From an uncultured delta proteobacterium (GTDB lineage: Bacteria; Myxococcota; Myxococcia; Myxococcales; 40CM-4-68-19): a DNA stretch of 64,000 nucleotides. The notes beneath the pieces are model-generated. The model worked only from the letters and a program-made list of their open reading frames with translations. It did no database searches and had not been told where the DNA came from. The stretch covers positions 1-64,000 of the forward strand of contig CAIWCD010000028.1 of NCBI GenBank assembly GCA_903911145.1. Direction: 5' to 3'. The position numbers and the translations under genes were made by a program. Shown piece after piece: positions 1-64,000 of the stretch; positions within the stretch are counted from its first letter, which is position 1; the number at the start of each line of letters is the position of its first letter.

Positions 1-68
1 CGGGTTGGATTTGAACCAACGACCCGCGGATTAACAGTCCGCTGCTCTGCCAACTGAGCTACCGAGGA
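1..68 (-). tRNA. tRNA-Asn (GTT), 3' end cut by the window edge
   Basis: Read on the minus strand, the gene begins with acceptor strand TCCTCGG at 68-62. It continues through a D arm (AGCTCAGTTGGCAGAGC), an anticodon loop CTGTTAA with anticodon GTT, and a T arm with GGTTCAAATCC. The matching 3' acceptor strand CCGAGGA is only begun at base 1 (CCCG), so the last few bases lie outside the window. This would be the tRNA that reads AAC/AAU. Confidence 0.95.
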
Positions 69-145
69 ACAATCGGGGCGCGTTGGTACCCGCTCGACGG
101 GGTGAAGTCAAGAACTTCGCTGCGCGCTTTGGCGCCGCCGTCCCG

Positions 146-1096
146 TCAGCCGACCGCGCCGTGTTCGAGATCGCCTGCGGCCGCGTCCTGAGTGGTCGTG
201 AGCGCGCTGGGCACCCACGGCTCGTCCGGGCGCGGATCGCCGAGCACCACGGGCGTGCCGTCGTAGCGCATCCGCTTGCCCGGCCAGATGTACGCGCGCG
301 CGGCGTACGGAAGCAGCGCCGGCAGGTTCAGGCGCGGGTCGACATGCGGCTCAACCAGCGCGGCGTGCTGCTCGCGCAGAACGCTCCAGTGCATGCTCGG
401 CTTGAGGTGGTGAAGCCCGTGAAAGCCGTTGTTGAACGTGAACCAGTTGAGCGCACGCCCGGTGAAGTTGCGGCTGTGGTTGTAGTCGTGTTCCGGGTCG
501 CAGCCCTCGTGCTGCACGAAGTTGACGCCGGTGATTCCCCAGACTGCGTATTGGTGTGGAATGAAGACGAAGAGGAGAAACTTCTTCCAATCAAGCAACA
601 GCAGCGCGGCCATGAAGAGAATGAAGATCGTCGTCTCCAGCATCAGTTGGCGAAACCAGCGCGGCCGCCGCGTGCGCATTGCCTTCGCATAGTCGAGGTT
701 ATCGCGGAAGATCGCGCCGCCGACCACGCTGCTGAAGAGAAGCTGGTTCAGCAGATTCCAATCAAAGCGCATCTTATCGGTGCGCATCCGATCCTTCGGC
801 CCCTGAAGATATCTGTGATGGCTCAGGTTATGGCCGGGAACGAACATGCTGACGGGATGACCATAAGTCTGGGTTAATGCCACCTGAAACCAGCGATTCA
901 TCTCCCGGTTGCGGAAGATGGGCACGTGCACGGTGTTGTGCGTGATGACCGCGCAGAAGAACGAGAGCAGGCAGAGGGCAGGGATGAGCGGCGCGGTCGA
1001 CCACCAATGCAGTGGCAGCAGATAGGCGAGCGCGAGGAGCAGATAGTATCCAGCGACAAACGCGAGCGTGCGGCGGTCGGCGGTGTAGCGAAGCAT
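146..1096 (-). CDS. membrane fatty-acid desaturase
   Basis: A 316-residue integral membrane desaturase of the di-iron, histidine-box type that inserts a double bond into an acyl chain or hydroxylates a lipid. The boxes are visible in order: HNTVH at 53-57, HNLSHH at 89-94, QHEG at 195-198 followed by a His/Asn-rich stretch near 204-210, and NGFHGLHH at 223-230. Hydrophobic segments lie near 11-29, 33-51, 152-169 and 173-192. The ATG at 1096 has GAGGG about 8 bases upstream. It is divergent from the SRPBCC gene across about 114 bases. The substrate (fatty acid, carotenoid or sterol) cannot be told from sequence; the last box resembles the fatty-acid/beta-carotene hydroxylase-like group. Confidence 0.88.
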   Translation of the reverse strand: MLRYTADRRTLAFVAGYYLLLALAYLLPLHWWSTAPLIPALCLLSFFCAVITHNTVHVPIFRNREMNRWFQVALTQTYGHPVSMFVPGHNLSHHRYLQGPKDRMRTDKMRFDWNLLNQLLFSSVVGGAIFRDNLDYAKAMRTRRPRWFRQLMLETTIFILFMAALLLLDWKKFLLFVFIPHQYAVWGITGVNFVQHEGCDPEHDYNHSRNFTGRALNWFTFNNGFHGLHHLKPSMHWSVLREQHAALVEPHVDPRLNLPALLPYAARAYIWPGKRMRYDGTPVVLGDPRPDEPWVPSALTTTQDAAAGDLEHGAVG

Positions 1097-1210
1097 CGAA
1101 AGACCCTCAGCCAGGTGAACATCGCAGATCGGCGCGTCTCTACGGCGCGACGACGGGTGCTCTGCTATAGACCCGACCGCGGAAAATCAAGCCTGCCTTG
1201 CGGAGTTCTC

Positions 1211-1834
1211 GTGCTCGCCAAAATCCTCCTCGCAATCGTTGCGGTCGTCCTGGCCTTCTCGCTCTACGTCTCGACGCGGCCGGGAGAGTTCACGGTGCTG
1301 CGCACGACGCGCATCGCCGCCGGGCCGCAGCTTGTCTATTCCCAGATCTCCGATTTCCACCAATGGCCTGCCTGGTCGCCGTGGGCGAAGCTCGATCCGG
1401 CCATGAAGACGAACTACGAAGGTGCGCCGAATGGAGTGGGCGCAATCTACGGATGGTCGGGAAACGACAAGGTCGGCGAAGGGCGCATGACCATTACCAA
1501 TGCGCGCGCGCCCACGCTGGTCCAGATCAAGCTCGAGTTCCTCAAGCCCTTTTCGTTCACCAACGAGGCGACCTTCACGCTCGTTCCCGATGGAACAAAC
1601 ACCATTGCGACCTGGGCGATGAGCGGCACGCAGAACTTCGTCCAGAAGGCGTTCAGCCTCTTCATGAACATGGACAAGATGGTCGGCGGGGATTTCGAGA
1701 AGGGGCTCGCGCAGCTCAAAGCAGTCGCCGAGGATGCGGCGGTCAAGACGCTCGCGCCCGCTCCTGGCGCGGCCGGGAGCACGCCGGCGCCCATTGCAAC
1801 CGATTCCCGGACCGCACCCGCGGCGCAGCGTTAA
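1211..1834 (+). CDS. SRPBCC/polyketide-cyclase-like protein with N-terminal membrane anchor
   Basis: A 207-residue protein with one N-terminal hydrophobic segment (about 3-20) followed by a START/SRPBCC-like domain. That domain shows the typical pattern of a 'vWp.isDf.qWp.WspW..ldP' opening and a C-terminal amphipathic helix ending in 'GGDFEKGLAQLK'. Such folds bind hydrophobic ligands; no enzymatic role can be assigned. The chosen start is GTG 1211 with GGAG 6 bases before it. An upstream reading of the same frame exists but runs into the divergent desaturase and has no coding character. The Ala/Pro-rich C-terminal tail of about 35 residues is probably disordered. Confidence 0.75.
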   Translation: MLAKILLAIVAVVLAFSLYVSTRPGEFTVLRTTRIAAGPQLVYSQISDFHQWPAWSPWAKLDPAMKTNYEGAPNGVGAIYGWSGNDKVGEGRMTITNARAPTLVQIKLEFLKPFSFTNEATFTLVPDGTNTIATWAMSGTQNFVQKAFSLFMNMDKMVGGDFEKGLAQLKAVAEDAAVKTLAPAPGAAGSTPAPIATDSRTAPAAQR

Positions 1835-1846
1835 CCGCGGATTAAG

Positions 1847-1866
1847 CTCCGTGTTCATCCACGGAG
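1847..1866. terminator. 7-bp perfect hairpin between convergent genes
   Basis: CTCCGTG, a 6-base loop, then CACGGAG lie in the 63-base gap between the convergent SRPBCC and acyl-CoA dehydrogenase genes. There is no T-tract on either side, so intrinsic termination is only a possibility. Confidence 0.35.
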
Positions 1867-1897
1867 TCATCCCGGACGGGACCCGGTTCATCCTCGA

Positions 1898-3544
1898 TTA
1901 ATCGACCGCGGGCCAGGCGCGGGCGAGGATTGCGCTGGAGTCGACGCTCGCGGGCAGCGCGCCGAAGGAGCGTCCCCAATCTCCGGCAATGCGCGTGGCG
2001 CAGAAGGCATCGGCGAGCGCTGCAGGCGCGTGGCGCACGAGCAGGGAGCCTTGCAGCGCAAGCGCCATCCGTTCGACGAGCGAGCGGGCCGTCGCCTCCG
2101 CGGGCACCAGGAGATCGCGTTCAAGTTGCTCGCGGTGCGCATCGAGTTGAGCATTCGCACCGCGCGCGAGCCGCAACTCGGCGACCAGAGCTTCCCCCGC
2201 GCGCGGCTCCTTGGCGAGCGCGCGCAGCACGTCGAGACAGATCACGTTCCCTGAACCCTCCCAGATCGAATTGATCGGCGCCTCGCGGTAATGGCGCGCG
2301 AGCGGCGACTCCTCGACCATTCCGCTGCCACCGATACACTCAACCGCCTCGGCCGCCAGCGGCGCGGCCCGCTTGCAAACCCAATACTTGCTGATCGCAG
2401 TTGCTATCCGGCGAAATGGCGCTTCCGACTCGTGATCGTATGCGTGCGCGAGGCGCAGCGAGAGCGTCGTCGCTGCTTCCGATTCAATCGCGATATCCGC
2501 GAGCACCGCGCGCATCAACGGCTGGTCGAGCAGCTTCCTGCCAAAGGCGGAGCGATGCGAGGCGTGATGGGCCGCGTGCATCAAGCAAGCGCGCATCGTT
2601 CCCGCAGCGCCGAGCACGCAATCAAGCCGGGTATGATTCACCATCTCGAGAATGGTCGGAACGCCGCGCCCCTCCTCGCCGATCAGCTGCGCCCAGGCGT
2701 TGCTGAATTCGATCTCGCTCGAGGCATTGGAGCGATTTCCGCACTTATCTTTTAATCGCTGGATATGGAACGAATTGCGCTTGCCCTCGGGCGTCCAGCG
2801 CGGCAGGAGGAAGCAGGACAGTCCGCCCTCGGCCTGCGCGAGCACGAGGAACGCGTCGTTCATGGGCGCCGAGCAGAACCATTTATGTCCGGTCAGGAGA
2901 TATTCGCGTCCCGGCCCGCGCGCCGCAATCGCGACAGCGCGCGTGGTATTGGCGCGCACGTCGCTGCCGCCTTGCTTCTCGGTCATCGCCATTCCGAAAA
3001 GCACGCCGCGCTTATCCCGTGCGGGAATGAAGCGCGGATCATACTCGCGGGAGTCGAGCCGCGGCTTCCACTCCGCGAGGATCTCCGGCTGGCGCGCGAG
3101 CGCCGGCGTCACCGCATAGGTCATGGATATGGGGCAGCCGTGGCCCGCTTCATTGACCGCACCGAGCATCATCAGGGCCGCGCGCGCAACGTGCGCGCCG
3201 TCGCGCGGCTGCTTCCACGGCGACGAATGGATTCCCGCGGCGACGGCTTCGCGCATCAATCGATGCCACGCGGGATGGTACTCGACCTCATCGATTCGAT
3301 TGCCGTGACGATCGTGGCTGCGCAGCCTGGGCAGATTCTCATTCGCCTGTGCGCCCGCGAGCTGCATTTCGACGCTGCCGCACAGACGCCCATAGCGCTG
3401 CGTCGCTTCCGATGCCCACGCTGCGCCCTCGCGCACGAGGCCTTCGCGCAGAGCCGCATCGAGCGCGAAGAGATCGACGTCGCCGAGCAGCGGTGGTTGG
3501 TTCAAGACCTCGTGGGTTGTGCTGCCAACTGAATGGCCATTCAT
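1898..3544 (-). CDS. AidB-type acyl-CoA dehydrogenase family protein
   Basis: A 548-residue flavoprotein of the acyl-CoA dehydrogenase superfamily. Length and motifs match the AidB branch: [15 protein letters not shown] at 187-201 (flavin/substrate region), [15 protein letters not shown] near 304-318, [17 protein letters not shown] at 405-421 and IWEGSGNV at 427-434. AidB in E. coli belongs to the adaptive alkylation response and binds DNA. Many homologues outside enterobacteria have no proven role, so the DNA-repair function is an inference. The start codon overlaps the gpmA stop codon in an ATGA, so the two are probably co-transcribed. Confidence 0.85.
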
Positions 3545-4281
3545 TTTGCATCTGCCTGTCGTGCAACCGACGCGATGCGCGCCTCGGCGGCCGCCGCATC
3601 GCCGAGATATCGCGGCGCCTCGGCCAGCTTGAACTGGGCATCAAATCGATAGATGCGCGGAATCCCGGTCGGCACATTCAGCTCGGCAATCTCGGCATCC
3701 GAGATGCCTTCGAGGTGCTTGATGAGCGCGCGCAGAGAGTTGCCATGCGCGACGATCAGCACCGTCTTTCCGCGGCGCAGCTGCGGCGCGATGCGATCGA
3801 ACCACCAGGGCAGCGCGCGCGCGACCACGTCCTTCAGGCACTCGCTGCGCGGCAGCTGGTCGGGGGCGAGCTCGCGATAACGCGGATCGCGCGCGGCCTC
3901 GTCGTTCTCGATCGGCAGTGGCGGCGGCGGCACGTCATAACTGCGCCGCCAGAGCTTGACCTGCTTCTCGCCGAACTCGGCGGCCATCTGCACCTTGTCC
4001 TTGCCCTGCAGCGCTCCGTAGTGACGCTCATTGAGGCGCACGCTGCGCGAGATGGGCAGCCACGACAACCCCGCCTCGCCGAGCGCGATCTCGCAGGTGC
4101 TGATTGCGCGCGTCAGCAGCGATGTGTGCACCTCATCAGGCAGGATCTTCGCCTCGCGCAGGAGCGCTCCTGCCGCTCGCGCTTCGTCGCGGCCGCGCTC
4201 GGAGAGCGGCACATCGACCCAGCCAGTGAAGAGGTTCTTTGCGTTCCAGGTGCTCTCGCCATGTCGGAGGAGGATCAGCAT
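3541..4281 (-). CDS. gpmA: 2,3-bisphosphoglycerate-dependent phosphoglycerate mutase
   Basis: A 246-residue cytoplasmic glycolytic enzyme that interconverts 3- and 2-phosphoglycerate through a phosphohistidine. The RHGES motif at 6-10 carries the catalytic His7. Other landmarks are [15 protein letters not shown] at 16-30, the proton-donor region LNERHYG at 83-89, the second catalytic His at 179 ([11 protein letters not shown]) and NVPTGIP at 202-208. Length is normal for the family. It is first in a two-gene unit with the AidB-like gene downstream (4-base overlap). That pairing has no evident metabolic logic. Confidence 0.93.
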
Positions 4282-4335
4282 GCGCCGATGCTACTGCGAC
4301 TTCGTCTGCGCTGCGCGCGTCAACAGATCGCAGCG

Positions 4336-4743
4336 CTAACGAACGCCCCGCTCGAAGAGATACGACGCATATCCTTTGTCGGTGCCCTGGATATGGTCGA
4401 CGAGCCATCGATAGAGGAAATCGAGCAGTTCGATCGACAGCGCGGAGCTTCCGGACTCGAACTTCTCCTTCAGCGCGACGACGGTGTCGGTGAGCTCCTG
4501 GTGTCGCTGCGCATGTTCGCGTCCGCCGGCATAGCCATGCTTCTTGAAGAGCTGCTCTTCATATTCAAAGTGTCGCCGCGTGTAATCGACCAGGTTGGCG
4601 AACGTCGAGGAGAGCACGTCGTGCGCCTGCCGCGTCTTCATCGCCTCGTGCAGCTCATTGATCAGCGCGACGAGCGTCAGGTGTTGCTTGTCGATCGAAT
4701 CAATCCCGACCGACATCTGGGAAGTCCACTCGACGAAAGCCAT
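4336..4743 (-). CDS. bacteriohemerythrin
   Basis: A 135-residue single-domain, non-haem di-iron oxygen-binding protein. All expected iron ligands are present: His21, His58, Glu62, His77, His81, His117 and Asp122, in the four-helix order HxxxE, HxxxH, HxxxxD. The ATG at 4743 gives the canonical opening MAFVEWTSQMSVGI. The longer frame upstream reads as non-coding. Likely roles are oxygen storage or sensing; no output domain is attached. Confidence 0.92.
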   Translation of the reverse strand: MAFVEWTSQMSVGIDSIDKQHLTLVALINELHEAMKTRQAHDVLSSTFANLVDYTRRHFEYEEQLFKKHGYAGGREHAQRHQELTDTVVALKEKFESGSSALSIELLDFLYRWLVDHIQGTDKGYASYLFERGVR

Positions 4744-4845
4744 CGTGTGCACACCGAAAGCCGTGCCGTGAGCGTCTCCCTCGCGGCGCGGCTCCTCTCT
4801 GGCGCCGTGCGATACGCCCTCAATGCAGCTCAAGTCCAGCCCGCC

Positions 4846-6126
4846 TCAGGCCGCGACCGCCGCGCCTTCGCGCAATCGGCGACGGAAGATCGCGAACACC
4901 ACCAGCGCGCCGACCAGACAGAACAGTCCGCCGAGTTGAAGTGCGAAACCGGAATTGGTCCGCTCTGCCACGGCGCCCATCCAGAAACTGCCGAGCGGCA
5001 TGCCCCCACCGAAGACGAGCGCCCAGATCCCCATCAGACGGCCTCTGAGATGATCTGGACTCTGCGTCTGCACCAGACTGTTTCCCACGGAGAAGAAGAG
5101 AATGATTCCGAAGCCCGCGCAGAAGAGCAGCACTGCGGCCGGGAGAAACTGGTGCATGGCGCCGAACGCGATCATGAAGAGGCTGTAGAGAACCGCGCCG
5201 ATAAAGAGTGTGCGGCGGCGCACGATCCTCGCGCCCTGGAACGCGACCACCAGCGACGCGGCGCAGGCGCCGGCACCATTGACCGCAAGCAGCCATCCAT
5301 ACTGGGTCTCGCCCAGATGCAGACGTGAGACGACGAACGCGGACATCTGACTCTGATAGGCCCAGCCGCCTGTTCCCATCACGGCCATCAAGGCGATCGC
5401 AGTTGCGACGCTCGGGTTGGTGCGCAGATAGGCAAACCCTTCCAGGGTATGTGCCCAGCTGGCTTTGATCTGCTTCGGTTCGTAATGCGATGCCGGCAGC
5501 TCGATCTTGTGGAGTGCATAGAGAACCGCGAAGTAGCTGAGGGCGTCGAGCAGGAAGCACCAGGCCGCGCCAACCGTTCCCAGGAGCAGACCACCGATCG
5601 CGGGGCCGACGATTCTGGTCGTGTTGACCATGGCGCTGTTGAGCGCGATGGCATTGACCAGATCCTTCTTTCCAACCAACTCCACCATCAGGGTCTGTCT
5701 GGCCGGCATCTCAAAGGCTGTGGAGAGACCCCAGAGAAGTGCAAACACCATCAAGGCGCCGACGTGTACGGGGCCGAAGATGAGCATGAGCCCAAGACCT
5801 GCCGAGGAGAGCAGGGAGAACCAACTCGTGACGGTGAAGATCCGGATCTTCGGGATTCTGTCTGCGAGCGAGCCCGCATAGGTCGCAAAAAGGAGCAGCG
5901 GAAGTGCGTTGAGCATGAAGACGATGCCCAACAGAAAAGCCGAGTTGGTGGCTCTGTAGGCGACCCAACCCAGCGCGGCAGTGCGCGTCCAGGTGCCGAT
6001 CAGGGAGAGGGTCTGTCCCGTATAGAAATAACGGTAGTTCCGATTTCCCATCGCGCTGAACGCAAGTTTCCAGCTTCGCGTCGAGGCAGGCGCGTCATCG
6101 GGAACGCCTGCCTCGAGCTTCTCCAT
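4846..6126 (-). CDS. MFS transporter (MFS_3/EntS-like)
   Basis: A 426-residue multi-pass transporter with about 12 hydrophobic segments. The N-terminal region reads 'NRNYRYFYTGQTLSLIGTW' followed by a loop 'GSLADRIPKIRI', the cytoplasmic loop 2-3 signature of the MFS_3 group, which includes the enterobactin exporter EntS and many uncharacterised exporters. FEMPARQTLMVELVGK is another typical stretch. The start lies 3 bases after the stop of the broken isochorismatase gene, so it is probably translated from the same transcript. The substrate is unknown. Confidence 0.85.
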   Translation of the reverse strand: MEKLEAGVPDDAPASTRSWKLAFSAMGNRNYRYFYTGQTLSLIGTWTRTAALGWVAYRATNSAFLLGIVFMLNALPLLLFATYAGSLADRIPKIRIFTVTSWFSLLSSAGLGLMLIFGPVHVGALMVFALLWGLSTAFEMPARQTLMVELVGKKDLVNAIALNSAMVNTTRIVGPAIGGLLLGTVGAAWCFLLDALSYFAVLYALHKIELPASHYEPKQIKASWAHTLEGFAYLRTNPSVATAIALMAVMGTGGWAYQSQMSAFVVSRLHLGETQYGWLLAVNGAGACAASLVVAFQGARIVRRRTLFIGAVLYSLFMIAFGAMHQFLPAAVLLFCAGFGIILFFSVGNSLVQTQSPDHLRGRLMGIWALVFGGGMPLGSFWMGAVAERTNSGFALQLGGLFCLVGALVVFAIFRRRLREGAAVAA

Positions 6127-6129
6127 GCG

Positions 6130-6408
6130 TCAGGAATTCATGTCTGAGACAAAAGTGTCCACATCCAGAATCTCAGACTGGCGTGGGAAGACCTTTTCCA
6201 TAAGGCAGGCGTGCACGGTTGGATCCAGGTCGGCGCACGCATCTTTCACGACATAGATGATCTTGAGGCCGGCGCTCCGGGCCGCTCCCAGTGCGGTCGC
6301 GGCGCACTTGAGCAGTGCGGTGCCGCCATCGGGCAGCATCCCGACAATGGTGGTCTGGTAATCCATGACCAGCATCGCCGTCTTGTTGCGATCGAACAGA
6401 ACTCCCAC
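6130..6408 (-). pseudogene. isochorismatase-family hydrolase with its middle missing
   Basis: A 92-residue reading frame that looks like the two ends of a cysteine hydrolase of the isochorismatase family joined in frame. Residues 1-53 match the N-terminal strand-helix-strand (AMLVMDYQ with the catalytic-type Asp16, then GLKIIYV). Residues 54-92 match the family's C-terminal end (DACADLDPTVHACLMEKVFPRQ). Family members are about 180-200 residues, so about 100 residues holding the catalytic Lys and Cys are absent. The GTG start at 6408 has a strong GGAGA 5-6 bases upstream, and the frame is otherwise clean, so a short protein may still be made. Loss of catalysis is inferred from the missing residues. 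Confidence 0.75.
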
Positions 6409-6424
6409 GGTGTCTCCTCAACGA

Positions 6425-7231
6425 TCATTCAACATAGACGACATTCTGCTCGGGCCGCTCGCCATCGACGAGAACGATAAACTCCCGCGCCTCGAAGAGA
6501 CGGCGCAGCGACTGCTCGTCCATCGACGCCAGCGCGCCCGTGCAGCGGCGCCCCTTGAATTCAAATGTCCAATCGAGCCGAAACGGGCGCGGCTTGCTGT
6601 CGCTCTCGACGTCGGGGTCGAGTCTGCACGCGGTTGCACTCGCCAGCACCGGGATGCCGAAGCGGAAGATCTGCAGCAGCCGATTGCGTTCGCGCAGTTG
6701 GCGCGTGAGCCACCAGAGTCCGAAGGCCGGGAGGAGCAATGTGAAGAGCGCGCCCTCGCCGAGCCACCAGCGCCGACTCCCGACGACGCGAGCCCATGCG
6801 GGATGCAGTCGCGCGACTTCGATCGATACTGATTCCCCGACCGCTGCGACCGCCGGAGTGCGGGTCGTGGTGAGGCGCGAGTGCGCTTCGAATCGCTGCC
6901 CGTCAACGAGGTAGGCGAAGCGCAGCAGGTGCGTTCGTTCATTGCTTGCGGAGTCTTCTCCATCGTGGATGTCGATCCGCGCGAATGAATCGGCGAGCAG
7001 TTCGGCCTGCTGTTGTCTCGGCGCGAGATCGATCGCGAGATCTTCCGGAGCGCCCCAGCAGAGCACCAGCGCGAAGATTCCGGTGAGGAGAGTGAAGACG
7101 CTGGCAGCCGTGAACCCGGGTCGGCCGCGCAGATCAAAGAGGAGCGCTTGCGCCGCGCGCGACGGCGTTCGTGGTGGAACCGGGACCGCTGCGAGCGAGT
7201 TCGTCATCACGCCGACGATCATAGACGACAT
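6425..7231 (-). CDS. DUF3592-like membrane protein
   Basis: A protein of up to 268 residues with two hydrophobic segments (about 42-58 and 156-175). They flank a beta-rich soluble part with 'LLRFAYLVDGQRFEAHSR' and a 'VGESVSIEVARLHP' turn, the layout of DUF3592 proteins. A C-terminal soluble portion of about 75 residues follows. Starts at 7231, 7222 or 7207 are all possible and none has a good Shine-Dalgarno sequence. It ends 16 bases before the isochorismatase remnant, so it may share its transcript. Function unknown. Confidence 0.6.
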   Translation of the reverse strand: MSSMIVGVMTNSLAAVPVPPRTPSRAAQALLFDLRGRPGFTAASVFTLLTGIFALVLCWGAPEDLAIDLAPRQQQAELLADSFARIDIHDGEDSASNERTHLLRFAYLVDGQRFEAHSRLTTTRTPAVAAVGESVSIEVARLHPAWARVVGSRRWWLGEGALFTLLLPAFGLWWLTRQLRERNRLLQIFRFGIPVLASATACRLDPDVESDSKPRPFRLDWTFEFKGRRCTGALASMDEQSLRRLFEAREFIVLVDGERPEQNVVYVE

Positions 7232-7308
7232 GGGGTCGCACTGAACGATGACGCGATCCGTGGCGACGCATTTGCCGACGCTGCGGCCCGCCGCTATCGT
7301 CGTGAGCC

Positions 7309-8757
7309 ATGCGCCTCGCCTCCAACCGTGTGCTGGTTGTTCTCACCGTCGCGTTGGTGGGCTGCCACGGCGAACTTCCGCTCGCGAATACCGACGCAGG
7401 AGGTGCGGGTGACGCGGGTGACGGCGGCGACGCAGGTGATGCAGGTGATGCAGGTGCCGCCGACGCGGGACATGCTGATGGCGGCGCGCCGATAGGAACG
7501 CTGCTGGCTCCGATCGAGATCGATGCGTCGACGCTCCCCGCCTGGTTTCTCGACGTGCGTGATAGTCGCGATGCGACCTCGCATTCGTTTGATCGCTATC
7601 CGCCCTCGACGCTGGCGATGGCGGGTGCGGAGTTCATCTATCGCTTCACGCTCGCGCAGCCAGCGAAGATCTCGCTCACGCTGGCGAGCCGCGGGGGCGC
7701 GCACGTCTATGCCGCGCTGCTGAGCGAGGGAGGCAATCCTCCCGCGCTCTGGGGAAATGACGCGGGCTCGCTCTCCGACGTCAAGATCGACAACACCATC
7801 GGGCGCACGTTCGTCTATGACGCCGGGTTCCTCGAGCCGGGGACGCAGCTCTCACCAGGGACTTACTATCTATCGATCGATAGCCCCGACGACGCGACGG
7901 CCGGGCTCTATGAATTGCGGCTGAAGCTGGCGCTGCTTCCCTCACTCTGCACGGCGACGACCTTGCCGACTCCGGGTGGAACGCCCATCGAGGTTGAGCC
8001 GGGCGATGGCTGCCCGGCGGGAATGGTGAGGATTCCAGACACCAGCCCGTATTGCATCGATCGATATGAAGCGATGCTGGTGGGTATCAGCGATGCGGGG
8101 ACATCCTATCCCTGGTCTCCCTATCTGAACCCCGGCGCTCATCGGGTGCGCGCGCTCTCGGTCGGCAGCATGATTCCGCAAGCATATATCGATAAGACCC
8201 ATGCGCTCGCGGCCTGCACTGCGGCGGGAAAGCGCCTCTGCACGTATCGCGAGTGGCTGCGCGCCTGCCGCGGGAGCGCGGGAACGACCTATCCCTATGG
8301 CAATACCCGCGATCAGAATATCAATCCGGCAAATCCTCCCGCGGCGTGGGATCCTCAGGGTGACGCTTGCGACGACGCGCGCTGGGAGCATACCGCGATC
8401 GAATACTTCAGTTATCTCGGTGAAGGCTCATCGAGCTATGTATTCAGCCATCTCGACAATCCGTGCATTGACCAGCTTCCGCAGAGCCTCGATCCGACCG
8501 GGTGGCGTCCGCGCTGCGCCTCCGAAGATGGGGTCATGGATATGATGGGGAATATCCACGAATGGATCGACGAGCGCGACGTGGCGAGCGCTTCGGGCGG
8601 CACCCGGACGGTTCCCGCAGGGCATGGTGCCTTCGCGGGCGGATATTATCTCGATACCTATCTGAATGGCGCGGGCTGCTCCTATCTGACGACGGCCCAC
8701 GTCCCTTCATATAGCGATGAATCGACCGGCTTTCGCTGCTGCGCAGATCTGCCCTGA
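7309..8757 (+). CDS. lipoprotein with formylglycine-generating-enzyme (SUMF1) domain
   Basis: A 482-residue predicted lipoprotein (LVGC, Cys19) followed by a Asp/Ala/Gly spacer at about 24-62. A beta-rich middle domain resembling pre-peptidase C-terminal folds follows ('AEFIYRFTLAQPAKISLTLAS'). From about residue 230 there is an FGE-sulfatase/SUMF1 domain: CPAGMVRIP, YCIDRYEAM, LAACTAAGKRLCTYREW, DGVMDMMGNIHEW, and the terminal STGFRCC. Genuine FGEs convert a sulfatase Cys to formylglycine; most bacterial surface proteins with this fold are not known to. No sulfatase lies nearby, so a structural or ligand-binding role is as likely. Confidence 0.85.
   Translation: MRLASNRVLVVLTVALVGCHGELPLANTDAGGAGDAGDGGDAGDAGDAGAADAGHADGGAPIGTLLAPIEIDASTLPAWFLDVRDSRDATSHSFDRYPPSTLAMAGAEFIYRFTLAQPAKISLTLASRGGAHVYAALLSEGGNPPALWGNDAGSLSDVKIDNTIGRTFVYDAGFLEPGTQLSPGTYYLSIDSPDDATAGLYELRLKLALLPSLCTATTLPTPGGTPIEVEPGDGCPAGMVRIPDTSPYCIDRYEAMLVGISDAGTSYPWSPYLNPGAHRVRALSVGSMIPQAYIDKTHALAACTAAGKRLCTYREWLRACRGSAGTTYPYGNTRDQNINPANPPAAWDPQGDACDDARWEHTAIEYFSYLGEGSSSYVFSHLDNPCIDQLPQSLDPTGWRPRCASEDGVMDMMGNIHEWIDERDVASASGGTRTVPAGHGAFAGGYYLDTYLNGAGCSYLTTAHVPSYSDESTGFRCCADLP
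7391..7486 (+). repeat. 9-bp Asp-Ala-Gly tandem array
   Basis: Degenerate 9-base units of the type GAT/GAC-GCA/GCG-GGT encode the spacer just behind the lipobox. Two adjacent units near 7436-7453 are identical, which suggests growth by slippage. Confidence 0.7.
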
Positions 8758-8775
8758 CGCGCTGGCGTCGAGACT

Positions 8776-9396
8776 CTATGCAGCGCCGGTTGACGTGCCG
8801 CGGGCGAGCGATTCCATCTGGGTTACGGTCCGGTCGAGTTCGTCGACGAGCCGGCGCATTCCCTCGCTGCCGCCGGACTGCCGATAGGCGTTGACGAGCG
8901 CGCGATAATACCAGAGCACCCCATCCCGACCGCCGCTGAACCGCGCCCAGAGCGACTCTCCGCGCTCACGCAGGTCGCCGAGGATCGCGCGCGCATTGTG
9001 GAGTTTGTCGGCCGCCGAGACCAGCCGCGTCTCCGCGCTCGCATGGCGCAGATGCGCGACATATCCCTCCTTGCGCACGCGCCACGGCGGTTTGGGCTGC
9101 CCGGCCGTTCCTTCGGCGTCGGTGCAGCCCTCGACGATCGCCAGCACCGTCGCGCCGAAACGCGCGGCGATCTCCCGCGCGGTCAAACCATCGCGGCCCT
9201 GGTCTTCGATTGCATCATGCAGCAACGCCGCGATCGCCTCGTCCTCGCTGCCGCCGTGCTCAAGCACGAGGCTCGAGACAGAGAGCAGATGCGCGAGATA
9301 GGGAATCGACGTCCCCTTGCGCAGCTGGGTCGCGTGCAGCTGCGCCGCGTAGGTCATCGCTTCGCGAAACTTCATCGATGGATTCGCCTCACTCAT
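8776..9396 (-). CDS. single-domain HD hydrolase, RelA/SpoT-hydrolase-like
   Basis: A 206-residue HD-superfamily protein. Metal-site elements are visible: His in 'GTSIPYLAHLL', the HD pair in LLHDAIED, and ADKLHN downstream. The 'AQLHATQLRKGTSIPYLAH' opening is like the hydrolase half of RelA/SpoT and the small alarmone hydrolases (Mesh1-type). There is no synthetase, TGS or ACT domain. ATG 9396 is preferred because AAGGG lies about 9 bases upstream; a GTG at 9405 is too close to it. (p)ppGpp hydrolysis is a reasonable hypothesis but not proven by sequence. Confidence 0.8.
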   Translation of the reverse strand: MSEANPSMKFREAMTYAAQLHATQLRKGTSIPYLAHLLSVSSLVLEHGGSEDEAIAALLHDAIEDQGRDGLTAREIAARFGATVLAIVEGCTDAEGTAGQPKPPWRVRKEGYVAHLRHASAETRLVSAADKLHNARAILGDLRERGESLWARFSGGRDGVLWYYRALVNAYRQSGGSEGMRRLVDELDRTVTQMESLARGTSTGAA

Positions 9397-9522
9397 CAGC
9401 GCCACCCTTCTTGTCCACGATTCACTCTATGCGCTTCCCGCACCGAAGCGTTGACCCAGGCTGCACGCCGCGCCGCGCATACTTGTTGGAGTTGGCGCGC
9501 GGCCTGCTATAAGCGCTGCAAC

Positions 9523-9610
9523 GGAGGAGTGGCCGAGCGGCTGAAGGCGGCGGTCTTGAAAACCGTTAACCCGCGAGGGTTCGCAGGTTCGAATCCTGTC
9601 TCCTCCACCA
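9523..9610 (+). tRNA. tRNA-Ser (TGA)
   Basis: Acceptor strands GGAGGAG (9523-9529) and CTCCTCC (9600-9606) pair perfectly. The anticodon loop CTTGAAA contains anticodon TGA, a long class II variable arm follows, then the T loop GGTTCGAATCC. CCA is encoded at 9608-9610. Confidence 0.97.
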
Positions 9611-9626
9611 ATTGAATCGCAGCGCG

Positions 9627-10478
9627 CTACTTGCAATCGCGCCAGCGCGTCTCGAGATGGAACGCGCGCCGCAGGAAGAGAAATCCACCCGAGACGTCGA
9701 GCAGCATATTCTTCGGGGCAAGCTCTCCTTGCGGCGTCAGCACGAACTCCTCATCGAGTTCCATCTTGTCGACGTGATTGGGCAGCGGAGAGGCGTGCGT
9801 CTGCGCGTGGAACGGCACGAACGTCTGCGCGTCGATCCAGATCGTCCCCTCGCGCGTGACGATGCGATCGTCGGGAGGCGTGCTGCTCAAGGGCCGCACA
9901 CCGAGCACATACACGGCGCGTCCATCGACAGTGTCGCGGCGCAGCAGCTCGAACTTGTGCCGCGCAAGCTGCTTCGCGGTGAGCGGCGACTCCATGTTCC
10001 CGCCCTCGCCATTCTTCTCGTGCTCCTTCATCTCCTCGCGCTTCTTCTTCTCGTCTTCGTCAGCCTTGCGCATCTCCTCGGCGGTGAAGGGCGTGCCGTC
10101 GAGCGAGCGCTTGTAGGGCAGGCCCTGCGAAGCGACGCCGTCGGCCCACGTCTCGGTCAGCTCCGTCTCCTGCGTCTCCTTCGGCTTGCCGTCGGAATCG
10201 AGCTGCGCGGCCTTCACCGAGACCGTGCAGGAGAGCTTCTTCGGCTTGTGCTCGACGAGTGCGGAGGCCTTCTGCACGACCTCTTCGACCGACAGTTGCG
10301 GCGCCGGGGCTGGCGTGGTCGTCGGCGTCGTGGATGCTGCGGGCTGCGCTGGGAGCGGGTTTGCGGCGATCGGAGCAGGGGCCGCTGCCGGACTCTTCGC
10401 GGTCACGGGCTTCTCAGCGCGAGCGCCGCCTGCCAGCGCGAGCGAGAGGATGGTCATCAAGATCGAGCTGCGCGCCAT
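9627..10478 (-). CDS. exported protein with LolA-like beta fold, unknown role
   Basis: A 283-residue protein with a signal peptide (MARSSILMTILSLALAGGARA), an Ala/Pro/Thr-rich linker to about residue 65, and a helix (VEEVVQKASALV). The beta-rich body includes a charged Lys/Glu helix near 140-155 and a C-terminal part 'GTIWIDAQTFVPFHAQTH', which recalls outer-membrane lipoprotein-sorting (LolA/LppX-like) domains. ATG 10478 is chosen because GGAGG sits about 7 bases upstream and it starts exactly at the signal peptide. Likely periplasmic. The assignment to the LolA-like fold is tentative. Confidence 0.7.
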   Translation of the reverse strand: MARSSILMTILSLALAGGARAEKPVTAKSPAAAPAPIAANPLPAQPAASTTPTTTPAPAPQLSVEEVVQKASALVEHKPKKLSCTVSVKAAQLDSDGKPKETQETELTETWADGVASQGLPYKRSLDGTPFTAEEMRKADEDEKKKREEMKEHEKNGEGGNMESPLTAKQLARHKFELLRRDTVDGRAVYVLGVRPLSSTPPDDRIVTREGTIWIDAQTFVPFHAQTHASPLPNHVDKMELDEEFVLTPQGELAPKNMLLDVSGGFLFLRRAFHLETRWRDCK

Positions 10479-10567
10479 CGTGGCCTCCAGTGTGGAAAAC
10501 GCCGTCGTGATCGCAAATCTGATCGCTCGATGCAACCGCACGCCGCGATTCTTCCTGCGCGCATCGC

Positions 10568-11245
10568 TCAGGTGAATCGTCGCTCGAGCGCGCCCAGCGC
10601 GGCCGCGAGGTCTGTTCGACGTTCTGCGAGCGCGCGCATCCGCCGCAGCTCACGCCGCAGATGCGCACGCGCGGTGACCTGCTCGCTCGCCAGCAGCAGT
10701 GGCCCCAGCTCAAGCTCCGCCTCGAGCGCGTGCGCGCCATACGCGGGATCGACGCCGGCTCTGCGCGCGAAGGCGAGCACCAGATGCAGTCGGCGCCCCT
10801 CTGCGATCACGCGCTCGGCGACGATGTGGAAACCGTTGCCGTGAGCCCACGCGCGCACTTCGCGGGAGTGGCGGTTGGGCTGCACGACGACGCGGCTCGC
10901 GTGCGCGACGTCAGGAGAATCAAGCAGGAGCTGCGCGGCGAGATCTCCTCCAACACCCGCGATCGCGAGCGCGTCGATCTTGCGGAGCAGCGCGAGTCGG
11001 TCTCCGCGAACGAGCAGCACGCGATCCTGCACGCCCGACTCCCGCTGCGATCTTCGCGCCTGCAGCAGAGGAGCCTCGCGCAGCTCGATCGCGATCGCGC
11101 GCCTGGCCTGTCCGCGCGCGACTGCCGCCAGGCTGAGCTGCGCGTGATCGGCGCAGAGATCCACCAGCAGCGCGCACGTGCCGATCTCTTCGAGCACTGC
11201 TTCGAGGCGCGGCGATAGACGATGCGCAGAGCGCGACGCTTGCAT
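10568..11245 (-). CDS. TrmK-like tRNA (adenine22-N1) methyltransferase
   Basis: A 225-residue class I SAM-dependent methyltransferase of the TrmK/DUF633 family, normally about 230 residues. Residues 1-22 form 'LSPRLEAVLEEIG'. VDLCADHAQL replaces the usual DIGSDHAYLP SAM motif, IAGVGGDLAAQLL replaces the family's AGMGG motif, and VVQPNRHSREVR follows, which is a strong family signature. The family methylates N1 of A22 in tRNA in Gram-positives; targets in this lineage are unknown. ATG 11245 gives the family's normal N-terminus. Divergent from the esterase gene with a 120-base gap. Confidence 0.8.
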   Translation of the reverse strand: MQASRSAHRLSPRLEAVLEEIGTCALLVDLCADHAQLSLAAVARGQARRAIAIELREAPLLQARRSQRESGVQDRVLLVRGDRLALLRKIDALAIAGVGGDLAAQLLLDSPDVAHASRVVVQPNRHSREVRAWAHGNGFHIVAERVIAEGRRLHLVLAFARRAGVDPAYGAHALEAELELGPLLLASEQVTARAHLRRELRRMRALAERRTDLAAALGALERRFT

Positions 11246-11365
11246 GCCGCACTCGTCTCGCTCTCTTCGGGCGGCGACAAGCGAAAACGGATCGGCTCGC
11301 TGCTGGAGCGCGAATCTCTTTTCCGCACCGCGCCTCTGTGTTCTTCTCGCCGAGGTGAGCATCCG

Positions 11366-12214
11366 ATGACGAAACACGAGCACACGTTCTCCCTCGGTGG
11401 ACAGAGCGCCTGGTTTCATGAGGAGGGCTTCGACTATGGCCCGGTGCATACCTACGACGCGCTCAAGGTCGGCGGTCCCGACGACCTCCCGCGCAAGGTG
11501 CACGTGCTGGTGCCGCGCGATTATGCCGAGAGCCGCGAGCGTTATCCGACGTTCTATCTGAACGACGGACAGACCGCGCTCTTCCCGGGCGGCACGATGG
11601 GCAAGTGCTGGAGCATCGGGCAGACGATGAGCGCGCTGTTCGCGGAGGGAAAGATCGCGCGGTCCTTGATTGTCGCGGTCCATCCGCTCGTGCGCGATCG
11701 GGAATATACCCACGCGCAGGGAATGCCCGGCTCGCAGTTCGGCGGCCTCGATGACTATGCGGGATATATCGCCGGGCCATTAAAGACGTTCATCGACAAG
11801 AACTATCGGACCGACCCTTCGGCCGAGAAGAGCGCGACGGTCGGCTCGTCGCATGGCGGCCTCGCGGCGTTCTATACAGCCTGCAAGTATCCCGACCGCT
11901 TCCGCCGCGCCTTTGCGCTCTCTCCCTCCTTCTGGGTCGGTCGCGGCGATTCGATGAGCAGCTCGCCGCTGGTCACCGCACTGCGCGAGACGTTGATTGA
12001 TCGCACGCGCCGGCCTGATATCTGGATCGACTGGGGACTCATTCGCGACGGCGCCGTGCGCGGCGCGCGCGAGATGGCGGCGCTGCTGCAATCGGAGTTC
12101 AAGTACGAGCTCGGCCGCGACCTCTGGATTCACGAGGATCGCGAGGGCGGCCACGACGAGGAGTCGTGGGGCCGCCACTTCGGCCTCTTCTCGCAGACGC
12201 TCTATCGTCCTTGA
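11366..12214 (+). CDS. esterase-like alpha/beta hydrolase (PF00756 type)
   Basis: A 282-residue protein of the esterase D/enterochelin-esterase fold. 'RYPTFYLNDGQTALFPGG' near 59-76 is the typical strand and oxyanion region. GSSHGGLAAF at 160-169 holds the nucleophile Ser162, and GGHDEESWGRH at 261-271 holds the catalytic His. No signal peptide, so probably cytoplasmic, unlike many relatives. ATG 11366 has GAGGTGAG about 7 bases upstream. It stands at the left edge of the amidoligase cluster in the same orientation as the GATase trio, but two minus-strand genes lie between, so membership in the pathway is inferred. Confidence 0.85.
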   Translation: MTKHEHTFSLGGQSAWFHEEGFDYGPVHTYDALKVGGPDDLPRKVHVLVPRDYAESRERYPTFYLNDGQTALFPGGTMGKCWSIGQTMSALFAEGKIARSLIVAVHPLVRDREYTHAQGMPGSQFGGLDDYAGYIAGPLKTFIDKNYRTDPSAEKSATVGSSHGGLAAFYTACKYPDRFRRAFALSPSFWVGRGDSMSSSPLVTALRETLIDRTRRPDIWIDWGLIRDGAVRGAREMAALLQSEFKYELGRDLWIHEDREGGHDEESWGRHFGLFSQTLYRP

Positions 12215-12230
12215 TGGGCGCGGGGGAGCG

Positions 12231-12578
12231 CTACTTCGCGATCGGGCAGAGCAGCGCGTGTCCGCTCATCGCCACCTCGACGAGGCTTCCTCGCGGCTGG
12301 CTCCCGTTCGTATCGATGAAGACGTAGTTCGCGTTGACGCGGAGAGCGGCGTTGCGCATGTCGTTCGTCGCGCCGCGCGTGGCCTCCGCGATATCCGACG
12401 AGATCGCCGTGCCGTGCACCTCGGCGAGCACCGTGCAGTTGGGCCGCTGCTCGGCCGACACTTCGATGGCCAACGCGCCGCGATCCGCATTGGGTACCTG
12501 CTCGAAGGGCACACAGGCGACGCCGGTCATGACGAGAAAGAGAGCTGCGACTGTCTTCAGGAAGTTGAACGATCTCAT
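12231..12578 (-). CDS. DUF4156 lipoprotein
   Basis: A 115-residue lipoprotein with a signal sequence ending in VTGVAC (lipid Cys22, reading MRSFNFLKTV...). The mature part has the DUF4156 pattern: a first Cys in 'RPNCTVLAEV', ATNDMRN-A-R-NANYV in the middle, and a second Cys close to the end (ALLCP). The two Cys probably form a disulfide. GGAG lies 5-6 bases before ATG 12578. Function unknown. It is the only exported product in the 11.4-21.9 kb cluster and may simply be a bystander. Confidence 0.8.
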   Translation of the reverse strand: MRSFNFLKTVAALFLVMTGVACVPFEQVPNADRGALAIEVSAEQRPNCTVLAEVHGTAISSDIAEATRGATNDMRNAALRVNANYVFIDTNGSQPRGSLVEVAMSGHALLCPIAK

Positions 12579-12648
12579 GGTGACACTCCGTTGAGAGGGC
12601 TGCTCAACGGGGTGGACTGGCCACCATGAAGATGTGACCAGACGGTCG

Positions 12649-13863
12649 CTACTTTGCGGCTGCATCCTTCGCGTGCTCGAGCGCCATCGCCACTGCGGCC
12701 TTGGCCTGAATCGCGCCCCAGCCCTGCCGATCGATCTCGAGGTTCGGCAGCCGCTTGGCCGTCTTGATGAGGATTAACTTAATCTGCTGCGGCGTTAACT
12801 TCGGGTTGGCTTCGATCATCTGCGCCACGAGCGAAGTCACGATGGGCGCAGCGAAGCTGGTGCCGTCGACCATCTTGTAATGCTCGTCGATCACGAGTCC
12901 ATCGCGCAGTCCCGACGCGATGACGTGGCGGATGAGATAAGGCGGCTGCGCGCGCACTTCGTCGAGCGCGGGATAGACGCCGAGATTCTCCTCGATGATC
13001 TGCTTGAGATCCGCATCGGCCGCGTGATCGAGCTTCGAGAGCAGCGCGGCCTGCAGCGAGGTGGGCGTGCCGGGGAGGATCGGCGCCGCGATCCAGTCGG
13101 CGAGCGTGACCACCTCGGGCTTCTGGATGCCGTCGATGGTCGGTCCGTACGAGGAGCGATAGCCGGTCGCGGCGCGCAGATGCGGGTTACCACCGTCGTC
13201 GATGCCGCCCACGCTGATCACGGCCGGCACGCTCGCTGGCGGCATGATGTGTCCGGGCCGATGCCCGCTGTTGCCCACGGCCGCGACGACAGTGATCCCT
13301 GCGCGCACCGCCGCCTCGGCGAAGCGCGAGAGGACGTCGTTGAGATACGAAGATTCGTAGTCGCCGCCGCAGGAAATATTCAGGATGCGGATGTTGTGCT
13401 TCTCGCGGTTGACGAGCACCCACTCGATGCCGCGCGCGATGTCGTCGTGGTGCACGCGCGAGAGCGTCCCGACCTTGACGAGCACGAGTTTCAGCTCGGG
13501 GGCGAGCGCGCGGAACCGTCCGCTCGAGAGCGAGCCGTTGCCCGCCGCGACCACCGTCGACATCATCCCGTGCCACGAGGAGGCCTCGGCGACGTGCAGC
13601 GCCTCGAGGCCGCCGCGGTGGCCGACGAGATCGTGATAGCCGAGCACGCGCCCCTCGATGTCGGGATGCGCGTAGAAGCCGGAGTCGAGGAAGGCCGCGA
13701 CCACGCCCTTGCCGGTGAAGCTCGCGTCGCCGCCGACCCGATCGGAGATGGGCAGCGGCTCGTGGTTGCGCGGGTCGATGGGGCCTGACCGAACTCCCGG
13801 CGAGCTGTTGCGAAATCCTGGTGAACTCGAGCGGGAGCCGTGCGCGTGATTCGGGGACGCCAT
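12649..13863 (-). CDS. subtilisin-family (S8) serine peptidase without signal peptide
   Basis: A 404-residue subtilase with an intact triad: Asp60 in AFLDSGF, His98 in SSWHGMM, and Ser336 in DGTSFAAP. Asn198 in AVGNSG provides the oxyanion hole. There is no hydrophobic signal segment. The N-terminus is a Ser/Pro/Gly/His-rich stretch of about 45 residues, which suggests an intracellular protease without a classical propeptide. Residues 262-325 form an insertion between the Asn and Ser blocks. ATG 13863 has GGAG 6 bases before it; a TTG four codons earlier overlaps that site and is less likely. Divergent from the GATase gene with a gap of only 46 bases. Confidence 0.9.
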   Translation of the reverse strand: MASPNHAHGSRSSSPGFRNSSPGVRSGPIDPRNHEPLPISDRVGGDASFTGKGVVAAFLDSGFYAHPDIEGRVLGYHDLVGHRGGLEALHVAEASSWHGMMSTVVAAGNGSLSSGRFRALAPELKLVLVKVGTLSRVHHDDIARGIEWVLVNREKHNIRILNISCGGDYESSYLNDVLSRFAEAAVRAGITVVAAVGNSGHRPGHIMPPASVPAVISVGGIDDGGNPHLRAATGYRSSYGPTIDGIQKPEVVTLADWIAAPILPGTPTSLQAALLSKLDHAADADLKQIIEENLGVYPALDEVRAQPPYLIRHVIASGLRDGLVIDEHYKMVDGTSFAAPIVTSLVAQMIEANPKLTPQQIKLILIKTAKRLPNLEIDRQGWGAIQAKAAVAMALEHAKDAAAK

Positions 13864-13909
13864 TTTAATCTCCAAATGAAACGCCCACTATAGGGTAGAG
13901 TGGCTCCAC
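13864..13909. promoter_or_regulatory. 46-bp divergent promoter region
   Basis: The gap between the divergent subtilase and GATase start codons contains ACTATA at 13888-13893. On the minus strand this reads TATAGT, a plausible -10 box for the subtilase. An imperfect inverted repeat (CCACT...AGTGG) surrounds it. With so little space the two promoters must overlap. Confidence 0.35.
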
Positions 13910-14818
13910 ATGGCCGCTCCTTCGTTGCGTCTCTGCCTGGTTGACATGAACAACGGCGTGCCCAATGAGGCCACGCGCTGCTTCCGCCGCATCTTCGAGG
14001 CGTTCGAGCACAAGGTTGTTGCGGCCAATCCCGGCCTCTCGGTTTCACTCGTGCACGTGCAGCCGCGCAACTTAGGCGAGCTGCCCCCGCGCGAGGTCGA
14101 CCTGGTGCTCAGCTCGGGCGGACCGGGCGCGCCGACCGATGGCTATGACGAGGCCTGGTGCACTGGCTATCGCCACTTCCTCGATCGCGTTCTGTCTGAC
14201 AACGCCACGGGGCGCCGCGATGCGACCGGCCTCTTCGTCGTCTGCCACTCGTTCGAAATCACCGTCACGCACTTCGGCTTCGCCAAGCTGGTGCCGCGCT
14301 CGGCACTCAAGTTCGGCGTGTTCCCCGCCTACGTCACCGACGCGGGCGCGCGCAGCATCCTCTTCGAGCCGTTCGACGATCGCCGCCTCTTCACCTGGGA
14401 GCATCGCAAGTACGAGACGGTCGATCTCGACGAGAAGATGCTCCATGCGCAGGGCGGCGAGCTGCTCGCGACCGAGAGCCGGCCGGGCGGCGTCGACAAG
14501 GGTCGCGGCCTGATGGCGTTCGATTTCGGCCCCGGCATCATGGGCACGCAATTTCATCCCGAGGCGGATCGTCCGGGCGTGCTCGCGTGGATCAATCGCC
14601 CCGATCACGCCTATGCCGTGAAGGATGCGTACGGCAACGATCTCTACGAGCGGATGATCACGACGCTGAAAGATCCGACGCGCCTCGCGCGCACGTATGC
14701 GCTCGCGATCCCCAGCTGGCTCGAGCACCGCTTTAATCGCATCGCGGAGGCGCGCGGCCTGAATCCAATCGGTCCTCCCGAGCAGGACATGCGGATGTTC
14801 GAAGCCGAAGCTTCTTGA
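13910..14818 (+). CDS. class I glutamine amidotransferase-like protein
   Basis: A 302-residue stand-alone GATase-1 domain. SSGGPGAPTDGYDE at 68-81 matches the glycine-rich oxyanion strand. The nucleophile-elbow Cys112 lies in VVCHSFE. MGTQFHPEAD at 211-220 supplies the catalytic His216 and Glu218. The elbow lacks the usual G-x-C-x-G glycines (V before and S after), so the pocket differs from GuaA/TrpG-type enzymes. The substrate may be glutamine, a gamma-glutamyl compound or another amide. It is first of three plus-strand genes (GATase, ATP-grasp, GCS2) spaced 55 and 16 bases apart. No signal peptide. Confidence 0.85.
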   Translation: MAAPSLRLCLVDMNNGVPNEATRCFRRIFEAFEHKVVAANPGLSVSLVHVQPRNLGELPPREVDLVLSSGGPGAPTDGYDEAWCTGYRHFLDRVLSDNATGRRDATGLFVVCHSFEITVTHFGFAKLVPRSALKFGVFPAYVTDAGARSILFEPFDDRRLFTWEHRKYETVDLDEKMLHAQGGELLATESRPGGVDKGRGLMAFDFGPGIMGTQFHPEADRPGVLAWINRPDHAYAVKDAYGNDLYERMITTLKDPTRLARTYALAIPSWLEHRFNRIAEARGLNPIGPPEQDMRMFEAEAS

Positions 14819-14873
14819 ATTCAACCACGCACGCGGCTGCACCTATCCACCAACGAATCGAAGGGGTCAAAAC

Positions 14874-15848
14874 GTGACGGAGAAGATCGGAATCATCGTC
14901 GGCTGGGAGGACAGCTTTCCCCAGGCGTTCATCGCGAAGGTCAACGAGACGCCGGGCTTTCACGCGGAGATCGCGAAGATTGGCGGCACGCCGGAGAACT
15001 TCAAGCCGGACTATCGCGTGCTGATCGATCGATTAAGCCACGAGGTTCCTTTCTATCGATATCATCTCAAGGCTGCGGCTCTCGCCGGCACCTATGTGAT
15101 TAACGATCCGCACTGGTGGGCCGCGGACGAGAAGTTCTTCGGCTTCTCGATTGCCTCGAAGATCGGCGTGAATGTCCCGCGCACGGTGATGCTCCCGCAG
15201 CGCGCTTATCAACCGTCGATCGATCCGCAGCGGTCTCTTCGCAATCTCGAATATCCGCTCAATTGGGAGAAGATTACCGAGTACGTCGGCTTCCCTGCGG
15301 TGCTCAAGCCGGCGGACGGCGGCGGTTGGAAGCAGGTCTCGCGCGTAAACAACATGGCGGAGCTGCTTCGCGATTACAACCGCAGCGGCACCACCGTCAT
15401 GACGCTGCAGCAATATATCGACTTCGATGAATATGTCCGCTGCATCTGCATCGGCAAGGAGTTCATCCTTCCGATCAAGTACGACCCGCGCAAGCGCTGC
15501 TATGTCGAGACCAATGGCTTCTTGCCCAAGGCGCTCGAGCAGAAGATCCTCGACGGTTGCTGGGCGCTCAATCACGCGCTCGGTTACGACATGAACTCGG
15601 TCGAGTTCGCCTGCAAGGACGGCGTGCCCTACGCCATCGATTTCACCAACCCCGCGCCGGATATGGACGTCTATTCAATCCTGCCCAAGCATTTCAAGAT
15701 CTGCGTCGACGAGATGGCGAAGTTCGCCATCAAGGTTGCGCGCGAGGGTCGCAAGAACCACGACGGATATGCGTTCCGTCAATATCTGGCCCATCCCAGC
15801 AAGCGGCCCGCGGGTCTCTGCGAGTTTGTTCCGGCTGTGAAGACTTAA
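14874..15848 (+). CDS. ATP-grasp ligase (RimK-like group)
   Basis: A 324-residue ATP-grasp protein. The N-terminal pre-ATP-grasp domain opens 'EKIGIIVGWEDSFPQAFI'. The sequence 'INDPHWWAADEKFFGFSIA..GVNVPRT' marks entry to the fold. Next come the first ATP-binding lysine strand 'FPAVLKPADGGGWKQV', 'QQYIDFDEYVRCICIG', and the metal-site strand 'YAIDFTNPAPDMD'. Enzymes of this fold activate a carboxylate as acyl phosphate and join it to an amine. GTG 14874 has GAAGGGG about 8 bases before it. The neighbouring GCS2 and GATase genes suggest amide or peptide bond formation on a small molecule. Confidence 0.85.
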   Translation: MTEKIGIIVGWEDSFPQAFIAKVNETPGFHAEIAKIGGTPENFKPDYRVLIDRLSHEVPFYRYHLKAAALAGTYVINDPHWWAADEKFFGFSIASKIGVNVPRTVMLPQRAYQPSIDPQRSLRNLEYPLNWEKITEYVGFPAVLKPADGGGWKQVSRVNNMAELLRDYNRSGTTVMTLQQYIDFDEYVRCICIGKEFILPIKYDPRKRCYVETNGFLPKALEQKILDGCWALNHALGYDMNSVEFACKDGVPYAIDFTNPAPDMDVYSILPKHFKICVDEMAKFAIKVAREGRKNHDGYAFRQYLAHPSKRPAGLCEFVPAVKT

Positions 15849-15864
15849 TCGAAACGGGGCGCAT

Positions 15865-16968
15865 ATGATCGACGGTCAATTCACGCTCGGCGTCGAAGAG
15901 GAGTATCAGATCGTCCACCCGGAGACGCGCGACCTCGTCTCCTATGTCAGCAAGATCATCGAGGGCGGCAAGACCGTGCTGCGCGAACGCGTGCGGCCGG
16001 AGATGCACCAGTCGATGGTCGAGGTGGGCACCTCGATTTGCAAAGACGTTGGCCAGGTGAAGAGTGAATTGATCGAGATGCGCACGGAGCTTGACCGCCT
16101 CGCGCGCAATGGCGGCCTGCGCATCGTCGCCGCCTCGACGCATCCGTTCGCCGATTGGAAGCTGCAGGACATTACCGACCACCATCGCTATCACCATCTC
16201 GTGATCGATCTGCAGGACGTGGCGCGCGCCAATCTCATCTTCGGATTGCACGTTCACGTCGGGATTAAAGACAAGGAAGTGGCGATCGCGCTGGCCAACC
16301 AGGTCCGCTATTTCCTGCCACACTTATTGGCGCTCTCCTGCAGTTCGCCGTTCTGGATGAATCGCAAGAGCGGTCTGATGAGCACGCGCTCGCAGATCTT
16401 CAAGCGCTTCCCGCGCACGGGCATTCCCGACGAGTTCGAGAGCGCGAGCCAGTTCGACGAGTTCGTCAAGCTGCTCGTGCAGACCGGCTGCATTGATAAT
16501 GGCAAGAAGCTCTGGTGGGACGTCCGCTCGCACCACGTCTTCGACACGGTCGAGATCCGCATCTGCGATATGCCGACCTCGATGGAGCATACGGTTGCGC
16601 TCGTTGCGTTAATCCAGGCCTTAATGGCCAAGCTCTATCTGATGTACAAGCGCAATACCTCGTGGCGCACGTATCGGCGCAGCTTGATTGAAGAGAACAA
16701 GTGGCGCGCGGTCCGTTACGGCAGCGACGCGAAGTTAATCGACCTGGGGATGAAGCAGGAGCGGCCGTTCGCCGAGCTCGTGCGCGAGTTGGTCGAGTTC
16801 GTCAGCGAGGCGAGCGATCAGCTCGGGACGACCGGTCATATGAAGAAGATTATCGAGATCGCCGATACCGGGACGAGCGCGCATCGGCAGATTGAGGTCT
16901 TCGAGAAGACGAAGGATATGAAGGCCGTCGTCGATTGGCTGATGAGCGAGACGATGCGGGGGATTTAA
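15865..16968 (+). CDS. YbdK/GCS2-family carboxylate-amine ligase
   Basis: A 367-residue member of the glutamate-cysteine ligase family 2 fold (glutamine-synthetase-like). LGVEEEYQIV at 8-17 carries the metal-binding acidic residues; 'EVGTSICKDV', 'FGLHVHVGIKDKE' and 'TVEIRICDMPTSMEH' follow in the family order. The YbdK group has weak gamma-glutamylcysteine ligase activity in vitro; true substrates are mostly unknown. It starts 16 bases after the ATP-grasp gene. Its TAA stop overlaps the stop codon of the opposing gene: the four bases TTAA at 16965-16968 serve both. Confidence 0.9.
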   Translation: MIDGQFTLGVEEEYQIVHPETRDLVSYVSKIIEGGKTVLRERVRPEMHQSMVEVGTSICKDVGQVKSELIEMRTELDRLARNGGLRIVAASTHPFADWKLQDITDHHRYHHLVIDLQDVARANLIFGLHVHVGIKDKEVAIALANQVRYFLPHLLALSCSSPFWMNRKSGLMSTRSQIFKRFPRTGIPDEFESASQFDEFVKLLVQTGCIDNGKKLWWDVRSHHVFDTVEIRICDMPTSMEHTVALVALIQALMAKLYLMYKRNTSWRTYRRSLIEENKWRAVRYGSDAKLIDLGMKQERPFAELVRELVEFVSEASDQLGTTGHMKKIIEIADTGTSAHRQIEVFEKTKDMKAVVDWLMSETMRGI

Positions 16969-18167
16969 TCCGCGCTCCACATCCCGACGCTGCCGCCAAC
17001 CCAGGTGAGGCCGCGGTTGAAATCCACGCCGAGCATCTTCCCGCGCGATAAGCGCACGAGGCAGATCACGGGGCGCAGCTCGGTGGCATTGGGCGGGCGC
17101 GCCAGCATCACGCGCACCTCTGCTTTGACGCCATTGCCATCGGGCATCGTAATCGCGTTCGCGTAATCGATCTTCTCCTGCAGCACCCACTGCGCGCGCT
17201 GCTCATCCGGGATCCGATCGATATGCTCCCGCGTGACATCGACCACCACTCCCGCTCCGGCAAACGAGAAGAGCGGCTTGAGTACATAGCGGGAGAGATC
17301 ATCGGGCAGCGTGGAGATATCGCTGAGAAACTGCGCGCGCGGCACGGCCGGGTGGTTGAGCGACGGCAGCGAGAACTTCGACCAGGTCCAATACCAGTTT
17401 GGATGCGAGCACCAGCTGATATCGAGCGGCTCGTTCCATTCGAAGGGAACGACCGCCTTCTTCACCTCCAGCTCGTCGAAGACCATCCGGTTGTAGATGC
17501 GCTTGACCTGGATCAAGCCGCCGTTGCGCTTGCGATAGAGCGCGCGGCCCTTCTTGATCAGCTCGGTCACGCAGACCGACTCGACGCCGAAGAGCTGCCG
17601 GGTTGCCTCGAAATCCGGCGCAGTCTTTTGCTCGGACGGCTTGATATCAACGAGAGCGACCTCGAGAGGGTCCTCGTCGGCGACGATCGTCTTGCGCAAG
17701 AGCTCCATCGCGGCCGACGGCTCGTCGATCGACCATCGCCAGTCGGCCTTTAACCCAGGAATTCGATTGAGCGTGACGGCCCAGGCATCGGCCATCACGG
17801 GCATCAATGCATATAAAGAAGGAAAGGCCTGCAACTCGACAACGCGGCCCTCCATCTCTCCCGAGGAATTGTGCGTTAATGCGAAGTCAACCTGCACGCA
17901 GTTGGGAAGCGGGTCCATTCCTGGCACATCGTAATGAGCAGGGATCGCCTTCTTTAATCTTTCGAGAAGTGCCGGCTCGGAGAGCTGCCCAACGATTTCG
18001 CGCGAGCTGCGTGCGAGCCAATCGCGCAGGTCGTGCGTCATCATCAGCGGCGTCTCGGCCACCTGGAACGGAATCGGCCCGACCTGCGACACCATGCGCT
18101 GCACGAACTCGTCGAAGAGCGGCTGATTAAAAGCGGCATTAAAGAGCGGGCGGCGCGCTGGATCCAC
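16965..18167 (-). CDS. ATP-grasp-like protein of unknown family
   Basis: A 400-residue protein. The C-terminal half has ATP-grasp features: 'LSRYVLKPLFSFAGAGVVVDV' as the first Lys strand, 'AQWVLQEKIDYA' as the central Glu strand, and 'VKAEVRVMLARP' next. The N-terminal half ('NCVQVDFALTHNSSGEMEGRVVELQAFPSLYALM') resembles circularly arranged or diverged ligase folds that I do not recognise. GTG 18167 is preferred: GAGG lies 5 bases upstream and the start is 10 bases after the stop of the upstream gene, giving a tight operon. The frame continues upstream but only as overlap. Last gene of the minus-strand quartet. Confidence 0.65.
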   Translation of the reverse strand: MDPARRPLFNAAFNQPLFDEFVQRMVSQVGPIPFQVAETPLMMTHDLRDWLARSSREIVGQLSEPALLERLKKAIPAHYDVPGMDPLPNCVQVDFALTHNSSGEMEGRVVELQAFPSLYALMPVMADAWAVTLNRIPGLKADWRWSIDEPSAAMELLRKTIVADEDPLEVALVDIKPSEQKTAPDFEATRQLFGVESVCVTELIKKGRALYRKRNGGLIQVKRIYNRMVFDELEVKKAVVPFEWNEPLDISWCSHPNWYWTWSKFSLPSLNHPAVPRAQFLSDISTLPDDLSRYVLKPLFSFAGAGVVVDVTREHIDRIPDEQRAQWVLQEKIDYANAITMPDGNGVKAEVRVMLARPPNATELRPVICLVRLSRGKMLGVDFNRGLTWVGGSVGMWSAD

Positions 18168-18177
18168 GGTGGCCTCG

Positions 18178-19374
18178 TTAGTTCGACGGCCGGGCAACGG
18201 CCGGCAGGACCGCGCAGAAGTCGCGCCCGAACCGCTCGACGTAGTTCTCCAGCAACTGCTGCACGCGCGCATGCTTCGTCGCACGGACGACGAGACCGGC
18301 GTGGTTGGCCTCGGGTGCGTGGTAGACGATCTCGGGATCGGTATAGGCAGAGAAGTCGGGCCGCTCCTGCCGCGCCAGCGTCATTAAAACGCCGCCGTAC
18401 TCCTCGCGCGTCTTCGGCAACTGATAAGCGGGAGTGCCGCGATCGATCTCGATGTTCGCCCACTCCTGCCAGAGATTGATTCCGGTCGAGGCCTCGATCA
18501 TTTCTGCGATATGAGCGCCGCCGACGCGGGCCGCGCTCTCGAGCATGTAGAACTTCCCGTCGACGCTCGAGCGGATGAACTCGACGTGCGAGACGCCGCG
18601 GACCAGACCCAGCTTGGTGAGGATCTGATCGTTGATTGCCTTGAGTGCCAGTTCATCGGCGCTGCCGCGCTCGACCGTGCTGGTGGCGAAGATCCCGCCG
18701 CCGTGCGCGACGTCAAAGGGCGGACGGCGGCACTGGTGGCAAGCGGCGAAGACGACCTTGCGCTCGGAGACGATGGAATCGACATGATAGACGTCGCCGG
18801 GGAGATATCGCTCAAGCAGGAAGTGCGACGCGCGATCTCCCTTCTTCTCAATCTCGCGCCAGAGCTGCTCCGCGTTCTGGATCTTGCCGATGCCGGAAGC
18901 GCTCGCCTCCGAGCGCGGCTTGAGCATCCACGGCGCCGGCACGCGCGCGATGAACTCGCGGATCGCGTCGTAATTGAGGACGTGCACGAATTCGGGAACC
19001 GGAATTCCCTCCTCCTGCGCCTTCACCCGCATCGCCAGCTTGTCGCGGAAATGGCGCGCGGTGGTATCGCCCATTCCCGGAATGCGCAGATGCTCGCGCA
19101 GCGCGGCCGCGACCTCGACGTCGTAATCGTCCATCGGAACGATCCGGTCGATGCGCACGGAGCGCGCGAGATAGGAGACTGCGTTGAGCGTGTGCTCAAG
19201 CGGGCTGCCGTTCGCCTGCGCAAACACCTCGGTGATCGACTCGCGGGGCCAGGGGCTCTTGAGCAGCTTCTCCTGCGTCAACAGATAGACCTTCGCACCG
19301 CGCTTGTGGGCCTGCTGCATGAAGCGCTCGCCCTTGAAGTAGCTGGCGAGCACCAACAGATTCACGTCGGACAC
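18178..19374 (-). CDS. ATP-grasp ligase (carbamoyl-phosphate-synthase-like group)
   Basis: A 398-residue ATP-grasp protein. The N-terminal Rossmann-like domain (VNLLVLASYFKGERFMQQA, then a strand at IVPMDDYDVEVAAAL) leads to the ATP-grasp part. Landmarks are 'PWMLKPRSEASASGIGKI' (Lys strand and glycine loop), 'HFLLERYLPGDVYHVDSIV' (hinge Glu) and 'FYMLESAARVGG' (metal strand). This order is seen in D-Ala-D-Ala-ligase/biotin-carboxylase-like peptide ligases. GTG 19374 has a perfect AAGGAGG 6 bases upstream. It lies 15 bases after the M61 gene. Confidence 0.88.
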   Translation of the reverse strand: MSDVNLLVLASYFKGERFMQQAHKRGAKVYLLTQEKLLKSPWPRESITEVFAQANGSPLEHTLNAVSYLARSVRIDRIVPMDDYDVEVAAALREHLRIPGMGDTTARHFRDKLAMRVKAQEEGIPVPEFVHVLNYDAIREFIARVPAPWMLKPRSEASASGIGKIQNAEQLWREIEKKGDRASHFLLERYLPGDVYHVDSIVSERKVVFAACHQCRRPPFDVAHGGGIFATSTVERGSADELALKAINDQILTKLGLVRGVSHVEFIRSSVDGKFYMLESAARVGGAHIAEMIEASTGINLWQEWANIEIDRGTPAYQLPKTREEYGGVLMTLARQERPDFSAYTDPEIVYHAPEANHAGLVVRATKHARVQQLLENYVERFGRDFCAVLPAVARPSN

Positions 19375-19389
19375 GTAAGGCCTCCTTGA

Positions 19390-21165
19390 TTAAATCACCG
19401 TCTGAACGCCGTGGAAATTGTTGTAATCGGTCAATGGAACCGAGCTGCCGGCGGCGAGCTCGAACTTGCCCAGCCAGTGGGTGAGGCGCGCCGACTGTTC
19501 AGCGGTGCCGCGCCAGATGAGCGCGCTGAGATAACGCTGCTCGGTGCTCTCGATCGCAAACGTAAAGCGGCGGTGGCCGCGCAGAATCTCCAGCTCGACG
19601 GGCCTGCCGCTCTGCGTGAGCCACTTGAGTGCATTCAATTGAAAAGGATGGCCACCCGCGCGGACGATTTCATCTCCGGGGGCAACCCCGGCAGCGCTGG
19701 CGCGGCCACTGTCGAGCACGTTCGCGACAATCGGTCCCTTATCGTCCTGCAAGACCATTCCCAGAACGCGGCGGGTCTCGTGCTGCACTTGAAAGCCGAG
19801 AGTTTCAAGGAGCGTCTCGGTGCTTAATCTCCCAGCGCTCTCAATCTCGCGCGCGCAGAGCGCATCCAGCGCAGGCCAGCGCGCGGCAATGAAGTGGCGG
19901 AACTGGGCACTGGTAAAGCCTTTGTCCCTGCCGACGTGGCTTCGATAGAACTCACTGAACTCGGCGTCGAGTGTGCTCCCCGCCAGACGCAGGCTCGCGT
20001 CGAGATCAAAAGCGATGAGCATCCCCAGGTCATAGTAATCGACGGTATTATTGACGCTGCCGGGGTATCGATTGTGGTTGAGGAAGGTCGTTAATGATGA
20101 ATCGACGGCGCTGACGCGCTGGTATGCGGGCAACGCTGTGAGGTGGCGAAGGTAATTGACGACATTCGAGAAGAAGCACGATGCGCTGCTTTCGCTCGCG
20201 CGCGAGGAGAGGACGAACTCGTAATACCGGGTGAAGCCCTCGCTGATCCAGAGCGCGTCGGGAAAGCTGCCGTGGGCGTGGTCGGGAGCGCCGAGAGGCG
20301 CGGGCTTTAATCGACAGACGTTCCACGCGTGAAAGAGTTCGTGGGCGCAGACGCGGATGCCATCGAAGCGGGATTTCGGATCGATGAGCGTGTCGTGATC
20401 GAGCGCGATCTGCGTGGCGTTGACGTGCTCAAGGCCCCACGTCGCCTTGGGATTAAACGTGAAGATGAAGGTATAGCTCTCGAATGGATAGCTGCCGAAG
20501 ACGTGCCGTGCCTGCTCGCTGACGGCCATGACGCCGTCGAGGAATGAGTCGAGCTCGGTCTCGAATCCGACGGTGCGATCAAGGAAGACGAAATGGAAAG
20601 GCGTGCCGTGCGAGGTGCGCGTGCGAAGCTCGAAACGGCCCATCGTGACGGGTGTGTCGAGCAGCGCTGAATCGTTCGGGTATTGATATCGATGCGACGG
20701 CAAAGCCGCGCCTGGTGCGGTCGGGAGCGCCGTCGCGCCTGCCGGATGGTGCATCGCCCAACCAGCGGGGAGCAGGTAATCAACCGTGACGGGGCCGATA
20801 TGCGCGGGTGCAAAGAGCTGGCGGGTGCCGAGCAGCACCGCCTGTTCGTGATCGAGGATCCCCGCAAGCTCTCCCCATGCCGTATCGTGCGCGAAGGCCC
20901 GATAGTTGATCAGGATATCCGCACCATTCGATTCAACCTGATATCCCTGCCAGCCTTGGCGCGTGACGACGAGTGGCGCGTTGGTCGCGGCATCGCGGGC
21001 TCGGACCGAGAAGACGTCGCGGCCATACTTCATGAAGCCATAGGCACCGGGCACCCAGGTCGGCACCTCGAGGATAACCGGCCCGGCGAGGCCGCTGAGG
21101 CGCAGCTCGATGGCGAGTTCGTGCGCCTGCGGGAGGATCTCGATGCGGTAGTGCGCCTGGCTCAT
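19390..21165 (-). CDS. M61-family metallopeptidase with PDZ domain
   Basis: A 591-residue M61 (glycyl aminopeptidase) family protein. The N-terminal beta domain begins 'YRIEILPQAHELAIELRL'. 'EVPTWVPGAYGFMKYGRDV' is a family signature. The zinc site is HELFH at 275-279 with the third ligand Glu309 in WISEGFT, and GLEHVNAT at 244-251 precedes it. A PDZ domain occupies about 480-560 (GMVLQDDKGPIVANVL, GDEIVRAGG). No signal peptide, whereas some relatives are exported. It sits 12 bases after the esterase stop. Known members cleave N-terminal Gly or Ala; here it may trim a product of the neighbouring ligases (inference). Confidence 0.9.
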   Translation of the reverse strand: MSQAHYRIEILPQAHELAIELRLSGLAGPVILEVPTWVPGAYGFMKYGRDVFSVRARDAATNAPLVVTRQGWQGYQVESNGADILINYRAFAHDTAWGELAGILDHEQAVLLGTRQLFAPAHIGPVTVDYLLPAGWAMHHPAGATALPTAPGAALPSHRYQYPNDSALLDTPVTMGRFELRTRTSHGTPFHFVFLDRTVGFETELDSFLDGVMAVSEQARHVFGSYPFESYTFIFTFNPKATWGLEHVNATQIALDHDTLIDPKSRFDGIRVCAHELFHAWNVCRLKPAPLGAPDHAHGSFPDALWISEGFTRYYEFVLSSRASESSASCFFSNVVNYLRHLTALPAYQRVSAVDSSLTTFLNHNRYPGSVNNTVDYYDLGMLIAFDLDASLRLAGSTLDAEFSEFYRSHVGRDKGFTSAQFRHFIAARWPALDALCAREIESAGRLSTETLLETLGFQVQHETRRVLGMVLQDDKGPIVANVLDSGRASAAGVAPGDEIVRAGGHPFQLNALKWLTQSGRPVELEILRGHRRFTFAIESTEQRYLSALIWRGTAEQSARLTHWLGKFELAAGSSVPLTDYNNFHGVQTVI

Positions 21166-21177
21166 ATCAATCGCCGA

Positions 21178-21939
21178 TTACCAGCCAAGGCGATTGCCGA
21201 CGTAATGGTCGAGCATCTTCCGCCACGTCGGCCAATCGTGGGAAATGTCGTATCCCCAGAGGTCGAGGTTGTTCCAGATGCCCTTGTCCCAGAGCAGTTT
21301 CGAGAGCCGCGCGGAGGCCTCAGGCAGCTCGAACGAGCCGCGCCCGGAGAGCAGATGGATCTGGCTGTGGCGTATCAACTCGAGCGTTCCCTCGTCGTGC
21401 AGGTTGGGGAGGAACGACATCGGGTTGTTGAAATAGGCCTCGTCGCCCCCATATCCCTTCAGGTAATCGCCGCGCAGGTCGTAGAACCCGCTCATGCCGA
21501 TCAGCGTGTCGAAGAGATCCGGCCTGCGGAAGAAGGCGTTGCCGGCGTGGAAGGCGCCGAAGCTCGCGCCCGAGACGCCGATGCGCGCGCGGGGATCTCC
21601 GATGGCGCGGCGGATATGAGGAACGACTTCCTCCTCGACATATCCCGAATAGAGCACCTGCCGGCGCGCCTTCTCCGGCACCGGGATCTTCTTATTCATC
21701 CACGCATGCTTGTTGATGCTGTCGATGGAGAAGACTTGAAGGCGGCCCGCAAAGATGTGCTGCTCGATCGACTTGATGAGAAAGAAGCGCTCGTTCTCGA
21801 GGAAGTCGGCCTGGGCTGTGGGAAAGAGCAGCAGCGCCTTGCCGCGGGTGCCGTAGCGGACGATGGGCATCGGCAGGCCGAGGCGGGGGCTGTGCCAACC
21901 GAAGAGCTCTCGAGGAAGCGCGGGATCGATGAATTGCAT
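21178..21939 (-). CDS. esterase-fold hydrolase (COG4947-like)
   Basis: A 253-residue alpha/beta hydrolase of the putative-esterase type. 'MPIVRYGTRGKALLLFPTAQ' is the first strand. SGASFGAFHAGN at 123-134 contains nucleophile Ser126, and DISHDWPTWRKML close to the C-terminus supplies the His. No signal peptide. It is the first gene of the minus-strand quartet (esterase, M61, ATP-grasp, ATP-grasp-like) and is divergent from an amidohydrolase gene by 63 bases, which must hold the operon promoter. Confidence 0.85.
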   Translation of the reverse strand: MQFIDPALPRELFGWHSPRLGLPMPIVRYGTRGKALLLFPTAQADFLENERFFLIKSIEQHIFAGRLQVFSIDSINKHAWMNKKIPVPEKARRQVLYSGYVEEEVVPHIRRAIGDPRARIGVSGASFGAFHAGNAFFRRPDLFDTLIGMSGFYDLRGDYLKGYGGDEAYFNNPMSFLPNLHDEGTLELIRHSQIHLLSGRGSFELPEASARLSKLLWDKGIWNNLDLWGYDISHDWPTWRKMLDHYVGNRLGW

Positions 21940-22002
21940 CGGGCCAGTTTAGCGCAAGGTCGTGCTGCGCGTCCTCTGCGATTGCGTGGCATAGAGATCG
22001 GC

Positions 22003-23460
22003 ATGCAAAATCCTGCGTCGACCCAGCGGCCCTCGCTCGCCCTGCTGTTCATCACACTCGTTGCCGCGCTGCTTTCCGCATGCGTTCATTTCCCAACCCA
22101 TCCGCAGCTCGTCGCGCTCGCGAGCGCTCCGAGCGGGGCGATCCTCATTCACGACGTGCGCCTATTTCGCGGGACCTCCACGAGCGCGCAGGAGCATATG
22201 GACGTGCTCATTTCCGCCGGTCGCATTTCCGACGTGCACGCGATCGACGAGGGCGCGCGCACACCTCCGCCGCCAGATGTGCAACTCATCGACGGTCGCG
22301 GGCTGACGCTCCTGCCGGGCCTCATCGATCTGCATGCGCACCTCACGATGGTCGCGACGCCACCCTGGTATCTGACGACACCGCAGCCGGCACACAACGC
22401 CGAGGCGCATATCTATTCGGGCGTTACCACGCTGCTCGATGCGGGCGGCGATCCCGACGCGATCCTCGCGCTGCAGAAGAAGATTGTCGGCCACGCGCAG
22501 GTCGGTCCGCGCATCTACTTCGCGGGGCAGCTGCTGACCGCCCCCGGCGGATATCCGCTCAATATGATCGCTCTCTACGGGAAGCTCGCAACCTGGTCGC
22601 TCGAAGGCTCGCACGTGCGTGGCCTGACCACGGTCGCGCAGGTGGAAGCGGAGGTTGATCGCCTGCACGAGCTCGGCGCATCGTTCATTAAACTCGCCAT
22701 CGCGACGGTGCCGCCGAGCGGCTCGCCGCGGTTGACCGACGAGCAGATTGCGGCTGCCGTGAAGCGCGCGCACGGCCACGGCCAGCGCGTGCTGGCGCAT
22801 ATCGACTCGATTGCCGACGCGCTCCTCTGCGCCCGCCTTGGCGTCGATCTTCTGGCGCACGGCATCGAGGCGTCAGCGGTGACCGACGCCGAGGCGAACG
22901 AGCTCGCAGCGTCTGGAATTCGCATGGAGCCGACGCTGGTCAATTGGGAGCGCTTTGATGAAATCGTGTCCGGTCATTATGTCGGCTCCCAGCTTGAGCG
23001 CGAGACGCAGCCGGTCGGGATCATCGACTCCTTCAACGACGCGGAGCTCGCCGCCCACCGGAATCTGCTCGCGGGCTCGGCGTTCGAGAGCTGGGCCGTT
23101 GAACTCAAGACCTATCAAGCGCAGCGTGCGATTAACTTAATGAAGCTGCGCGCGGCCGGTGTTCCCATCTATGTCGGTTCCGATTCACAAGGTTCAATCG
23201 CGACGTTCCCAGGCTCGCTGCACGATGAGCTCAAGCTGCAGGTCGAGGCGGGGATCCCGGCAGGTGAAGTCCTGCTGGCCGCCACCGGGCGTGCAGCTGC
23301 GTTCCTCGATCCGCATGCGGAGTTCGGCACGATTGAGACGGGCAAACTCGCCGATCTTCTGCTCGTGCGCGGCAATCCACTCGAGCAGATCTCGAGCACG
23401 CGGGATATCGCGCAGGTCTATATCCGCGGCGTCGCTGTCGAGCGGACGCCGCCGAAGTAG
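22003..23460 (+). CDS. amidohydrolase-family lipoprotein
   Basis: A 485-residue metal-dependent hydrolase of the imidazolonepropionase/prolidase-like amidohydrolase group, attached as a lipoprotein (LLSAC, lipid Cys27). GLIDLHAHL places the HxH metal pair at His111 and His113. Further sites are 'ASFIKLAIATV' (Lys), 'VLAHIDSIADAL', 'LLAHGIEA', 'IYVGSDSQGS' (Asp) and the closing 'GTIETGKLADLLLVRGNPL'. ATG 22003 starts the signal peptide. The frame is open far upstream over the opposite-strand genes, but that is shadow. Related enzymes cleave dipeptides or cyclic amides, so a link to the adjacent amidoligase cluster is possible but unproven. Confidence 0.88.
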   Translation: MQNPASTQRPSLALLFITLVAALLSACVHFPTHPQLVALASAPSGAILIHDVRLFRGTSTSAQEHMDVLISAGRISDVHAIDEGARTPPPPDVQLIDGRGLTLLPGLIDLHAHLTMVATPPWYLTTPQPAHNAEAHIYSGVTTLLDAGGDPDAILALQKKIVGHAQVGPRIYFAGQLLTAPGGYPLNMIALYGKLATWSLEGSHVRGLTTVAQVEAEVDRLHELGASFIKLAIATVPPSGSPRLTDEQIAAAVKRAHGHGQRVLAHIDSIADALLCARLGVDLLAHGIEASAVTDAEANELAASGIRMEPTLVNWERFDEIVSGHYVGSQLERETQPVGIIDSFNDAELAAHRNLLAGSAFESWAVELKTYQAQRAINLMKLRAAGVPIYVGSDSQGSIATFPGSLHDELKLQVEAGIPAGEVLLAATGRAAAFLDPHAEFGTIETGKLADLLLVRGNPLEQISSTRDIAQVYIRGVAVERTPPK

Positions 23461-23493
23461 TCGCTGTACCGTCGTGCTGGCGCGAATTGGTGA

Positions 23494-23979
23494 TTACTTC
23501 TTGATAAACAGCGCCGAGAGCTTCTCCCCGCGCGCCGTGAGGTCGTGGATGCGCCAGCCATTGGGCATCTTCACGAGCTCGACAATCACCGTCTGCGGCT
23601 TTCCCCGATTGATAAACTTCACTGTTCCGATCGCCTTATCCTTGCCCTGTTGCTGCACGGAGATATCGAGCTTGTCGACCGTCCACTCCTGGGCGTTGAT
23701 AAACGGATCGCCCGCGAGCGTCGGGATATCCCCGACTTTCTGGGCAATGGTCCGATCGGCAATGATCGGCATGGCCAGCTCGGGCGCGAAGTATCGGTTG
23801 ATATCCGCATTCGAAGTCAGCAGCGTGCCCTTGGCATTCTTCCCTGGATATCGATCGTAGATATCGTGCAGGAATGCCTTCGCTGCCGGATCGCTCTTCG
23901 CGCTCTCTGCCGCGATTGCGAGCGGAGAGGCGAAAGCAAGCAGCGCGAGCGTCGTGAGGGCCGCTCCGATGCGGTTCAT
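23494..23979 (-). CDS. small exported protein, DUF3828-like
   Basis: A 161-residue protein with a clear signal peptide (ending PLAIAAES). The mature domain has 'AKAFLHDIYDRYPG', 'INRYFAPELAMPIIADR', 'EWTVDKLDISVQQQ' and 'VIVELVKMPNGWRIHDL', the arrangement of DUF3828/NTF2-like exported proteins. Its start overlaps the stop of the upstream Stig1-like gene in an ATGA. Function unknown; probably periplasmic. Confidence 0.72.
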   Translation of the reverse strand: MNRIGAALTTLALLAFASPLAIAAESAKSDPAAKAFLHDIYDRYPGKNAKGTLLTSNADINRYFAPELAMPIIADRTIAQKVGDIPTLAGDPFINAQEWTVDKLDISVQQQGKDKAIGTVKFINRGKPQTVIVELVKMPNGWRIHDLTARGEKLSALFIKK

Positions 23980-26396
23980 CGCTTCACCCGCGCGGGATTG
24001 AGGTTCGTGACCGAGCCCACGTCATTCACGATGACGACGCCGATATCCTCTCCTCCGGGCGCGGCGGACTGCTCGCAATTGTACCACTCGCCGATAAAGG
24101 CCCGCAGAGGGTAGACGCCGGGAGTCGTCGGCGCCACGATGAAGAAGTCTGCAGTCGTCGACTGCAGGTTCGAGAATCCCTGGCCTGCCTGATTCGGGGT
24201 CGACGGGCAGTAGACGACCGGATCGCTCTGGTTGTCGATCAGCGCAATCGCGAAGAAGTCGATGCAGCCAGGACACCCTCCCTGGTTGATCGTGTCGTTG
24301 GCGTCACGCCACCAGCTGTAGTTCATCTGGACGTGCAGGGGCGCGCCAGGCACGACATTGATCACGGGTCCGAAGGCGACATTGGGAGAGGAATTGCTGA
24401 GGACGACGCCCTCGACGATGATTCCGGCAAAGTCGGGATTCGCGGTGCTCCTGTGGTTGAACTGGTGCACCGGATCCGTGTGCCCGTCATCCCCGCGATA
24501 GGCGAACCAGGTCACGGTCTGGTTATCGAGCAGAACGGATGCGGGACTTGACGATTCAAAAACTCCCGGAGGAGGGCTGCCGTTCGTGAGGACCAGTGCG
24601 CCGCCATCCAGTGGGATTCCACCGTCGAGAGAATAGAAAATCACGGGCGGTGAGCCGTTGGGAGAAGGCGGTGACGCGATCGTATAGTTCGTCGCCCGGG
24701 CGCGCGTGGCACTCCCGAGCGGATATCCGGGCGAGATATATGCGTCATCGCTATCGGCATATCCGCAGAGCCCCTTCTGGCAGATCTCGTTGAGCGCGCA
24801 GGCGTTGCCGCAGCTGCCGCAATGATTGGGGTCGTTGATGATATCCGCGCACGCGAAGTGGCCGTTGCCCTCGCTGCAAAATGCCAGCGCTCCACAGATT
24901 GGTTCGCAGACGCCGTTCGTGCAGCTGTTGCCCGTGGTGCAGATATTCGTTCCGCCGTCGGGGTTTCCGCAGCCGCCGCAGTTCTGCGGATCGTTCATCG
25001 TGTCGACGCAGGCAGGGTTGCCGTTGCCATCGCTGCACTGCGCGAGCGGCGAGACGCAGGCGTCCACGCACGCGGCCTGCGCGCAGACCTGGTTTGCTCC
25101 GCACACCGCTCCGCCAGCATTTGCGCAGCCTCCGCAGTTGTTCGGATCTCCCGCGGTATCGATGCAGCTCGTGCCGCCGTTGCCATCGCTGCAGACCACG
25201 AGCGGCGCGCTGCACGCGGGCGCGCAGTTGCCCTGTGCGCAAAACTCGTTCGCCGCGCAGACCTTGCCGCCATTGCTCGCGCAGCCGCCGCAGTTGTTCG
25301 GATCTCTCGCGGTATCGATGCAGCTCGTGATGCCGGCTTCATCCCGACAGACCTGGAGCGGGTCGCTGCATGCGGGCGCGCACGTGCCCTGCGCGCACAC
25401 CTCATTCGCTGCGCAGGTCAACCCTCCGGCGCCGGGGCATCCGCCGCAGCTGTTCGGGTCTCCAAGCGTATCGACGCAGCTGACCCCGCCATCCGGCGTG
25501 CTGCAGGTCGCGAGCGGAGACAAGCAGGCGGTCGTGCACTTTCCGAGAGCGCAGACCTCTCCGCTCTGGCAGACGTGGCCACCCGCGCCTGCGCAACCGC
25601 CGCAATTGTTCGGGTCGCCGTTGGTGTCGATGCAGAGCGCGCTGCCGTCGGACTGTCCGCACGTGGTCAGCGGCGAGGCGCACTCGTTCGCGCAGGCTCC
25701 GTGAACACAGAGTTGGTGCGCGCCGCAAGTGACGCCGCCCGTGCCGTTGCAGCCACCGCAGTTCGCGGGATCGTTCAACGGGTCGGCGCAGTAGAGGCCG
25801 CCGGCGGCCGCCGTGCATTGCACTTTCGGCGACGCGCAGGAGGTCACGCACTTGCCTGCCGAGCAGAGCTCACTGTCGCCGCACGCGTTCCCGCACGCTC
25901 CGCAGTGCGCCGGATCGTTGCGCGTGTCGGCGCAGTATGAGGCCGCGCCCGACGTCGCGGGGCAGGTCGTCAACGGCGCCGCGCAGAGCGGCTCGCATGC
26001 ACCGCTCGCGCAGATCTCGTTGCTGGAGCAGGCGTTGCCGCACGCGTGGCAGTTCGCCGAGTCTCTCTCGAGATCGGCACAGATGGTCCCGCCGTCCGTC
26101 GTCGAGCAGGCGGTCAGATTCGCGCTGCACGCACTCGCACAAACACCGTTGGAGCAGACATCACTGCCGGTGCACGATGTTCCGCACGCGCCGCAGTTTG
26201 CCGCCGTGTTGATGTTCGTGCAGACGCCGCCGCAGAGCTTCTCTCCGAGCGGGCAGGTGCTCGCCGTCTCGCAGAATCCATCGATGCCGCAGACCAGGCC
26301 CGACGCACACTGTGCATTCGACGTGCAGGGGATCTTCCCTTCGCTGATTGTGCAGGCGGTGCAGCAGAGCAGGGCGATGAGCAGCGATCGAGTCAT
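23976..26396 (-). CDS. Stig1-like cysteine-repeat lipoprotein with C-terminal beta domain
   Basis: An 806-residue predicted surface lipoprotein (LLCCTAC, lipid Cys15). About a dozen tandem units of roughly 40-52 residues follow. Each has a core like 'DPNNCGGC...CGANQVCAQGAC...C' and resembles plant Stig1 and bacterial multi-Cys repeats. The final 250 residues are Cys-poor and beta-rich, with 'YTIASPPSPNGSPPVIFYSLDGG' recalling chitobiase C-terminal/FN3-like modules. ATG 26396 has CTGGAG about 7 bases upstream. Proteins of this kind are often mislabelled as tryptophan synthase alpha chain; nothing here supports that. Likely extracellular, disulfide-stapled. Confidence 0.8.
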   Translation of the reverse strand: MTRSLLIALLCCTACTISEGKIPCTSNAQCASGLVCGIDGFCETASTCPLGEKLCGGVCTNINTAANCGACGTSCTGSDVCSNGVCASACSANLTACSTTDGGTICADLERDSANCHACGNACSSNEICASGACEPLCAAPLTTCPATSGAASYCADTRNDPAHCGACGNACGDSELCSAGKCVTSCASPKVQCTAAAGGLYCADPLNDPANCGGCNGTGGVTCGAHQLCVHGACANECASPLTTCGQSDGSALCIDTNGDPNNCGGCAGAGGHVCQSGEVCALGKCTTACLSPLATCSTPDGGVSCVDTLGDPNSCGGCPGAGGLTCAANEVCAQGTCAPACSDPLQVCRDEAGITSCIDTARDPNNCGGCASNGGKVCAANEFCAQGNCAPACSAPLVVCSDGNGGTSCIDTAGDPNNCGGCANAGGAVCGANQVCAQAACVDACVSPLAQCSDGNGNPACVDTMNDPQNCGGCGNPDGGTNICTTGNSCTNGVCEPICGALAFCSEGNGHFACADIINDPNHCGSCGNACALNEICQKGLCGYADSDDAYISPGYPLGSATRARATNYTIASPPSPNGSPPVIFYSLDGGIPLDGGALVLTNGSPPPGVFESSSPASVLLDNQTVTWFAYRGDDGHTDPVHQFNHRSTANPDFAGIIVEGVVLSNSSPNVAFGPVINVVPGAPLHVQMNYSWWRDANDTINQGGCPGCIDFFAIALIDNQSDPVVYCPSTPNQAGQGFSNLQSTTADFFIVAPTTPGVYPLRAFIGEWYNCEQSAAPGGEDIGVVIVNDVGSVTNLNPARVKR
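25132..25329 (-). repeat. near-identical tandem units, 156-bp period
   Basis: A 42-base stretch at 25132-25173 recurs at 25288-25329 with one mismatch. The offset is 156 bases (52 codons) inside the Stig1-like gene. The match is much closer than between other units of the gene, pointing to a recent duplication or gene conversion. Confidence 0.75.
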
Positions 26397-26419
26397 GTGG
26401 AGCTCCAGAAAGTTGCCCA

Positions 26420-28942
26420 TCAGTGCGCCACCGCGAAGAGGGCGATGGCGGCGCAACCGAGCGCCGCACCGACGCCGATGAGGATGTTCGTCGCCGCCTG
26501 CGCGTGCGTGACCTTCTGCTGCAGCGAGACCACATCGGCTGCGCTGTGTCCTCCCGCGGAGAGCTGGTTCGATGCGCTCTTTCCCTCGGCATATGCGATC
26601 GCAGCACCACCAAAGCCCAAGAGGCTCGCGCCCGCGAGTGAGTAGGTGAGCACGCGAACACCCTTGCTCGGCCCGCTGCTCTCCACGGTCGGCAGCGCCT
26701 CGGGCGGCGCGGCCGGTTTCGGCTCTTCGGGAACCGGTTCGCACTTTGGCAGCGGAGTGTTCTCGACCGCACTGGGCGCGGCTTTGCTCGCATCGACGAC
26801 GGGCTCCGCGGGCGCGTCGACGATCGTCACCGCGTTCGGCTGCTCCGGAGATCCCACGCGCGTCGGGCCATTGGCCGCGTTGTCATAGGCCTCGAGGTAG
26901 TAGGCGAATCCGTCCATCACCACGGCTGCCGGAACCTCGGCGATGTACTGATCCTTGCCGGTCGGCTCCATCGGCTGGCACTTCATCTCCGAGTGGAAGC
27001 CGTTGCGGTAGCAGGCCTGCGGACCGAAGACGCCGCTCTTGTCGTCGGTGATGTGGGCTTCGAGGTGGAGCGCCTGCCCACGCACCGCCTGCGCCACGAG
27101 CTCATGCGCGATTTTCGGCGGCGTCACGTCCTCGTCGACGCTCTCGGCGTGCCCCTTGCCCGACGCCTCGCAGCCCTCCGCGAGCTGCTTGGCGCGCCCG
27201 CGCAGATTCGAGTTGGGCGCCAGTGTGATGAACGAGCGGAACGCCGTCGCGCACTGCTTGAACTCGCCCTGCTTGCGGCGCACCTGCGCGATGTTGAAGA
27301 GCAGGTCCGGCAGGTGCCGCACCTCGAAGGCAGCCTGGTATCCGGCGAGCGCGCAGGGGTAATCGCCCTGCAGCCAGCAGGCCTGTGCGCGACGCACCTG
27401 CGCACGCGCGACCTCGAGCGGATCGGGCGGCGCGCTGGTCTCAGCAGGACGCAGCGGCTTGAGTGAGACGGCGAGGCGAAGCTCGAAGTCGTGCGAGTCG
27501 GGAACCTTCAAGGTCGCCGTGCGCGTGACGTAGCCGTCGAGCACGAGCTTCATCGCGTGCTCGCCAGGTGTGCTCTTCGTCTTGATCGGAGTCTCGCCGA
27601 GCAGCTTGTCATCGAGATAGAGCTGCGCGCCGCGCGGCTCGGTCGCGACCGCGATGATCGGTGGTCCGGGCGCAGCGCTCGCGGGTGAGAGCGGAATGCG
27701 CAGCGCGAGCTGCTCGCCCGCCTCGACAGAGATCTGCTGCGCGACTCCCTTGAAGCCTTCCTTCTCCGCCTCGATGTTGTGCTCGCCCGGTGCCAGCTCT
27801 CCGGAATAAGGCGCCGGTCCGACGGCCTTGCCATCGATCGACACCGTCGCGCCCGCGGGATCGCTCTCGATGCGCACCTTCGCGGGCCCGGGAATTCGCT
27901 GCAGCGTGAACGTCGCGTCAGTCTCGCGATTGTCCTGCGCCTCGAGTTCGCGCGTCTCGGCGCGATAGCCCTCGAGCTCGAGCAACAGCGTGTGCTTGCC
28001 CGCCGCCAGCTCGGCGCTCCACGGCGTGAATCCCTGGCTCTTGCCGTCGATCTTCAGCGCCGCTCCTTGCGGCGTGGAGGTGACGACCAGCTGCGGCTTT
28101 GTGGATTGAGTCGGCTCAGGCAGCGCGAATCGGAGCGATAGATCGCTCCCCGCAGGCATCGAGAAATCGCTCGCGAGCTCGTGACGGCCCGTGAGTCGCA
28201 GCGCCACCTTGTGCGCTCCTGGGGCGATCGCGCCGACGAAGGGAGTCGTGCCGCGCTCGGCTCCATCGATGAGCACCTGCGCGCCCGTGGGGAGCGATTC
28301 GATCGTCACCGCCGGCTCCTTCGGCAGCGCGATCAGCGCAACGCTCAGGTCCTTGTCGCGCGACGGCTCGAGCGTGAACTCGCGCTTCTGGACGAGATAG
28401 CCCTTCTGCTCGAGCTGCAGCGTGTGCGCGCCGGGCTGCTGCATCGCCTTGAACGGGGTCGTGCCGACCTTCTTCCCGTCGATCAGCACCATCGCGCCTG
28501 AGGGTTCACTCGTGACGACGAGCTGCGAGTTGCGCGGCGCGGGCGGCTCGAGCTTCACGTCGGGCGCGGGCGCGGGCGGCGGAGTCGGTGCGGCGACCGC
28601 GCTTCCTTCTGGCGGCTCCTTCATCGTGACGCGAAACGGCTGATCCGCAGAGCCGTCCTGCGTCGCATCGCCATGCTCATGGTTCGAGAGGATGAAGAAC
28701 TCGAATCCATCGCCCGCGCCGAGGTAGTTGGGCAGGCGCACGACAAATCGATTGTGGCCCCGGTCCTCCATCGGAAAACCTTCGAACCGCTTCTTCCCCG
28801 ACTGGCGCGCGTAGCACTGTGGCGCGAAGCTCGTCGAGGCGTCTTCGATCACCGCGCGAATGTAGATTGGCTGACCGCGAACGGCCTGTTCGATCGGAGT
28901 GTGTTGAATCGCAGCAACGGCGAGCAGAAGACTGAGGAACAA
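26420..28942 (-). CDS. PEGA-repeat/TPR envelope protein
   Basis: An 840-residue protein. After a short signal segment come a beta domain (about 15-105), a Pro-rich linker, and five PEGA repeats at about 138-205, 208-275, 283-350, 354-420 and 427-490. Each repeat has the pattern 'vtSePsGA.v.iDGk..G.TPf..ä.pG.H.l.le..Gy'. A TPR-like stretch follows (about 505-590, QACWLQGDYPCALAGYQAAF), then a second copy of the beta domain and a C-terminal pair of membrane segments. TTG 28942 has GGAG 6-7 bases upstream. First of a three-gene unit with the Stig1-like gene (23-base gap) and the DUF3828-like gene. PEGA repeats bind surface polymers or proteins in other systems. Confidence 0.87.
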   Translation of the reverse strand: MFLSLLLAVAAIQHTPIEQAVRGQPIYIRAVIEDASTSFAPQCYARQSGKKRFEGFPMEDRGHNRFVVRLPNYLGAGDGFEFFILSNHEHGDATQDGSADQPFRVTMKEPPEGSAVAAPTPPPAPAPDVKLEPPAPRNSQLVVTSEPSGAMVLIDGKKVGTTPFKAMQQPGAHTLQLEQKGYLVQKREFTLEPSRDKDLSVALIALPKEPAVTIESLPTGAQVLIDGAERGTTPFVGAIAPGAHKVALRLTGRHELASDFSMPAGSDLSLRFALPEPTQSTKPQLVVTSTPQGAALKIDGKSQGFTPWSAELAAGKHTLLLELEGYRAETRELEAQDNRETDATFTLQRIPGPAKVRIESDPAGATVSIDGKAVGPAPYSGELAPGEHNIEAEKEGFKGVAQQISVEAGEQLALRIPLSPASAAPGPPIIAVATEPRGAQLYLDDKLLGETPIKTKSTPGEHAMKLVLDGYVTRTATLKVPDSHDFELRLAVSLKPLRPAETSAPPDPLEVARAQVRRAQACWLQGDYPCALAGYQAAFEVRHLPDLLFNIAQVRRKQGEFKQCATAFRSFITLAPNSNLRGRAKQLAEGCEASGKGHAESVDEDVTPPKIAHELVAQAVRGQALHLEAHITDDKSGVFGPQACYRNGFHSEMKCQPMEPTGKDQYIAEVPAAVVMDGFAYYLEAYDNAANGPTRVGSPEQPNAVTIVDAPAEPVVDASKAAPSAVENTPLPKCEPVPEEPKPAAPPEALPTVESSGPSKGVRVLTYSLAGASLLGFGGAAIAYAEGKSASNQLSAGGHSAADVVSLQQKVTHAQAATNILIGVGAALGCAAIALFAVAH

Positions 28943-29075
28943 GGATTTCTCCGCGAGACGAACGGCGCATTGAACTCAAAGTGGCCCGGCACTCCAACAC
29001 AGGCGTGTCGGGTCGATCAAAATAAACCTGCACTGCTGCGCCAGAGCCACTGACGCTACGCGCGCACCTGCATGC

Positions 29076-30722
29076 TCACTGCAGCTGGATGGGCACCGGC
29101 GAGCCAGCGTCGAGACTCGCGGCGGTGCCAAGCTGGCCGCTGCTGTTGCTGCCCCACACCCAGAGTGTTCCGTCGCTCTTGATGGCGAGCGTATGTCTTG
29201 CCCCGACGGCGGCGGCACTGTAGCCGCTTCCAACCAGCAGCGGGGCGAGCGCAGCGCTTCCCGCATCTGCCGCTCCAACCTGTCCGCTGGCGTTCGCGCC
29301 CCACGCGTAGAGATCGCCGCTGGCCGTGACGGCCACGGAGTGCGAGGCCGCTTCGCCGGGCGCGACGAATGCGTAGTTGCTGCCGGTGATGTGGACTGCA
29401 TGGAGCGCGTCGGTTGTCGTTGCATTGCCGAGCTGCCCGCTGGCGTTGCATCCCCAGCTCCAGAGCGTGCCATCTCCCTCGACGACCAGCGTGTGACAGG
29501 CTCCTGCCGCGACTGCGCCGATCGCGCCGCCATCGAGTGGCGAGTGCGGAACTCCGTCGACTGCTGTCGGCGTGACCGCGCCCGCATCAGAGCCGTTGCC
29601 CAGCGCGCCGGCATTTCCGGAGCCCCACGTCGAGACGGTGCCGTTTGCCGCGAGCGCTGCCGAGTGAGCGATTCCTCCGGCGACGGCCAGCATCGACGAG
29701 CTGATCAGCGTGGGAACCGTCACCGCTGCTTCTCCACCGTTTCCCACTTCGCCGCTGGTGTTCCTTCCCCACGCGTAGGCGGCCTGGGTCGTGGTGGTGG
29801 CGAGCGTGTGCGCCGCGCCTGCCGCGACGGTCTTCCAATTCGTCCCCGTGCCGATCTGCAGCGGCACCTTCGAGCCCTGTACGAGGCTGACCGCGGTCGA
29901 GCCGAGCTGCCCGTCGCTGTTGCTGCCCCAGGCCCAGAGCGTACCGTCGGTCTTGATCGCGACGGAGTGCGCATCGCCAACTGCAATTGCGGCATAGCCG
30001 CTACCGACCGGAAGCGGCACGTTCGAATCGATGTTGGTTCCAGTCCCGAGCTGTCCGCTTGCGTTGCTGCCCCATGCCCAAAGCGTGCCGTCGGTCCGCA
30101 GTCCGAGCGAGTGCACAGGCCCCGCGGCGACATCGCTCCAGTGGCCCGGGCCGCACGCAACCTGGACGTCGACGATGTTACCGCCATCGATCACGCCGTT
30201 GCCGTTGCTCACGATGCAGCTCTGCGCGTGGGAGGGCTGCGTCGCGACCGCAACCTGATAGGTCGTCTGATCCGGAAGGCCTTTGCTGAAGGCAAAGCAG
30301 ATAGGGGCGCCGCCTGTGTTGCTCCCGCGTGCGACCGCGAGGTTTGGCTCACCCGGCGTCGAGAGCGTGAGTGCTGTTCCGCTCAGGCCCGTCACCGAGC
30401 CGCCGACAGTGTAGCCGGCTCCCCCGTCGGCGACGCCCGCGCAGGCCGCGCCGGAGCTGCCGCCACCTGAACCGCCCGCGCTGCCGCCGCCTGAACCGCC
30501 CGCGCTGCCACCGCCCGAGCCGCCCGCGCTGCCGCCACCCGAGCCGCCCGCGCTACCGCCGCCCGAGCCAGAGAGGCAACTGCTGCTCGCGAGGTCGCAG
30601 TGTTGCGGGGCCGGACATGAGGCGTCGCTTGTGCACCGTGCCGCCGGGGGCTCGGTGTTGAAGCATGCCGTGGTCGCGCAGAGTGCGGCAACGCAGAGGC
30701 GCAGCGGGAGGTGTCTCTTCAT
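29076..30722 (-). CDS. RCC1-repeat lipoprotein
   Basis: A 548-residue predicted lipoprotein (CATTAC, lipid Cys20). A short Cys-containing segment ('CTSDASCPAPQHCD') is followed by a Gly/Ser spacer (about 50-90), a small beta domain, then about six RCC1/BNR-type repeats of roughly 55 residues. Repeat cores read 'DGTLWAWGSNASGQLG' and 'HTLAIKSDGTLWVWGSN', predicting a seven-bladed propeller or part of one on the cell surface. It lies 17 bases after the TPR gene and is the last of a kinase-TPR-RCC1 unit. The ligand is unknown. Confidence 0.87.
   Translation of the reverse strand: MKRHLPLRLCVAALCATTACFNTEPPAARCTSDASCPAPQHCDLASSSCLSGSGGGSAGGSGGGSAGGSGGGSAGGSGGGSAGGSGGGSSGAACAGVADGGAGYTVGGSVTGLSGTALTLSTPGEPNLAVARGSNTGGAPICFAFSKGLPDQTTYQVAVATQPSHAQSCIVSNGNGVIDGGNIVDVQVACGPGHWSDVAAGPVHSLGLRTDGTLWAWGSNASGQLGTGTNIDSNVPLPVGSGYAAIAVGDAHSVAIKTDGTLWAWGSNSDGQLGSTAVSLVQGSKVPLQIGTGTNWKTVAAGAAHTLATTTTQAAYAWGRNTSGEVGNGGEAAVTVPTLISSSMLAVAGGIAHSAALAANGTVSTWGSGNAGALGNGSDAGAVTPTAVDGVPHSPLDGGAIGAVAAGACHTLVVEGDGTLWSWGCNASGQLGNATTTDALHAVHITGSNYAFVAPGEAASHSVAVTASGDLYAWGANASGQVGAADAGSAALAPLLVGSGYSAAAVGARHTLAIKSDGTLWVWGSNSSGQLGTAASLDAGSPVPIQLQ
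30457..30572 (-). repeat. 24-bp Gly-Ser spacer repeat
   Basis: Roughly five units of 24 bases encode GGGSAGGS in the RCC1 lipoprotein. Units differ mainly at third positions, so the array is older than a fresh slippage event. Confidence 0.8.
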
Positions 30723-30739
30723 CGAGGGTCTCAGGGAGA

Positions 30740-31573
30740 TCAGAAATGGAAGGCGAAGAACCCGACAGAGAGAACCGCAAGGCCAACGCCGACACCGACG
30801 AGCACATTCGCCGCGACTGCCTTCTTATGCAGCGAGTTGTCGAGGGTCGTGACCTGCGCTCCGGGATGCTCGGTGCTGGTGAGCTGGTTCGCGGTCGAGC
30901 GGCTGGAGAGGCCGAGCACGATTCCAGTTCCGGCGCAGGCGACAGCAGCTCCGCCTGCGATCCAGGTGAAAACGCGCGGGCTGGCCGGCGCTGGGCCGCC
31001 CCCGACAGGCTGCAGAGCGATCGCATCGCTCGGCGCAGAGTTCTCTTGTTGCAGGCTCTGTGTCACGACGCGGCTCGGCCCAGTCGGCGTTGCGACCGCT
31101 GCGCGTTTGCGTGGCGTCGAGGACTGCAGCATTCCCTGCTCGTTCCCTGTCTCGTCTTCCGTCGCGGTCGGAGCCGGGCCGCTGCTCTCCATCTCGGGCT
31201 CCGGGTCATTCGGGTGCGCGCGCCGCCACGCCTTCTTCTCCTTGGCCGTCTGCCTCACCAGCAACTTGGCGCGCTTTTCGTCCTCAGGTTGCGCCTGCAG
31301 ATAGCGCTGGTAGGCCTCGGTGGCCTTCGCGAACAGATTGAGCTTTCGATAGCAGAAGCCGAGCGCCAGCAGAGCTCCGGCCTGGGGCGCCTCGTGCACA
31401 GCCGTCTCGAGCGGCTCGATCGCGGCTTTGCAATCGCGCGCCCGATAGAGTTCCATCCCCTTCTCAAAGGCGGACGGCTCCGCAGGCGCAGTCTGGGCGC
31501 GGGCCGGAAGCGCGATCGCTGTCACGAGCAATGCGATCGCTGCCGTCGATCGACTTCTCTGCGCGCGATTCAT
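30740..31573 (-). CDS. TPR protein with C-terminal two-TM hairpin
   Basis: A 277-residue exported protein. It has a signal peptide (ending ALPARAQ) and two to three TPR-like helical repeats at about 35-110 (FEKGMELYRARDCKAAIEPLE, GALLALGFCYRKLNLFAKATEAYQRYL). A disordered Thr/Pro/Gln-rich middle follows, then a C-terminal hairpin of two membrane segments (about 200-218 and 252-272) separated by a soluble helix (SRSTANQL...HKKAVAAN). The same hairpin closes the PEGA protein encoded downstream. It lies 12 bases after the kinase gene. Likely a partner of the kinase in an envelope complex. Confidence 0.8.
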   Translation of the reverse strand: MNRAQRSRSTAAIALLVTAIALPARAQTAPAEPSAFEKGMELYRARDCKAAIEPLETAVHEAPQAGALLALGFCYRKLNLFAKATEAYQRYLQAQPEDEKRAKLLVRQTAKEKKAWRRAHPNDPEPEMESSGPAPTATEDETGNEQGMLQSSTPRKRAAVATPTGPSRVVTQSLQQENSAPSDAIALQPVGGGPAPASPRVFTWIAGGAAVACAGTGIVLGLSSRSTANQLTSTEHPGAQVTTLDNSLHKKAVAANVLVGVGVGLAVLSVGFFAFHF

Positions 31574-31585
31574 CCAATCCCCATT

Positions 31586-33646
31586 CTATTGCGGTCCAAG
31601 ACCCGCCTCCGCGCGCAGCTTCTCGATCCGCGCGTCGGTGGCAGGCAGCTGTGAGGCCGGGCAGTGTGGCCGATAGAGATTCTCATACTTCAGTGCGCGG
31701 CTGGTATCGCCGTTGTAATATTCGGCGACGCCAAGCGCCTTGTAGAGCTGCCACTTCACTTCGTCTGGTGGCTTCTGCCCGAGCATCCGCTGCGCCTCTG
31801 CGATCACCTCGGGGATCTGGTTCGCCTTGAAGAGCGCCTCGAGCTTGCGCAGCTTCGGCGCCCACTTCTTCGCTGTCACCGCTGCGCTCGCGGCGGCAGC
31901 CGGCCTGGCTTTCTGCCTGGGCTGCTCGACAACCGTGGCCGGTTCCTCCTTTTCGACGGGCGCAGTCTCGATAGCCGCAGTCGGTTTGGGCGATTCGGCG
32001 GCGGGAGCCGCGGTCGCAGCCGGTGCAGGTGCGGCAACTGTCGGGGCCACCGGAACTGCAGCCGCTTCGACAGGAGCACCCGCATCGGGAGCAGACGCGA
32101 TCTCGTTTGTGCCTGCCGGCGGTGCGGGAGAGGCGAGCGGCCCCGCGTCCACGGTCGGCGCGGCGACCGGCGCCGGAGCGACTGGCTCTTTCGTGCGCTC
32201 GGGCATCAACTGCGAGGAGATCATCGTGCTCGTCACGACGCGCCGCGCGCGATGGTTGTCGCGATCGCGATTGAGGAACCAGACCGCGAGCGCGATTGTG
32301 CCGAGGACGACCAGTGTGCCCGCAGCGCCGGCGACGACGTAGCGCCGCTTCCCGGTCGGGGCCTGCGTCTCGATCCGCTTGGCTTCAGCGAGCGCCCACT
32401 CGGCCATCTGCGCGGCCGTCATGCGGTCGTTCGGGTCCTTGCAGAGCACGCGCTTGAGCAGCGTGTTGTTGACGTTGGCCGAGACGATCACGCCGCGATC
32501 GCGCAGCGGGATGGGTGCCTCCATGCAGTGGGCGCGCAGATAGTCGACGGCGCTCTTTCCATGCACGGGCAGCTTCCCCGAGAGCATCTTGTAGAGAATG
32601 CAGCCCATCGTATAGACGTCGGAGCGTCCATCGAGCTGCGTTCCGCGGGCCTGCTCGGGCGAGAAGTAGGCAGGCGTTCCGATCAGCGCCCCGACTCCCG
32701 TGCGCAGTGTCTGCCCATCGTCGATGTCGCTGGCGTCGAGCATCTTCGCGATGCCGACGTCGACGACCTTCACCCAATCCTGGCCGTCCTTCTGACCGAG
32801 CATGATGTTCGCTGGCTTGAGGTCGCGGTGGACGATGCCGCGGCTGTGCGCCTCCTGCAGCGCCGAGCAGACCTGTGAGGTGATGCGCAGCGCGCGCGCT
32901 TCGCCGAGGCGGCCGCAGGTCCGAATCTCATCTTCGAGCGTGCGATCACCGCCGTACTCCATCGCGAGAAAGAGCTTGCCGTCCTCGAGCTCGCCGAAAT
33001 TGTAGAGCCGGACGAGGTGGTGATGGTCGAGTGCGGCGAGCACGGCAGCTTCCCGCCGGAACCGCTTGACGAAGATGTCCGAGCCCGCGAGTTTCTGGCG
33101 CAGAACCTTGATGACCGCCTTGCGCCCGACGCCGTGCTGCGTTGCCAGATAGACGGCGCCAAATCCGCCCTCGCCGATCTTCGACTGGATGACGTACTGG
33201 CCGAGCGGCTTCTGTCCGATCAGCGAATCCTCGCCCTCGTCGCGCGTCCCGTCCTGGGTTGGCTCAGGGGCCAGCGTCTCGGGTGCAAGCGTGATCGGCG
33301 GTGGCTCGGGTGGTTGGGCGGGCGACGCCTTTGGAGCCGAAACCGGAGGAATCGTCATCAGCAGCGGCGGAGGGGGCGGCATCGCCAGCGGCGGCCCGGA
33401 GGGAGACGTGATCGCGGCCGACTCCTTCTTGCTGCCCGGCCCGGAGACGCGACCGGCGACGGGCGAAACTCGAGCGGCTGCAACTGGCGCGGGCTTGAGT
33501 GACCCAGGCCCCGAGGTTCTGGCCGGTGCCTGCTTCGGCGTTGGCGAAGTCGCACGATCCGGCTCGACGGCTGCGCTGGTCAAGCACGCCGCGCAGAGTC
33601 GACCCGCCCCTTCGTAGGGCGACTTGCAGCGCGGACAAACCTTCAT
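31586..33646 (-). CDS. membrane Ser/Thr protein kinase with zinc ribbon
   Basis: A 686-residue Hanks-type kinase. An N-terminal zinc ribbon (CPRC at 4-7, CAAC at 18-21) is followed by a Pro-rich linker. The kinase domain spans about 150-420: GEGGFGAVYLA glycine loop, VIKVL lysine, HRDLKPANIML catalytic loop, and the APE-like 'GTPAYFSPEQARG'. The magnesium loop reads DVG rather than DFG. A single membrane segment (YVVAGAAGTLVVLGTIALAVWFL region, about 435-458) leads to an Ala/Pro-rich periplasmic part and a TPR-like C-terminus. GGGAG lies 4-5 bases before ATG 33646. First gene of the unit with the TPR and RCC1 genes. Confidence 0.92.
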   Translation of the reverse strand: MKVCPRCKSPYEGAGRLCAACLTSAAVEPDRATSPTPKQAPARTSGPGSLKPAPVAAARVSPVAGRVSGPGSKKESAAITSPSGPPLAMPPPPPLLMTIPPVSAPKASPAQPPEPPPITLAPETLAPEPTQDGTRDEGEDSLIGQKPLGQYVIQSKIGEGGFGAVYLATQHGVGRKAVIKVLRQKLAGSDIFVKRFRREAAVLAALDHHHLVRLYNFGELEDGKLFLAMEYGGDRTLEDEIRTCGRLGEARALRITSQVCSALQEAHSRGIVHRDLKPANIMLGQKDGQDWVKVVDVGIAKMLDASDIDDGQTLRTGVGALIGTPAYFSPEQARGTQLDGRSDVYTMGCILYKMLSGKLPVHGKSAVDYLRAHCMEAPIPLRDRGVIVSANVNNTLLKRVLCKDPNDRMTAAQMAEWALAEAKRIETQAPTGKRRYVVAGAAGTLVVLGTIALAVWFLNRDRDNHRARRVVTSTMISSQLMPERTKEPVAPAPVAAPTVDAGPLASPAPPAGTNEIASAPDAGAPVEAAAVPVAPTVAAPAPAATAAPAAESPKPTAAIETAPVEKEEPATVVEQPRQKARPAAAASAAVTAKKWAPKLRKLEALFKANQIPEVIAEAQRMLGQKPPDEVKWQLYKALGVAEYYNGDTSRALKYENLYRPHCPASQLPATDARIEKLRAEAGLGPQ

Positions 33647-33956
33647 TTGCTCCCTGCGTCCGCAAGTCCGACGAACGATGAAATCAGACAGCGCATCAGG
33701 GGAGATCTCTACAAGAACAGACTGATGAACTCAAGAAAGCGTCCCGCGCGGAGGGTTCAGGTTCGGCACACGATCGTTCGAATGAAAGTCCCGCTCCGAG
33801 AGTGAAAATGCGGGGTAGTCCACGCGTACAGGCTCGATGTGCGGTGCGCACAGCGACTTACAAATAGGGACATATCCCCAAGAAAATCGTGCTTGTCCCA
33901 CTATGCCGCGCCTCGGCAATTGGCTATGGTGGGGATCGTCGTCGAGGAGGCACTCC
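33647..33956. other. 310-bp divergent intergenic region, no gene seen
   Basis: It separates the divergent kinase and HDOD genes. The only local structure noticed is GGGACATATCCCC near 33864-33876, a short inverted repeat with a 4-base centre, which could be an operator. No convincing sigma70 or sigma54 promoter and no open frame with coding character was found, although the HDOD frame stays open from 33837. Confidence 0.5.
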
Positions 33957-35168
33957 ATGGATCGTGAGCAACGACAGCTTGGCGATCTCTGGAGCAACTC
34001 GAAGGAGCTCGAGCTCGCAGTGATGGAGCGCCTCGAGCAGGGCACGCTTCGCGTTCCGCCCTATCCGTCGGTCGCGCTGGCGCTGCGCAAGCTCGTGACG
34101 CAGGAGAATTACGGCCTCGACGAGGTGCTGACGATCGTCTCCAACGATCCCGCGCTGGTGGCCGATGTGCTGCGCTGCGCGAACTCGGCCTTCTTTGGGC
34201 GCGGCTCGATCTCATCGCTGCGGCAGGCGGTTGGGCGCATCGGTGCGCAGCAGATCATGCGGCTCGCGCTGGTCTCGGGTCTGAGCGGGATCGTGCGCGC
34301 GGCGGGACCGCTTGCACCGCTGCGCCGGCAGGCCTGGGAGATGAGCTTGTCGAGTGCGGCGATCTGCCAGCGGCTCGCGATCCAGCGCAAGCTTCCCGAC
34401 GAGAGCGCGTTCATTGCGGGCCTGTTGCACAACTTTGGTTGGCTGATCGCCATTGGCACGATCGAAGAGATGCTGCTGCGCGACCCGGAGGCTCCTCCTC
34501 GGAGCGAGGCGTTCTGGGCGACCGTGATCGAGAACTGCCACACGCGGCTTGGTCTCGCGCTCGCGGCCCGATGGAATCTTCCAGCGCTGCTGCTCGATAC
34601 CATCGCGCTCCATCACCAGCTCGATGAGCCGAGCGAGTTCGCGCCGTTCATCGAGCTCGTCGCCATCAGCGATCGGACCAACGATCTGCTGCTCGATCAC
34701 CCGCTCGTCTCGGCCGAGCAGCTCTCGGTGATTCCCGAGCTGACCGACCGGGAGCGGGACGCGCTCGCCCGGATGCTGCCGACGATTCCCGAGCTGATCT
34801 CCGCTTTCGCGAGCGACCAGCCGAACGGTCCGTCGGAGTCGAAGCTGCTCGCGCCGCAGAGTGGGATGCTCGACGGATTCCATCCTGCAAGCCTCGCGGT
34901 GACCAAGCTGGGCGCACGCAAGAGCGGCCCGTTCAAGCTCGTCGGCATCGGCCCGAACGGCTGGGTGATGCAGGGCCCTGAGCCGCTGCTCGAGAAGCAG
35001 CTGGTCGAGATGGAGATCGCGGCCAAGCCGATGCCGATTCGCCTCTGGGCGAAGGTCGATCTCTGCGTCAGCGGAGAGCGCAGCGGCTGGGAGTTTGAGT
35101 GCAAGCCGTTCGCGCTCAGCCAGACCTCGCTGCAGCAGTGGAACGAGCTGGTCCGCACGCACGAGTGA
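33957..35168 (+). CDS. HDOD-domain signalling protein with C-terminal PilZ-like part
   Basis: A 403-residue cytoplasmic protein. An HDOD domain covers about 25-225: 'LPPYPSVALALRKLV'-like opening, 'LTIVSNDPALVADVLRCANSAFFG', 'LRQAVGRIGAQQIMRLAL', 'AFIAGLLHNFGWLI', and 'RWNLPALLLDTIALHHQ'. The HD-type metal residues are incomplete, as usual for HDOD. The last 90 residues look like a PilZ-type barrel without a clear RxxxR motif. ATG 33957 has GAGGAGG 6 bases upstream. HDOD proteins act in c-di-GMP, motility and stress signalling; the partner here is unknown. Confidence 0.85.
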   Translation: MDREQRQLGDLWSNSKELELAVMERLEQGTLRVPPYPSVALALRKLVTQENYGLDEVLTIVSNDPALVADVLRCANSAFFGRGSISSLRQAVGRIGAQQIMRLALVSGLSGIVRAAGPLAPLRRQAWEMSLSSAAICQRLAIQRKLPDESAFIAGLLHNFGWLIAIGTIEEMLLRDPEAPPRSEAFWATVIENCHTRLGLALAARWNLPALLLDTIALHHQLDEPSEFAPFIELVAISDRTNDLLLDHPLVSAEQLSVIPELTDRERDALARMLPTIPELISAFASDQPNGPSESKLLAPQSGMLDGFHPASLAVTKLGARKSGPFKLVGIGPNGWVMQGPEPLLEKQLVEMEIAAKPMPIRLWAKVDLCVSGERSGWEFECKPFALSQTSLQQWNELVRTHE

Positions 35169-35252
35169 CAGTCGCGACATTCTTGCTATGCTCTTCACCC
35201 TCCGCTTGGCTTGCGCGATCGTGCGCTCGCTCCTGCGGCGAGTGGAGCGTGG

Positions 35253-35678
35253 ATGCTCGTCTTCGGATTGCTGGTCATCATCGGCGTGGTCATCGCGGTC
35301 GCCGTCGTGCGCGGGAAGAAGAGCAGCGACGCGAGCTTCATCTCGTTTCCCTGCCGCGTCTGCCAGGTGCCGCAGAACATCGCGATCGCGGAGTCGGTGC
35401 GGCGTGTGGGTGACGCGCACGCGAAGGGCAAGCTCGCCGAGTTGGGCAATCTGAAGATGCCCTGCATGCGCTGCGGGACGAACCAGGCGGCCGACTGGAT
35501 GATGCAGCCGCGCGTGCACAAGATGATCACCGACCTCGACGAGGGGGCGTTCCGGACGCAGACGGCGGCTGAGTATATGAATCTCGCCTCGGCGGATGGA
35601 GTGGGCGCCTCGGGCGCACCGGCGTTGTCGGCAGATCTTGCGCAGGCCGCGAAATCGCGCGAGCCGGGCCAGGCCTGA
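35253..35678 (+). CDS. small membrane-anchored zinc-ribbon protein
   Basis: A 141-residue protein. It has one N-terminal membrane segment (MLVFGLLVIIGVVIAVAVV), then a CxxC knuckle pair: 'FPCRVCQVP' near 30-36 and 'MPCMRCGTNQ' near 70-78. An acidic/Ala-rich tail follows. The two knuckles could bind one zinc. ATG 35253 has GGAG 6-7 bases upstream. It precedes the SPFH and two-ribbon genes and may belong to the same membrane system. No family recognised. Confidence 0.65.
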   Translation: MLVFGLLVIIGVVIAVAVVRGKKSSDASFISFPCRVCQVPQNIAIAESVRRVGDAHAKGKLAELGNLKMPCMRCGTNQAADWMMQPRVHKMITDLDEGAFRTQTAAEYMNLASADGVGASGAPALSADLAQAAKSREPGQA

Positions 35679-35778
35679 AATCTGAGCGCAGTTCAAACGA
35701 AGTGTCGTTCAGGCCCGTGTTGGACGCCTCCATTTGGAGCGTGCTAACCAACTGGGCTCAAACTCAAACGGGGATGCC

Positions 35779-36933
35779 ATGGGCCTCTGGGACAAGCTGA
35801 CAGGCGAGCTGGTTGATATCGTCGAGTGGACCGAAGACGATCCGGACGTCCTCGTCCATCGCTTCGAGCGCTACAACAACGAGATTAAAAACGGCGCGAA
35901 GATGACCGTGCGCGAAGGGCAGCTCGCGATCATGGTCAACGAGGGGCAGCTCGGCAAAGGGCAGCTTGCCGATGTGTTCCAGCCCGGTATGTATGAATTG
36001 ACCACGCAGAACCTTCCGCTGCTATCGACGCTCAAGGGCTGGAAGCACGGGTTCGATAGCCCGTTCCGCGCCGAGGTCTATTTCTTCAATACCCGCCTCT
36101 TCTCCAACTGCAAGTGGGGAACGCCGGGGCCGGCGACGATGCGCGATCCCGAGTTCGGCGCGGTTCGCGTCAGCGCATTCGGTATCTATTCGATGCGCAT
36201 TAAAGAGCCGAAGACGGTGCTCGTCGATCTCGTCGGGACAAAGGCCGTCTTCGTGCGGCAGGATATCGAGGAGAACCTGCGCGGTAAGGTCGGCAGCCGG
36301 ATTAAAGAGGCGATGCCGAGCCTGGGCGTTCCGGTGATCGATCTCAATGGGAAGATCACGGTGCTCGGCGAGAAGCTCGTCAGCGTGCTCGCGCCCGATT
36401 TCCTCAAGCTGGGATTGGAGCTCAGCGAAGTCCAGGTGCAGAACATCAGCCTGCCCGAGGAGATCGAGAAGGCGATCGATCAGCAGGGCGCAATGCGTGC
36501 GATCGGCAATATGGGCCAGTTCGCGCAGTACCAGGCAGCGCAGGCGATGCGCGATGCTGCGAATAATCCCGGGATGGCCGGAACGATGATGGGCGTGGGC
36601 GTCGGCGGGATGATGACGCAAGGAATGAATGGGCTGTTTAATCAGCCGCAGACGAACCAGCCGGTTGGATTCCAGCCGCAGCAGGCGCAGGGTGGAGGCG
36701 CACCGCCGCCGCTGCCGCAGGCGCCGAAGTTCTTCGTCGCGATTGGCGGCCAGCAGGCCGGACCCTTCGATGCGAATGGCATGCGCGAGCATCTCTCGAG
36801 CGGGCAGATGACGCGCGATTCGCTCGTGTGGCGTCAGGGAATGGCGGCCTGGACGAAGGCGTCCGACGTGGCCGATCTCGCGCCGCTCTTCGCCGAGGCG
36901 CCGCCGCCGCTTCCGCCGCCGCTGCCGCGTTAG
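35779..36933 (+). CDS. SPFH-domain (YdjI/virion-core-like) protein with GYF_2 domain
   Basis: A 384-residue protein. It starts MGLWDKLTGELVDIVEW and has 'GAKMTVREGQLAIMVNEGQ', 'ADVFQPGMYELTTQNLPLLSTLKGW' and 'SAFGIYSMRI', the hallmark of the bacterial YdjI-like SPFH family (often called virion core protein). A Gly/Met/Gln-rich linker (about 265-310) follows. A C-terminal GYF_2 domain has 'GPFDANGMREHLSSGQM..DSLVWRQGMAAWTKA'. The GYF_2 module probably binds Pro-rich peptides, and the protein itself carries Pro-rich tails. A similar gene, ydjI, lies beside pspA and a zinc-ribbon gene in Bacillus subtilis. Confidence 0.87.
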   Translation: MGLWDKLTGELVDIVEWTEDDPDVLVHRFERYNNEIKNGAKMTVREGQLAIMVNEGQLGKGQLADVFQPGMYELTTQNLPLLSTLKGWKHGFDSPFRAEVYFFNTRLFSNCKWGTPGPATMRDPEFGAVRVSAFGIYSMRIKEPKTVLVDLVGTKAVFVRQDIEENLRGKVGSRIKEAMPSLGVPVIDLNGKITVLGEKLVSVLAPDFLKLGLELSEVQVQNISLPEEIEKAIDQQGAMRAIGNMGQFAQYQAAQAMRDAANNPGMAGTMMGVGVGGMMTQGMNGLFNQPQTNQPVGFQPQQAQGGGAPPPLPQAPKFFVAIGGQQAGPFDANGMREHLSSGQMTRDSLVWRQGMAAWTKASDVADLAPLFAEAPPPLPPPLPR

Positions 36934-36963
36934 TCGGCGGAAGTTCTAATCATCCGTTTCAAA

Positions 36964-37013
36964 TCGGCCGCGAATATCCCGAGAGTCCAACCTCCCGTGA
37001 TATTCGCGGCTGA
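36964..37013. repeat. 15-bp inverted repeat between SPFH and zinc-ribbon genes
   Basis: GCCGCGAATATC at 36967-36978 and its exact complement at 36999-37010 flank a 20-base centre. Pairing extends 3 more base pairs outward, one of them G-U. No T-tract follows, so this is either an RNA hairpin that sets the expression ratio of the two genes or a DNA-protein site. Confidence 0.7.
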
Positions 37014-37050
37014 GTTCTGTCAGACGCGAATTCTTTAAGACGAGGGCCCT

Positions 37051-38205
37051 TTGAATACCAAGCCTGCAACGGCAGCACCGCCGATTCCTGAAGCCGCGGC
37101 CGCAAAGAACAAGACGTTTGCGTGCATCAGTTGCGGCGCGAAGCTTGAGTTTCAGCCGGGCCTGCATGCGCTGAAGTGCCCTTATTGCGGCGCCGAGACG
37201 CCGATCGCCGACGAGCCCGTGCAGAACACCGCCGAGGCGCTCGCCAAGCTTGATTACGACCAGCACGTCGCGATCGCTCCCGAGGAGCCGGAGTTGCCGC
37301 GGCAGAAGGTGACCTGCCCGGCCTGCCGCGCCGAGAGCGAACTGCCGCCGAATGTAACCTCGGATCGCTGCTCCTATTGCGCAGCTCCCGCGATCGCCTC
37401 GAATGCCTATGAGACGCGCCAGATCAAGCCCAGAGCGCTCGCGCCGTTCGAGATCCAGGAGCGGGACGCGCGAGAGCGATTCACCGGTTGGGTCAAGGGG
37501 CTCTGGTTCGCGCCCAATGCGCTCAAGAAAATGGCGCGCATCGATCGCGGCTTGAAGGGCTTCTATATCCCCTATTTCACCTACGACGCGCTGACCTATA
37601 CCCACTATTCGGGCGAGCGCGGGACGGTCTATTACGAGGAAGAAGAAGTTACGGTGAATGGCAAGACGGAGACGCGCCGGGTTGAGCGCGTGAGCTGGCA
37701 GCACGTCACCGGACAGGTGGAGGTCGACTTCGATGATCTCGCGATTGTCGCCTCGAAGACCGTCCCGGTTGATCACGCCGAGGCTCTGGCGCCGTGGAGC
37801 CTCGAGAAGCTGGTCCCGTATACCGACTCTTATGTCAGCGGCTTTGTGGTCGAGGCTTACCAGCAGGGATTAAAGAGTGGCTTCGAGCGCGCGGTTACCA
37901 AGATGCAGCCCGCGATCGAGCAGGCGGTCAATGCCGATATCGGCGGCGATCGGCAGCGCATTCACAGCATGTCGACGCAGTACAACGACAAGACGTTCCG
38001 GCACCTGCTCCTGCCGCTCTGGATCTCGGCTTATAACTACAGCGGCAAGACCTATCGCTTCCTCGTCAATGGACAGACGGGCGCGGTGCGTGGGGAGCGG
38101 CCCTGGTCGATCGTCAAGATCGTCTTCGCGTCGCTCGCGGCGATTGCCGTGGGCGTCGGGATCTATTGGCTGTCGCAGAACCAGCACGGCGGCGCTGGCC
38201 GTTAG
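37051..38205 (+). CDS. double zinc-ribbon membrane protein (YdjG-like)
   Basis: A 384-residue protein. Two N-terminal zinc ribbons (CISC...CPYC near 25-46; CPAC...CSYC near 90-110) are followed by a mixed domain with 'FYIPYFTYDALTYTHYSGERG', 'VEVDFDDLAIVASKTVP' and 'FVVEAYQQGLKSGFERAV'. A single C-terminal membrane segment ends the protein (VKIVFASLAAIAVGVGIYWL). Such proteins are sometimes labelled PriA-helicase-like because of the ribbons; there is no helicase motif. The start is TTG 37051 with GAGGG about 5 bases upstream. Probably works with the SPFH protein encoded 117 bases earlier. Confidence 0.82.
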   Translation: MNTKPATAAPPIPEAAAAKNKTFACISCGAKLEFQPGLHALKCPYCGAETPIADEPVQNTAEALAKLDYDQHVAIAPEEPELPRQKVTCPACRAESELPPNVTSDRCSYCAAPAIASNAYETRQIKPRALAPFEIQERDARERFTGWVKGLWFAPNALKKMARIDRGLKGFYIPYFTYDALTYTHYSGERGTVYYEEEEVTVNGKTETRRVERVSWQHVTGQVEVDFDDLAIVASKTVPVDHAEALAPWSLEKLVPYTDSYVSGFVVEAYQQGLKSGFERAVTKMQPAIEQAVNADIGGDRQRIHSMSTQYNDKTFRHLLLPLWISAYNYSGKTYRFLVNGQTGAVRGERPWSIVKIVFASLAAIAVGVGIYWLSQNQHGGAGR

Positions 38206-38222
38206 CAGCGGGATTAGAACCC

Positions 38223-38765
38223 TTGATTAAACTCAGGCTGCTCGCGCTGCTTCTCCTGCCTCTGCTCGCGGTGCCGGCTGCGTCGGCGGCCGAGACTGGA
38301 AAGACCATGGACTCGACTGTGCTCGCGCTGCTTCAGAATGCGATCGACGCAGTTCCGTTCGCGACGCTCGAGGATTGCGCGAAGCGATTCTCGGTGACGC
38401 TGTCCGATCTTCCGCAGGCGGGCTCGAACAGCTTCTTCGCGGTCTATCAATCGACGGCGAGCCGCAATCCCTTGCTGGGCGCGGTCGAACTGCGCGCCAA
38501 CTTCAAGGAGACGCCGCGCCGGCAGCTCTTGATCGTGCAGTTATCGAAGGCTGTGCCGCTCAAGAAGTCCGTGCTGGATGCCTTCCTGAAACTCAATGGC
38601 GTCGAGATGGGACCGAGCACGCCGCATCTCCCCGGCAGCAGTGCTTATGTCACGTATTCATTCAAATCCGCGGAGCTGCGCGTCGAGTATCAGGGGCTCG
38701 ACTTCGCGGCCGTCACGGGATTTGTGGTTGATACAACGGCACGAACAAGCAGCGGCTCGAAGTAA
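38223..38765 (+). CDS. small exported protein of unknown function
   Basis: A 180-residue protein. A TTG start at 38223 gives a textbook signal peptide (MIKLRLLALLLLPLLAVPAASA). An earlier TTG at 38166 would bury it inside the previous gene. The mature part is alpha/beta with 'ATLEDCAKRFSVTLSDLP', 'LLGAVELRANFKETPRRQLLIVQLS' and 'SAYVTYSFKSAELRVEY'. It starts 17 bases after the double zinc-ribbon gene, so it probably belongs to the same operon. No family recognised. Confidence 0.6.
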   Translation: MIKLRLLALLLLPLLAVPAASAAETGKTMDSTVLALLQNAIDAVPFATLEDCAKRFSVTLSDLPQAGSNSFFAVYQSTASRNPLLGAVELRANFKETPRRQLLIVQLSKAVPLKKSVLDAFLKLNGVEMGPSTPHLPGSSAYVTYSFKSAELRVEYQGLDFAAVTGFVVDTTARTSSGSK

Positions 38766-38790
38766 TCAAGCCGCTGCCGCAAGCAGTCGC

Positions 38791-39813
38791 TTAAGCGAGG
38801 CACGCCTTGATCAGCGCATTCGCTTCTGCCGGGTGCGCCTTGCACTCGAGCAGCGCGCGCAGCATCAGCGGCGCCACGATGGTCGCGTCCGATTCCACGA
38901 CGAACATCGGCGTATCCTCGGTGAGCTTATCCCAGGTGATCTTCTCGTTCGGCGTCGCGCCTGAATAAGAACCATAGGACGTCGTGGAATCGGAGATCTG
39001 GCAGAAGTAGGCCCACGGCTTCACCGGCTCATCGAGGTCGTACTTGATTGACGGCACGACGCAGATGGGGAAGTCGCCGGCGATCCCGCCGCCGATCTGG
39101 AAGAAGCCGACGCCCTTGCCCGACGATAGTTCGCGATATTGATCGTAGAGCGCGCCCATATATTCGATGCCCGACTTGGCGATGCTCGCGCTGCACTCGC
39201 CGAGCTTGACGTGCGAGGCGAAGATATTGCCGAACGTCGAGTCCTCATATCCCGGCACGACGATGGGCAGGTTGGCCTTGGCGGCGGCGAGCAGCCAGCA
39301 CTCGTCGACCTTGCCCTCGTGCTGCTCCGGTCCGATGCCTTGAATCAGCTCGTAGAAGTACTCGTGCCAGAAGCGGCTCGTGTTGCTCGCGGTGGCGCTC
39401 TTCCACATCGGCACGATCGTCTTTTCGACGGCGCGGAACGCCTCGTCCTCGGGGATCGACGTATCCGTGACCCGACGCATGCGGTCGTTGAGGATCTTCG
39501 TGTCGTCCTGCTTGGTGAAGTAGCGATAGTCGGGGAAATCCTTGTAGCCGTGGTGCGCGACGAGGCGGAAGAGCGACTCCTCGAGGTTCGCGCCCGTGAC
39601 CGACATGCCGTGAATCAGACCCGCGCGGATGGCGGGCGCGAGCGTGATGCCGAGCTGCGCGGAGCTCATCGCGCCGGCGACCGACCAGAACATCTTCCCG
39701 CCGCTCTCGATATGCCGCCAATAGGCAATGAGGGCGTCACGCGTCGCGCGCGAGTTGAAGTTCTTGTAGTTCGTGAGGACGAAGTCGAGGATCGGAAGGT
39801 TCGGGTTCGCCAT
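38791..39813 (-). CDS. deoxyhypusine-synthase-like enzyme
   Basis: A 340-residue protein of the deoxyhypusine synthase fold (NAD-dependent transfer of the aminobutyl group of spermidine). 'MFWSVAGAMSSAQLGI' near 41-56, 'LIHGMSVTGANLEESLF' near 66-82, 'GGGIAGDFPICVVPS' near 241-255, and the Lys strand 'EKITWDKLT' with Lys296 at the active-site position are visible. Bacteria lack eIF5A, so bacterial members are thought to act on small molecules (for example homospermidine formation) or unknown proteins. AGGAGG lies 8 bases before ATG 39813. It is 30 bases downstream of the papain-like gene. Confidence 0.87.
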   Translation of the reverse strand: MANPNLPILDFVLTNYKNFNSRATRDALIAYWRHIESGGKMFWSVAGAMSSAQLGITLAPAIRAGLIHGMSVTGANLEESLFRLVAHHGYKDFPDYRYFTKQDDTKILNDRMRRVTDTSIPEDEAFRAVEKTIVPMWKSATASNTSRFWHEYFYELIQGIGPEQHEGKVDECWLLAAAKANLPIVVPGYEDSTFGNIFASHVKLGECSASIAKSGIEYMGALYDQYRELSSGKGVGFFQIGGGIAGDFPICVVPSIKYDLDEPVKPWAYFCQISDSTTSYGSYSGATPNEKITWDKLTEDTPMFVVESDATIVAPLMLRALLECKAHPAEANALIKACLA

Positions 39814-39843
39814 AGGCGCCGCCTCCTAGCACGGCTTGCGCGT

Positions 39844-41457
39844 CTATGTCTTGTCGAACTCGAGCACCACCATCGCGACCCGATCGCCGTCGTTGCCGCT
39901 GTCGCTCATCTCGACCGCGCCTCCCTTGGCGCGCAGCTGGGCCTGGCTGCTCAAGCGGGCCCCGAGCGCCTTGGTGACCTTCTCCGCGTAGGTGACTCCG
40001 GCCGCGGCGTTGACCTGGACGTTGAGCTGCTTGAAGTCGAGCGCCTTGGGCGAAATCACCACCGCCACCGAGTCGCGCGTGCCGAGGTTGTCGGCGGTCA
40101 GGCTCTGCTTGCGCGGGAAGACGCGCGTGCCCACCGTGCCGCAATAGGGGGAATGCTTCTCGGTATAGGGAAACAGCACATAGGAGCTACCGTCGGTCTC
40201 CTGCCCGAAGAGATACGTGTAGACCGGCGCTGTATTGCTGAACTCGACCTTGAAGCGCGTGCCCTTGTGGATCGGCTGCGCCGTGCGAAAGACGTTCTGC
40301 GAGACCGATTGCAGTGCGATCTTCTTCTGCGTTCCCGTCTCGACCAGACCGAAATGGAGGAGCTGGTGGTGGTCGCCCTGCGTCGCGGCGCCCATCGGAT
40401 AGAGGCCATAGGCCTCCTTCACGAAGTGATTAAAATCCTTATAACGGACATAAGCGAGACCTTGATCTCCCCAGCTGTTTCCCCAGGAGTTCATTAACTG
40501 AAAGGCACCGCCTTCGAGCTGGTCGTCGTAGCCGATCACTGCCATCGCGTGGCCGCCGAAGCCGCGCTCCTCCCAATCCTCCTGCGTCGGATGCCAGACG
40601 CGCGCTCCCTCCATCTCGCTCTCGAAGGTGCCGCCGACATTCATTCCAATCACCACCGGTGCGCCTTGCGCGAGATGCTGCTTGATCGCGAGCGCGTTGA
40701 GCGAATAGTCGCTCGCGTCCTGCGACAAGCGATCGAATCCAGCGATTCGATACTCCTGCGCCTGGCTCTTCTCCTCGCTGCTCGGCTGGCGGTCGCAGCG
40801 CTTCTGGTCATAGGCAAAATTCGCGAGCGGCAGATCGCCGGTCGATTCCATCAACTTCAAGGCGTGGAGAATCACCGTTCCGCCGCCGCACTTTCCTCCC
40901 GCGAGCTGGTCGTAGACGAACGAGGGGCTGAACGCGTTCGACTGCTGCGCAGGCTGGCCCGTCTGGCGCGAATAGAGAATCGTCCGGGCAGCATAGGACG
41001 TGGCCCAGCCGACGCACGAGCCCTGGTGGCCTTGATTCCCGCGCGGCGGCGCATATTCCGCGAGCGAGACGCGCGTGGGCAGCGAGCCGGGCTCGAGCGG
41101 TTCGTGGACGAGCGCCTGGTCGTAGACTTTCTGATCGAGCGTCGCGCCTCGCTTGCCTGCGGTCGGATCCGCGCTGCTCGGCACCGTCGGGGTATGCGGT
41201 GTGTTGTTCGCGCTCGCGCCGCCGCCACCCGCGCTGCTCTGCGAGTGATTGCTCCCCAGATAGAACGCGCCGCCGATCACCGCGATGATCAGCGTGAGGA
41301 CCGGATGTCGGACCGCGAACGTGATGAGTTGGATGAGCGCGAAGATGCCGCCGCTGCCTCCTCCACCGCCGCCTCCACTGCTGCCGCCGCCGCTCGGGCG
41401 CGGGCTGTCATCTGCGGGCGAGTCATTCGGATCGTCGTCCGTCATGCGGATCGGCAT
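39844..41457 (-). CDS. membrane-anchored papain-fold (C1) protease
   Basis: A 537-residue protein. A Gly/Ser-rich cytoplasmic N-terminus (about 20-37) leads to a hydrophobic segment (38-67) and a disordered linker. The papain-fold domain spans about 125-360 with Gln142 and catalytic Cys148 in GNQGHQGSCVGWA, His303 in GFGGHAMAVIGY and Asn323 in LMNSWGNSWGD. The C-terminal 170 residues form a beta domain ending in a 'AMVVLEFDKT' strand, similar to caspase/papain-associated DUF4384-type modules. No propeptide of cathepsin type. AAGGAG lies 5-6 bases before ATG 41457. Probably anchored with its protease outside the inner membrane. Confidence 0.88.
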   Translation of the reverse strand: MPIRMTDDDPNDSPADDSPRPSGGGSSGGGGGGGSGGIFALIQLITFAVRHPVLTLIIAVIGGAFYLGSNHSQSSAGGGGASANNTPHTPTVPSSADPTAGKRGATLDQKVYDQALVHEPLEPGSLPTRVSLAEYAPPRGNQGHQGSCVGWATSYAARTILYSRQTGQPAQQSNAFSPSFVYDQLAGGKCGGGTVILHALKLMESTGDLPLANFAYDQKRCDRQPSSEEKSQAQEYRIAGFDRLSQDASDYSLNALAIKQHLAQGAPVVIGMNVGGTFESEMEGARVWHPTQEDWEERGFGGHAMAVIGYDDQLEGGAFQLMNSWGNSWGDQGLAYVRYKDFNHFVKEAYGLYPMGAATQGDHHQLLHFGLVETGTQKKIALQSVSQNVFRTAQPIHKGTRFKVEFSNTAPVYTYLFGQETDGSSYVLFPYTEKHSPYCGTVGTRVFPRKQSLTADNLGTRDSVAVVISPKALDFKQLNVQVNAAAGVTYAEKVTKALGARLSSQAQLRAKGGAVEMSDSGNDGDRVAMVVLEFDKT

Positions 41458-41578
41458 CGCAACTCCTTCAATCGGGCAGGGGCGTTTGGAATCTGTCAGT
41501 GCTCCGCGCGGGACACAAGGGACCGTGTGCAAAAGACGCACGCTTCGCTGCGCGCTTTGGGGCATAAAGCGGTCCGCG

Positions 41579-42937
41579 ATGAAGACCCATGTCCGCTACC
41601 CAGACGGAAATGTCCTGCTGCGCAACCTCACGCGCGAGATGCCGATCATTGCGCGCGGAGAGGGCATCTATCTCTTCGATGAGTCGGGCAAGCGATATAT
41701 CGACGCCTCGTCGGGAGCGCTGGTCGTCAGCGTCGGACACGGCAACAAGCACGTCGCCGACGCGCTGCACGCGCAGCTTCTCAAGGTCGGCTACGTCAAT
41801 GGAACCCACTTTACGTCTCGCGCAACCGAGACGCTCGCGACCAGACTGGCCGTGCTGGCGACCGCAGAACTGCCCGACGCGAAACTGACCCGCGCGGCTT
41901 TTCTCTCGTCGGGCTCCGAGGTCGTCGAGGCGGCGGTGAAGTTCGTGCGCCAGCTCTGGATGGAGCGCGGGCAACCGAAGCGCAGCAAGATGATCGCGCG
42001 GATCCCGAGCTATCACGGCAATACCTTGTATGCGCTCTCGATGTCGGGCCGGCCGCATTACAAGAAGCTCTATGGGCCAATGCTCTCGGAAGTGGTCACG
42101 ACAGCCTCGCCATATCCCTATCGCTCGGGACTCACTGATTACGACCGCGATGGCGCGGATTACTACGGCAAGCTGCTTGAAGAGGTGATCGCGAAGGAGG
42201 GGGGCGAGACGATCGCGGCCTTCATCGCCGAGCCGGTGATTGGCTCGTCCGCCGGCGCAGCATTGCCGCCGCGCGGATACTTCCAGCGCATGCGCGAGAT
42301 CTGCGACCGCCACGGGATTTTAATGATCGCCGACGAGGTCCTCTGCGGCGCGGGGCGCTGCGGCTCGTTCTTTGCCAGCGCGGCGACCGGCTTTCGCCCC
42401 GACGTGCTCGTGCTCGGCAAAGGTCTTGGCGGCGGCTGCGTTCCTCTCTCGGCGCTGCTCGTGCGCGAGGATCATCTCGAGGAGATGCGGCTCGGCTCGG
42501 GATATTTCCAGCACGCGCAGACCTATCTGCAGGCGCCGTTCATGACCGCTGCGGGCGTGGCGGTGCTCGAGGAGTTCGATCGCGCCGATCTGGTTGGCAA
42601 TGCCGCGCGCACGGGCGAATATCTGCAGCAGCGCCTGCGCGAAAAATTATTGCCGCTCAAGTCGGTCGGCTCGGTGCAGGGCATTGGTCTGCTCGCCGGT
42701 ATCGAGCTGGTCGAGAACAAGGAAACGAAGGCTCCCTATGCCCGCTCGAAGAAGGTGATCGAGCGGCTCTGCGCGCATCTCTTCGCGCGAGGCATGATCG
42801 TCTGGCCGAATATGGGCCAGGCCGACGGGACCAATGGCGATCTCTTCATGATTGGTCCGCCGTTGGTGATTACCAAAGCGCAGGTTGACGAGCTGGTTGA
42901 CGGTCTTGCCGCTGCACTCGAGGAGTTCTCTCCATGA
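41579..42937 (+). CDS. class III PLP-dependent aminotransferase
   Basis: A 452-residue fold-type I aminotransferase. 'SSGSEVVEAAVKFVRQ' is the phosphate-binding turn (about 110-125). Asp252 in IADEVLCGAGR pairs with the pyridine nitrogen, and Lys281 in LGKGLGGG is the Schiff-base lysine. The substrate pocket is not assignable; relatives act on diamines, beta-alanine, GABA or omega-amino acids. Its stop overlaps the start of the next gene (ATGA). It is first in an operon with an aldehyde dehydrogenase, a second class III aminotransferase and lspA. Divergent from the papain-fold gene by 121 bases. Confidence 0.88.
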   Translation: MKTHVRYPDGNVLLRNLTREMPIIARGEGIYLFDESGKRYIDASSGALVVSVGHGNKHVADALHAQLLKVGYVNGTHFTSRATETLATRLAVLATAELPDAKLTRAAFLSSGSEVVEAAVKFVRQLWMERGQPKRSKMIARIPSYHGNTLYALSMSGRPHYKKLYGPMLSEVVTTASPYPYRSGLTDYDRDGADYYGKLLEEVIAKEGGETIAAFIAEPVIGSSAGAALPPRGYFQRMREICDRHGILMIADEVLCGAGRCGSFFASAATGFRPDVLVLGKGLGGGCVPLSALLVREDHLEEMRLGSGYFQHAQTYLQAPFMTAAGVAVLEEFDRADLVGNAARTGEYLQQRLREKLLPLKSVGSVQGIGLLAGIELVENKETKAPYARSKKVIERLCAHLFARGMIVWPNMGQADGTNGDLFMIGPPLVITKAQVDELVDGLAAALEEFSP

Positions 42938-44496
42938 CGTTTCGAATCACCTATTCCGTTCTCGAAGCCGATCTGACCGAGCTGCACCGCGAGTTCGACG
43001 GCGTGCTCTCGTCGCTGCGCAGCGAGTTCGGCAAGAGCTATCCCTCGTGGGTTGCGGGTCGGGCGCTCGAGAGTGGCGATCTGCTCGATTCCCATCCGCC
43101 GGCCGATACGCGCCAGCTGCTCGCCCGTTTCCATCGCGCGCCGGTGACCATCCTCGATGAGGCCGTGCGGGCCGCTCACGCCGCGCAGAAGATCTGGGCC
43201 GCGCTGCCGTGGCAGGAGCGGGTCGCGCGCATTCGCCGTGCGGCTGGGCTGATCTCCGAGCGGCGTCTGCGGCTGTCGGCGATCATGTCGCTTGAGGTCG
43301 GCAAGAGCCGTCTCGAGAGCCTCGGCGATGTCGAGGAGTCGGCCGATCTGCTTCGTTACTATTCGGGCCAGGTTGAGGAGAGCAATGGCTTCTCCCGCCC
43401 GCTCGGGAAGCTCTCGCCCAATGAGGATACGCGCGATGTATTGCGTCCCTATGGCGTCTTCGCGGTGATATCGCCGTTCAATTTCCCCGCCGCGCTGGCG
43501 ACGGGAATGGCAGGAGCGGCCCTGCTCGCAGGCAATGCGGTCATATTAAAACCCAGCGAAGAGACGCCGTGGTGCGCGCAGGGGCTCTACGATGCGCTCC
43601 GCGACGCGAAGCTCCCCGACGGGCTTTTCCAGGTGCTGCACGGCGAAGGGCATACAATTGGAGCCGCGCTCTCTCGTCATCCGGGAATTGATGGCGTGGC
43701 GTTTACCGGCAGCACGAAGGTCGGTTTCGAGCTGCAGCGATTAATGACGACCGGCAAGCGGATGCGTCCGGCGCTGCTCGAGATGGGCGGCAAGAACGCG
43801 GCGATCGTCTGTGAGAGCGCCGATCTCGATGCCGCGGTCGAGGGCTGCGCCCGCTCGGCGTTCGGCTTGTCCGGCCAGAAGTGCAGCGCTCTCTCTCGAA
43901 TCTACGTCGCCCGCTCGCGCCAGCAGGAGTTCATCGAGAAGCTCGTCGAGCGTGCGCGCAAGATCGTCATCGGTGATCCGACGCGTGCCGAGGTCTATCT
44001 CGGACCCGTCATTAATGCCGCTGCGGTCGCCCGATACGAGCAGGCCGCGGCCGATGTGAAGTCCGGTGGTGGCACGATTCATGTCGGCGGCGAGCGCCTG
44101 CGCGGCGGAGAATTTGAGCACGGATATTTCGTCGCGCCGACCATCGCGACGGTTCCGCGCAGTCATCGCATTGCGAAGGACGAGCTCTTCCTGCCGTTCG
44201 TCATCGTCGAGGGATTCGATACCTTCGACGAGGCGATTGCGCTCGCGAACGATGTTGATTACGGCCTGACAGGCGGAATCTTCAGCGGCAACAAGGATGA
44301 GATCGAGCAGTTCATGGACCGCTGCGAGGCGGGCGTGCTCTATGCAAATCGCAAGACCGGCGCGACGACGGGGGCGTGGCCGGGCGTGCAGTCGTTCTGT
44401 GGTTGGAAAGGTTCCGGTTCAACAGGGAAGGGCGGCTGCGGTCCCTTCTATGTGGCGCAGTTCGCGCGCGAACAGTCGCAGACGAGGATGGGTTAA
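42934..44496 (+). CDS. aldehyde dehydrogenase (P5C-dehydrogenase-like group)
   Basis: A 520-residue NAD(P)-dependent aldehyde dehydrogenase. 'ISPFNFPAALATGMAGAALLAGNAVILKPS' is the cofactor loop region (about 179-208). Catalytic Glu283 is in LLEMGGKNAAIV and Cys317 is in SGQKCSAL. The GQKCSA motif and overall length place it near delta-1-pyrroline-5-carboxylate dehydrogenases. Flanked by two class III aminotransferases, it probably oxidises the semialdehyde they produce. Start overlaps the upstream stop; the next start follows 3 bases after its stop. Confidence 0.88.
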   Translation: MTFRITYSVLEADLTELHREFDGVLSSLRSEFGKSYPSWVAGRALESGDLLDSHPPADTRQLLARFHRAPVTILDEAVRAAHAAQKIWAALPWQERVARIRRAAGLISERRLRLSAIMSLEVGKSRLESLGDVEESADLLRYYSGQVEESNGFSRPLGKLSPNEDTRDVLRPYGVFAVISPFNFPAALATGMAGAALLAGNAVILKPSEETPWCAQGLYDALRDAKLPDGLFQVLHGEGHTIGAALSRHPGIDGVAFTGSTKVGFELQRLMTTGKRMRPALLEMGGKNAAIVCESADLDAAVEGCARSAFGLSGQKCSALSRIYVARSRQQEFIEKLVERARKIVIGDPTRAEVYLGPVINAAAVARYEQAAADVKSGGGTIHVGGERLRGGEFEHGYFVAPTIATVPRSHRIAKDELFLPFVIVEGFDTFDEAIALANDVDYGLTGGIFSGNKDEIEQFMDRCEAGVLYANRKTGATTGAWPGVQSFCGWKGSGSTGKGGCGPFYVAQFAREQSQTRMG

Positions 44497-44499
44497 TCG

Positions 44500-45816
44500 A
44501 TGAGCAACTTGTATCCAGAGATTAAAGTCGCCCCGCCGGGTCCCAAGGGCCAGGCCATCATTGACCTCGATAAGCGATATACGTCGCCGAGCTACATCAA
44601 GGAATATCCGCTCGTCGTCGAGCGCGGGGAAGGGCCGTGGGTCATCGACGTCGACGGGAATCGGTATCTCGATTTCATGGCGGGTATCGCCGTCAACTCG
44701 ACCGGCCATGCGCATCCGGCAGTCGTGAAGGCGATTAAAGACGCCGCGGATAAGTTCCTCCATATCTGCGGCACCGACTTCTATTACGACTCGTTCTCGA
44801 AGATCTGCGAGCGGCTGGGGAACCTCGTGCCCGGAATGGGACCGAAGAAGGTCTTCCTGACCAACTCCGGCACCGAGGCAATCGAGGGCGCGCTCAAGCT
44901 GGTGCGCTGGCACACCAAGCGGCAGAACATCATCGCGTTCAAGGGGGCCTTCCACGGACGCACCTATGGCGCGATCTCGCTGAACTCCTCGAAGGTGGCG
45001 CAGCGCGCGTTCTTCGGTCCGCTGATCGGCGGCGTCACGCACATCGCCTATCCGTCCGAGAAGGGGCCGAGCGTCGCCGACGTGCTGGAGAAGGATCTCT
45101 TCGTCAGCCACGTTTCGCCCAAGGAGATCGCAGCGATCTTCATCGAGCCGATCCTCGGCGAGGGTGGATATCAACTGCCGCCCGCGCAGGCGCTGCGCGA
45201 TCTGCGCCGCATCTGCGATGCGCACGGAATCATGCTCGTGTTCGATGAGGTCCAGTGCGGCATCGGACGCACCGGGCGCTGGTTCGCGGCGGAGCACTTT
45301 AATGTCATGCCCGATATCATCTGCTCGGCGAAGGGTATCGCCTCGGGAATGCCGCTCGGCGCGATCATCGCGAAGGAGAGCGTGATGACCTGGACGCGCG
45401 GGTCGCACGGCTCGACCTACGGCGGCAATCCGCTCTGCTGCGCGGCTGCGCTGGCGACGCTCGATGTGATTGAGCCGATCCTTCCGCAGATCGGCGAAGT
45501 CGGCGCTTATATGCTCAAGGGATTAACCGCGCTGCAGAAGAAGCACGCGGTGATTGGAGACGTGCGCGGCGTCGGTTTAATGATCGGCGTCGAGTTCCTC
45601 CTGCCCAATGGCGAGCCGGCTGCTGATTACGTCGGCGCGCTCGAGCAGCTCGCGTTCCGCAAGGGACTGCTCTTGCTCTCGTGCGGCAAGTCGACGGTGC
45701 GCATCGCGCCGCCGCTCATCATCGGCAAGCACGAGGTGGACGTCGGCCTCGGCGTGCTCGATGTCTGCCTCACCGAGCTCGACGGGCAGTTCGGCCTGAA
45801 GAACGGGAAGGCCTGA
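44500..45816 (+). CDS. class III aminotransferase, 4-aminobutyrate/omega-amino-acid type
   Basis: A 438-residue fold-type I enzyme. 'WVIDVDGNRYLDFMAGIAVNSTGHAHP' is the N-terminal signature. FLTNSGTEAIEGALKLVR is the phosphate turn, Asp249 is in VFDEVQCGIGRTG, and Schiff-base Lys278 is in CSAKGIASGMPLGA. It resembles GABA aminotransferase and L-lysine/ornithine omega-aminotransferases. The product would be a semialdehyde suitable for the adjacent dehydrogenase. It is spaced 3 bases from both neighbours, so tightly operonic. Confidence 0.88.
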   Translation: MSNLYPEIKVAPPGPKGQAIIDLDKRYTSPSYIKEYPLVVERGEGPWVIDVDGNRYLDFMAGIAVNSTGHAHPAVVKAIKDAADKFLHICGTDFYYDSFSKICERLGNLVPGMGPKKVFLTNSGTEAIEGALKLVRWHTKRQNIIAFKGAFHGRTYGAISLNSSKVAQRAFFGPLIGGVTHIAYPSEKGPSVADVLEKDLFVSHVSPKEIAAIFIEPILGEGGYQLPPAQALRDLRRICDAHGIMLVFDEVQCGIGRTGRWFAAEHFNVMPDIICSAKGIASGMPLGAIIAKESVMTWTRGSHGSTYGGNPLCCAAALATLDVIEPILPQIGEVGAYMLKGLTALQKKHAVIGDVRGVGLMIGVEFLLPNGEPAADYVGALEQLAFRKGLLLLSCGKSTVRIAPPLIIGKHEVDVGLGVLDVCLTELDGQFGLKNGKA

Positions 45817-45819
45817 GCG

Positions 45820-46311
45820 ATGCCGCGGCGTTCCCTGCTCGTATTTGGTTTGATTGCCGGATGTATCGGCTTCGATCAGGGAACCAAGCGGCTCGCGGTC
45901 CTTCATCTGCTCGGCGCGCGGCCGATCAATCTGCTCTTCGGAATCGTGCGGCTGAGCTACGCGGAGAATACCGGCGCGTGGGGCAGCCTCGGCTCGCATT
46001 GGCCGCCGCTGCTCAAGCAACTCGCCTTCGTGATCGCCCCCGGACTGCTTCTGTTCATGATGCTTGTTTTTCTGCTGACGAGGCGCGGGCTGAATCTTCC
46101 GACCATCCTCGCCTATTCGATGATCGTCGGCGGCGGCGCGAGCAATCTGCTCGATCGCGTGCGCGCTGGTGCGGTGGTTGATTTTCTCTATGTCGGCGTC
46201 GGTTGGCTGGGGACCAATATCTTCAACGTCGCGGATGTTGCGGTTGTGGCCGGAGTGCTGCTGCTGCTGGTCTCTGGTCGGCCAGATGTCATTGTCCGCG
46301 CGGAGAGCTGA
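45820..46311 (+). CDS. lspA: lipoprotein signal peptidase (signal peptidase II)
   Basis: A 163-residue four-helix membrane aspartyl protease that cuts prolipoproteins before the lipidated Cys. Family landmarks: FDQGTKRLA at 18-26, SYAENTGAWGS at 46-56, GGGASNLLDRVRAGAVVDF at 104-122 with catalytic Asp121, and FNVADVAVVAG with catalytic Asp139. Length is normal. It follows the aminotransferase gene by 3 bases, away from ileS, its usual neighbour in many bacteria. The window encodes nine predicted substrates. Confidence 0.93.
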   Translation: MPRRSLLVFGLIAGCIGFDQGTKRLAVLHLLGARPINLLFGIVRLSYAENTGAWGSLGSHWPPLLKQLAFVIAPGLLLFMMLVFLLTRRGLNLPTILAYSMIVGGGASNLLDRVRAGAVVDFLYVGVGWLGTNIFNVADVAVVAGVLLLLVSGRPDVIVRAES

Positions 46312-46381
46312 GACGTGAGTCGATTTCGGTTGGCCTCCTCCCGATGCTACGGTGCGCGCCTTTTGTCGACGGGAGCGCACC

Positions 46382-46933
46382 ATGGGTGAAGAGATCGAAG
46401 TTCCGCTCGAGGCGGCGCAGGAGCATATCCATCACCATGCGCAGCACGGCTCGACTCCGTGGGTCTCCCAGGTTGCGCTCAGCTCCGCGATCTTTGCCGT
46501 GCTGGCTGCGGTCGCCGCGCTCTTCGCGGGCGGTGAATCGAATGAGGCCGTGCGCGCGGAGATCCGCGCTTCGAATGAATGGAGCCACTTTCAATCGAAG
46601 GGAATCAAGGCGGACGTGCTCGCCTCGAAGCTCGAGCTGATGAAGAGCTTCGAGAAGCCCATCGACGAGAAGGACCGCGAGCGCAGCGACAAGCTCGCGA
46701 AGGACAAAGAGCAGAGCCAGGAGAAGGCCAACGGGCTTGAGGAGGCCTCGGAGCACCACATGGTCACGCATGAGCGGCTCGCGCGCTCGGTGACGTTCTT
46801 TCAGGTCTGCATCGCAATCGGCGCAGTCGCGGTGTTGACCCGGCGGCGACGATTCTTCTTCGTCAGCCTGGCATTCGGCGCGGTCGGTCTCGCGTTCTTC
46901 GTGCACGGATTCATCTCGGCGTTGCAACACTGA
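46382..46933 (+). CDS. DUF4337 membrane protein
   Basis: A 183-residue protein. A His-rich acidic N-terminus (EEIEVPLEAAQEHIHHHAQHG) is followed by one membrane segment (about 33-50), a long charged helical stretch (about 55-125, many Glu/Lys) and two closely spaced membrane segments at the C-terminus. This is the DUF4337 layout. ATG 46382 is the family start. Function unknown. It lies 70 bases after lspA and 11 bases before a Stig1-like gene. Confidence 0.8.
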   Translation: MGEEIEVPLEAAQEHIHHHAQHGSTPWVSQVALSSAIFAVLAAVAALFAGGESNEAVRAEIRASNEWSHFQSKGIKADVLASKLELMKSFEKPIDEKDRERSDKLAKDKEQSQEKANGLEEASEHHMVTHERLARSVTFFQVCIAIGAVAVLTRRRRFFFVSLAFGAVGLAFFVHGFISALQH

Positions 46934-46944
46934 AGGGGCAGCTC

Positions 46945-48927
46945 ATGCGCAGCAATCACTGGATTTGTGCGGTCGCGCTGTACTGCGCCCTGGTCGGCAA
47001 CGTCGCGTGCGGCAAGCGCGCCGTCTACGGCCCGCCGAAGATTCCCGTCTATATCGACTATCCCGACGCCGGGACCTGCTCGGTTGGACGCACGCTCTGC
47101 ACGGATGATTGCGCGAATCTATTGACCAACCCGACGCACTGCGGAACGTGCGGGACGGCGTGCAATGCCGATCAGGTCTGCGTCGGCGGCACCTGCACCA
47201 CGGTCTGTCCTCCCGGCCAGTCGGCCTGCGACGACCTCTGCGTCAATCTGGAGACGAACACGCAGAACTGCGGCCAGTGCGGGAATCCCTGCCCGGGCAG
47301 CCAGGTCTGCAGCAACGGTGTCTGCGCGAACTCCTGCGCGGGAAATCTCGTTCCCGCTCCGACCTTCGGAGATCAGGGGCCGACCACGACCTGCGTCAAC
47401 CTGCGCAGCAACTCGAACAACTGCGGTGCGGTCGGGCACGCCTGCGTGGCGGGAACGGCCTGCGCGGACGGGAGCTGCACGAAGGTCTGTCCGGGCGCCA
47501 CCAACTGCAATGGCACCTGCACCGATCTCGCTGCGGATGCGAACCACTGCGGTGCTTGCGGGACGGCCTGCCCGCCGGCGGAGCTGTGCGTGAATGGTGC
47601 ATGCGCGGCGAGCTGCGCGGGCACGCTCAAGCAGTGCGGGCGCTCATGCGTCGACGTGGAGAACAGCGCGTCGAACTGCGGCACCTGCTCGGTCGCCTGC
47701 GCCTCAGGGCAGGCTTGCGTGAACGGAGCGTGCACGCAGACCTGCGCGCCGCTGCAGACGAACTGCGCGGGCGCGTGTGTTTCGCTCTCGACCGACAATG
47801 CCAACTGCGGCGCCTGCGGGACCCACTGCAGCGGCGAGCAGAGTTGCCAGGCGGGCACCTGCGTCTCGGGATGCGGCGCTACGTCGATGCTCTGCACCGA
47901 TCGTTGCACGACGAAGAATTCGTTTAATCAATGCGGCAGCTGCGGCTCGATCTGCGGCGAAGGCGAGGCCTGCGAGCAGGGAACCTGCACGGCCACCTGC
48001 ACGAGCGGACTCACGCACCTCGATGGCGCGTGCGTCTCCTTCTCCGCGGACAACAACAACTGCGGCGCGCTCGGCAAGGTCTGTCCGGTCGACCAGACGT
48101 GCGTGAATGGAACCTGCACCGCGTTTACCGCGGCTGCGCCGGTGAGCAATTGCAATGGCCGTCCCGCGAATATCGCCAACGACGAGAACAACTGCGGCGC
48201 GTGCGGTCACGCCTGCGCGGCGGGCCAGAGCTGCCAGCAGGGAGCCTGCGTCGCGAGCTGCGGACCGCTCTGGACCTGCGGAAAGTCCTGCGTCGATCTG
48301 CGCAGCAACGATTTCAACTGCGGCACCTGCGGCACGGCCTGCCCGCTGGGAAAGAGCTGCGTCAATGCGGCCTGCGTAAGCAACGTGACCTATCTCGCGG
48401 GGCTCAATGGCGCCTATGCCGATTGCGGCACATATATCGCGGATATCAAGTCCGATCGGAACAACTGCGGCGCGTGCCGGCTGGAATGCCCGCTCGAGCA
48501 GGTCTGCGCGAATGGCGCTTGCGGCACCTCCTGCCTCGGCAAGAATCTCACCGCCTGCGCGCAGGAGGGATGCGTCAATACGGCCACGTCGGCGACCAAC
48601 TGCGGCGCCTGCGGAAACATCTGCGCGCCGGGGAGTGCATGCGTTTCGGGCGTCTGCCAGACAGCGTGCGGCGGCAACGCGAACCTTCAGGTCTGCGGCG
48701 GCGTCTGCGTCAACACCACCAACGATGAGCGGCACTGCGGCGGTTGCTTCGTGCCGTGTCCGGCAGGCGAGTTCTGCAACGCCAGCTCCTGCGTGCCGAG
48801 CTGCCCCAACGGCGCAAGCCGCTGCGGAGGTTCGTGCGTGAACGCGGCGACCGATCCGAACAACTGCGGTGGCTGCGATCTGCGGTGCCCGACCGGTCAG
48901 AGCTGCAACGCTGGCGTCTGCGGATAG
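46945..48927 (+). CDS. Stig1-like cysteine-repeat lipoprotein
   Basis: A 660-residue lipoprotein (GNVAC, lipid Cys22). After about 25 residues it consists almost wholly of about 14-18 units of roughly 35-45 residues with a core 'NCGACG.aC..gq.C.nG.C...C'. Cys makes up very roughly one residue in six. There is no other domain, unlike the larger paralogue at 23976-26396. AAGGGGC lies 6-8 bases before the ATG. Probably a rigid, disulfide-rich rod on the cell surface. Automated pipelines often misname such repeats as tryptophan synthase alpha chain. Confidence 0.82.
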   Translation: MRSNHWICAVALYCALVGNVACGKRAVYGPPKIPVYIDYPDAGTCSVGRTLCTDDCANLLTNPTHCGTCGTACNADQVCVGGTCTTVCPPGQSACDDLCVNLETNTQNCGQCGNPCPGSQVCSNGVCANSCAGNLVPAPTFGDQGPTTTCVNLRSNSNNCGAVGHACVAGTACADGSCTKVCPGATNCNGTCTDLAADANHCGACGTACPPAELCVNGACAASCAGTLKQCGRSCVDVENSASNCGTCSVACASGQACVNGACTQTCAPLQTNCAGACVSLSTDNANCGACGTHCSGEQSCQAGTCVSGCGATSMLCTDRCTTKNSFNQCGSCGSICGEGEACEQGTCTATCTSGLTHLDGACVSFSADNNNCGALGKVCPVDQTCVNGTCTAFTAAAPVSNCNGRPANIANDENNCGACGHACAAGQSCQQGACVASCGPLWTCGKSCVDLRSNDFNCGTCGTACPLGKSCVNAACVSNVTYLAGLNGAYADCGTYIADIKSDRNNCGACRLECPLEQVCANGACGTSCLGKNLTACAQEGCVNTATSATNCGACGNICAPGSACVSGVCQTACGGNANLQVCGGVCVNTTNDERHCGGCFVPCPAGEFCNASSCVPSCPNGASRCGGSCVNAATDPNNCGGCDLRCPTGQSCNAGVCG

Positions 48928-48961
48928 CGGCCGGCTGTCGGCGTACCAACAGGGTCGCGGC

Positions 48962-48981
48962 ATCCATCGAGGTAGATGGAT
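48962..48981. terminator. 7-bp perfect hairpin after the Stig1-like gene
   Basis: ATCCATC, a 6-base loop GAGGTA, then GATGGAT. It is followed by a run of alternating CG (48982-48994) rather than T residues, so factor-independent termination is doubtful. Confidence 0.35.
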
Positions 48982-48996
48982 CGCGCGCGCGCGCAT

Positions 48997-49032
48997 ATGA
49001 AGTGCAATCGCTGCGGCGGACGCGGCGGATAG
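48997..49032 (+). other. 11-codon mini-ORF with a CxxC knuckle
   Basis: ATG at 48997 encodes MKCNRCGGRGG and then TAG, ending 16 bases before the DoxX-family start. The peptide resembles a single DnaJ-type zinc knuckle. No Shine-Dalgarno sequence is seen. It could be a leader peptide or chance; too short to judge. Confidence 0.2.
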
Positions 49033-49048
49033 CCGGAGATTGCTTTCA

Positions 49049-49420
49049 ATGAACTACGCGCTGTGGGGACTGCAGGGGCTGCTTGCGTTGGCGATGGTCG
49101 GCGCAGGCGCGATGAAGGCGTTCACGCCGCGGCAGAAGCTGGCCGAAAAGATGAAGTGGGTGGCGAGCTGGACCGACCTGAATGTCAAACTGCTCGGCCT
49201 CGCCGAGCTGCTCGGCGCCATCGGGTTGATTGCTCCGGGCGCGCTGGGATTCGCGCCGTTTCTGACGCCGCTCGCGGCGACCTGCCTCGCGGTGCTGATG
49301 GTCGGCGCCATCAAGACGCATCTCGACCTCAAGGAGCCGATCGTGGCGCCTGCCGTGCTCACGGTGATCGCGATTGCGATCGTGGTCGGGCGCGTTCTCT
49401 TCGTCCCGCTCGGACAGTAG
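49049..49420 (+). CDS. DoxX-family membrane protein
   Basis: A 123-residue protein with four hydrophobic segments. 'GLLALAMVGAGAMKAF' forms the first, and 'LLGLAELLGAIGLIAPG' is the conserved DoxX second-helix motif. The ATG at 49049 has CCGGAG about 10 bases upstream; a TTG at 49040 is too close to that site. DoxX-like proteins are linked to thiosulfate/quinone or redox maintenance in a few bacteria, but most are uncharacterised. Confidence 0.8.
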   Translation: MNYALWGLQGLLALAMVGAGAMKAFTPRQKLAEKMKWVASWTDLNVKLLGLAELLGAIGLIAPGALGFAPFLTPLAATCLAVLMVGAIKTHLDLKEPIVAPAVLTVIAIAIVVGRVLFVPLGQ

Positions 49421-49531
49421 AGAAAGCACCGCTCTTCCCTTCGCCGCGCCGAGCGGCCGATCTGCCCCACTCTTGCTCGAAGGCCCGCCGGCTGGTAATC
49501 GCGCGGGATGCAAATTCCGGGGAGGTCGTCG

Positions 49532-50431
49532 ATGAAGTTCGCACTGGCCGTGTGCGTGGCGCTGTTGTCGACAGCTTGCGTGACGGGTGGGCCGCAGAAG
49601 TGCGCCTGCCGTGTCATGGGCGCGGGGATGTCGCTCGAAGAGGCGCAGGGGATCGTCGATGAGTTCGAGTCGAAGCATCTGCAGCTCGACCCGACCAATC
49701 CGCTGCGCGATCCGAAGTCGCTCGAGGATGTGCTCGAGATCCTCCGCAGCGACGAGCTCGATCTCTTTCCCGCGGGCGTCGCGTTCGCGTCGAAGCAGGA
49801 CAGCACCGAGGCGAAGGCGCTCGCCGCGCAGACCGAGCTGGCCTGGGGCGAGGCGGAGCTGATGCTTTCGGACCTCTTCGCGCAGGTCGCGGCGTCGCTC
49901 GAGGAGGAGATTCGCTCCTATGAGCTGGCGGGATTCAAGGCCGATGAATTGCGCGACCGCCTCGATACCAACGGCGACGTCGCGGAGGCGCTCGCGCTGC
50001 TTGCTGCAGAGCATTCCGCCTCGGGTGCACGCCACGCCCGCGAGATCATCGCCGCCGCGCCGACGAACTACCAGGGATATCGCGTTGCCGCCGATTACTA
50101 TCGGCTCCGCGAGCGTTGGGAGGAGTTTGACACCACGATCGCGAAGATTGAGCTCCTCAAGCCCGACTCGAATGGCCTGCTCTTTCTGCGCGGTGTCGCG
50201 GCGCTCTATCGCGAGGGAGATGGTCCGAAGGCTGATCGTTTCCTGCGCGCCGCGCTGGCCCGCGATCCGAAGTTCGTTCGCGCGCAGGCGCAGCTCGTCC
50301 GCTCCCAGCGCGGGATTTCGGCGAAGCGGACCGAGTATCTCAAGCTCAAGGCGCTCAACCCGCACCACCAGATCGTCGTCTGGGCGGGCCCGGCTCTCGA
50401 GCGCGCATACGCCGCGCGCCAGGCGCAATAG
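49532..50431 (+). CDS. TPR-like lipoprotein of unknown function
   Basis: A 299-residue lipoprotein (LLSTAC, lipid Cys16), almost all helical. 'MSLEEAQGIVDEFESKHLQ' opens the mature part, and residues about 125-280 look like four to five degenerate TPR hairpins ('AREIIAAAPTNYQGYRVAADYYRLRERWEEFD', 'GLLFLRGVAALYREGDGPKADRFLRAALARDP'). ATG 49532 has GGGGAGG 6-8 bases upstream. Convergent with the metallophosphoesterase gene (21-base gap). Confidence 0.72.
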   Translation: MKFALAVCVALLSTACVTGGPQKCACRVMGAGMSLEEAQGIVDEFESKHLQLDPTNPLRDPKSLEDVLEILRSDELDLFPAGVAFASKQDSTEAKALAAQTELAWGEAELMLSDLFAQVAASLEEEIRSYELAGFKADELRDRLDTNGDVAEALALLAAEHSASGARHAREIIAAAPTNYQGYRVAADYYRLRERWEEFDTTIAKIELLKPDSNGLLFLRGVAALYREGDGPKADRFLRAALARDPKFVRAQAQLVRSQRGISAKRTEYLKLKALNPHHQIVVWAGPALERAYAARQAQ

Positions 50432-50452
50432 CCAGCGGCCAAAGCGACCGCG

Positions 50453-51442
50453 CTACGGAATGCGATAGCTCTGCACCGGCAGCGCGGTTGAGTAATCGAT
50501 GTTGTTGATCAGCCAGCCCGTCGGCACGCGTTCGACCGTGGTGTATCCGAACGTGCCGCCCGAGAGCGGCGCGCCTCCGTTGCCGATGACAATCTCTTTC
50601 GAGCTCGCCGACCCCTTGAACGTATGGGTATGGCCGACCAGAGAGAGATCGTAGCTGGTCCCCTTCATGATGTTCTCGACGGCCGTCACGCACGGCCCGG
50701 TATTCGCCTCGGCCGGTTCATGCCGCACCAGAATCGTATAGGTCGTGTGCTGCGCGAGCGTGCTCATCAGCCACGACTGCTGCGTCGTATCCCAGGCATT
50801 GCACGCGACCACCACGAGCTTTGCGGTCCAGCTCCCGTTGTTGGCGTGGATCGGAATCGAATACCAGGGGGCGGCCTGGCCGCTCGGACCGAGAATCGTA
50901 TTCATGAACGCGTCGATATTCTGCGTCTGGCCCAGCACGCAGTTGTCCGCCGTATATCCATTGCACTCATGATTTCCCATCGAGGGGAAGAACGAGCCCG
51001 TATATGCCGCGCGGGCCTGCATATAGAGCGCGGCCTGCGGCTGGGCCGTATTGGTCGTGGTATTGGCGTACATATAGTCACCGGTTCCGACGACGAACTG
51101 CGGACGCGGGCTCATCGCCTCGATGTGCTGATAGATCCTGGTAATCACCGGGGTCGGATATTCCGAGACCACGTCGATGTCGGTGGGGCGCGAATCGCCG
51201 ACAACCGCGAAGAAGAGATGATCGACTGCGCCCCCATCGAGCCCGACGCTCCCCGCATCGGCACCGGGCGCAAACCCGCCACCAGAGCCGCCCGCAGCTC
51301 CATTGCCTCCTCCGCTACCGCCGCCGCCGCCGGTATCCGGCGTGGTGTTTCCGCAGGCCGTGAACGCACAGAGCGTGAGCGCAGCCGCGGCGAAGAGGAC
51401 AGGCAGGCGGACGCAGCGCGGAATCGCAGAGAGATGATTCAT
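50453..51442 (-). CDS. calcineurin-like metallophosphoesterase lipoprotein
   Basis: A 329-residue lipoprotein (FTAC, lipid Cys30) with a Gly/Ser/Asn spacer (35-60). The metallophosphoesterase domain has GDSR at 82-85, GTGDYMY near 119-125, GNHE at 156-159, a His in VRHEP, and GHTHTF near the C-terminus. All are metal-ligand motifs of the superfamily, related to purple-acid-type surface phosphatases. The substrate is unknown. It lies 17 bases after the FN3 lipoprotein gene and may be co-transcribed. Confidence 0.88.
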   Translation of the reverse strand: MNHLSAIPRCVRLPVLFAAAALTLCAFTACGNTTPDTGGGGGSGGGNGAAGGSGGGFAPGADAGSVGLDGGAVDHLFFAVVGDSRPTDIDVVSEYPTPVITRIYQHIEAMSPRPQFVVGTGDYMYANTTTNTAQPQAALYMQARAAYTGSFFPSMGNHECNGYTADNCVLGQTQNIDAFMNTILGPSGQAAPWYSIPIHANNGSWTAKLVVVACNAWDTTQQSWLMSTLAQHTTYTILVRHEPAEANTGPCVTAVENIMKGTSYDLSLVGHTHTFKGSASSKEIVIGNGGAPLSGGTFGYTTVERVPTGWLINNIDYSTALPVQSYRIP

Positions 51443-51459
51443 CGGGGTATCCTTCGATG

Positions 51460-53844
51460 CTATCGCGTGCGGTGCGCCGAGGCGTGAAGCTGGCGATACC
51501 GATGGCCGCCGAGTTGACGCAACGCCGGCGTAAGATTCTTGCGCGGCGATCGGGCGGGGGGCGCGACCGGAGCGCCGGCGTGGGCGAACTTGTTCGTCGC
51601 CAGCTCTGCATTCTCAAGACTGCTCGGCGCATCGAATGGACGCAAGGTCGGATCGATCGCAGATCCGCCCCGGCCCTGCTTCACCGCATCGATGGTGGCG
51701 AAGTACCAGCCATCGGCGCTGAAGAGATCGGGCGTGAGCCTGACGCTCAACGCCTTGGTGGCAAAGCTCGCCAGAACCGAGGAGGTCGCGCTCTCGTCGA
51801 GCGAATAGAGCGCCACCCAATAGAAGTCGGGCGTTCCCTGCGCGGGTGCGCTCCAGCTCAAGGTGACGGTCGCATCGTCGAGCACGCCGGCGTCGCCGAG
51901 ATAGGTCTGGTCGGAGAATGCATCAAGCCCGTTGATTCGCGGCGCGGTCGGCGGCGAGAGCGTCGGGGCAAGGCCCGTCGTCCAGTCGAACGAGTTGGTG
52001 AGCGGCGCCGAGAGCGAGCTGGTGGTGAAGAAGGGCTGGGAGGCGCCGCCGTCGACGACATAGGAGACTGACGGAACGGTGCTGACGAGCACGAGCTTGT
52101 CCCAGCCTGCCGCGCTCGGGATCGGATTCTGCCAGGTGACTCCGCCGAGATCGATGTCGGTTGTCCCGGCCGGCGCGTCATAGATCAGCGCATCACCGGC
52201 GAATCCATAACTCCCGTAGGCGATATATCCCTTCTCGACTTGAATCTGCACCGTCTGGCCCTCATCGACCACGTTTGGATTCACCGCGGAGAGATGCGAG
52301 GTCCATTGCGACCTCAATACCTTGATATCCGCGATCTGGTTGATGCCCGGCATTCCCATTCCGCCGTCGACCGCGTTGTCGCTCTGGTCCTGCATCGTCA
52401 GGGTCGTATCGGCAAATGCGCGCGCGGCCGTCTGATACGGCACGCCGGCGTCCGATGTGGCGACATGCATCTGCCAGATATAGAGCACGTCGCCCGACGT
52501 GGAATCGACGAGGTTGGGGTCGCCATCGAACGCGCTCGCCTGCACGTCGCCTGTGAACTCGGTATCTCCAGCGCTGAGCGGATTGCCGAGCGACTGGAGC
52601 CAGACCACGAAATTATTCGCACCCTGGCTGATTGCCTCAAGACGATCGGCCGGCCCGGCATCGGGCAGCGCGTTGGTCTCACCAATTCCCCACGACCAGG
52701 GGGCCAATCCAGTGATGTCGTAATTGTAGGTTGTGCCGTCGTCCTGCGTATTCACCACGTCGCTGCGCCCCATCTGGCCGGCGCTGTAATCGAGAGCGCG
52801 TGCGGCGGTGATCGTGAAGGTATTCGCCGCGTGGGCGGTGACCGCGTAGGTTCCTCTCGGAACGCCGGGGATCACGCAATCGGTCGTGGTGCTCACCGAC
52901 TGGTAGACAACCACCGTGCCGGCGTCGGTGATCACATGTGCTTCAAGTCCGCCGAGCTCTCCGAGCAGCGGCGCGGCGGCGATCGCCTCGGTGCCGGTAT
53001 CGCTGATAAACGTGACCGTACCGGAGATATCGATTCCCAACGCCGGAGCGTTCGCCTGGTTCGAGCCGATGCTCGAGGGAAGCGTCGCGGACTTCGAGAC
53101 CACTTGATAGGTATAGGTCGTGCCGACGACCAGCGAGTTGCTATCGATATATCCGTTGTTCATCACGTTGCCGAGCAGCGTGGGCGCGCCCGTGGCCGGC
53201 AGGCGATAGACGTCATAGGAATCGGCGCCATTGATTGGACTCCACGTCAGCAGCTCGCGCGTATCCGAGCCGGCCGCGCCGAGATCGGCTGGCGCGGCGA
53301 GGATGATGACGATGTTCGAGGCCGGCCCCTCGCCCGCAGAATTGGTTGCGACGACCTCATATTGATATGCGGTGCCCGGCTGCGCGCTCGGATCGACGGC
53401 AGTGAGGCCGCTGACCGCCGTCGCGCTGGTGAGCGGATTGAAGGTCGAGCCGTCGTCGTCGGAGCGCAGCACGGTGAAGGTCTCGCTGTTCGCGTTGTCG
53501 GTCGTCGTCCAGGAGAGATCGACTTCGGACTGCCTGGGGTTGACCGTGAGCACGGGAGCTGCCGGTCGTCCGGCATCGCTCGGCCCAGCATCGTTGCCCG
53601 GTCCTGCATCGTTGCCCGGTCCCGCATCGTTGCCCGGTCCCGCATCGTTGCCCGGTCCCGCATCGTTGCCCGGTCCCGCATCGCTGCCCGGTCCCGCATC
53701 GCTGCCCGGTCCCGCATCGCTGCCCGGTCCCGCATCGCTGCCCGGTCCCGCATCTGAGCCGGGCCCTGCGATGCGGCCAGAGCTGCAGCCGGCCGCAAAG
53801 AGAGAGCAGAGCGTGATGACGAGTGCAGCGCGAGCAAGTCTCAT
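51460..53844 (-). CDS. large FN3-containing lipoprotein with GPGSDA/GPGNDA spacer
   Basis: A 794-residue lipoprotein (FAAGC, lipid Cys20). A spacer of ten six-residue units follows: five GPGSDA then five GPGNDA. At least two fibronectin type III domains come next (about 95-180 'APVLTVNPRQSEVDLSWTTTD', and 185-260), then a carboxypeptidase-regulatory-like domain (about 270-350, 'GVPRGTYAVTAHA'). A long beta-rich C-terminal region ends in a basic tail. ATG 53844 has CGAGG about 8 bases upstream and starts the signal peptide; the longer frame upstream has no coding character. Probably a surface adhesin-like protein. Confidence 0.8.
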   Translation of the reverse strand: MRLARAALVITLCSLFAAGCSSGRIAGPGSDAGPGSDAGPGSDAGPGSDAGPGSDAGPGNDAGPGNDAGPGNDAGPGNDAGPGNDAGPSDAGRPAAPVLTVNPRQSEVDLSWTTTDNANSETFTVLRSDDDGSTFNPLTSATAVSGLTAVDPSAQPGTAYQYEVVATNSAGEGPASNIVIILAAPADLGAAGSDTRELLTWSPINGADSYDVYRLPATGAPTLLGNVMNNGYIDSNSLVVGTTYTYQVVSKSATLPSSIGSNQANAPALGIDISGTVTFISDTGTEAIAAAPLLGELGGLEAHVITDAGTVVVYQSVSTTTDCVIPGVPRGTYAVTAHAANTFTITAARALDYSAGQMGRSDVVNTQDDGTTYNYDITGLAPWSWGIGETNALPDAGPADRLEAISQGANNFVVWLQSLGNPLSAGDTEFTGDVQASAFDGDPNLVDSTSGDVLYIWQMHVATSDAGVPYQTAARAFADTTLTMQDQSDNAVDGGMGMPGINQIADIKVLRSQWTSHLSAVNPNVVDEGQTVQIQVEKGYIAYGSYGFAGDALIYDAPAGTTDIDLGGVTWQNPIPSAAGWDKLVLVSTVPSVSYVVDGGASQPFFTTSSLSAPLTNSFDWTTGLAPTLSPPTAPRINGLDAFSDQTYLGDAGVLDDATVTLSWSAPAQGTPDFYWVALYSLDESATSSVLASFATKALSVRLTPDLFSADGWYFATIDAVKQGRGGSAIDPTLRPFDAPSSLENAELATNKFAHAGAPVAPPARSPRKNLTPALRQLGGHRYRQLHASAHRTR
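53585..53766 (-). repeat. 18-bp tandem array, about ten units
   Basis: Units of GGTCCCGCATCGNTGCCC (minus strand GPG-S/N-DA) repeat about ten times. The inner units are identical at base level within each half; the two halves differ by one base (C or T) that switches Ser to Asn. This is a clean candidate for length variation by slippage. Confidence 0.92.
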
Positions 53845-54009
53845 GGAGAGGCCTCGGAAGAAACCGGCGGTGACGACGGCTGGCAGGATGGCCGAGCAGA
53901 GTAGTCGAGAGCCGATCGGTTGTGCGTCGATTCCATCGTTGCGTTCGTGACGGTGCCCATGGCCGCCGCTGTTCGCGCGCGTAGCGAGGAACGCGGTTAG
54001 ATTCAAGGC

Positions 54010-54525
54010 ATGCTCTCCCGGCTCCGCAGCGGTGCACTTCTCGTCGCGGCGCTCTGCTCGCTCTCCGCCGGCGCGCAGCCGCGCAGCCCCGACGCCCGGC
54101 GTCTCTTCTCGGTTCGCTCGAACTACAACCGCAACGAAGTCGTCTTCGAGGCCGTCCTCGATGGCGATGGATTCGATCTCGCGAAGCCGATTCGCAACTA
54201 TTGGATCCTTCATATGCACAACGATCGGATCGAGAATCTCTCCTCGATGGAGGAGAGGCTCGCGTTCGGCGTTGTGCTCGATCACGTCGCGCGCGATCGG
54301 ATCGTCTTCCATGTGCGCGCGTCGTCAACCCGGTACGTAACCGTGCGGCTCGAGGGCCAGCGAGCGTTCGCGACGACGAAGATCAGCGGCGAGGAGAGCG
54401 AGCTCATCGCCCTCTTTGCGACGGTCGATTCGCGCGGCGTGATCCCCAGCGTCAACTCTGTCGAGCTGCTCGGCCACTCGCTCGCGAACGACACCCTCAC
54501 GCGCGAGCTGATCAAGGTGCATTGA
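54010..54525 (+). CDS. DUF4833-like exported protein
   Basis: A 171-residue protein with a signal peptide (ALLVAALCSLSAGAQ). The mature part matches the DUF4833 layout: 'LFSVRSNYNRNEVVFEAVLDGDGF', 'PIRNYWILHMHNDRIENLSSMEERLAFG' and 'IVFHVRASSTRYVTVRLE'. Function unknown, probably periplasmic. Divergent from the FN3 lipoprotein gene by 165 bases; convergent with the PilZ gene (30-base gap). Confidence 0.72.
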   Translation: MLSRLRSGALLVAALCSLSAGAQPRSPDARRLFSVRSNYNRNEVVFEAVLDGDGFDLAKPIRNYWILHMHNDRIENLSSMEERLAFGVVLDHVARDRIVFHVRASSTRYVTVRLEGQRAFATTKISGEESELIALFATVDSRGVIPSVNSVELLGHSLANDTLTRELIKVH

Positions 54526-54555
54526 ACGCGCGCCCACTCTGCGCGCGCGTTGCGA

Positions 54556-55344
54556 TCACGGCGTCGCGCGCCTCTCTGGCAGCTCGAGTTCGAGCGCGAT
54601 CTGCTCGCTGGGCACGAACAGCTTGAGCAGGTCAGGCAGCTTCTCCGGCATCCAGGTCCGCGGCAGGATCACCAGCGGGAAACCCAGGCCCAGCGCGAGT
54701 TCGCGCGGGGGCACGCCGAGGACGATCGCGACCTCGGGTGGAGCGGTGAGCGAGAGGTGATCCTTGATCGCCGGGATGATCTCGCCTGTGTCCTCGAGGA
54801 CGACGAGCGCTCTCGGGAGCGCGCCCTGATCGAGGGCCACCGCAGCCGTGACGCTGTTCTCCGCGACCATCACGTCGTAGCCGTCAAGCGTGAGCACGCG
54901 GGAGATCGCGGAGCGCTGCGGGTGGTCCGCAGCGATGACGAGCAGCGATGGAACCAGCGTTGCTGGCGCCGTGACCGTGACCGGGACCGGGACCTTCTCG
55001 AGATAGGGCCGCCGCGCAGTTTCTTCGAGGAAGCTGCGCAATTTTTTCGGGAGGTCGTCGAGCTGGATCGCCATTCCGTGCGGCGTGCGCGCCTTCGGGT
55101 CTGGCTCGACGGTGACGCGGACGACGACGCCCTTCATCGTCACGCGCTCGGCAGGACGGCCGACCAGCGCGGAGAGCGACACCTGCGTCGCCAGCGGCAG
55201 CGGCGTGAGAGTGCGAAGGAATACGCCGTGGTTCGACCAGTCGTGCGACATGAGGATCGTCTCGGTCCCATCGGCGCGGTGGACGTGCACGCGCAGATCA
55301 ACCGGGAGCCGACCGACCATTCTTCGCTCGTAGCGCGGCTCCAT
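54556..55344 (-). CDS. PilZ domain fused to a degenerate receiver
   Basis: A 262-residue cytoplasmic protein. The PilZ domain covers about 1-115, with the c-di-GMP motifs RMVGR (8-12, RxxxR) and DWSNHG (about 35-40, DxSxxG). A receiver-like domain follows (about 130-250, 'SLLVIAADHPQRSAISRVLTLDGYDVMVAENS'). The phospho-acceptor strand reads 'ALVVLEDTGE', with Glu where Asp is expected, and the conserved Lys is replaced (VILPRTW). So it probably binds c-di-GMP but cannot be phosphorylated in the usual way. No kinase gene lies beside it. Confidence 0.82.
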   Translation of the reverse strand: MEPRYERRMVGRLPVDLRVHVHRADGTETILMSHDWSNHGVFLRTLTPLPLATQVSLSALVGRPAERVTMKGVVVRVTVEPDPKARTPHGMAIQLDDLPKKLRSFLEETARRPYLEKVPVPVTVTAPATLVPSLLVIAADHPQRSAISRVLTLDGYDVMVAENSVTAAVALDQGALPRALVVLEDTGEIIPAIKDHLSLTAPPEVAIVLGVPPRELALGLGFPLVILPRTWMPEKLPDLLKLFVPSEQIALELELPERRATP

Positions 55345-55416
55345 GCGGACCTCCGATGAAAGGCTCAGCTACAGCATTCGACGTGCCACGGGCGCATCAA
55401 TCGCCATTCGCTCGAT

Positions 55417-55968
55417 TCAGCGCGGCGGTGCAACGAACTTCTCGAGCCGCCCTTCGCGCTCGAGCGTAAAGAAGCTTGGCGTGTCCACCAGCATTCCCAG
55501 ATCCAGATAGGTGTAGCCGAGGAGAAGTTCGACCGAGCCTGCGTTGATCGCCACCAGGGGATCGCGGACACGTGAAATTGGATCGAGGCGTGCGTTGCGG
55601 CCGGCGCCGTAGTCGAGCAGCAGCGCGTGCGCAACTCCTTGCGGGGCGCGGTCCGGAAGAGGATTGCACACGACGTAGTGACCGAACGTCCACTCCTCCC
55701 CGCGCCGCATGCGGGCGCGGGAGGGCGCGTCGACGCCGCGCTGTTCGACGCGAACATTCCAGCCGCGCAAGGTCCCGCGAGCCGGGTCGCGATGGAACAC
55801 CTTGCGAAACGTCTTCCAGCTCAGTCTCTCGAGGAGGCGAGGCAGACCGAGACTCACGCCTCTGTATGCGCTGTCGTCGAGCGCCGCGGGATCGATCGGG
55901 TGGCCTTCGCGCAAGAGCGCGCGCAGTTCACGATTCGTCAGTCGAGCAATGTCGTGTGCGGTCGTCAT
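55417..55968 (-). CDS. conserved-looking protein of unknown function
   Basis: A 183-residue soluble protein. 'AYRGVSLGLPRLLERLSWKTFRKVFHRDP' and 'LRGWNVRVEQRGVDAPSR' suggest a defined alpha/beta domain. The second half ('ALLLDYGAGRNARLDPISRVRDPLVAINAGSVELLLGYTYLDLG') reads like a barrel. ATG 55968 overlaps the upstream stop (ATGA), so it is translated with its neighbour. No signal peptide or membrane segment. I do not recognise the family. Confidence 0.65.
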   Translation of the reverse strand: MTTAHDIARLTNRELRALLREGHPIDPAALDDSAYRGVSLGLPRLLERLSWKTFRKVFHRDPARGTLRGWNVRVEQRGVDAPSRARMRRGEEWTFGHYVVCNPLPDRAPQGVAHALLLDYGAGRNARLDPISRVRDPLVAINAGSVELLLGYTYLDLGMLVDTPSFFTLEREGRLEKFVAPPR

Positions 55969-56693
55969 CGAGACTCTCGTTCGCGAACTCCGTCGCGCAC
56001 AGTCCATCGTCCTTTGGCGCGAGCCGCCTTGAGTTCGGCGAGATCGCGTGGCTGCTTCGCGCACCAGCGCATCGAGGCGAAAAAGGTGATGTCGGGATCG
56101 CCATCTTCGGGTCCGCTTGCGGCGAGATCTCCGCTGAGCGCGCGCTCAACGGCTGCCAGCAACGCCTCGTGATAGCCCTCGAAGACGACGAGATCGCGCA
56201 GCCAACGTGTGCGGGGCGTGTCGTGCGTGAGCTGTTCCACGACGCGCGCGCGCAAGCGCAAGAGCGCGCCAGGCGTGGCCGCGAGCATCTGCAGATCGAA
56301 GACGAACTGATCGCCGTCGTGGTGCGCGCCGAGCAGATGGCGGAAGATCCGCTCCTCATCGCTGCGCAGGCCGGTCAGATCGAACGGCGCGATCGCGCGC
56401 TCGGCGACGAGGAAGGGAAAGCGTGCGGGACGCCAATGAAGGATGCGCGCCCGCCACGTCGCGCGCACCGGATGCGTCGTGCAGGTGCCCACCGTCTCGC
56501 TGCGAAAGAGGATCCGGTGCGCCATCCGCAGCGCGCCGAGCGAGAGCTGGAATTCGTTGGGCACCGTCTCGAGAAGTCCCGACGCGGCGAGCTCCTCGAG
56601 CCGCGTCCGCACACGCGGCCGATCGCCGAGCAGGAGGCGCGAGAAGAGCGGGAGCGATTCCGAGCGCGCTGCTGTCTCGCTGCCTGTCGCCAT
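55965..56693 (-). CDS. protein of unknown function
   Basis: A 242-residue soluble protein rich in Arg and Leu. Two regions stand out: 'LFSRLLLGDRPRVRTRLEELAASGLLETVPNEFQLSLGALRMAHRILFR', possibly a winged-helix-like start, and a helical C-terminal half with 'LRARVVEQLTHDTPRTRWLRDLVVFEGYHEALLAAVERALSGD'. GAAGG lies 8-9 bases before ATG 56693. It is the first gene of a two-gene unit with the 183-residue protein. Not recognised. Confidence 0.62.
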   Translation of the reverse strand: MATGSETAARSESLPLFSRLLLGDRPRVRTRLEELAASGLLETVPNEFQLSLGALRMAHRILFRSETVGTCTTHPVRATWRARILHWRPARFPFLVAERAIAPFDLTGLRSDEERIFRHLLGAHHDGDQFVFDLQMLAATPGALLRLRARVVEQLTHDTPRTRWLRDLVVFEGYHEALLAAVERALSGDLAASGPEDGDPDITFFASMRWCAKQPRDLAELKAARAKGRWTVRDGVRERESR

Positions 56694-56752
56694 GGATATT
56701 CGCCTTCACGTATATGCTGCAACTCCGCGCCCAGAGCCGACGCGCGCGCGGA

Positions 56753-58879
56753 CTATGCCTTGATGCGGATGCGTGCGTCGACCGCGACCACTCCCTGTCC
56801 GGGCCCGCGCGCAACGAGCGGGTTGATGTCGAGTTCGCAGATCTCGGGCAGATCGTCGACGAGGCGGCTGACGCGCAGGAGCGCATCGATGAGCGCTGCA
56901 CGATCGGCCGGTGGTGCGCCGCGATATCCCTCGAGCAGCTTGCGCCCGCGGATCTGCTCGAGCATCTCGCCGGCGTCGACGTCGGTGAGCGGATGCACGC
57001 GGAAGACGACGTCCTTCCAGACCTCGACGTTGACGCCGCCGATTCCGAAGCCGAGCAGCGGGCCAAACGTCGGGTCGTGCGTGACGCCGATGAAGGTCTC
57101 GATGCCGCCCTTGATCATCTGCTGCACGATGACGCCGTCCATCTGCGCCGCGAGTCCGCGCTCTTCGAGGCGGCTGCGCATGAGCGAGAATCCGGCCGCG
57201 ACGCTCTTCGCATCGGTGAGGTCGAGCATCACGCCGCCCACATCGCTCTTGTGCGTGATTGTCGAGGAGGCGAGCTTGAGCGCGACCGGATAGCCGATCT
57301 CGCTGGCGGCGCGCGCGGCCTCTTCCCCGGTCGCGGCGAAGACGGTGCGCGGCATGTTGATTCCGTAGGCCGCGAGAACTTCGCGCACGTGCTCGGCGTC
57401 GAGCCAGCGGCCGTGCGGATCGGCATTTCCTGCTGCGGCTTGCGTCGCGATCACCTTGCGTGCCCGCTCGGGCTGCACGTCGGCGAGAACGGGCACGACT
57501 CCTTCGGGACGCTTCTGCCACTCGCCGTAGCGCACCGCTCGCGAGAGCGCGATCGCGGCCGATTCAGGGAACGCGTACGAGGGGAACTTTCCTTCGCGCA
57601 TCGACGAGAGCGCGGCAGGCACGCCGTGCTTTCCGAGGAAGCAGGTGAGCACGGGCTTGGTCGCGCCAGCTCCCGCGCGGCGAATCGCGCTCGCGACTTC
57701 GCTCGCCTCGGTGACGATCGGCGGAACGAAGATCACCAGCACGGAATCGATCTTCTCGTCGGCGAGCATCAGCTTGAGCGCGCGCTCATAGGACGCAGCG
57801 CTGGCGCTCGCGATCATATCGACCGGATTCTTCACCGACGCTTCCGCGGGGAGGAATTCGCGCAGCGCCGTCTCTGTCTCGGCAGAGAGCGGCGGCAGGA
57901 CGAGACCGCGGCTCTCGCATGCATCCGACGCCATGATGCCGGGGCCGCCTGCATTGGTGAGCACGCCGACCCGCTTGCCAGCGGGCACAGGCTGGTTTGC
58001 CAGCAGCATCGCGACGTCGAAGAGCTCCTCGAGCGTATCGGTGCGCAGCACGCCCGCCTGCCCGAGCACGGCGTCGACCGCGATGTCGAGGCCCGCGAGC
58101 GAGCCCGTGTGCGAACTCGCCGCGCGCGCTCCCGCCTCGGTGCGCCCGCTCTTGACCGCGACGATCGGCTTCTTGCGCGTCACGCGGCGGGCGATCTGCA
58201 TGAAGCGCTGCGGGTTCCCGAAGTTCTCCATGTAGAGGAGAATCACGCGCGTGTTCTCTTCGTTTTCCCAGAACTCGAGCAGGTCGTTGCTCGAGACGTC
58301 GGCCTTGTTTCCCACCGAGACGAACTGGCTGATGCCGATGCCGATCTCCTGCGCGTAGTCGAGGATCGCGAGGCCCAGTGCGCCGGATTGTGACGACATG
58401 CCGACGTGGCCAGCAGGCGGCCAGGTGGGCGCGAACGAAGCATTCACCGAGAAGTTCCCCTCGGTATTGACGAGGCCGAGGCAGTTCGGGCCGACCATGC
58501 GGATTCCCGCCGCGCGGATCTTGCGGACCATCTCGTCCTGCACGGCCTTGCCCGCGGGGCCCGTCTCGCCGAAGCCCGCGCTGATGACGACCACGCCCTT
58601 GACGCCCTTGGCGACGCAATCATCGATCGCGTGCGGCACCTCGCCCTTGGGCACCACGAGCACCGCGAGATCGACCGGATCGGGAATCGCGACGAGCGAA
58701 GGATAGGCGCGCACCGACTGCACCACGGCCGCCTTGGGATTGACCGGGAAGACCGGCCCTTGAAATCCCGCCGAGATCAGATTGTGGAAGATCTCTCCGC
58801 TCACCGAGCCGCGGTGGCGCGACGCTCCAACGACGGCGATCGAGCGGGGGCGGAAGAGTGCGTCCATCGAGCTGGCCAT
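56753..58879 (-). CDS. ADP-forming acyl-CoA synthetase (fused alpha-beta)
   Basis: A 708-residue enzyme that interconverts acyl-CoA, ADP and phosphate with free acid, CoA and ATP. An N-terminal CoA-binding domain ('SIAVVGASRHRGSVSGEIFHNLI'), a succinyl-CoA-ligase-like domain, and the phosphohistidine His257 in SSHTGSLAG are visible. The C-terminal ATP-grasp_5 domain includes 'YPVALKLASSTITHKSDVGGV' and 'ELDINPLVA'. It is a single chain with alpha then beta order, as in the acetyl-CoA synthetase (ADP-forming) and acyl-CoA synthetase families. ATG 58879 is preferred over the long upstream extension, which overlaps the divergent HIT gene. The acid substrate is not known. Confidence 0.9.
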   Translation of the reverse strand: MASSMDALFRPRSIAVVGASRHRGSVSGEIFHNLISAGFQGPVFPVNPKAAVVQSVRAYPSLVAIPDPVDLAVLVVPKGEVPHAIDDCVAKGVKGVVVISAGFGETGPAGKAVQDEMVRKIRAAGIRMVGPNCLGLVNTEGNFSVNASFAPTWPPAGHVGMSSQSGALGLAILDYAQEIGIGISQFVSVGNKADVSSNDLLEFWENEENTRVILLYMENFGNPQRFMQIARRVTRKKPIVAVKSGRTEAGARAASSHTGSLAGLDIAVDAVLGQAGVLRTDTLEELFDVAMLLANQPVPAGKRVGVLTNAGGPGIMASDACESRGLVLPPLSAETETALREFLPAEASVKNPVDMIASASAASYERALKLMLADEKIDSVLVIFVPPIVTEASEVASAIRRAGAGATKPVLTCFLGKHGVPAALSSMREGKFPSYAFPESAAIALSRAVRYGEWQKRPEGVVPVLADVQPERARKVIATQAAAGNADPHGRWLDAEHVREVLAAYGINMPRTVFAATGEEAARAASEIGYPVALKLASSTITHKSDVGGVMLDLTDAKSVAAGFSLMRSRLEERGLAAQMDGVIVQQMIKGGIETFIGVTHDPTFGPLLGFGIGGVNVEVWKDVVFRVHPLTDVDAGEMLEQIRGRKLLEGYRGAPPADRAALIDALLRVSRLVDDLPEICELDINPLVARGPGQGVVAVDARIRIKA

Positions 58880-58967
58880 GAGAGTGCCTCGCGTGCTGGT
58901 GATGGCGAAGGGATAGAGCGCATGTGGACGCTTCGCCAAGCGACTTCTTCGTGTGTATAAGGCGCAT

Positions 58968-59315
58968 ATGTCAGTCGATTGCACGTTCTGCGACATCGTG
59001 TCTGGCGTGATCCCCACCGAGCATCTCGCGTCGGATCCGTTCGGCGTGGTGGTCGCGGATATCCATCCGCAAGCGCCGACGCATCTGCTGATCATTCCCA
59101 AGCTGCATATCCGCTCGCTCGCCGAGGTGACGGAGGCGGAGTGGCCGACGATCGGTCGCGTGCTGGGTCTCGCGGCGCGCGCGGCGCATGCCTGCGGTCT
59201 CGATCAATCGGGATATCGCACGGTGATCAACTCGGGCCTCAATGCCGGGCAGACCGTGGATCATCTCCATATCCACCTGCTCGCGGGACGGCCGATGCTC
59301 TGGCCGCCGGGATAG
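58968..59315 (+). CDS. HIT-family nucleotide-binding hydrolase
   Basis: A 115-residue HIT protein of the HINT/PKCI group. 'CTFCDIVSGVIPTEHL' is the N-terminal zinc-binding type segment. 'APTHLLIIPKLHIRSL' and the triad motif HLHIHLLAG (about 98-106) complete the fold. ATG 58968 has AAGG 6 bases upstream; GTG at 58953 is an alternative five codons earlier. Members hydrolyse phosphoramidates such as AMP-lysine. First gene of a long plus-strand unit. Confidence 0.9.
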   Translation: MSVDCTFCDIVSGVIPTEHLASDPFGVVVADIHPQAPTHLLIIPKLHIRSLAEVTEAEWPTIGRVLGLAARAAHACGLDQSGYRTVINSGLNAGQTVDHLHIHLLAGRPMLWPPG

Positions 59316-59328
59316 TCGCGGACTTCGT

Positions 59329-61224
59329 TTGAGCGCCACGAGGAATTCCAGGAGCGGGCCGCGCGCCGCTGCGCGCACCACAGCGCCAGCAGGCGTCTTC
59401 GCGGGTCTTGCGCAGGAGCTTGATGCGCTCTTCGGCTCCGTGCGTGCATGGCAATTCGGCATCGTCGGTCTCGCGCTCCTCTTCGGCGCGATCTCGCATT
59501 GGGTCATCTTCGAATACGATCTCTTCTGGCAGGTCCGCTTCGGTCGCGAACTCCTCGCCGGCGCGCCCGTGCAGTCGATCGATCGCTGGAGCCACACGGC
59601 CTTCGGGACGCCCTATCGGAATATCCAGTGGCTATCGACGATCTTCATGGCGCTCGTGGCGAAGCTTGCGCCCGGATATATCGCCTTCGGATATCTGCGC
59701 TCGCTCTTCATCGCAGGCTGGATCTATCTGCTCGGCCGCCTCAGCCGCGCGGGCCGCTGGCCGCTGTTCGTCGCGATTCTGCTCGTGCCGTGGATCTACC
59801 TCGCGAGCTGGTTTCGTCTGCAGATGCGCCCCGACCTCTTCGCGGCCTGCATCTTCGCGGCGCTCCTCTTGCTCCTCTTGTCGAATGCGAGCGACGCGCG
59901 CAAGCGACTCGGCGGGCTCGCGCTGCTGCTGCTCTCTGCAAACGTGCATACCGGCACGGTCGTCTTTGGAATCCTCCTCTACTCGTCCTATGCGCTCACC
60001 GCGAACAGTTCGTGGCGCAATCGATTGGTCTACGCTGGCCTCGGTTTCCTCTGCTGGTTCGCGACGCCCAATGGAATCACGATTCTCCAGATCGTTCGCG
60101 ACAACGCGCTCACCTATGATTGGTCGCGCACGCACAATCCCGATCTGCAGCCGTTCTCCACGTCGCTGCTTGAATTGAGCCAGGGCGGTTGGGCGCTGCG
60201 TCTCTGGGTCGCCTATTGCGGCCTCGCGCTCATTTCGCTCTTCCAGCCGAAGGCGCGATTGCCCGCGCTCTATCAGAACCGTCTGTTCGTCCTTGGTGTC
60301 GCGGGCCTGCTCACGCTCGAGTCGCTCCACCATATCCGCGCGATTCATTACCAGATGGTGTTCCTGTTGCCGGCGGTGGCCACGTTCATCGGTTCGCTCA
60401 CCTCCCGCATCCAACTCGCTGCGCCGCTCGCCGCCGCCTGCTTCCTCTGGGGAGGCCTGCTTCCAGAGCAGATTCACACGTCAGCTCATCCAATCGGCGA
60501 CGGCGTTTCCAATCTCGATCTTCCGGTGGAGAGCGCGGCCTTCATCGCCGCCGTAAGGCCGACCGGGAAGCTGCACAACGCATATCCCTTCGGCGGATAC
60601 CTCATCGATGTATTGCCGGACTATCCCGTTTCAATCGACGGGCGGGAGCTGCCGTTCGCCGCATTCCGCGACGAGATGAGCAGTGCAATCGGCACCGGTC
60701 GCTATGCGGAGTTCCTGCGCGAGCATCACATCGATATCGTGCTCGAGACGCTTCCCGGTCCGCTGCGCGATCTTCAGCAGGGAATGATCGACGGCCACGA
60801 GCCGCTCTATCCGCGGCAGGAGTGGGCGACCGTCTTCTTCGACAACATCTCGATTGTCTATCTGCGCCGCACCGACGCCAACTCCCGGATCATCGCGCAA
60901 CATGAATACCAGGCGATTCACCGCGGGATATCTCCCAATCAGATCCAGCGCGGCGCGGAGGCGTTCTACGATCGCGAATACGAGCGCTGTTTGAATGAAG
61001 TTGCCGATAGCATCTATTGCCGCATGGGCAAGGCGACCATCCTCGCCCGGCAAGGGCAGGGCGACAGTGCGCTGGCGCTGCTGAATGAGGCGCGGCGGAT
61101 CGATCCGAAGAGCCTCGAGGTGCTCGTCTCGTTGCTGCAGGCCGCGCAGGGCCGCAACGATCAAGCGGCCATCGAAGAGCTCGTTCAAACACTCGACCGT
61201 GTCGGCCATCGAATGGCGCCATGA
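59329..61224 (+). CDS. polytopic membrane protein with C-terminal TPR
   Basis: About 631 residues from the likely TTG start at 59329, which has no good ribosome site; the true start is uncertain within about 40 codons. About ten membrane segments follow. 'FEYDLFWQVRFGRELLAGAPVQSIDRWSHTAFGTPYRNIQWLS' is the first loop pattern seen in lipid-linked-sugar glycosyltransferase-like (GT-C) membrane proteins. A soluble region ('YPVSIDGRELPFAAFRDEM') precedes two to three TPR units at the C-terminus ('GKATILARQGQGDSALALLNEARRIDPKSLEVL'). Stop overlaps the rlmF start. Function unknown; envelope glycan work is possible. Confidence 0.7.
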   Translation: MSATRNSRSGPRAAARTTAPAGVFAGLAQELDALFGSVRAWQFGIVGLALLFGAISHWVIFEYDLFWQVRFGRELLAGAPVQSIDRWSHTAFGTPYRNIQWLSTIFMALVAKLAPGYIAFGYLRSLFIAGWIYLLGRLSRAGRWPLFVAILLVPWIYLASWFRLQMRPDLFAACIFAALLLLLLSNASDARKRLGGLALLLLSANVHTGTVVFGILLYSSYALTANSSWRNRLVYAGLGFLCWFATPNGITILQIVRDNALTYDWSRTHNPDLQPFSTSLLELSQGGWALRLWVAYCGLALISLFQPKARLPALYQNRLFVLGVAGLLTLESLHHIRAIHYQMVFLLPAVATFIGSLTSRIQLAAPLAAACFLWGGLLPEQIHTSAHPIGDGVSNLDLPVESAAFIAAVRPTGKLHNAYPFGGYLIDVLPDYPVSIDGRELPFAAFRDEMSSAIGTGRYAEFLREHHIDIVLETLPGPLRDLQQGMIDGHEPLYPRQEWATVFFDNISIVYLRRTDANSRIIAQHEYQAIHRGISPNQIQRGAEAFYDREYERCLNEVADSIYCRMGKATILARQGQGDSALALLNEARRIDPKSLEVLVSLLQAAQGRNDQAAIEELVQTLDRVGHRMAP

Positions 61225-62183
61225 GATCGCGCAAAGAGGAGACGCTGCATCCGCGCAATCGCCACCGCGGTGGACTCGACTTTGCGCGACTCTCCCGCGC
61301 GTGCCCCGCCCTCAAGCCTCATATCTCGACGAATCAATGGGGCAATGAAGCGATCGATTTCGCCAACCCTGCGGCGCAGCGCCTGTTGAATGCAGCCTTA
61401 TTAAAAGAATACTACGGCGTCGGGCATTGGGATTTGCCCGAAGGCGCGCTCTGTCCATCCATTCCCGGCCGGGCCGACTATATCCATTGCCTCGCGGATC
61501 TCCTCGCCGAGAGCAACCGCACCTCGATTCCCCGTGGCCAGCAGGTGCGGGCGCTGGATATCGGCGTCGGCGCCAGTTGCGTCTATCCCCTCATTGGCCA
61601 CGCGGAATATGGTTGGCGTTTCCTCGGCACTGATATCGATGCGCGCGCCCTCTCCTCTGCGCAGCAGATTGTCGATTCCAATGCGGGATTGAAGGGACAG
61701 ATCGAACTGCGTCTCCAACCGTCGCTCGCGAAGATCCTCGGCGGGATCCTCCAGCGGGACGAACTGTTCGATCTGACGCTCTGCAATCCACCGTTTCATG
61801 GCTCGCCCGCGGAAGCCGAGGTGAGCGCGAAACGCAAATGGAGCAGGCTGGGCAAGGACGCGCGCAATGGCGGGCGGCCGACGCTCAACTATGGTGGACA
61901 GGATCGGGAGCTCTGGTGCCCGGGCGGCGAGCTGGCGTTTGTCCGCAAGCTGATCGCCGAGAGTGTGCCGCTCGCAAAGCGCTGCCTCTGGTTTACCTCG
62001 CTGATCTCCAAAAGCGATCACCTGCGCCCCCTTCGCGCGGCGCTCACGCTGGCGCACGTGGTGGAGAGCCGGACCGTCGAGATGAAGGCGGGCCAGAAGA
62101 CGAGTCGGCTCCTCGCCTGGACATATCTTACGCCGGCCGAACGAGAGGCGTGGCGAGCGCGTGCGCAAGGATCGATTCCGTGA
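61221..62183 (+). CDS. rlmF: 23S rRNA (adenine1618-N6)-methyltransferase
   Basis: A 320-residue SAM-dependent methyltransferase (YbiN/RlmF). Residues 9-16 (LHPRNRHRGGLDF) and 'FANPAAQRLLNAALLKEYYGVGHWDLPEG' are diagnostic. ALDIGVGASCVYPLIG near 111-126 binds SAM, and the NPPF motif at 189-192 is catalytic. The 'KRKWSRLGKDARNGGRPTLNYGG' stretch is also family-typical. In E. coli it methylates A1618 of 23S rRNA. It overlaps the upstream gene (ATGA) and the downstream GNAT gene (GTGA). Confidence 0.93.
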   Translation: MRSRKEETLHPRNRHRGGLDFARLSRACPALKPHISTNQWGNEAIDFANPAAQRLLNAALLKEYYGVGHWDLPEGALCPSIPGRADYIHCLADLLAESNRTSIPRGQQVRALDIGVGASCVYPLIGHAEYGWRFLGTDIDARALSSAQQIVDSNAGLKGQIELRLQPSLAKILGGILQRDELFDLTLCNPPFHGSPAEAEVSAKRKWSRLGKDARNGGRPTLNYGGQDRELWCPGGELAFVRKLIAESVPLAKRCLWFTSLISKSDHLRPLRAALTLAHVVESRTVEMKAGQKTSRLLAWTYLTPAEREAWRARAQGSIP

Positions 62184-62971
62184 CGATTGTTCCAAACGCC
62201 CCTCGCGGAGGGCGTTCCGCGTTGAATGAGGAGATGGATGGCTCCACGCCCAACGCCTCGCTCGAATCGATAGAAGCCCGCGTCGAGGCGCTCAGCGTTG
62301 CGCTCGAGCGCGGCGAGATTGCGCGGGCGTTGGACCTGGTGCGCGATCTCGACGTTGAATTGCTGCGCACAACGCCGACAGCGGCCCCGCGATTGAAGGA
62401 GCTGATTGCCCGCGCACTCGAAGTCGCGGAACAGGTGCGCGCGGCGCGCGAGCAGGAGCTCTTGAAGCTGGCCTCGGTTGCGCCGCCTGCGGACGCTGCT
62501 GCAGCCATGTTGCCGAGCCCTTATCAATTCCGGACAGGCGCACCCACCGATCACGCGCTGGTCGTGTCGATGCTCGCCGCGCTATTCGATGAGATCGCCC
62601 CGGCGGACGTCGCCGAGCGCAGCAAGCGACATCTCTCCGCCGATATCACCGCGGCGCTTCAATCATCCCTCGTCCGCGTCTTTATCGCGGAGCGGGATGG
62701 ACGAGCCGCCGGAATGATTCGCGTCGATATCCTCTCGGGCGCGCCGAGCTTTCGTCTGACCGATGAACCGCGCTGCGGATATATCGACCAGATGTGGGTG
62801 CGGCCGGCCGATCGCAACCAGCGCCTCGGCCGGCGCCTCCTCCGGCTCGCCGAGGATTGGGTGCGCGCTCAGGGGATTGGCCATTGCCTGCTGCATGCAG
62901 CGCCGAAGGCGGTCCAGTTTTATTCGCGGCTCGACTATCAATCGACGCGGCAGCTCTTCAAGAAGCTCTAA
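62180..62971 (+). CDS. GNAT acetyltransferase with N-terminal helical region
   Basis: A 263-residue protein from GTG 62180 (AAGGA 8 bases upstream, overlapping the rlmF stop). Residues about 20-90 are a charged helical, coiled-coil-like region. From about 115 a GNAT domain: 'RVFIAERDGRAAGMIRVDI', 'YIDQMWVRPADRNQRLGRRLLRLAEDW' with the acetyl-CoA loop (RNQRLGRRL), and 'AAPKAVQFYSRLDYQS'. The substrate is unknown. Next to rlmF and a putative RNA methyltransferase it could act on translation components, but this rests on context only. Confidence 0.82.
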   Translation: MTIVPNAPRGGRSALNEEMDGSTPNASLESIEARVEALSVALERGEIARALDLVRDLDVELLRTTPTAAPRLKELIARALEVAEQVRAAREQELLKLASVAPPADAAAAMLPSPYQFRTGAPTDHALVVSMLAALFDEIAPADVAERSKRHLSADITAALQSSLVRVFIAERDGRAAGMIRVDILSGAPSFRLTDEPRCGYIDQMWVRPADRNQRLGRRLLRLAEDWVRAQGIGHCLLHAAPKAVQFYSRLDYQSTRQLFKKL

Positions 62972-63010
62972 TCACCAGTTTCGCGGCGCGCGGCATATAA
63001 CGTCGTGCCA

Positions 63011-64000
63011 ATGACGTTCGATCCCTCGAGCCGCGCGCTCCTCACTCCGCGAGACTTGTCGCACTTCGCCGCGGAGACGCTCTTCTGCGAGGTGGCGCGC
63101 GCGCTCTGTCATGCGAGATGTCTGCCGCGCAAGGAGCTCTTTGAATCGTGGGAGGTCGCGCAGCGCACGCGGCAGCGGTTTCGTGGTGGCAAGGTGTTCG
63201 ATCTCGCGTGCGGACATGGATTGATTGCGCAGTTGATGCTCCTGCTCGACGACTCTTCGGTGAGCGCGCAGGCCATCGATCGAAGGCTGCCCGCAAGCGC
63301 CAGGAAGGTCGCGGCGGCGCTGGGCGCGGTCTGGCCGCAGCTCAACTCGCGGGTCGAGTTCATCCAGGGGCCGATATCGAGAGTGCAGCTCGAGCCAGGT
63401 GATATCGCGGTCTCGGCCCATGCTTGCGGAGCGCTGACGGACGAGGTGCTCACGCTCGCAGCCGCCGCGCAGGCCCGCGTCGCGGTGCTGCCATGCTGTC
63501 ACGATGGTGATTCAAATGACTCCGCCGGACTCGAAGGCTGGCTCGAGCAGGGACTCGCGATCGACGCGGTCCGTGCAGTCGAGCTGCGCAATCGGGGATA
63601 TCAAGTTCATACCGAGGTGATATCTGCGGCGACAACGCCGAAGAATCGACTTCTCCTCGGCAGGCCGCTGCTCGAACTCTATCGAGCGACTCGATATGAC
63701 GCGCATCTGCCGCAGGGCGTGATCTCCCTGCGCGACGGCGAACCCGCTCCGGCGCTCGATGCGCTGCTGCGGCCTGACGCGCCTTCGTGGGCATTCATCA
63801 CGGCGTGGAATCCCGGCTCGCGCCAACTGTCGCGACCGGAGAATGAGCGCAGGCAGAAAGCGCTGGTGCGCGAATTGACCGGCCGCTATCGCCTCTTTCC
63901 GGGCGCGGGAATTGGCGACGACGGCAATTGGCCGCCCGAGTTGAGCGTGCTCGCGCTGGGTATCTCGGAGACTGACGCGATCGCGCGCGGCCGCGCCTGG
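63011..64000 (+). CDS. TRM13/METTL25-like methyltransferase fused to DUF3293 (3' end outside window)
   Basis: An open frame of at least 330 residues running off the window. Residues about 5-230 form a class I methyltransferase: 'KVFDLACGHGLIAQLML' SAM motif, then 'AHACGALTDEVLTLAAAA' and 'VAVLPCCHD', the pair of Cys-containing motifs typical of the TRM13/METTL25/RRNAD1 group. Residues about 255-320 match DUF3293 ('AFITAWNPGSRQLSRPENERRQKAL', 'DGNWPPELSVLALGIS'). It starts 39 bases after the GNAT stop. The methyl acceptor (RNA likely) is unknown. Confidence 0.8.
   Translation, partial: MTFDPSSRALLTPRDLSHFAAETLFCEVARALCHARCLPRKELFESWEVAQRTRQRFRGGKVFDLACGHGLIAQLMLLLDDSSVSAQAIDRRLPASARKVAAALGAVWPQLNSRVEFIQGPISRVQLEPGDIAVSAHACGALTDEVLTLAAAAQARVAVLPCCHDGDSNDSAGLEGWLEQGLAIDAVRAVELRNRGYQVHTEVISAATTPKNRLLLGRPLLELYRATRYDAHLPQGVISLRDGEPAPALDALLRPDAPSWAFITAWNPGSRQLSRPENERRQKALVRELTGRYRLFPGAGIGDDGNWPPELSVLALGISETDAIARGRAW

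Follow-up and report, generated by a model that had tools for sequence, protein, structure and literature searches.

The locus described here occupies positions 11366–21939 of the window, by which we mean the whole 64,000-nucleotide stretch of DNA analyzed. ORF calls and profile searches recover all nine genes named in an earlier note on this DNA and verify their catalytic families, and the strands, the tail-to-tail meeting of two gene groups and the gaps of ≤55 bases given there are likewise borne out. A plus-strand trio consists of the class-I glutamine-amidotransferase-fold protein GAT (13910–14818), the Ddl/LysX/RimK-type ATP-grasp ligase AG1 (14874–15848), and GCS2, a GCS2/YbdK-type carboxylate–amine ligase (15865–16968). 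The minus-strand quartet comprises the α/β hydrolase Est2 (21178–21939), an M61 metallopeptidase with a PDZ domain (19390–21165), the L-amino-acid-ligase-like ATP-grasp AG3 (18178–19374), and AG2 (16965–18167, GTG start), an ATP-grasp ligase of predicted glutathione-synthetase/glutathionylspermidine-synthetase fold; trio and quartet meet where GCS2 and AG2 overlap by 4 bases. An S8 subtilase (12649–13863, minus strand) diverges from the trio across the 46 bases reported earlier when its ATG start at 13863 is used, or across 34 bases from a TTG start at 13875. The remaining named gene is Est1 (11366–12214, plus strand), an enterochelin-esterase-like α/β hydrolase, and between it and S8 lies a tenth gene that the note lacked, a DUF4156 lipoprotein-like ORF (12231–12665, minus strand; PF13698, 28 bits against a cut-off of 28.9) that overlaps S8 by 17 bases and is probably a bystander. 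From Est1 to Est2 the successive intergenic gaps are 16, −17, 34, 55, 16, −4, 10, 15, and 12 bases. Four of the encoded enzymes are amide-bond-forming (AG1, AG2, AG3, and GCS2), alongside several that cut peptides or esters; none of the cluster enzymes has an obvious hydrophobic N-terminal export segment, and catalytic residues are kept throughout, with the exception of an acid missing from the P-loop of AG2.

Among the hydrolases, S8 (PF00082, 128.7 bits; without a signal peptide) carries the triad D64/H102/S340, numbered in the 408-residue form from the TTG start, and these residues are kept in 20 members. M61 (PF05299, PF17899, and PF13180), also without a signal peptide, has an HExxH motif at 275–279 with E309, and its orthologs are found in loci L032 and L044. 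Est2 falls just short of the PF00756 cut-off (20.4 versus 22 bits) and retains G124-x-S126-x-G128 and H234, which are kept in 47 members. The earlier label "GATase" holds in part: the Cys-His-Glu residues (C112, H216, and E218) are invariant, but the Pfam glutamine-amidotransferase score of 16.4 bits lies below the cut-off of 22.8, and sequence alone supports the class assignment of GAT only weakly. Est1 scores well against PF00756 (84.7 bits) and has relatives (29–36% identity) adjoining Est2–AG1 in loci of Gemmatimonadota; in other Myxococcia it does not adjoin the cluster, and its membership here is uncertain. The DUF4156 gene is not conserved in related loci, and neither of these two genes is firmly included in the recurrent unit. 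An antiphage function was considered and rejected, as PADLOC returned nothing for eight of the proteins and, for S8, no more than weak IetS hits and a generic subtilase model.

AG1 has the widest distribution of all genes in the system, with at least 523 relatives, and its K145, E244, D256, and N259 are invariant. Structure comparison places its fold near those of Ddl, ArgX/LysX, and RimK; assignment as RimK itself was rejected (rimK_fam, 44.2 bits against a cut-off of 143.4), and despite its hundreds of relatives AG1 exceeds the cut-off of no curated family used here. A search of PLSDB gave no match to AG1 and hence no support for a plasmid origin. The resemblance to RimK and LysX/ArgX, enzymes with protein substrates, and the association of several cytosolic proteases with ligases would fit a protein-modification cycle in which proteins receive a peptide or amino-acid tag from the ligases, with the peptidases and esterases processing this tag or taking it off again. 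We regard such a cycle as unlikely: the rimK_fam score of AG1 is far under its threshold, gaps of at most 55 bases leave no space for a tag or carrier gene, and the cluster proteins have no Pup-ligase, LysW-like, or proteasome match. A graspetide (RiPP) origin was likewise rejected, since these short gaps leave no space for a precursor peptide gene inside the cluster.

GCS2 (PF04107, 206.7 bits) finds its best solved-structure match in YbdK (PDB 1r8g, E = 5e-49). All models of GshA-type glutamate–cysteine ligases fall below their cut-offs, and the best model is the PRK13515 carboxylate–amine ligase (NF010039, 508.6 versus 371 bits). AG3 (PF13535, 31.3 bits) conserves K152, E265, E279, and R283 and has no curated model above cut-off; the closest solved ligase by sequence is the L-amino acid ligase PDB 4wd3 (E = 6e-15), and cyanophycin-synthetase models were rejected at ≈21 bits against cut-offs of at least 850. 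AG2, which the earlier note had called ATP-grasp-like, matches nothing in Pfam or NCBIfam and nevertheless joins the ATP-grasp superfamily by predicted fold. Its AlphaFold model (pLDDT 86) matches PDB 3n6x with E = 2e-13 and also human and yeast GSS, GspS, YgiC, and Cp1B; E values of 6e-11 or better against 1m0w, 2hgs, and 8fbz indicate that a second ligase of the glutathione-synthetase fold is present, and AG2 is on this modeling a glutathione-synthetase-fold ligase. A profile–profile comparison with the circularly permuted (CP) ATP-grasp family gave E = 2.9e-4 at a probability of 41%, and assignment to CP_ATPgrasp_2 (PF14403) was rejected with no profile match above cut-off. AG2 lacks the P-loop acid that is invariant in the CP-ATPgrasp family, and its activity is therefore only putative. 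Inactivated ATP sites, which the note had named as a reason to doubt its reading, are not what we find, as the ligases retain most ATP-site residues.

Searches of other genomes for these families, as the note had proposed, show that they recur together. With gene calls in the GC-rich loci based on codon usage, two modules recur across Myxococcia: module A comprises S8, GAT, AG1, and GCS2, with S8 adjoining GAT in most loci, and module B comprises AG2, AG3, often M61, a fourth ATP-grasp, and Est2. Among 195 Myxococcota genomes, GAT and AG2 match strongly in an identical set of 14; the strong AG1 matches comprise these 14 and one more genome (G139), in which the cluster has decayed: AG2 is absent, S8 broken, GAT fragmentary, and an AG1 paralog interrupted. 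Within the class alone (147 genomes), all 13 genomes with AG2 are among the 14 with AG1 (p ≈ 1e-17, phylogeny ignored). In three genomes the AG3–AG2 pair is present yet unlinked: in G140 the distance is ≈350 kb, and G141 and G142 carry the pair on other contigs. Conservation is far above chance, and the cluster is not a random assembly. AG2, GAT, and core AG1 are missing from the one further genome in the genus and from all remaining members of the family, which makes the unit accessory; no empty site could be defined against the same-genus genome from the flanking amidohydrolase and Est1, because their closest hits reach no more than 40% and 35% identity, respectively. Two further grounds for doubt raised earlier, a gene order conserved nowhere and parts scattered separately in close relatives, thus fall away: the neighborhood recurs across Myxococcia, and close relatives lack the whole set.

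A wider core of Est2, AG1, a CP ATP-grasp, and GCS2 is shared by at least five bacterial phyla, accompanied by interchangeable hydrolases (S8, C26, M29, M17, and M61). Of 79 AG1 loci, 40 have CP-ATPgrasp within 6 kb of AG1, 36 have Est2, and 35 have GCS2, although each of nine genomes checked has only zero to two GCS2 copies. AG2 and CP-ATPgrasp share a fold class and were not seen together in any one locus. Some clusters without GAT have beside them a C26 gamma-glutamyl-hydrolase-type gene, and loci pairing this hydrolase with GCS2 can be likened to the Puu pathway. Their joint recurrence in some loci would suit a degradative pathway in which an amine or acid taken up by the cell is activated by the ligases, in the way of gamma-glutamylputrescine synthetase, for breakdown by the hydrolases, but no oxidase, dehydrogenase, or transporter emerged as a constant neighbor family, and we hold this to be very unlikely. 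In a related cluster from Myxococcaceae, genes of AG1-like and GCS2-CBS type occur together with those for an S51 protein (cyanophycinase family) and for an enzyme of AstE/AspA type. That cluster, and the general logic of ligases paired with dedicated hydrolases, would fit a cyanophycin-like nitrogen or carbon storage polymer that is made and mobilized; the S51 and AstE genes are missing from the window cluster, whose proteins include neither a cyanophycin synthetase nor a Mur-ligase domain, leaving the polymer an improbable product.

The known systems closest to this cluster are of several kinds. Iyer et al. reportedly surveyed amidoligase gene neighborhoods in 2009, including linked peptidases. 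The cluster resembles those neighborhoods in linking ATP-grasp with GCS2-type ligases, a principle restated since (PMC4431377), and the general association of linked amidoligases with peptidases is published. Here, nonribosomal ligases of different folds (AG1, AG2, AG3, and GCS2) are conserved in one neighborhood, as are S8, GAT, M61, and Est2, with M17, M29, and C26 taking part elsewhere. Text searches of mostly open-access literature found no paper describing the S8–GAT–AG1–GCS2–AG2–AG3–M61 arrangement, a negative that carries little weight. Glutathione, homoglutathione, and glutathionylspermidine synthesis likewise pairs a GCS2-type first ligase with a second of GSS/GspS fold, here AG2; in contrast, the GCS2 of this cluster belongs to the YbdK/PRK13515 family, AG2 is only 11–17% identical to solved GSS-fold enzymes and has a different P-loop, and the cluster adds two further ligases plus several hydrolases. 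L-Amino acid ligases (PDB 4wd3 and 3vot/BL00235) are the nearest solved structures to AG3, which, unlike them, is accompanied by three other ligases. CP ATP-grasp type 2 enzymes (PF14403, PDB 3n6x) share the AG2 fold and adjoin AG1 and GCS2 in other phyla, but AG2 has neither a PF14403 match nor their P-loop acid.

The GSS-fold ATP-grasp Cp1B of fungi (PDB 9cjn; E = 4.9e-10 to AG2) forms a small-molecule amide, a pseudodipeptide, without an NRPS in the pathway to the protease inhibitor E-64 (PMC12568646); its partners there are an amide-bond synthetase and an oxygenase, not GCS2 and peptidases. By this precedent, and given a patchy distribution that suits secondary metabolism, the cluster could yield a peptide natural product with bioactivity, for instance a protease inhibitor, and its proteases would then be insensitive targets or serve self-protection. 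The chance of this seems small to us: the cluster has no exporter, oxygenase, or tailoring enzyme, and because the core is spread over five phyla, a general metabolite is likelier.

We favor, at about even odds (a probability near 0.5), a pathway in the cytosol, independent of NRPSs, for making, trimming, and recycling a short peptide-like metabolite that probably has a gamma-glutamyl or similar amide link. Speaking for it are the conserved neighborhood, the co-occurrence of GAT, AG1, and AG2, the retained catalytic residues, the C26 gene beside some clusters that lack GAT, and the precedent of Cp1B for small-molecule amides made by a GSS-fold ligase. The make-and-turnover reading of the earlier note is thus retained in outline, with a conserved unit of amidoligases and hydrolases and a nonribosomal or gamma-glutamyl product as the best fit, and is refined into two modules. 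In the scheme that we infer for substrates, step order, and product, the initial amide would come from GCS2, acting like gamma-glutamylcysteine ligase. AG2 would lengthen the product much as glutathione or glutathionylspermidine synthetase does, and additional amino-acid or carboxylate–amine bonds would be the work of AG3 and AG1, linked amidoligases being said to perform successive ligations (PMC4431377). GAT may either cleave a gamma-glutamyl amide or deliver ammonia; maturation or turnover of the product would fall to S8, M61, and Est2 (M17, M29, or C26 in other species). A simple tripeptide does not account for the esterases and the subtilase, which counts against this explanation, as do the missing P-loop acid of AG2, the weak sequence assignment of GAT, and the accessory nature of the unit. 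More tentatively, and on balance doubtfully, the constant ligase set of AG1, GCS2, and an ATP-grasp of GSS fold, with its interchangeable dedicated hydrolases, could represent an undescribed, widespread intracellular peptide or peptide-tag cycle in at least five phyla, whose product would be a cofactor similar to glutathione or a modification that can be reversed.

Because the cluster is compact, naturally missing from relatives, and decayed in G139, it lends itself to testing by expression and strain comparison. If the favored pathway is correct, several phyla would share an uncharacterized route to a small intracellular peptide, partly glutathione-like, that uses four ligases and dedicated enzymes for recycling, and a function would be gained for AG1 and for the GSS-fold ligase family without a Pfam model that AG2 represents.

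The genome, an assembly of 53 contigs and 5.3 Mb, carries in the window all nine genes that an earlier note had assigned to an amidoligase-hydrolase cluster. These encode the esterase Est1 (11366-12214, plus strand), a subtilase (S8; 12649-13863, minus), a protein of the class-I glutamine-amidotransferase fold (GAT; 13910-14818, plus), the ATP-grasp ligase AG1 (14874-15848, plus), a YbdK-type carboxylate-amine ligase (GCS2; 15865-16968, plus), two further ATP-grasp ligases, AG2 (16965-18167, minus) and AG3 (18178-19374, minus), an M61 metallopeptidase (19390-21165, minus) and the esterase Est2 (21178-21939, minus). A tenth gene, missing from that note, encodes a DUF4156 lipoprotein-like protein (12231-12665, minus); it overlaps the end of the S8 gene by 17 bases, and starting it at an internal Met would provide a lipoprotein signal (MRSFNFLKTVAALFLVMTGVAC). 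Neighbouring genes in the cluster are never more than 55 bases apart, and at two junctions they overlap. Upstream lies a tRNA-Ser (anticodon TGA; 9523-9610), and window positions 23976-28942 encode a Cys-rich protein with many repeats (CGGCGN.C pattern), which adjoins a long protein with PEGA-like repeats.

A class-wide search found AG1 orthologs of at least 59% identity in 14 genomes, including this one. We fetched their surroundings and compared them with all window proteins, which resolves the Myxococcia loci into module A (S8-GAT-AG1-GCS2) and module B (AG2-AG3); the closest loci, L032 and L044, add to module B the M61 peptidase, Est2 and a fourth ATP-grasp that is an AG1 paralog (about 42-45%). 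Variants carry extra genes, an M17 aminopeptidase in three loci (L040, L042 and L043) and a PGM1/IQCH-type ATP-grasp in L033. AG2 and GCS2 stand tail to tail wherever both share one contig stretch; in L033, where GCS2 is missing, AG2 is tail to tail with AG1 instead.

Among 195 Myxococcota genomes, strong matches to GAT (E of 1e-132 or better) and AG2 (1e-178 or better) occur in the same 14, one of which (G157) has a TGA inside its AG2 copy; AG1 (1e-106 or better) is found in these 14 plus G139. Within the class, all 13 of the 147 genomes with AG2 fall among the 14 with AG1 (hypergeometric p ~1e-17, not corrected for phylogeny). Both parts are kept where linkage is lost: module A and the AG3-AG2 pair are separated by ~350 kb in one genome (G140) and lie on different contigs in two others (G141 and G142). 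G139 retains an intact AG1 in its loci L034 and L046 with S8 broken into pieces, GAT reduced to a fragment, an interrupted AG1 paralog and no AG2; the cluster unit seems to decay together, with the caveat that G139 is a metagenome assembly. AG2, GAT and core AG1 were found neither in the only other genome from the window's genus (88% complete, in many contigs) nor in the remaining genomes of the family, and the unit is thus accessory. Another genome, G191, holds three distant AG2 relatives where core AG1 is absent, and these may reflect another role for this ligase family.

An AG1-alignment scan of named genomes retrieved 523 relatives or more; the 80 best-scoring ones belong to Myxococcota, Chloroflexota, Acidobacteriota, Gemmatimonadota and Planctomycetota. 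In 79 loci we counted the gene families lying no further than 6 kb from AG1, and found a circularly permuted ATP-grasp (CP-ATPgrasp) in 40, Est2 in 36, GCS2 in 35, GAT in 11, an M29 peptidase in 10, Est1 in 9, subtilases in 8 (plus a second type in 4) and a C26 gamma-glutamyl hydrolase in 4. Since GCS2 copies number at most two per genome in nine Myxococcota genomes checked, chance proximity of GCS2 to AG1 is roughly estimated at well below 1%. These counts therefore mark the ligases as the constant part and the hydrolases as the variable part. A second conserved cluster, found in Myxococcaceae and relatives (L047, 5254-14919, and likewise L048-L050), encodes AG1-like, Est2-like and AG3-like proteins, a GCS2 with CBS domains, an S51-type protein, an enterochelin-esterase-like protein and an AstE/AspA-type enzyme. 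In Acidobacteriota loci (L100, L099, L122 and similar), GCS2-AG1-CP-ATPgrasp precedes genes for an M29 aminopeptidase, Est2, an O-methyltransferase and two other conserved families (F28 and F23), an arrangement that may be a tailored form of the pathway.

AG2 matches no Pfam family, and its sequence finds no meaningful counterpart in the PDB. The AlphaFold model of AG2 (mean pLDDT 86) matches 3n6x and yeast and human glutathione synthetase, as well as E. coli glutathionylspermidine synthetase, YgiC, YjfC and Cp1B. The AG2 profile aligns with that of the CP-ATPgrasp family over nearly its full length (E=2.9e-4, probability 41%), and the two were never seen together in one locus; AG2 thus probably stands in for the CP-ATPgrasp of the wider core. 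The P-loop reads KPNDEYGG in the CP-ATPgrasp family, with an invariant acid, and KPLFSFAG in AG2, which lacks the acid, and so AG2 may have altered chemistry. The AG1 model (pLDDT 89) matches Ddl, ArgX/LysX and RimK; AG3 comes closest to L-amino acid ligases and GCS2 to YbdK. Active-site residues are kept across the families of S8, M61, Est1, Est2, GAT, AG1, AG3 and GCS2. A simple hydropathy test detects a clearly hydrophobic N-terminal export segment in none of the nine enzymes.

Neighbourhoods of amidoligases with peptidases are a kind already published, reportedly by Iyer et al. 2009. The literature searched yielded no description of this cluster architecture, of an AG2 family lacking a Pfam match or of the pattern of constant ligases and variable hydrolases. 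Cp1B, a GSS-fold ligase of E-64 biosynthesis, provides a precedent for NRPS-free amide synthesis (PMC12568646), and amidoligases encoded together are said to work one after another (PMC4431377). Since clusters without GAT can carry a C26 gamma-glutamyl hydrolase, an enzyme with the GAT fold, we consider a hydrolase role for GAT likelier than one in supplying ammonia. Four other readings each receive lower weight: a protein tag, a storage polymer, a bioactive inhibitor or a degradative route. The cluster joins four ATP-dependent amide ligases, including two of the kinds that build glutathione-like peptides, to cytosolic peptidases and esterases, a combination that fits a route for making and recycling a short peptide-like metabolite.
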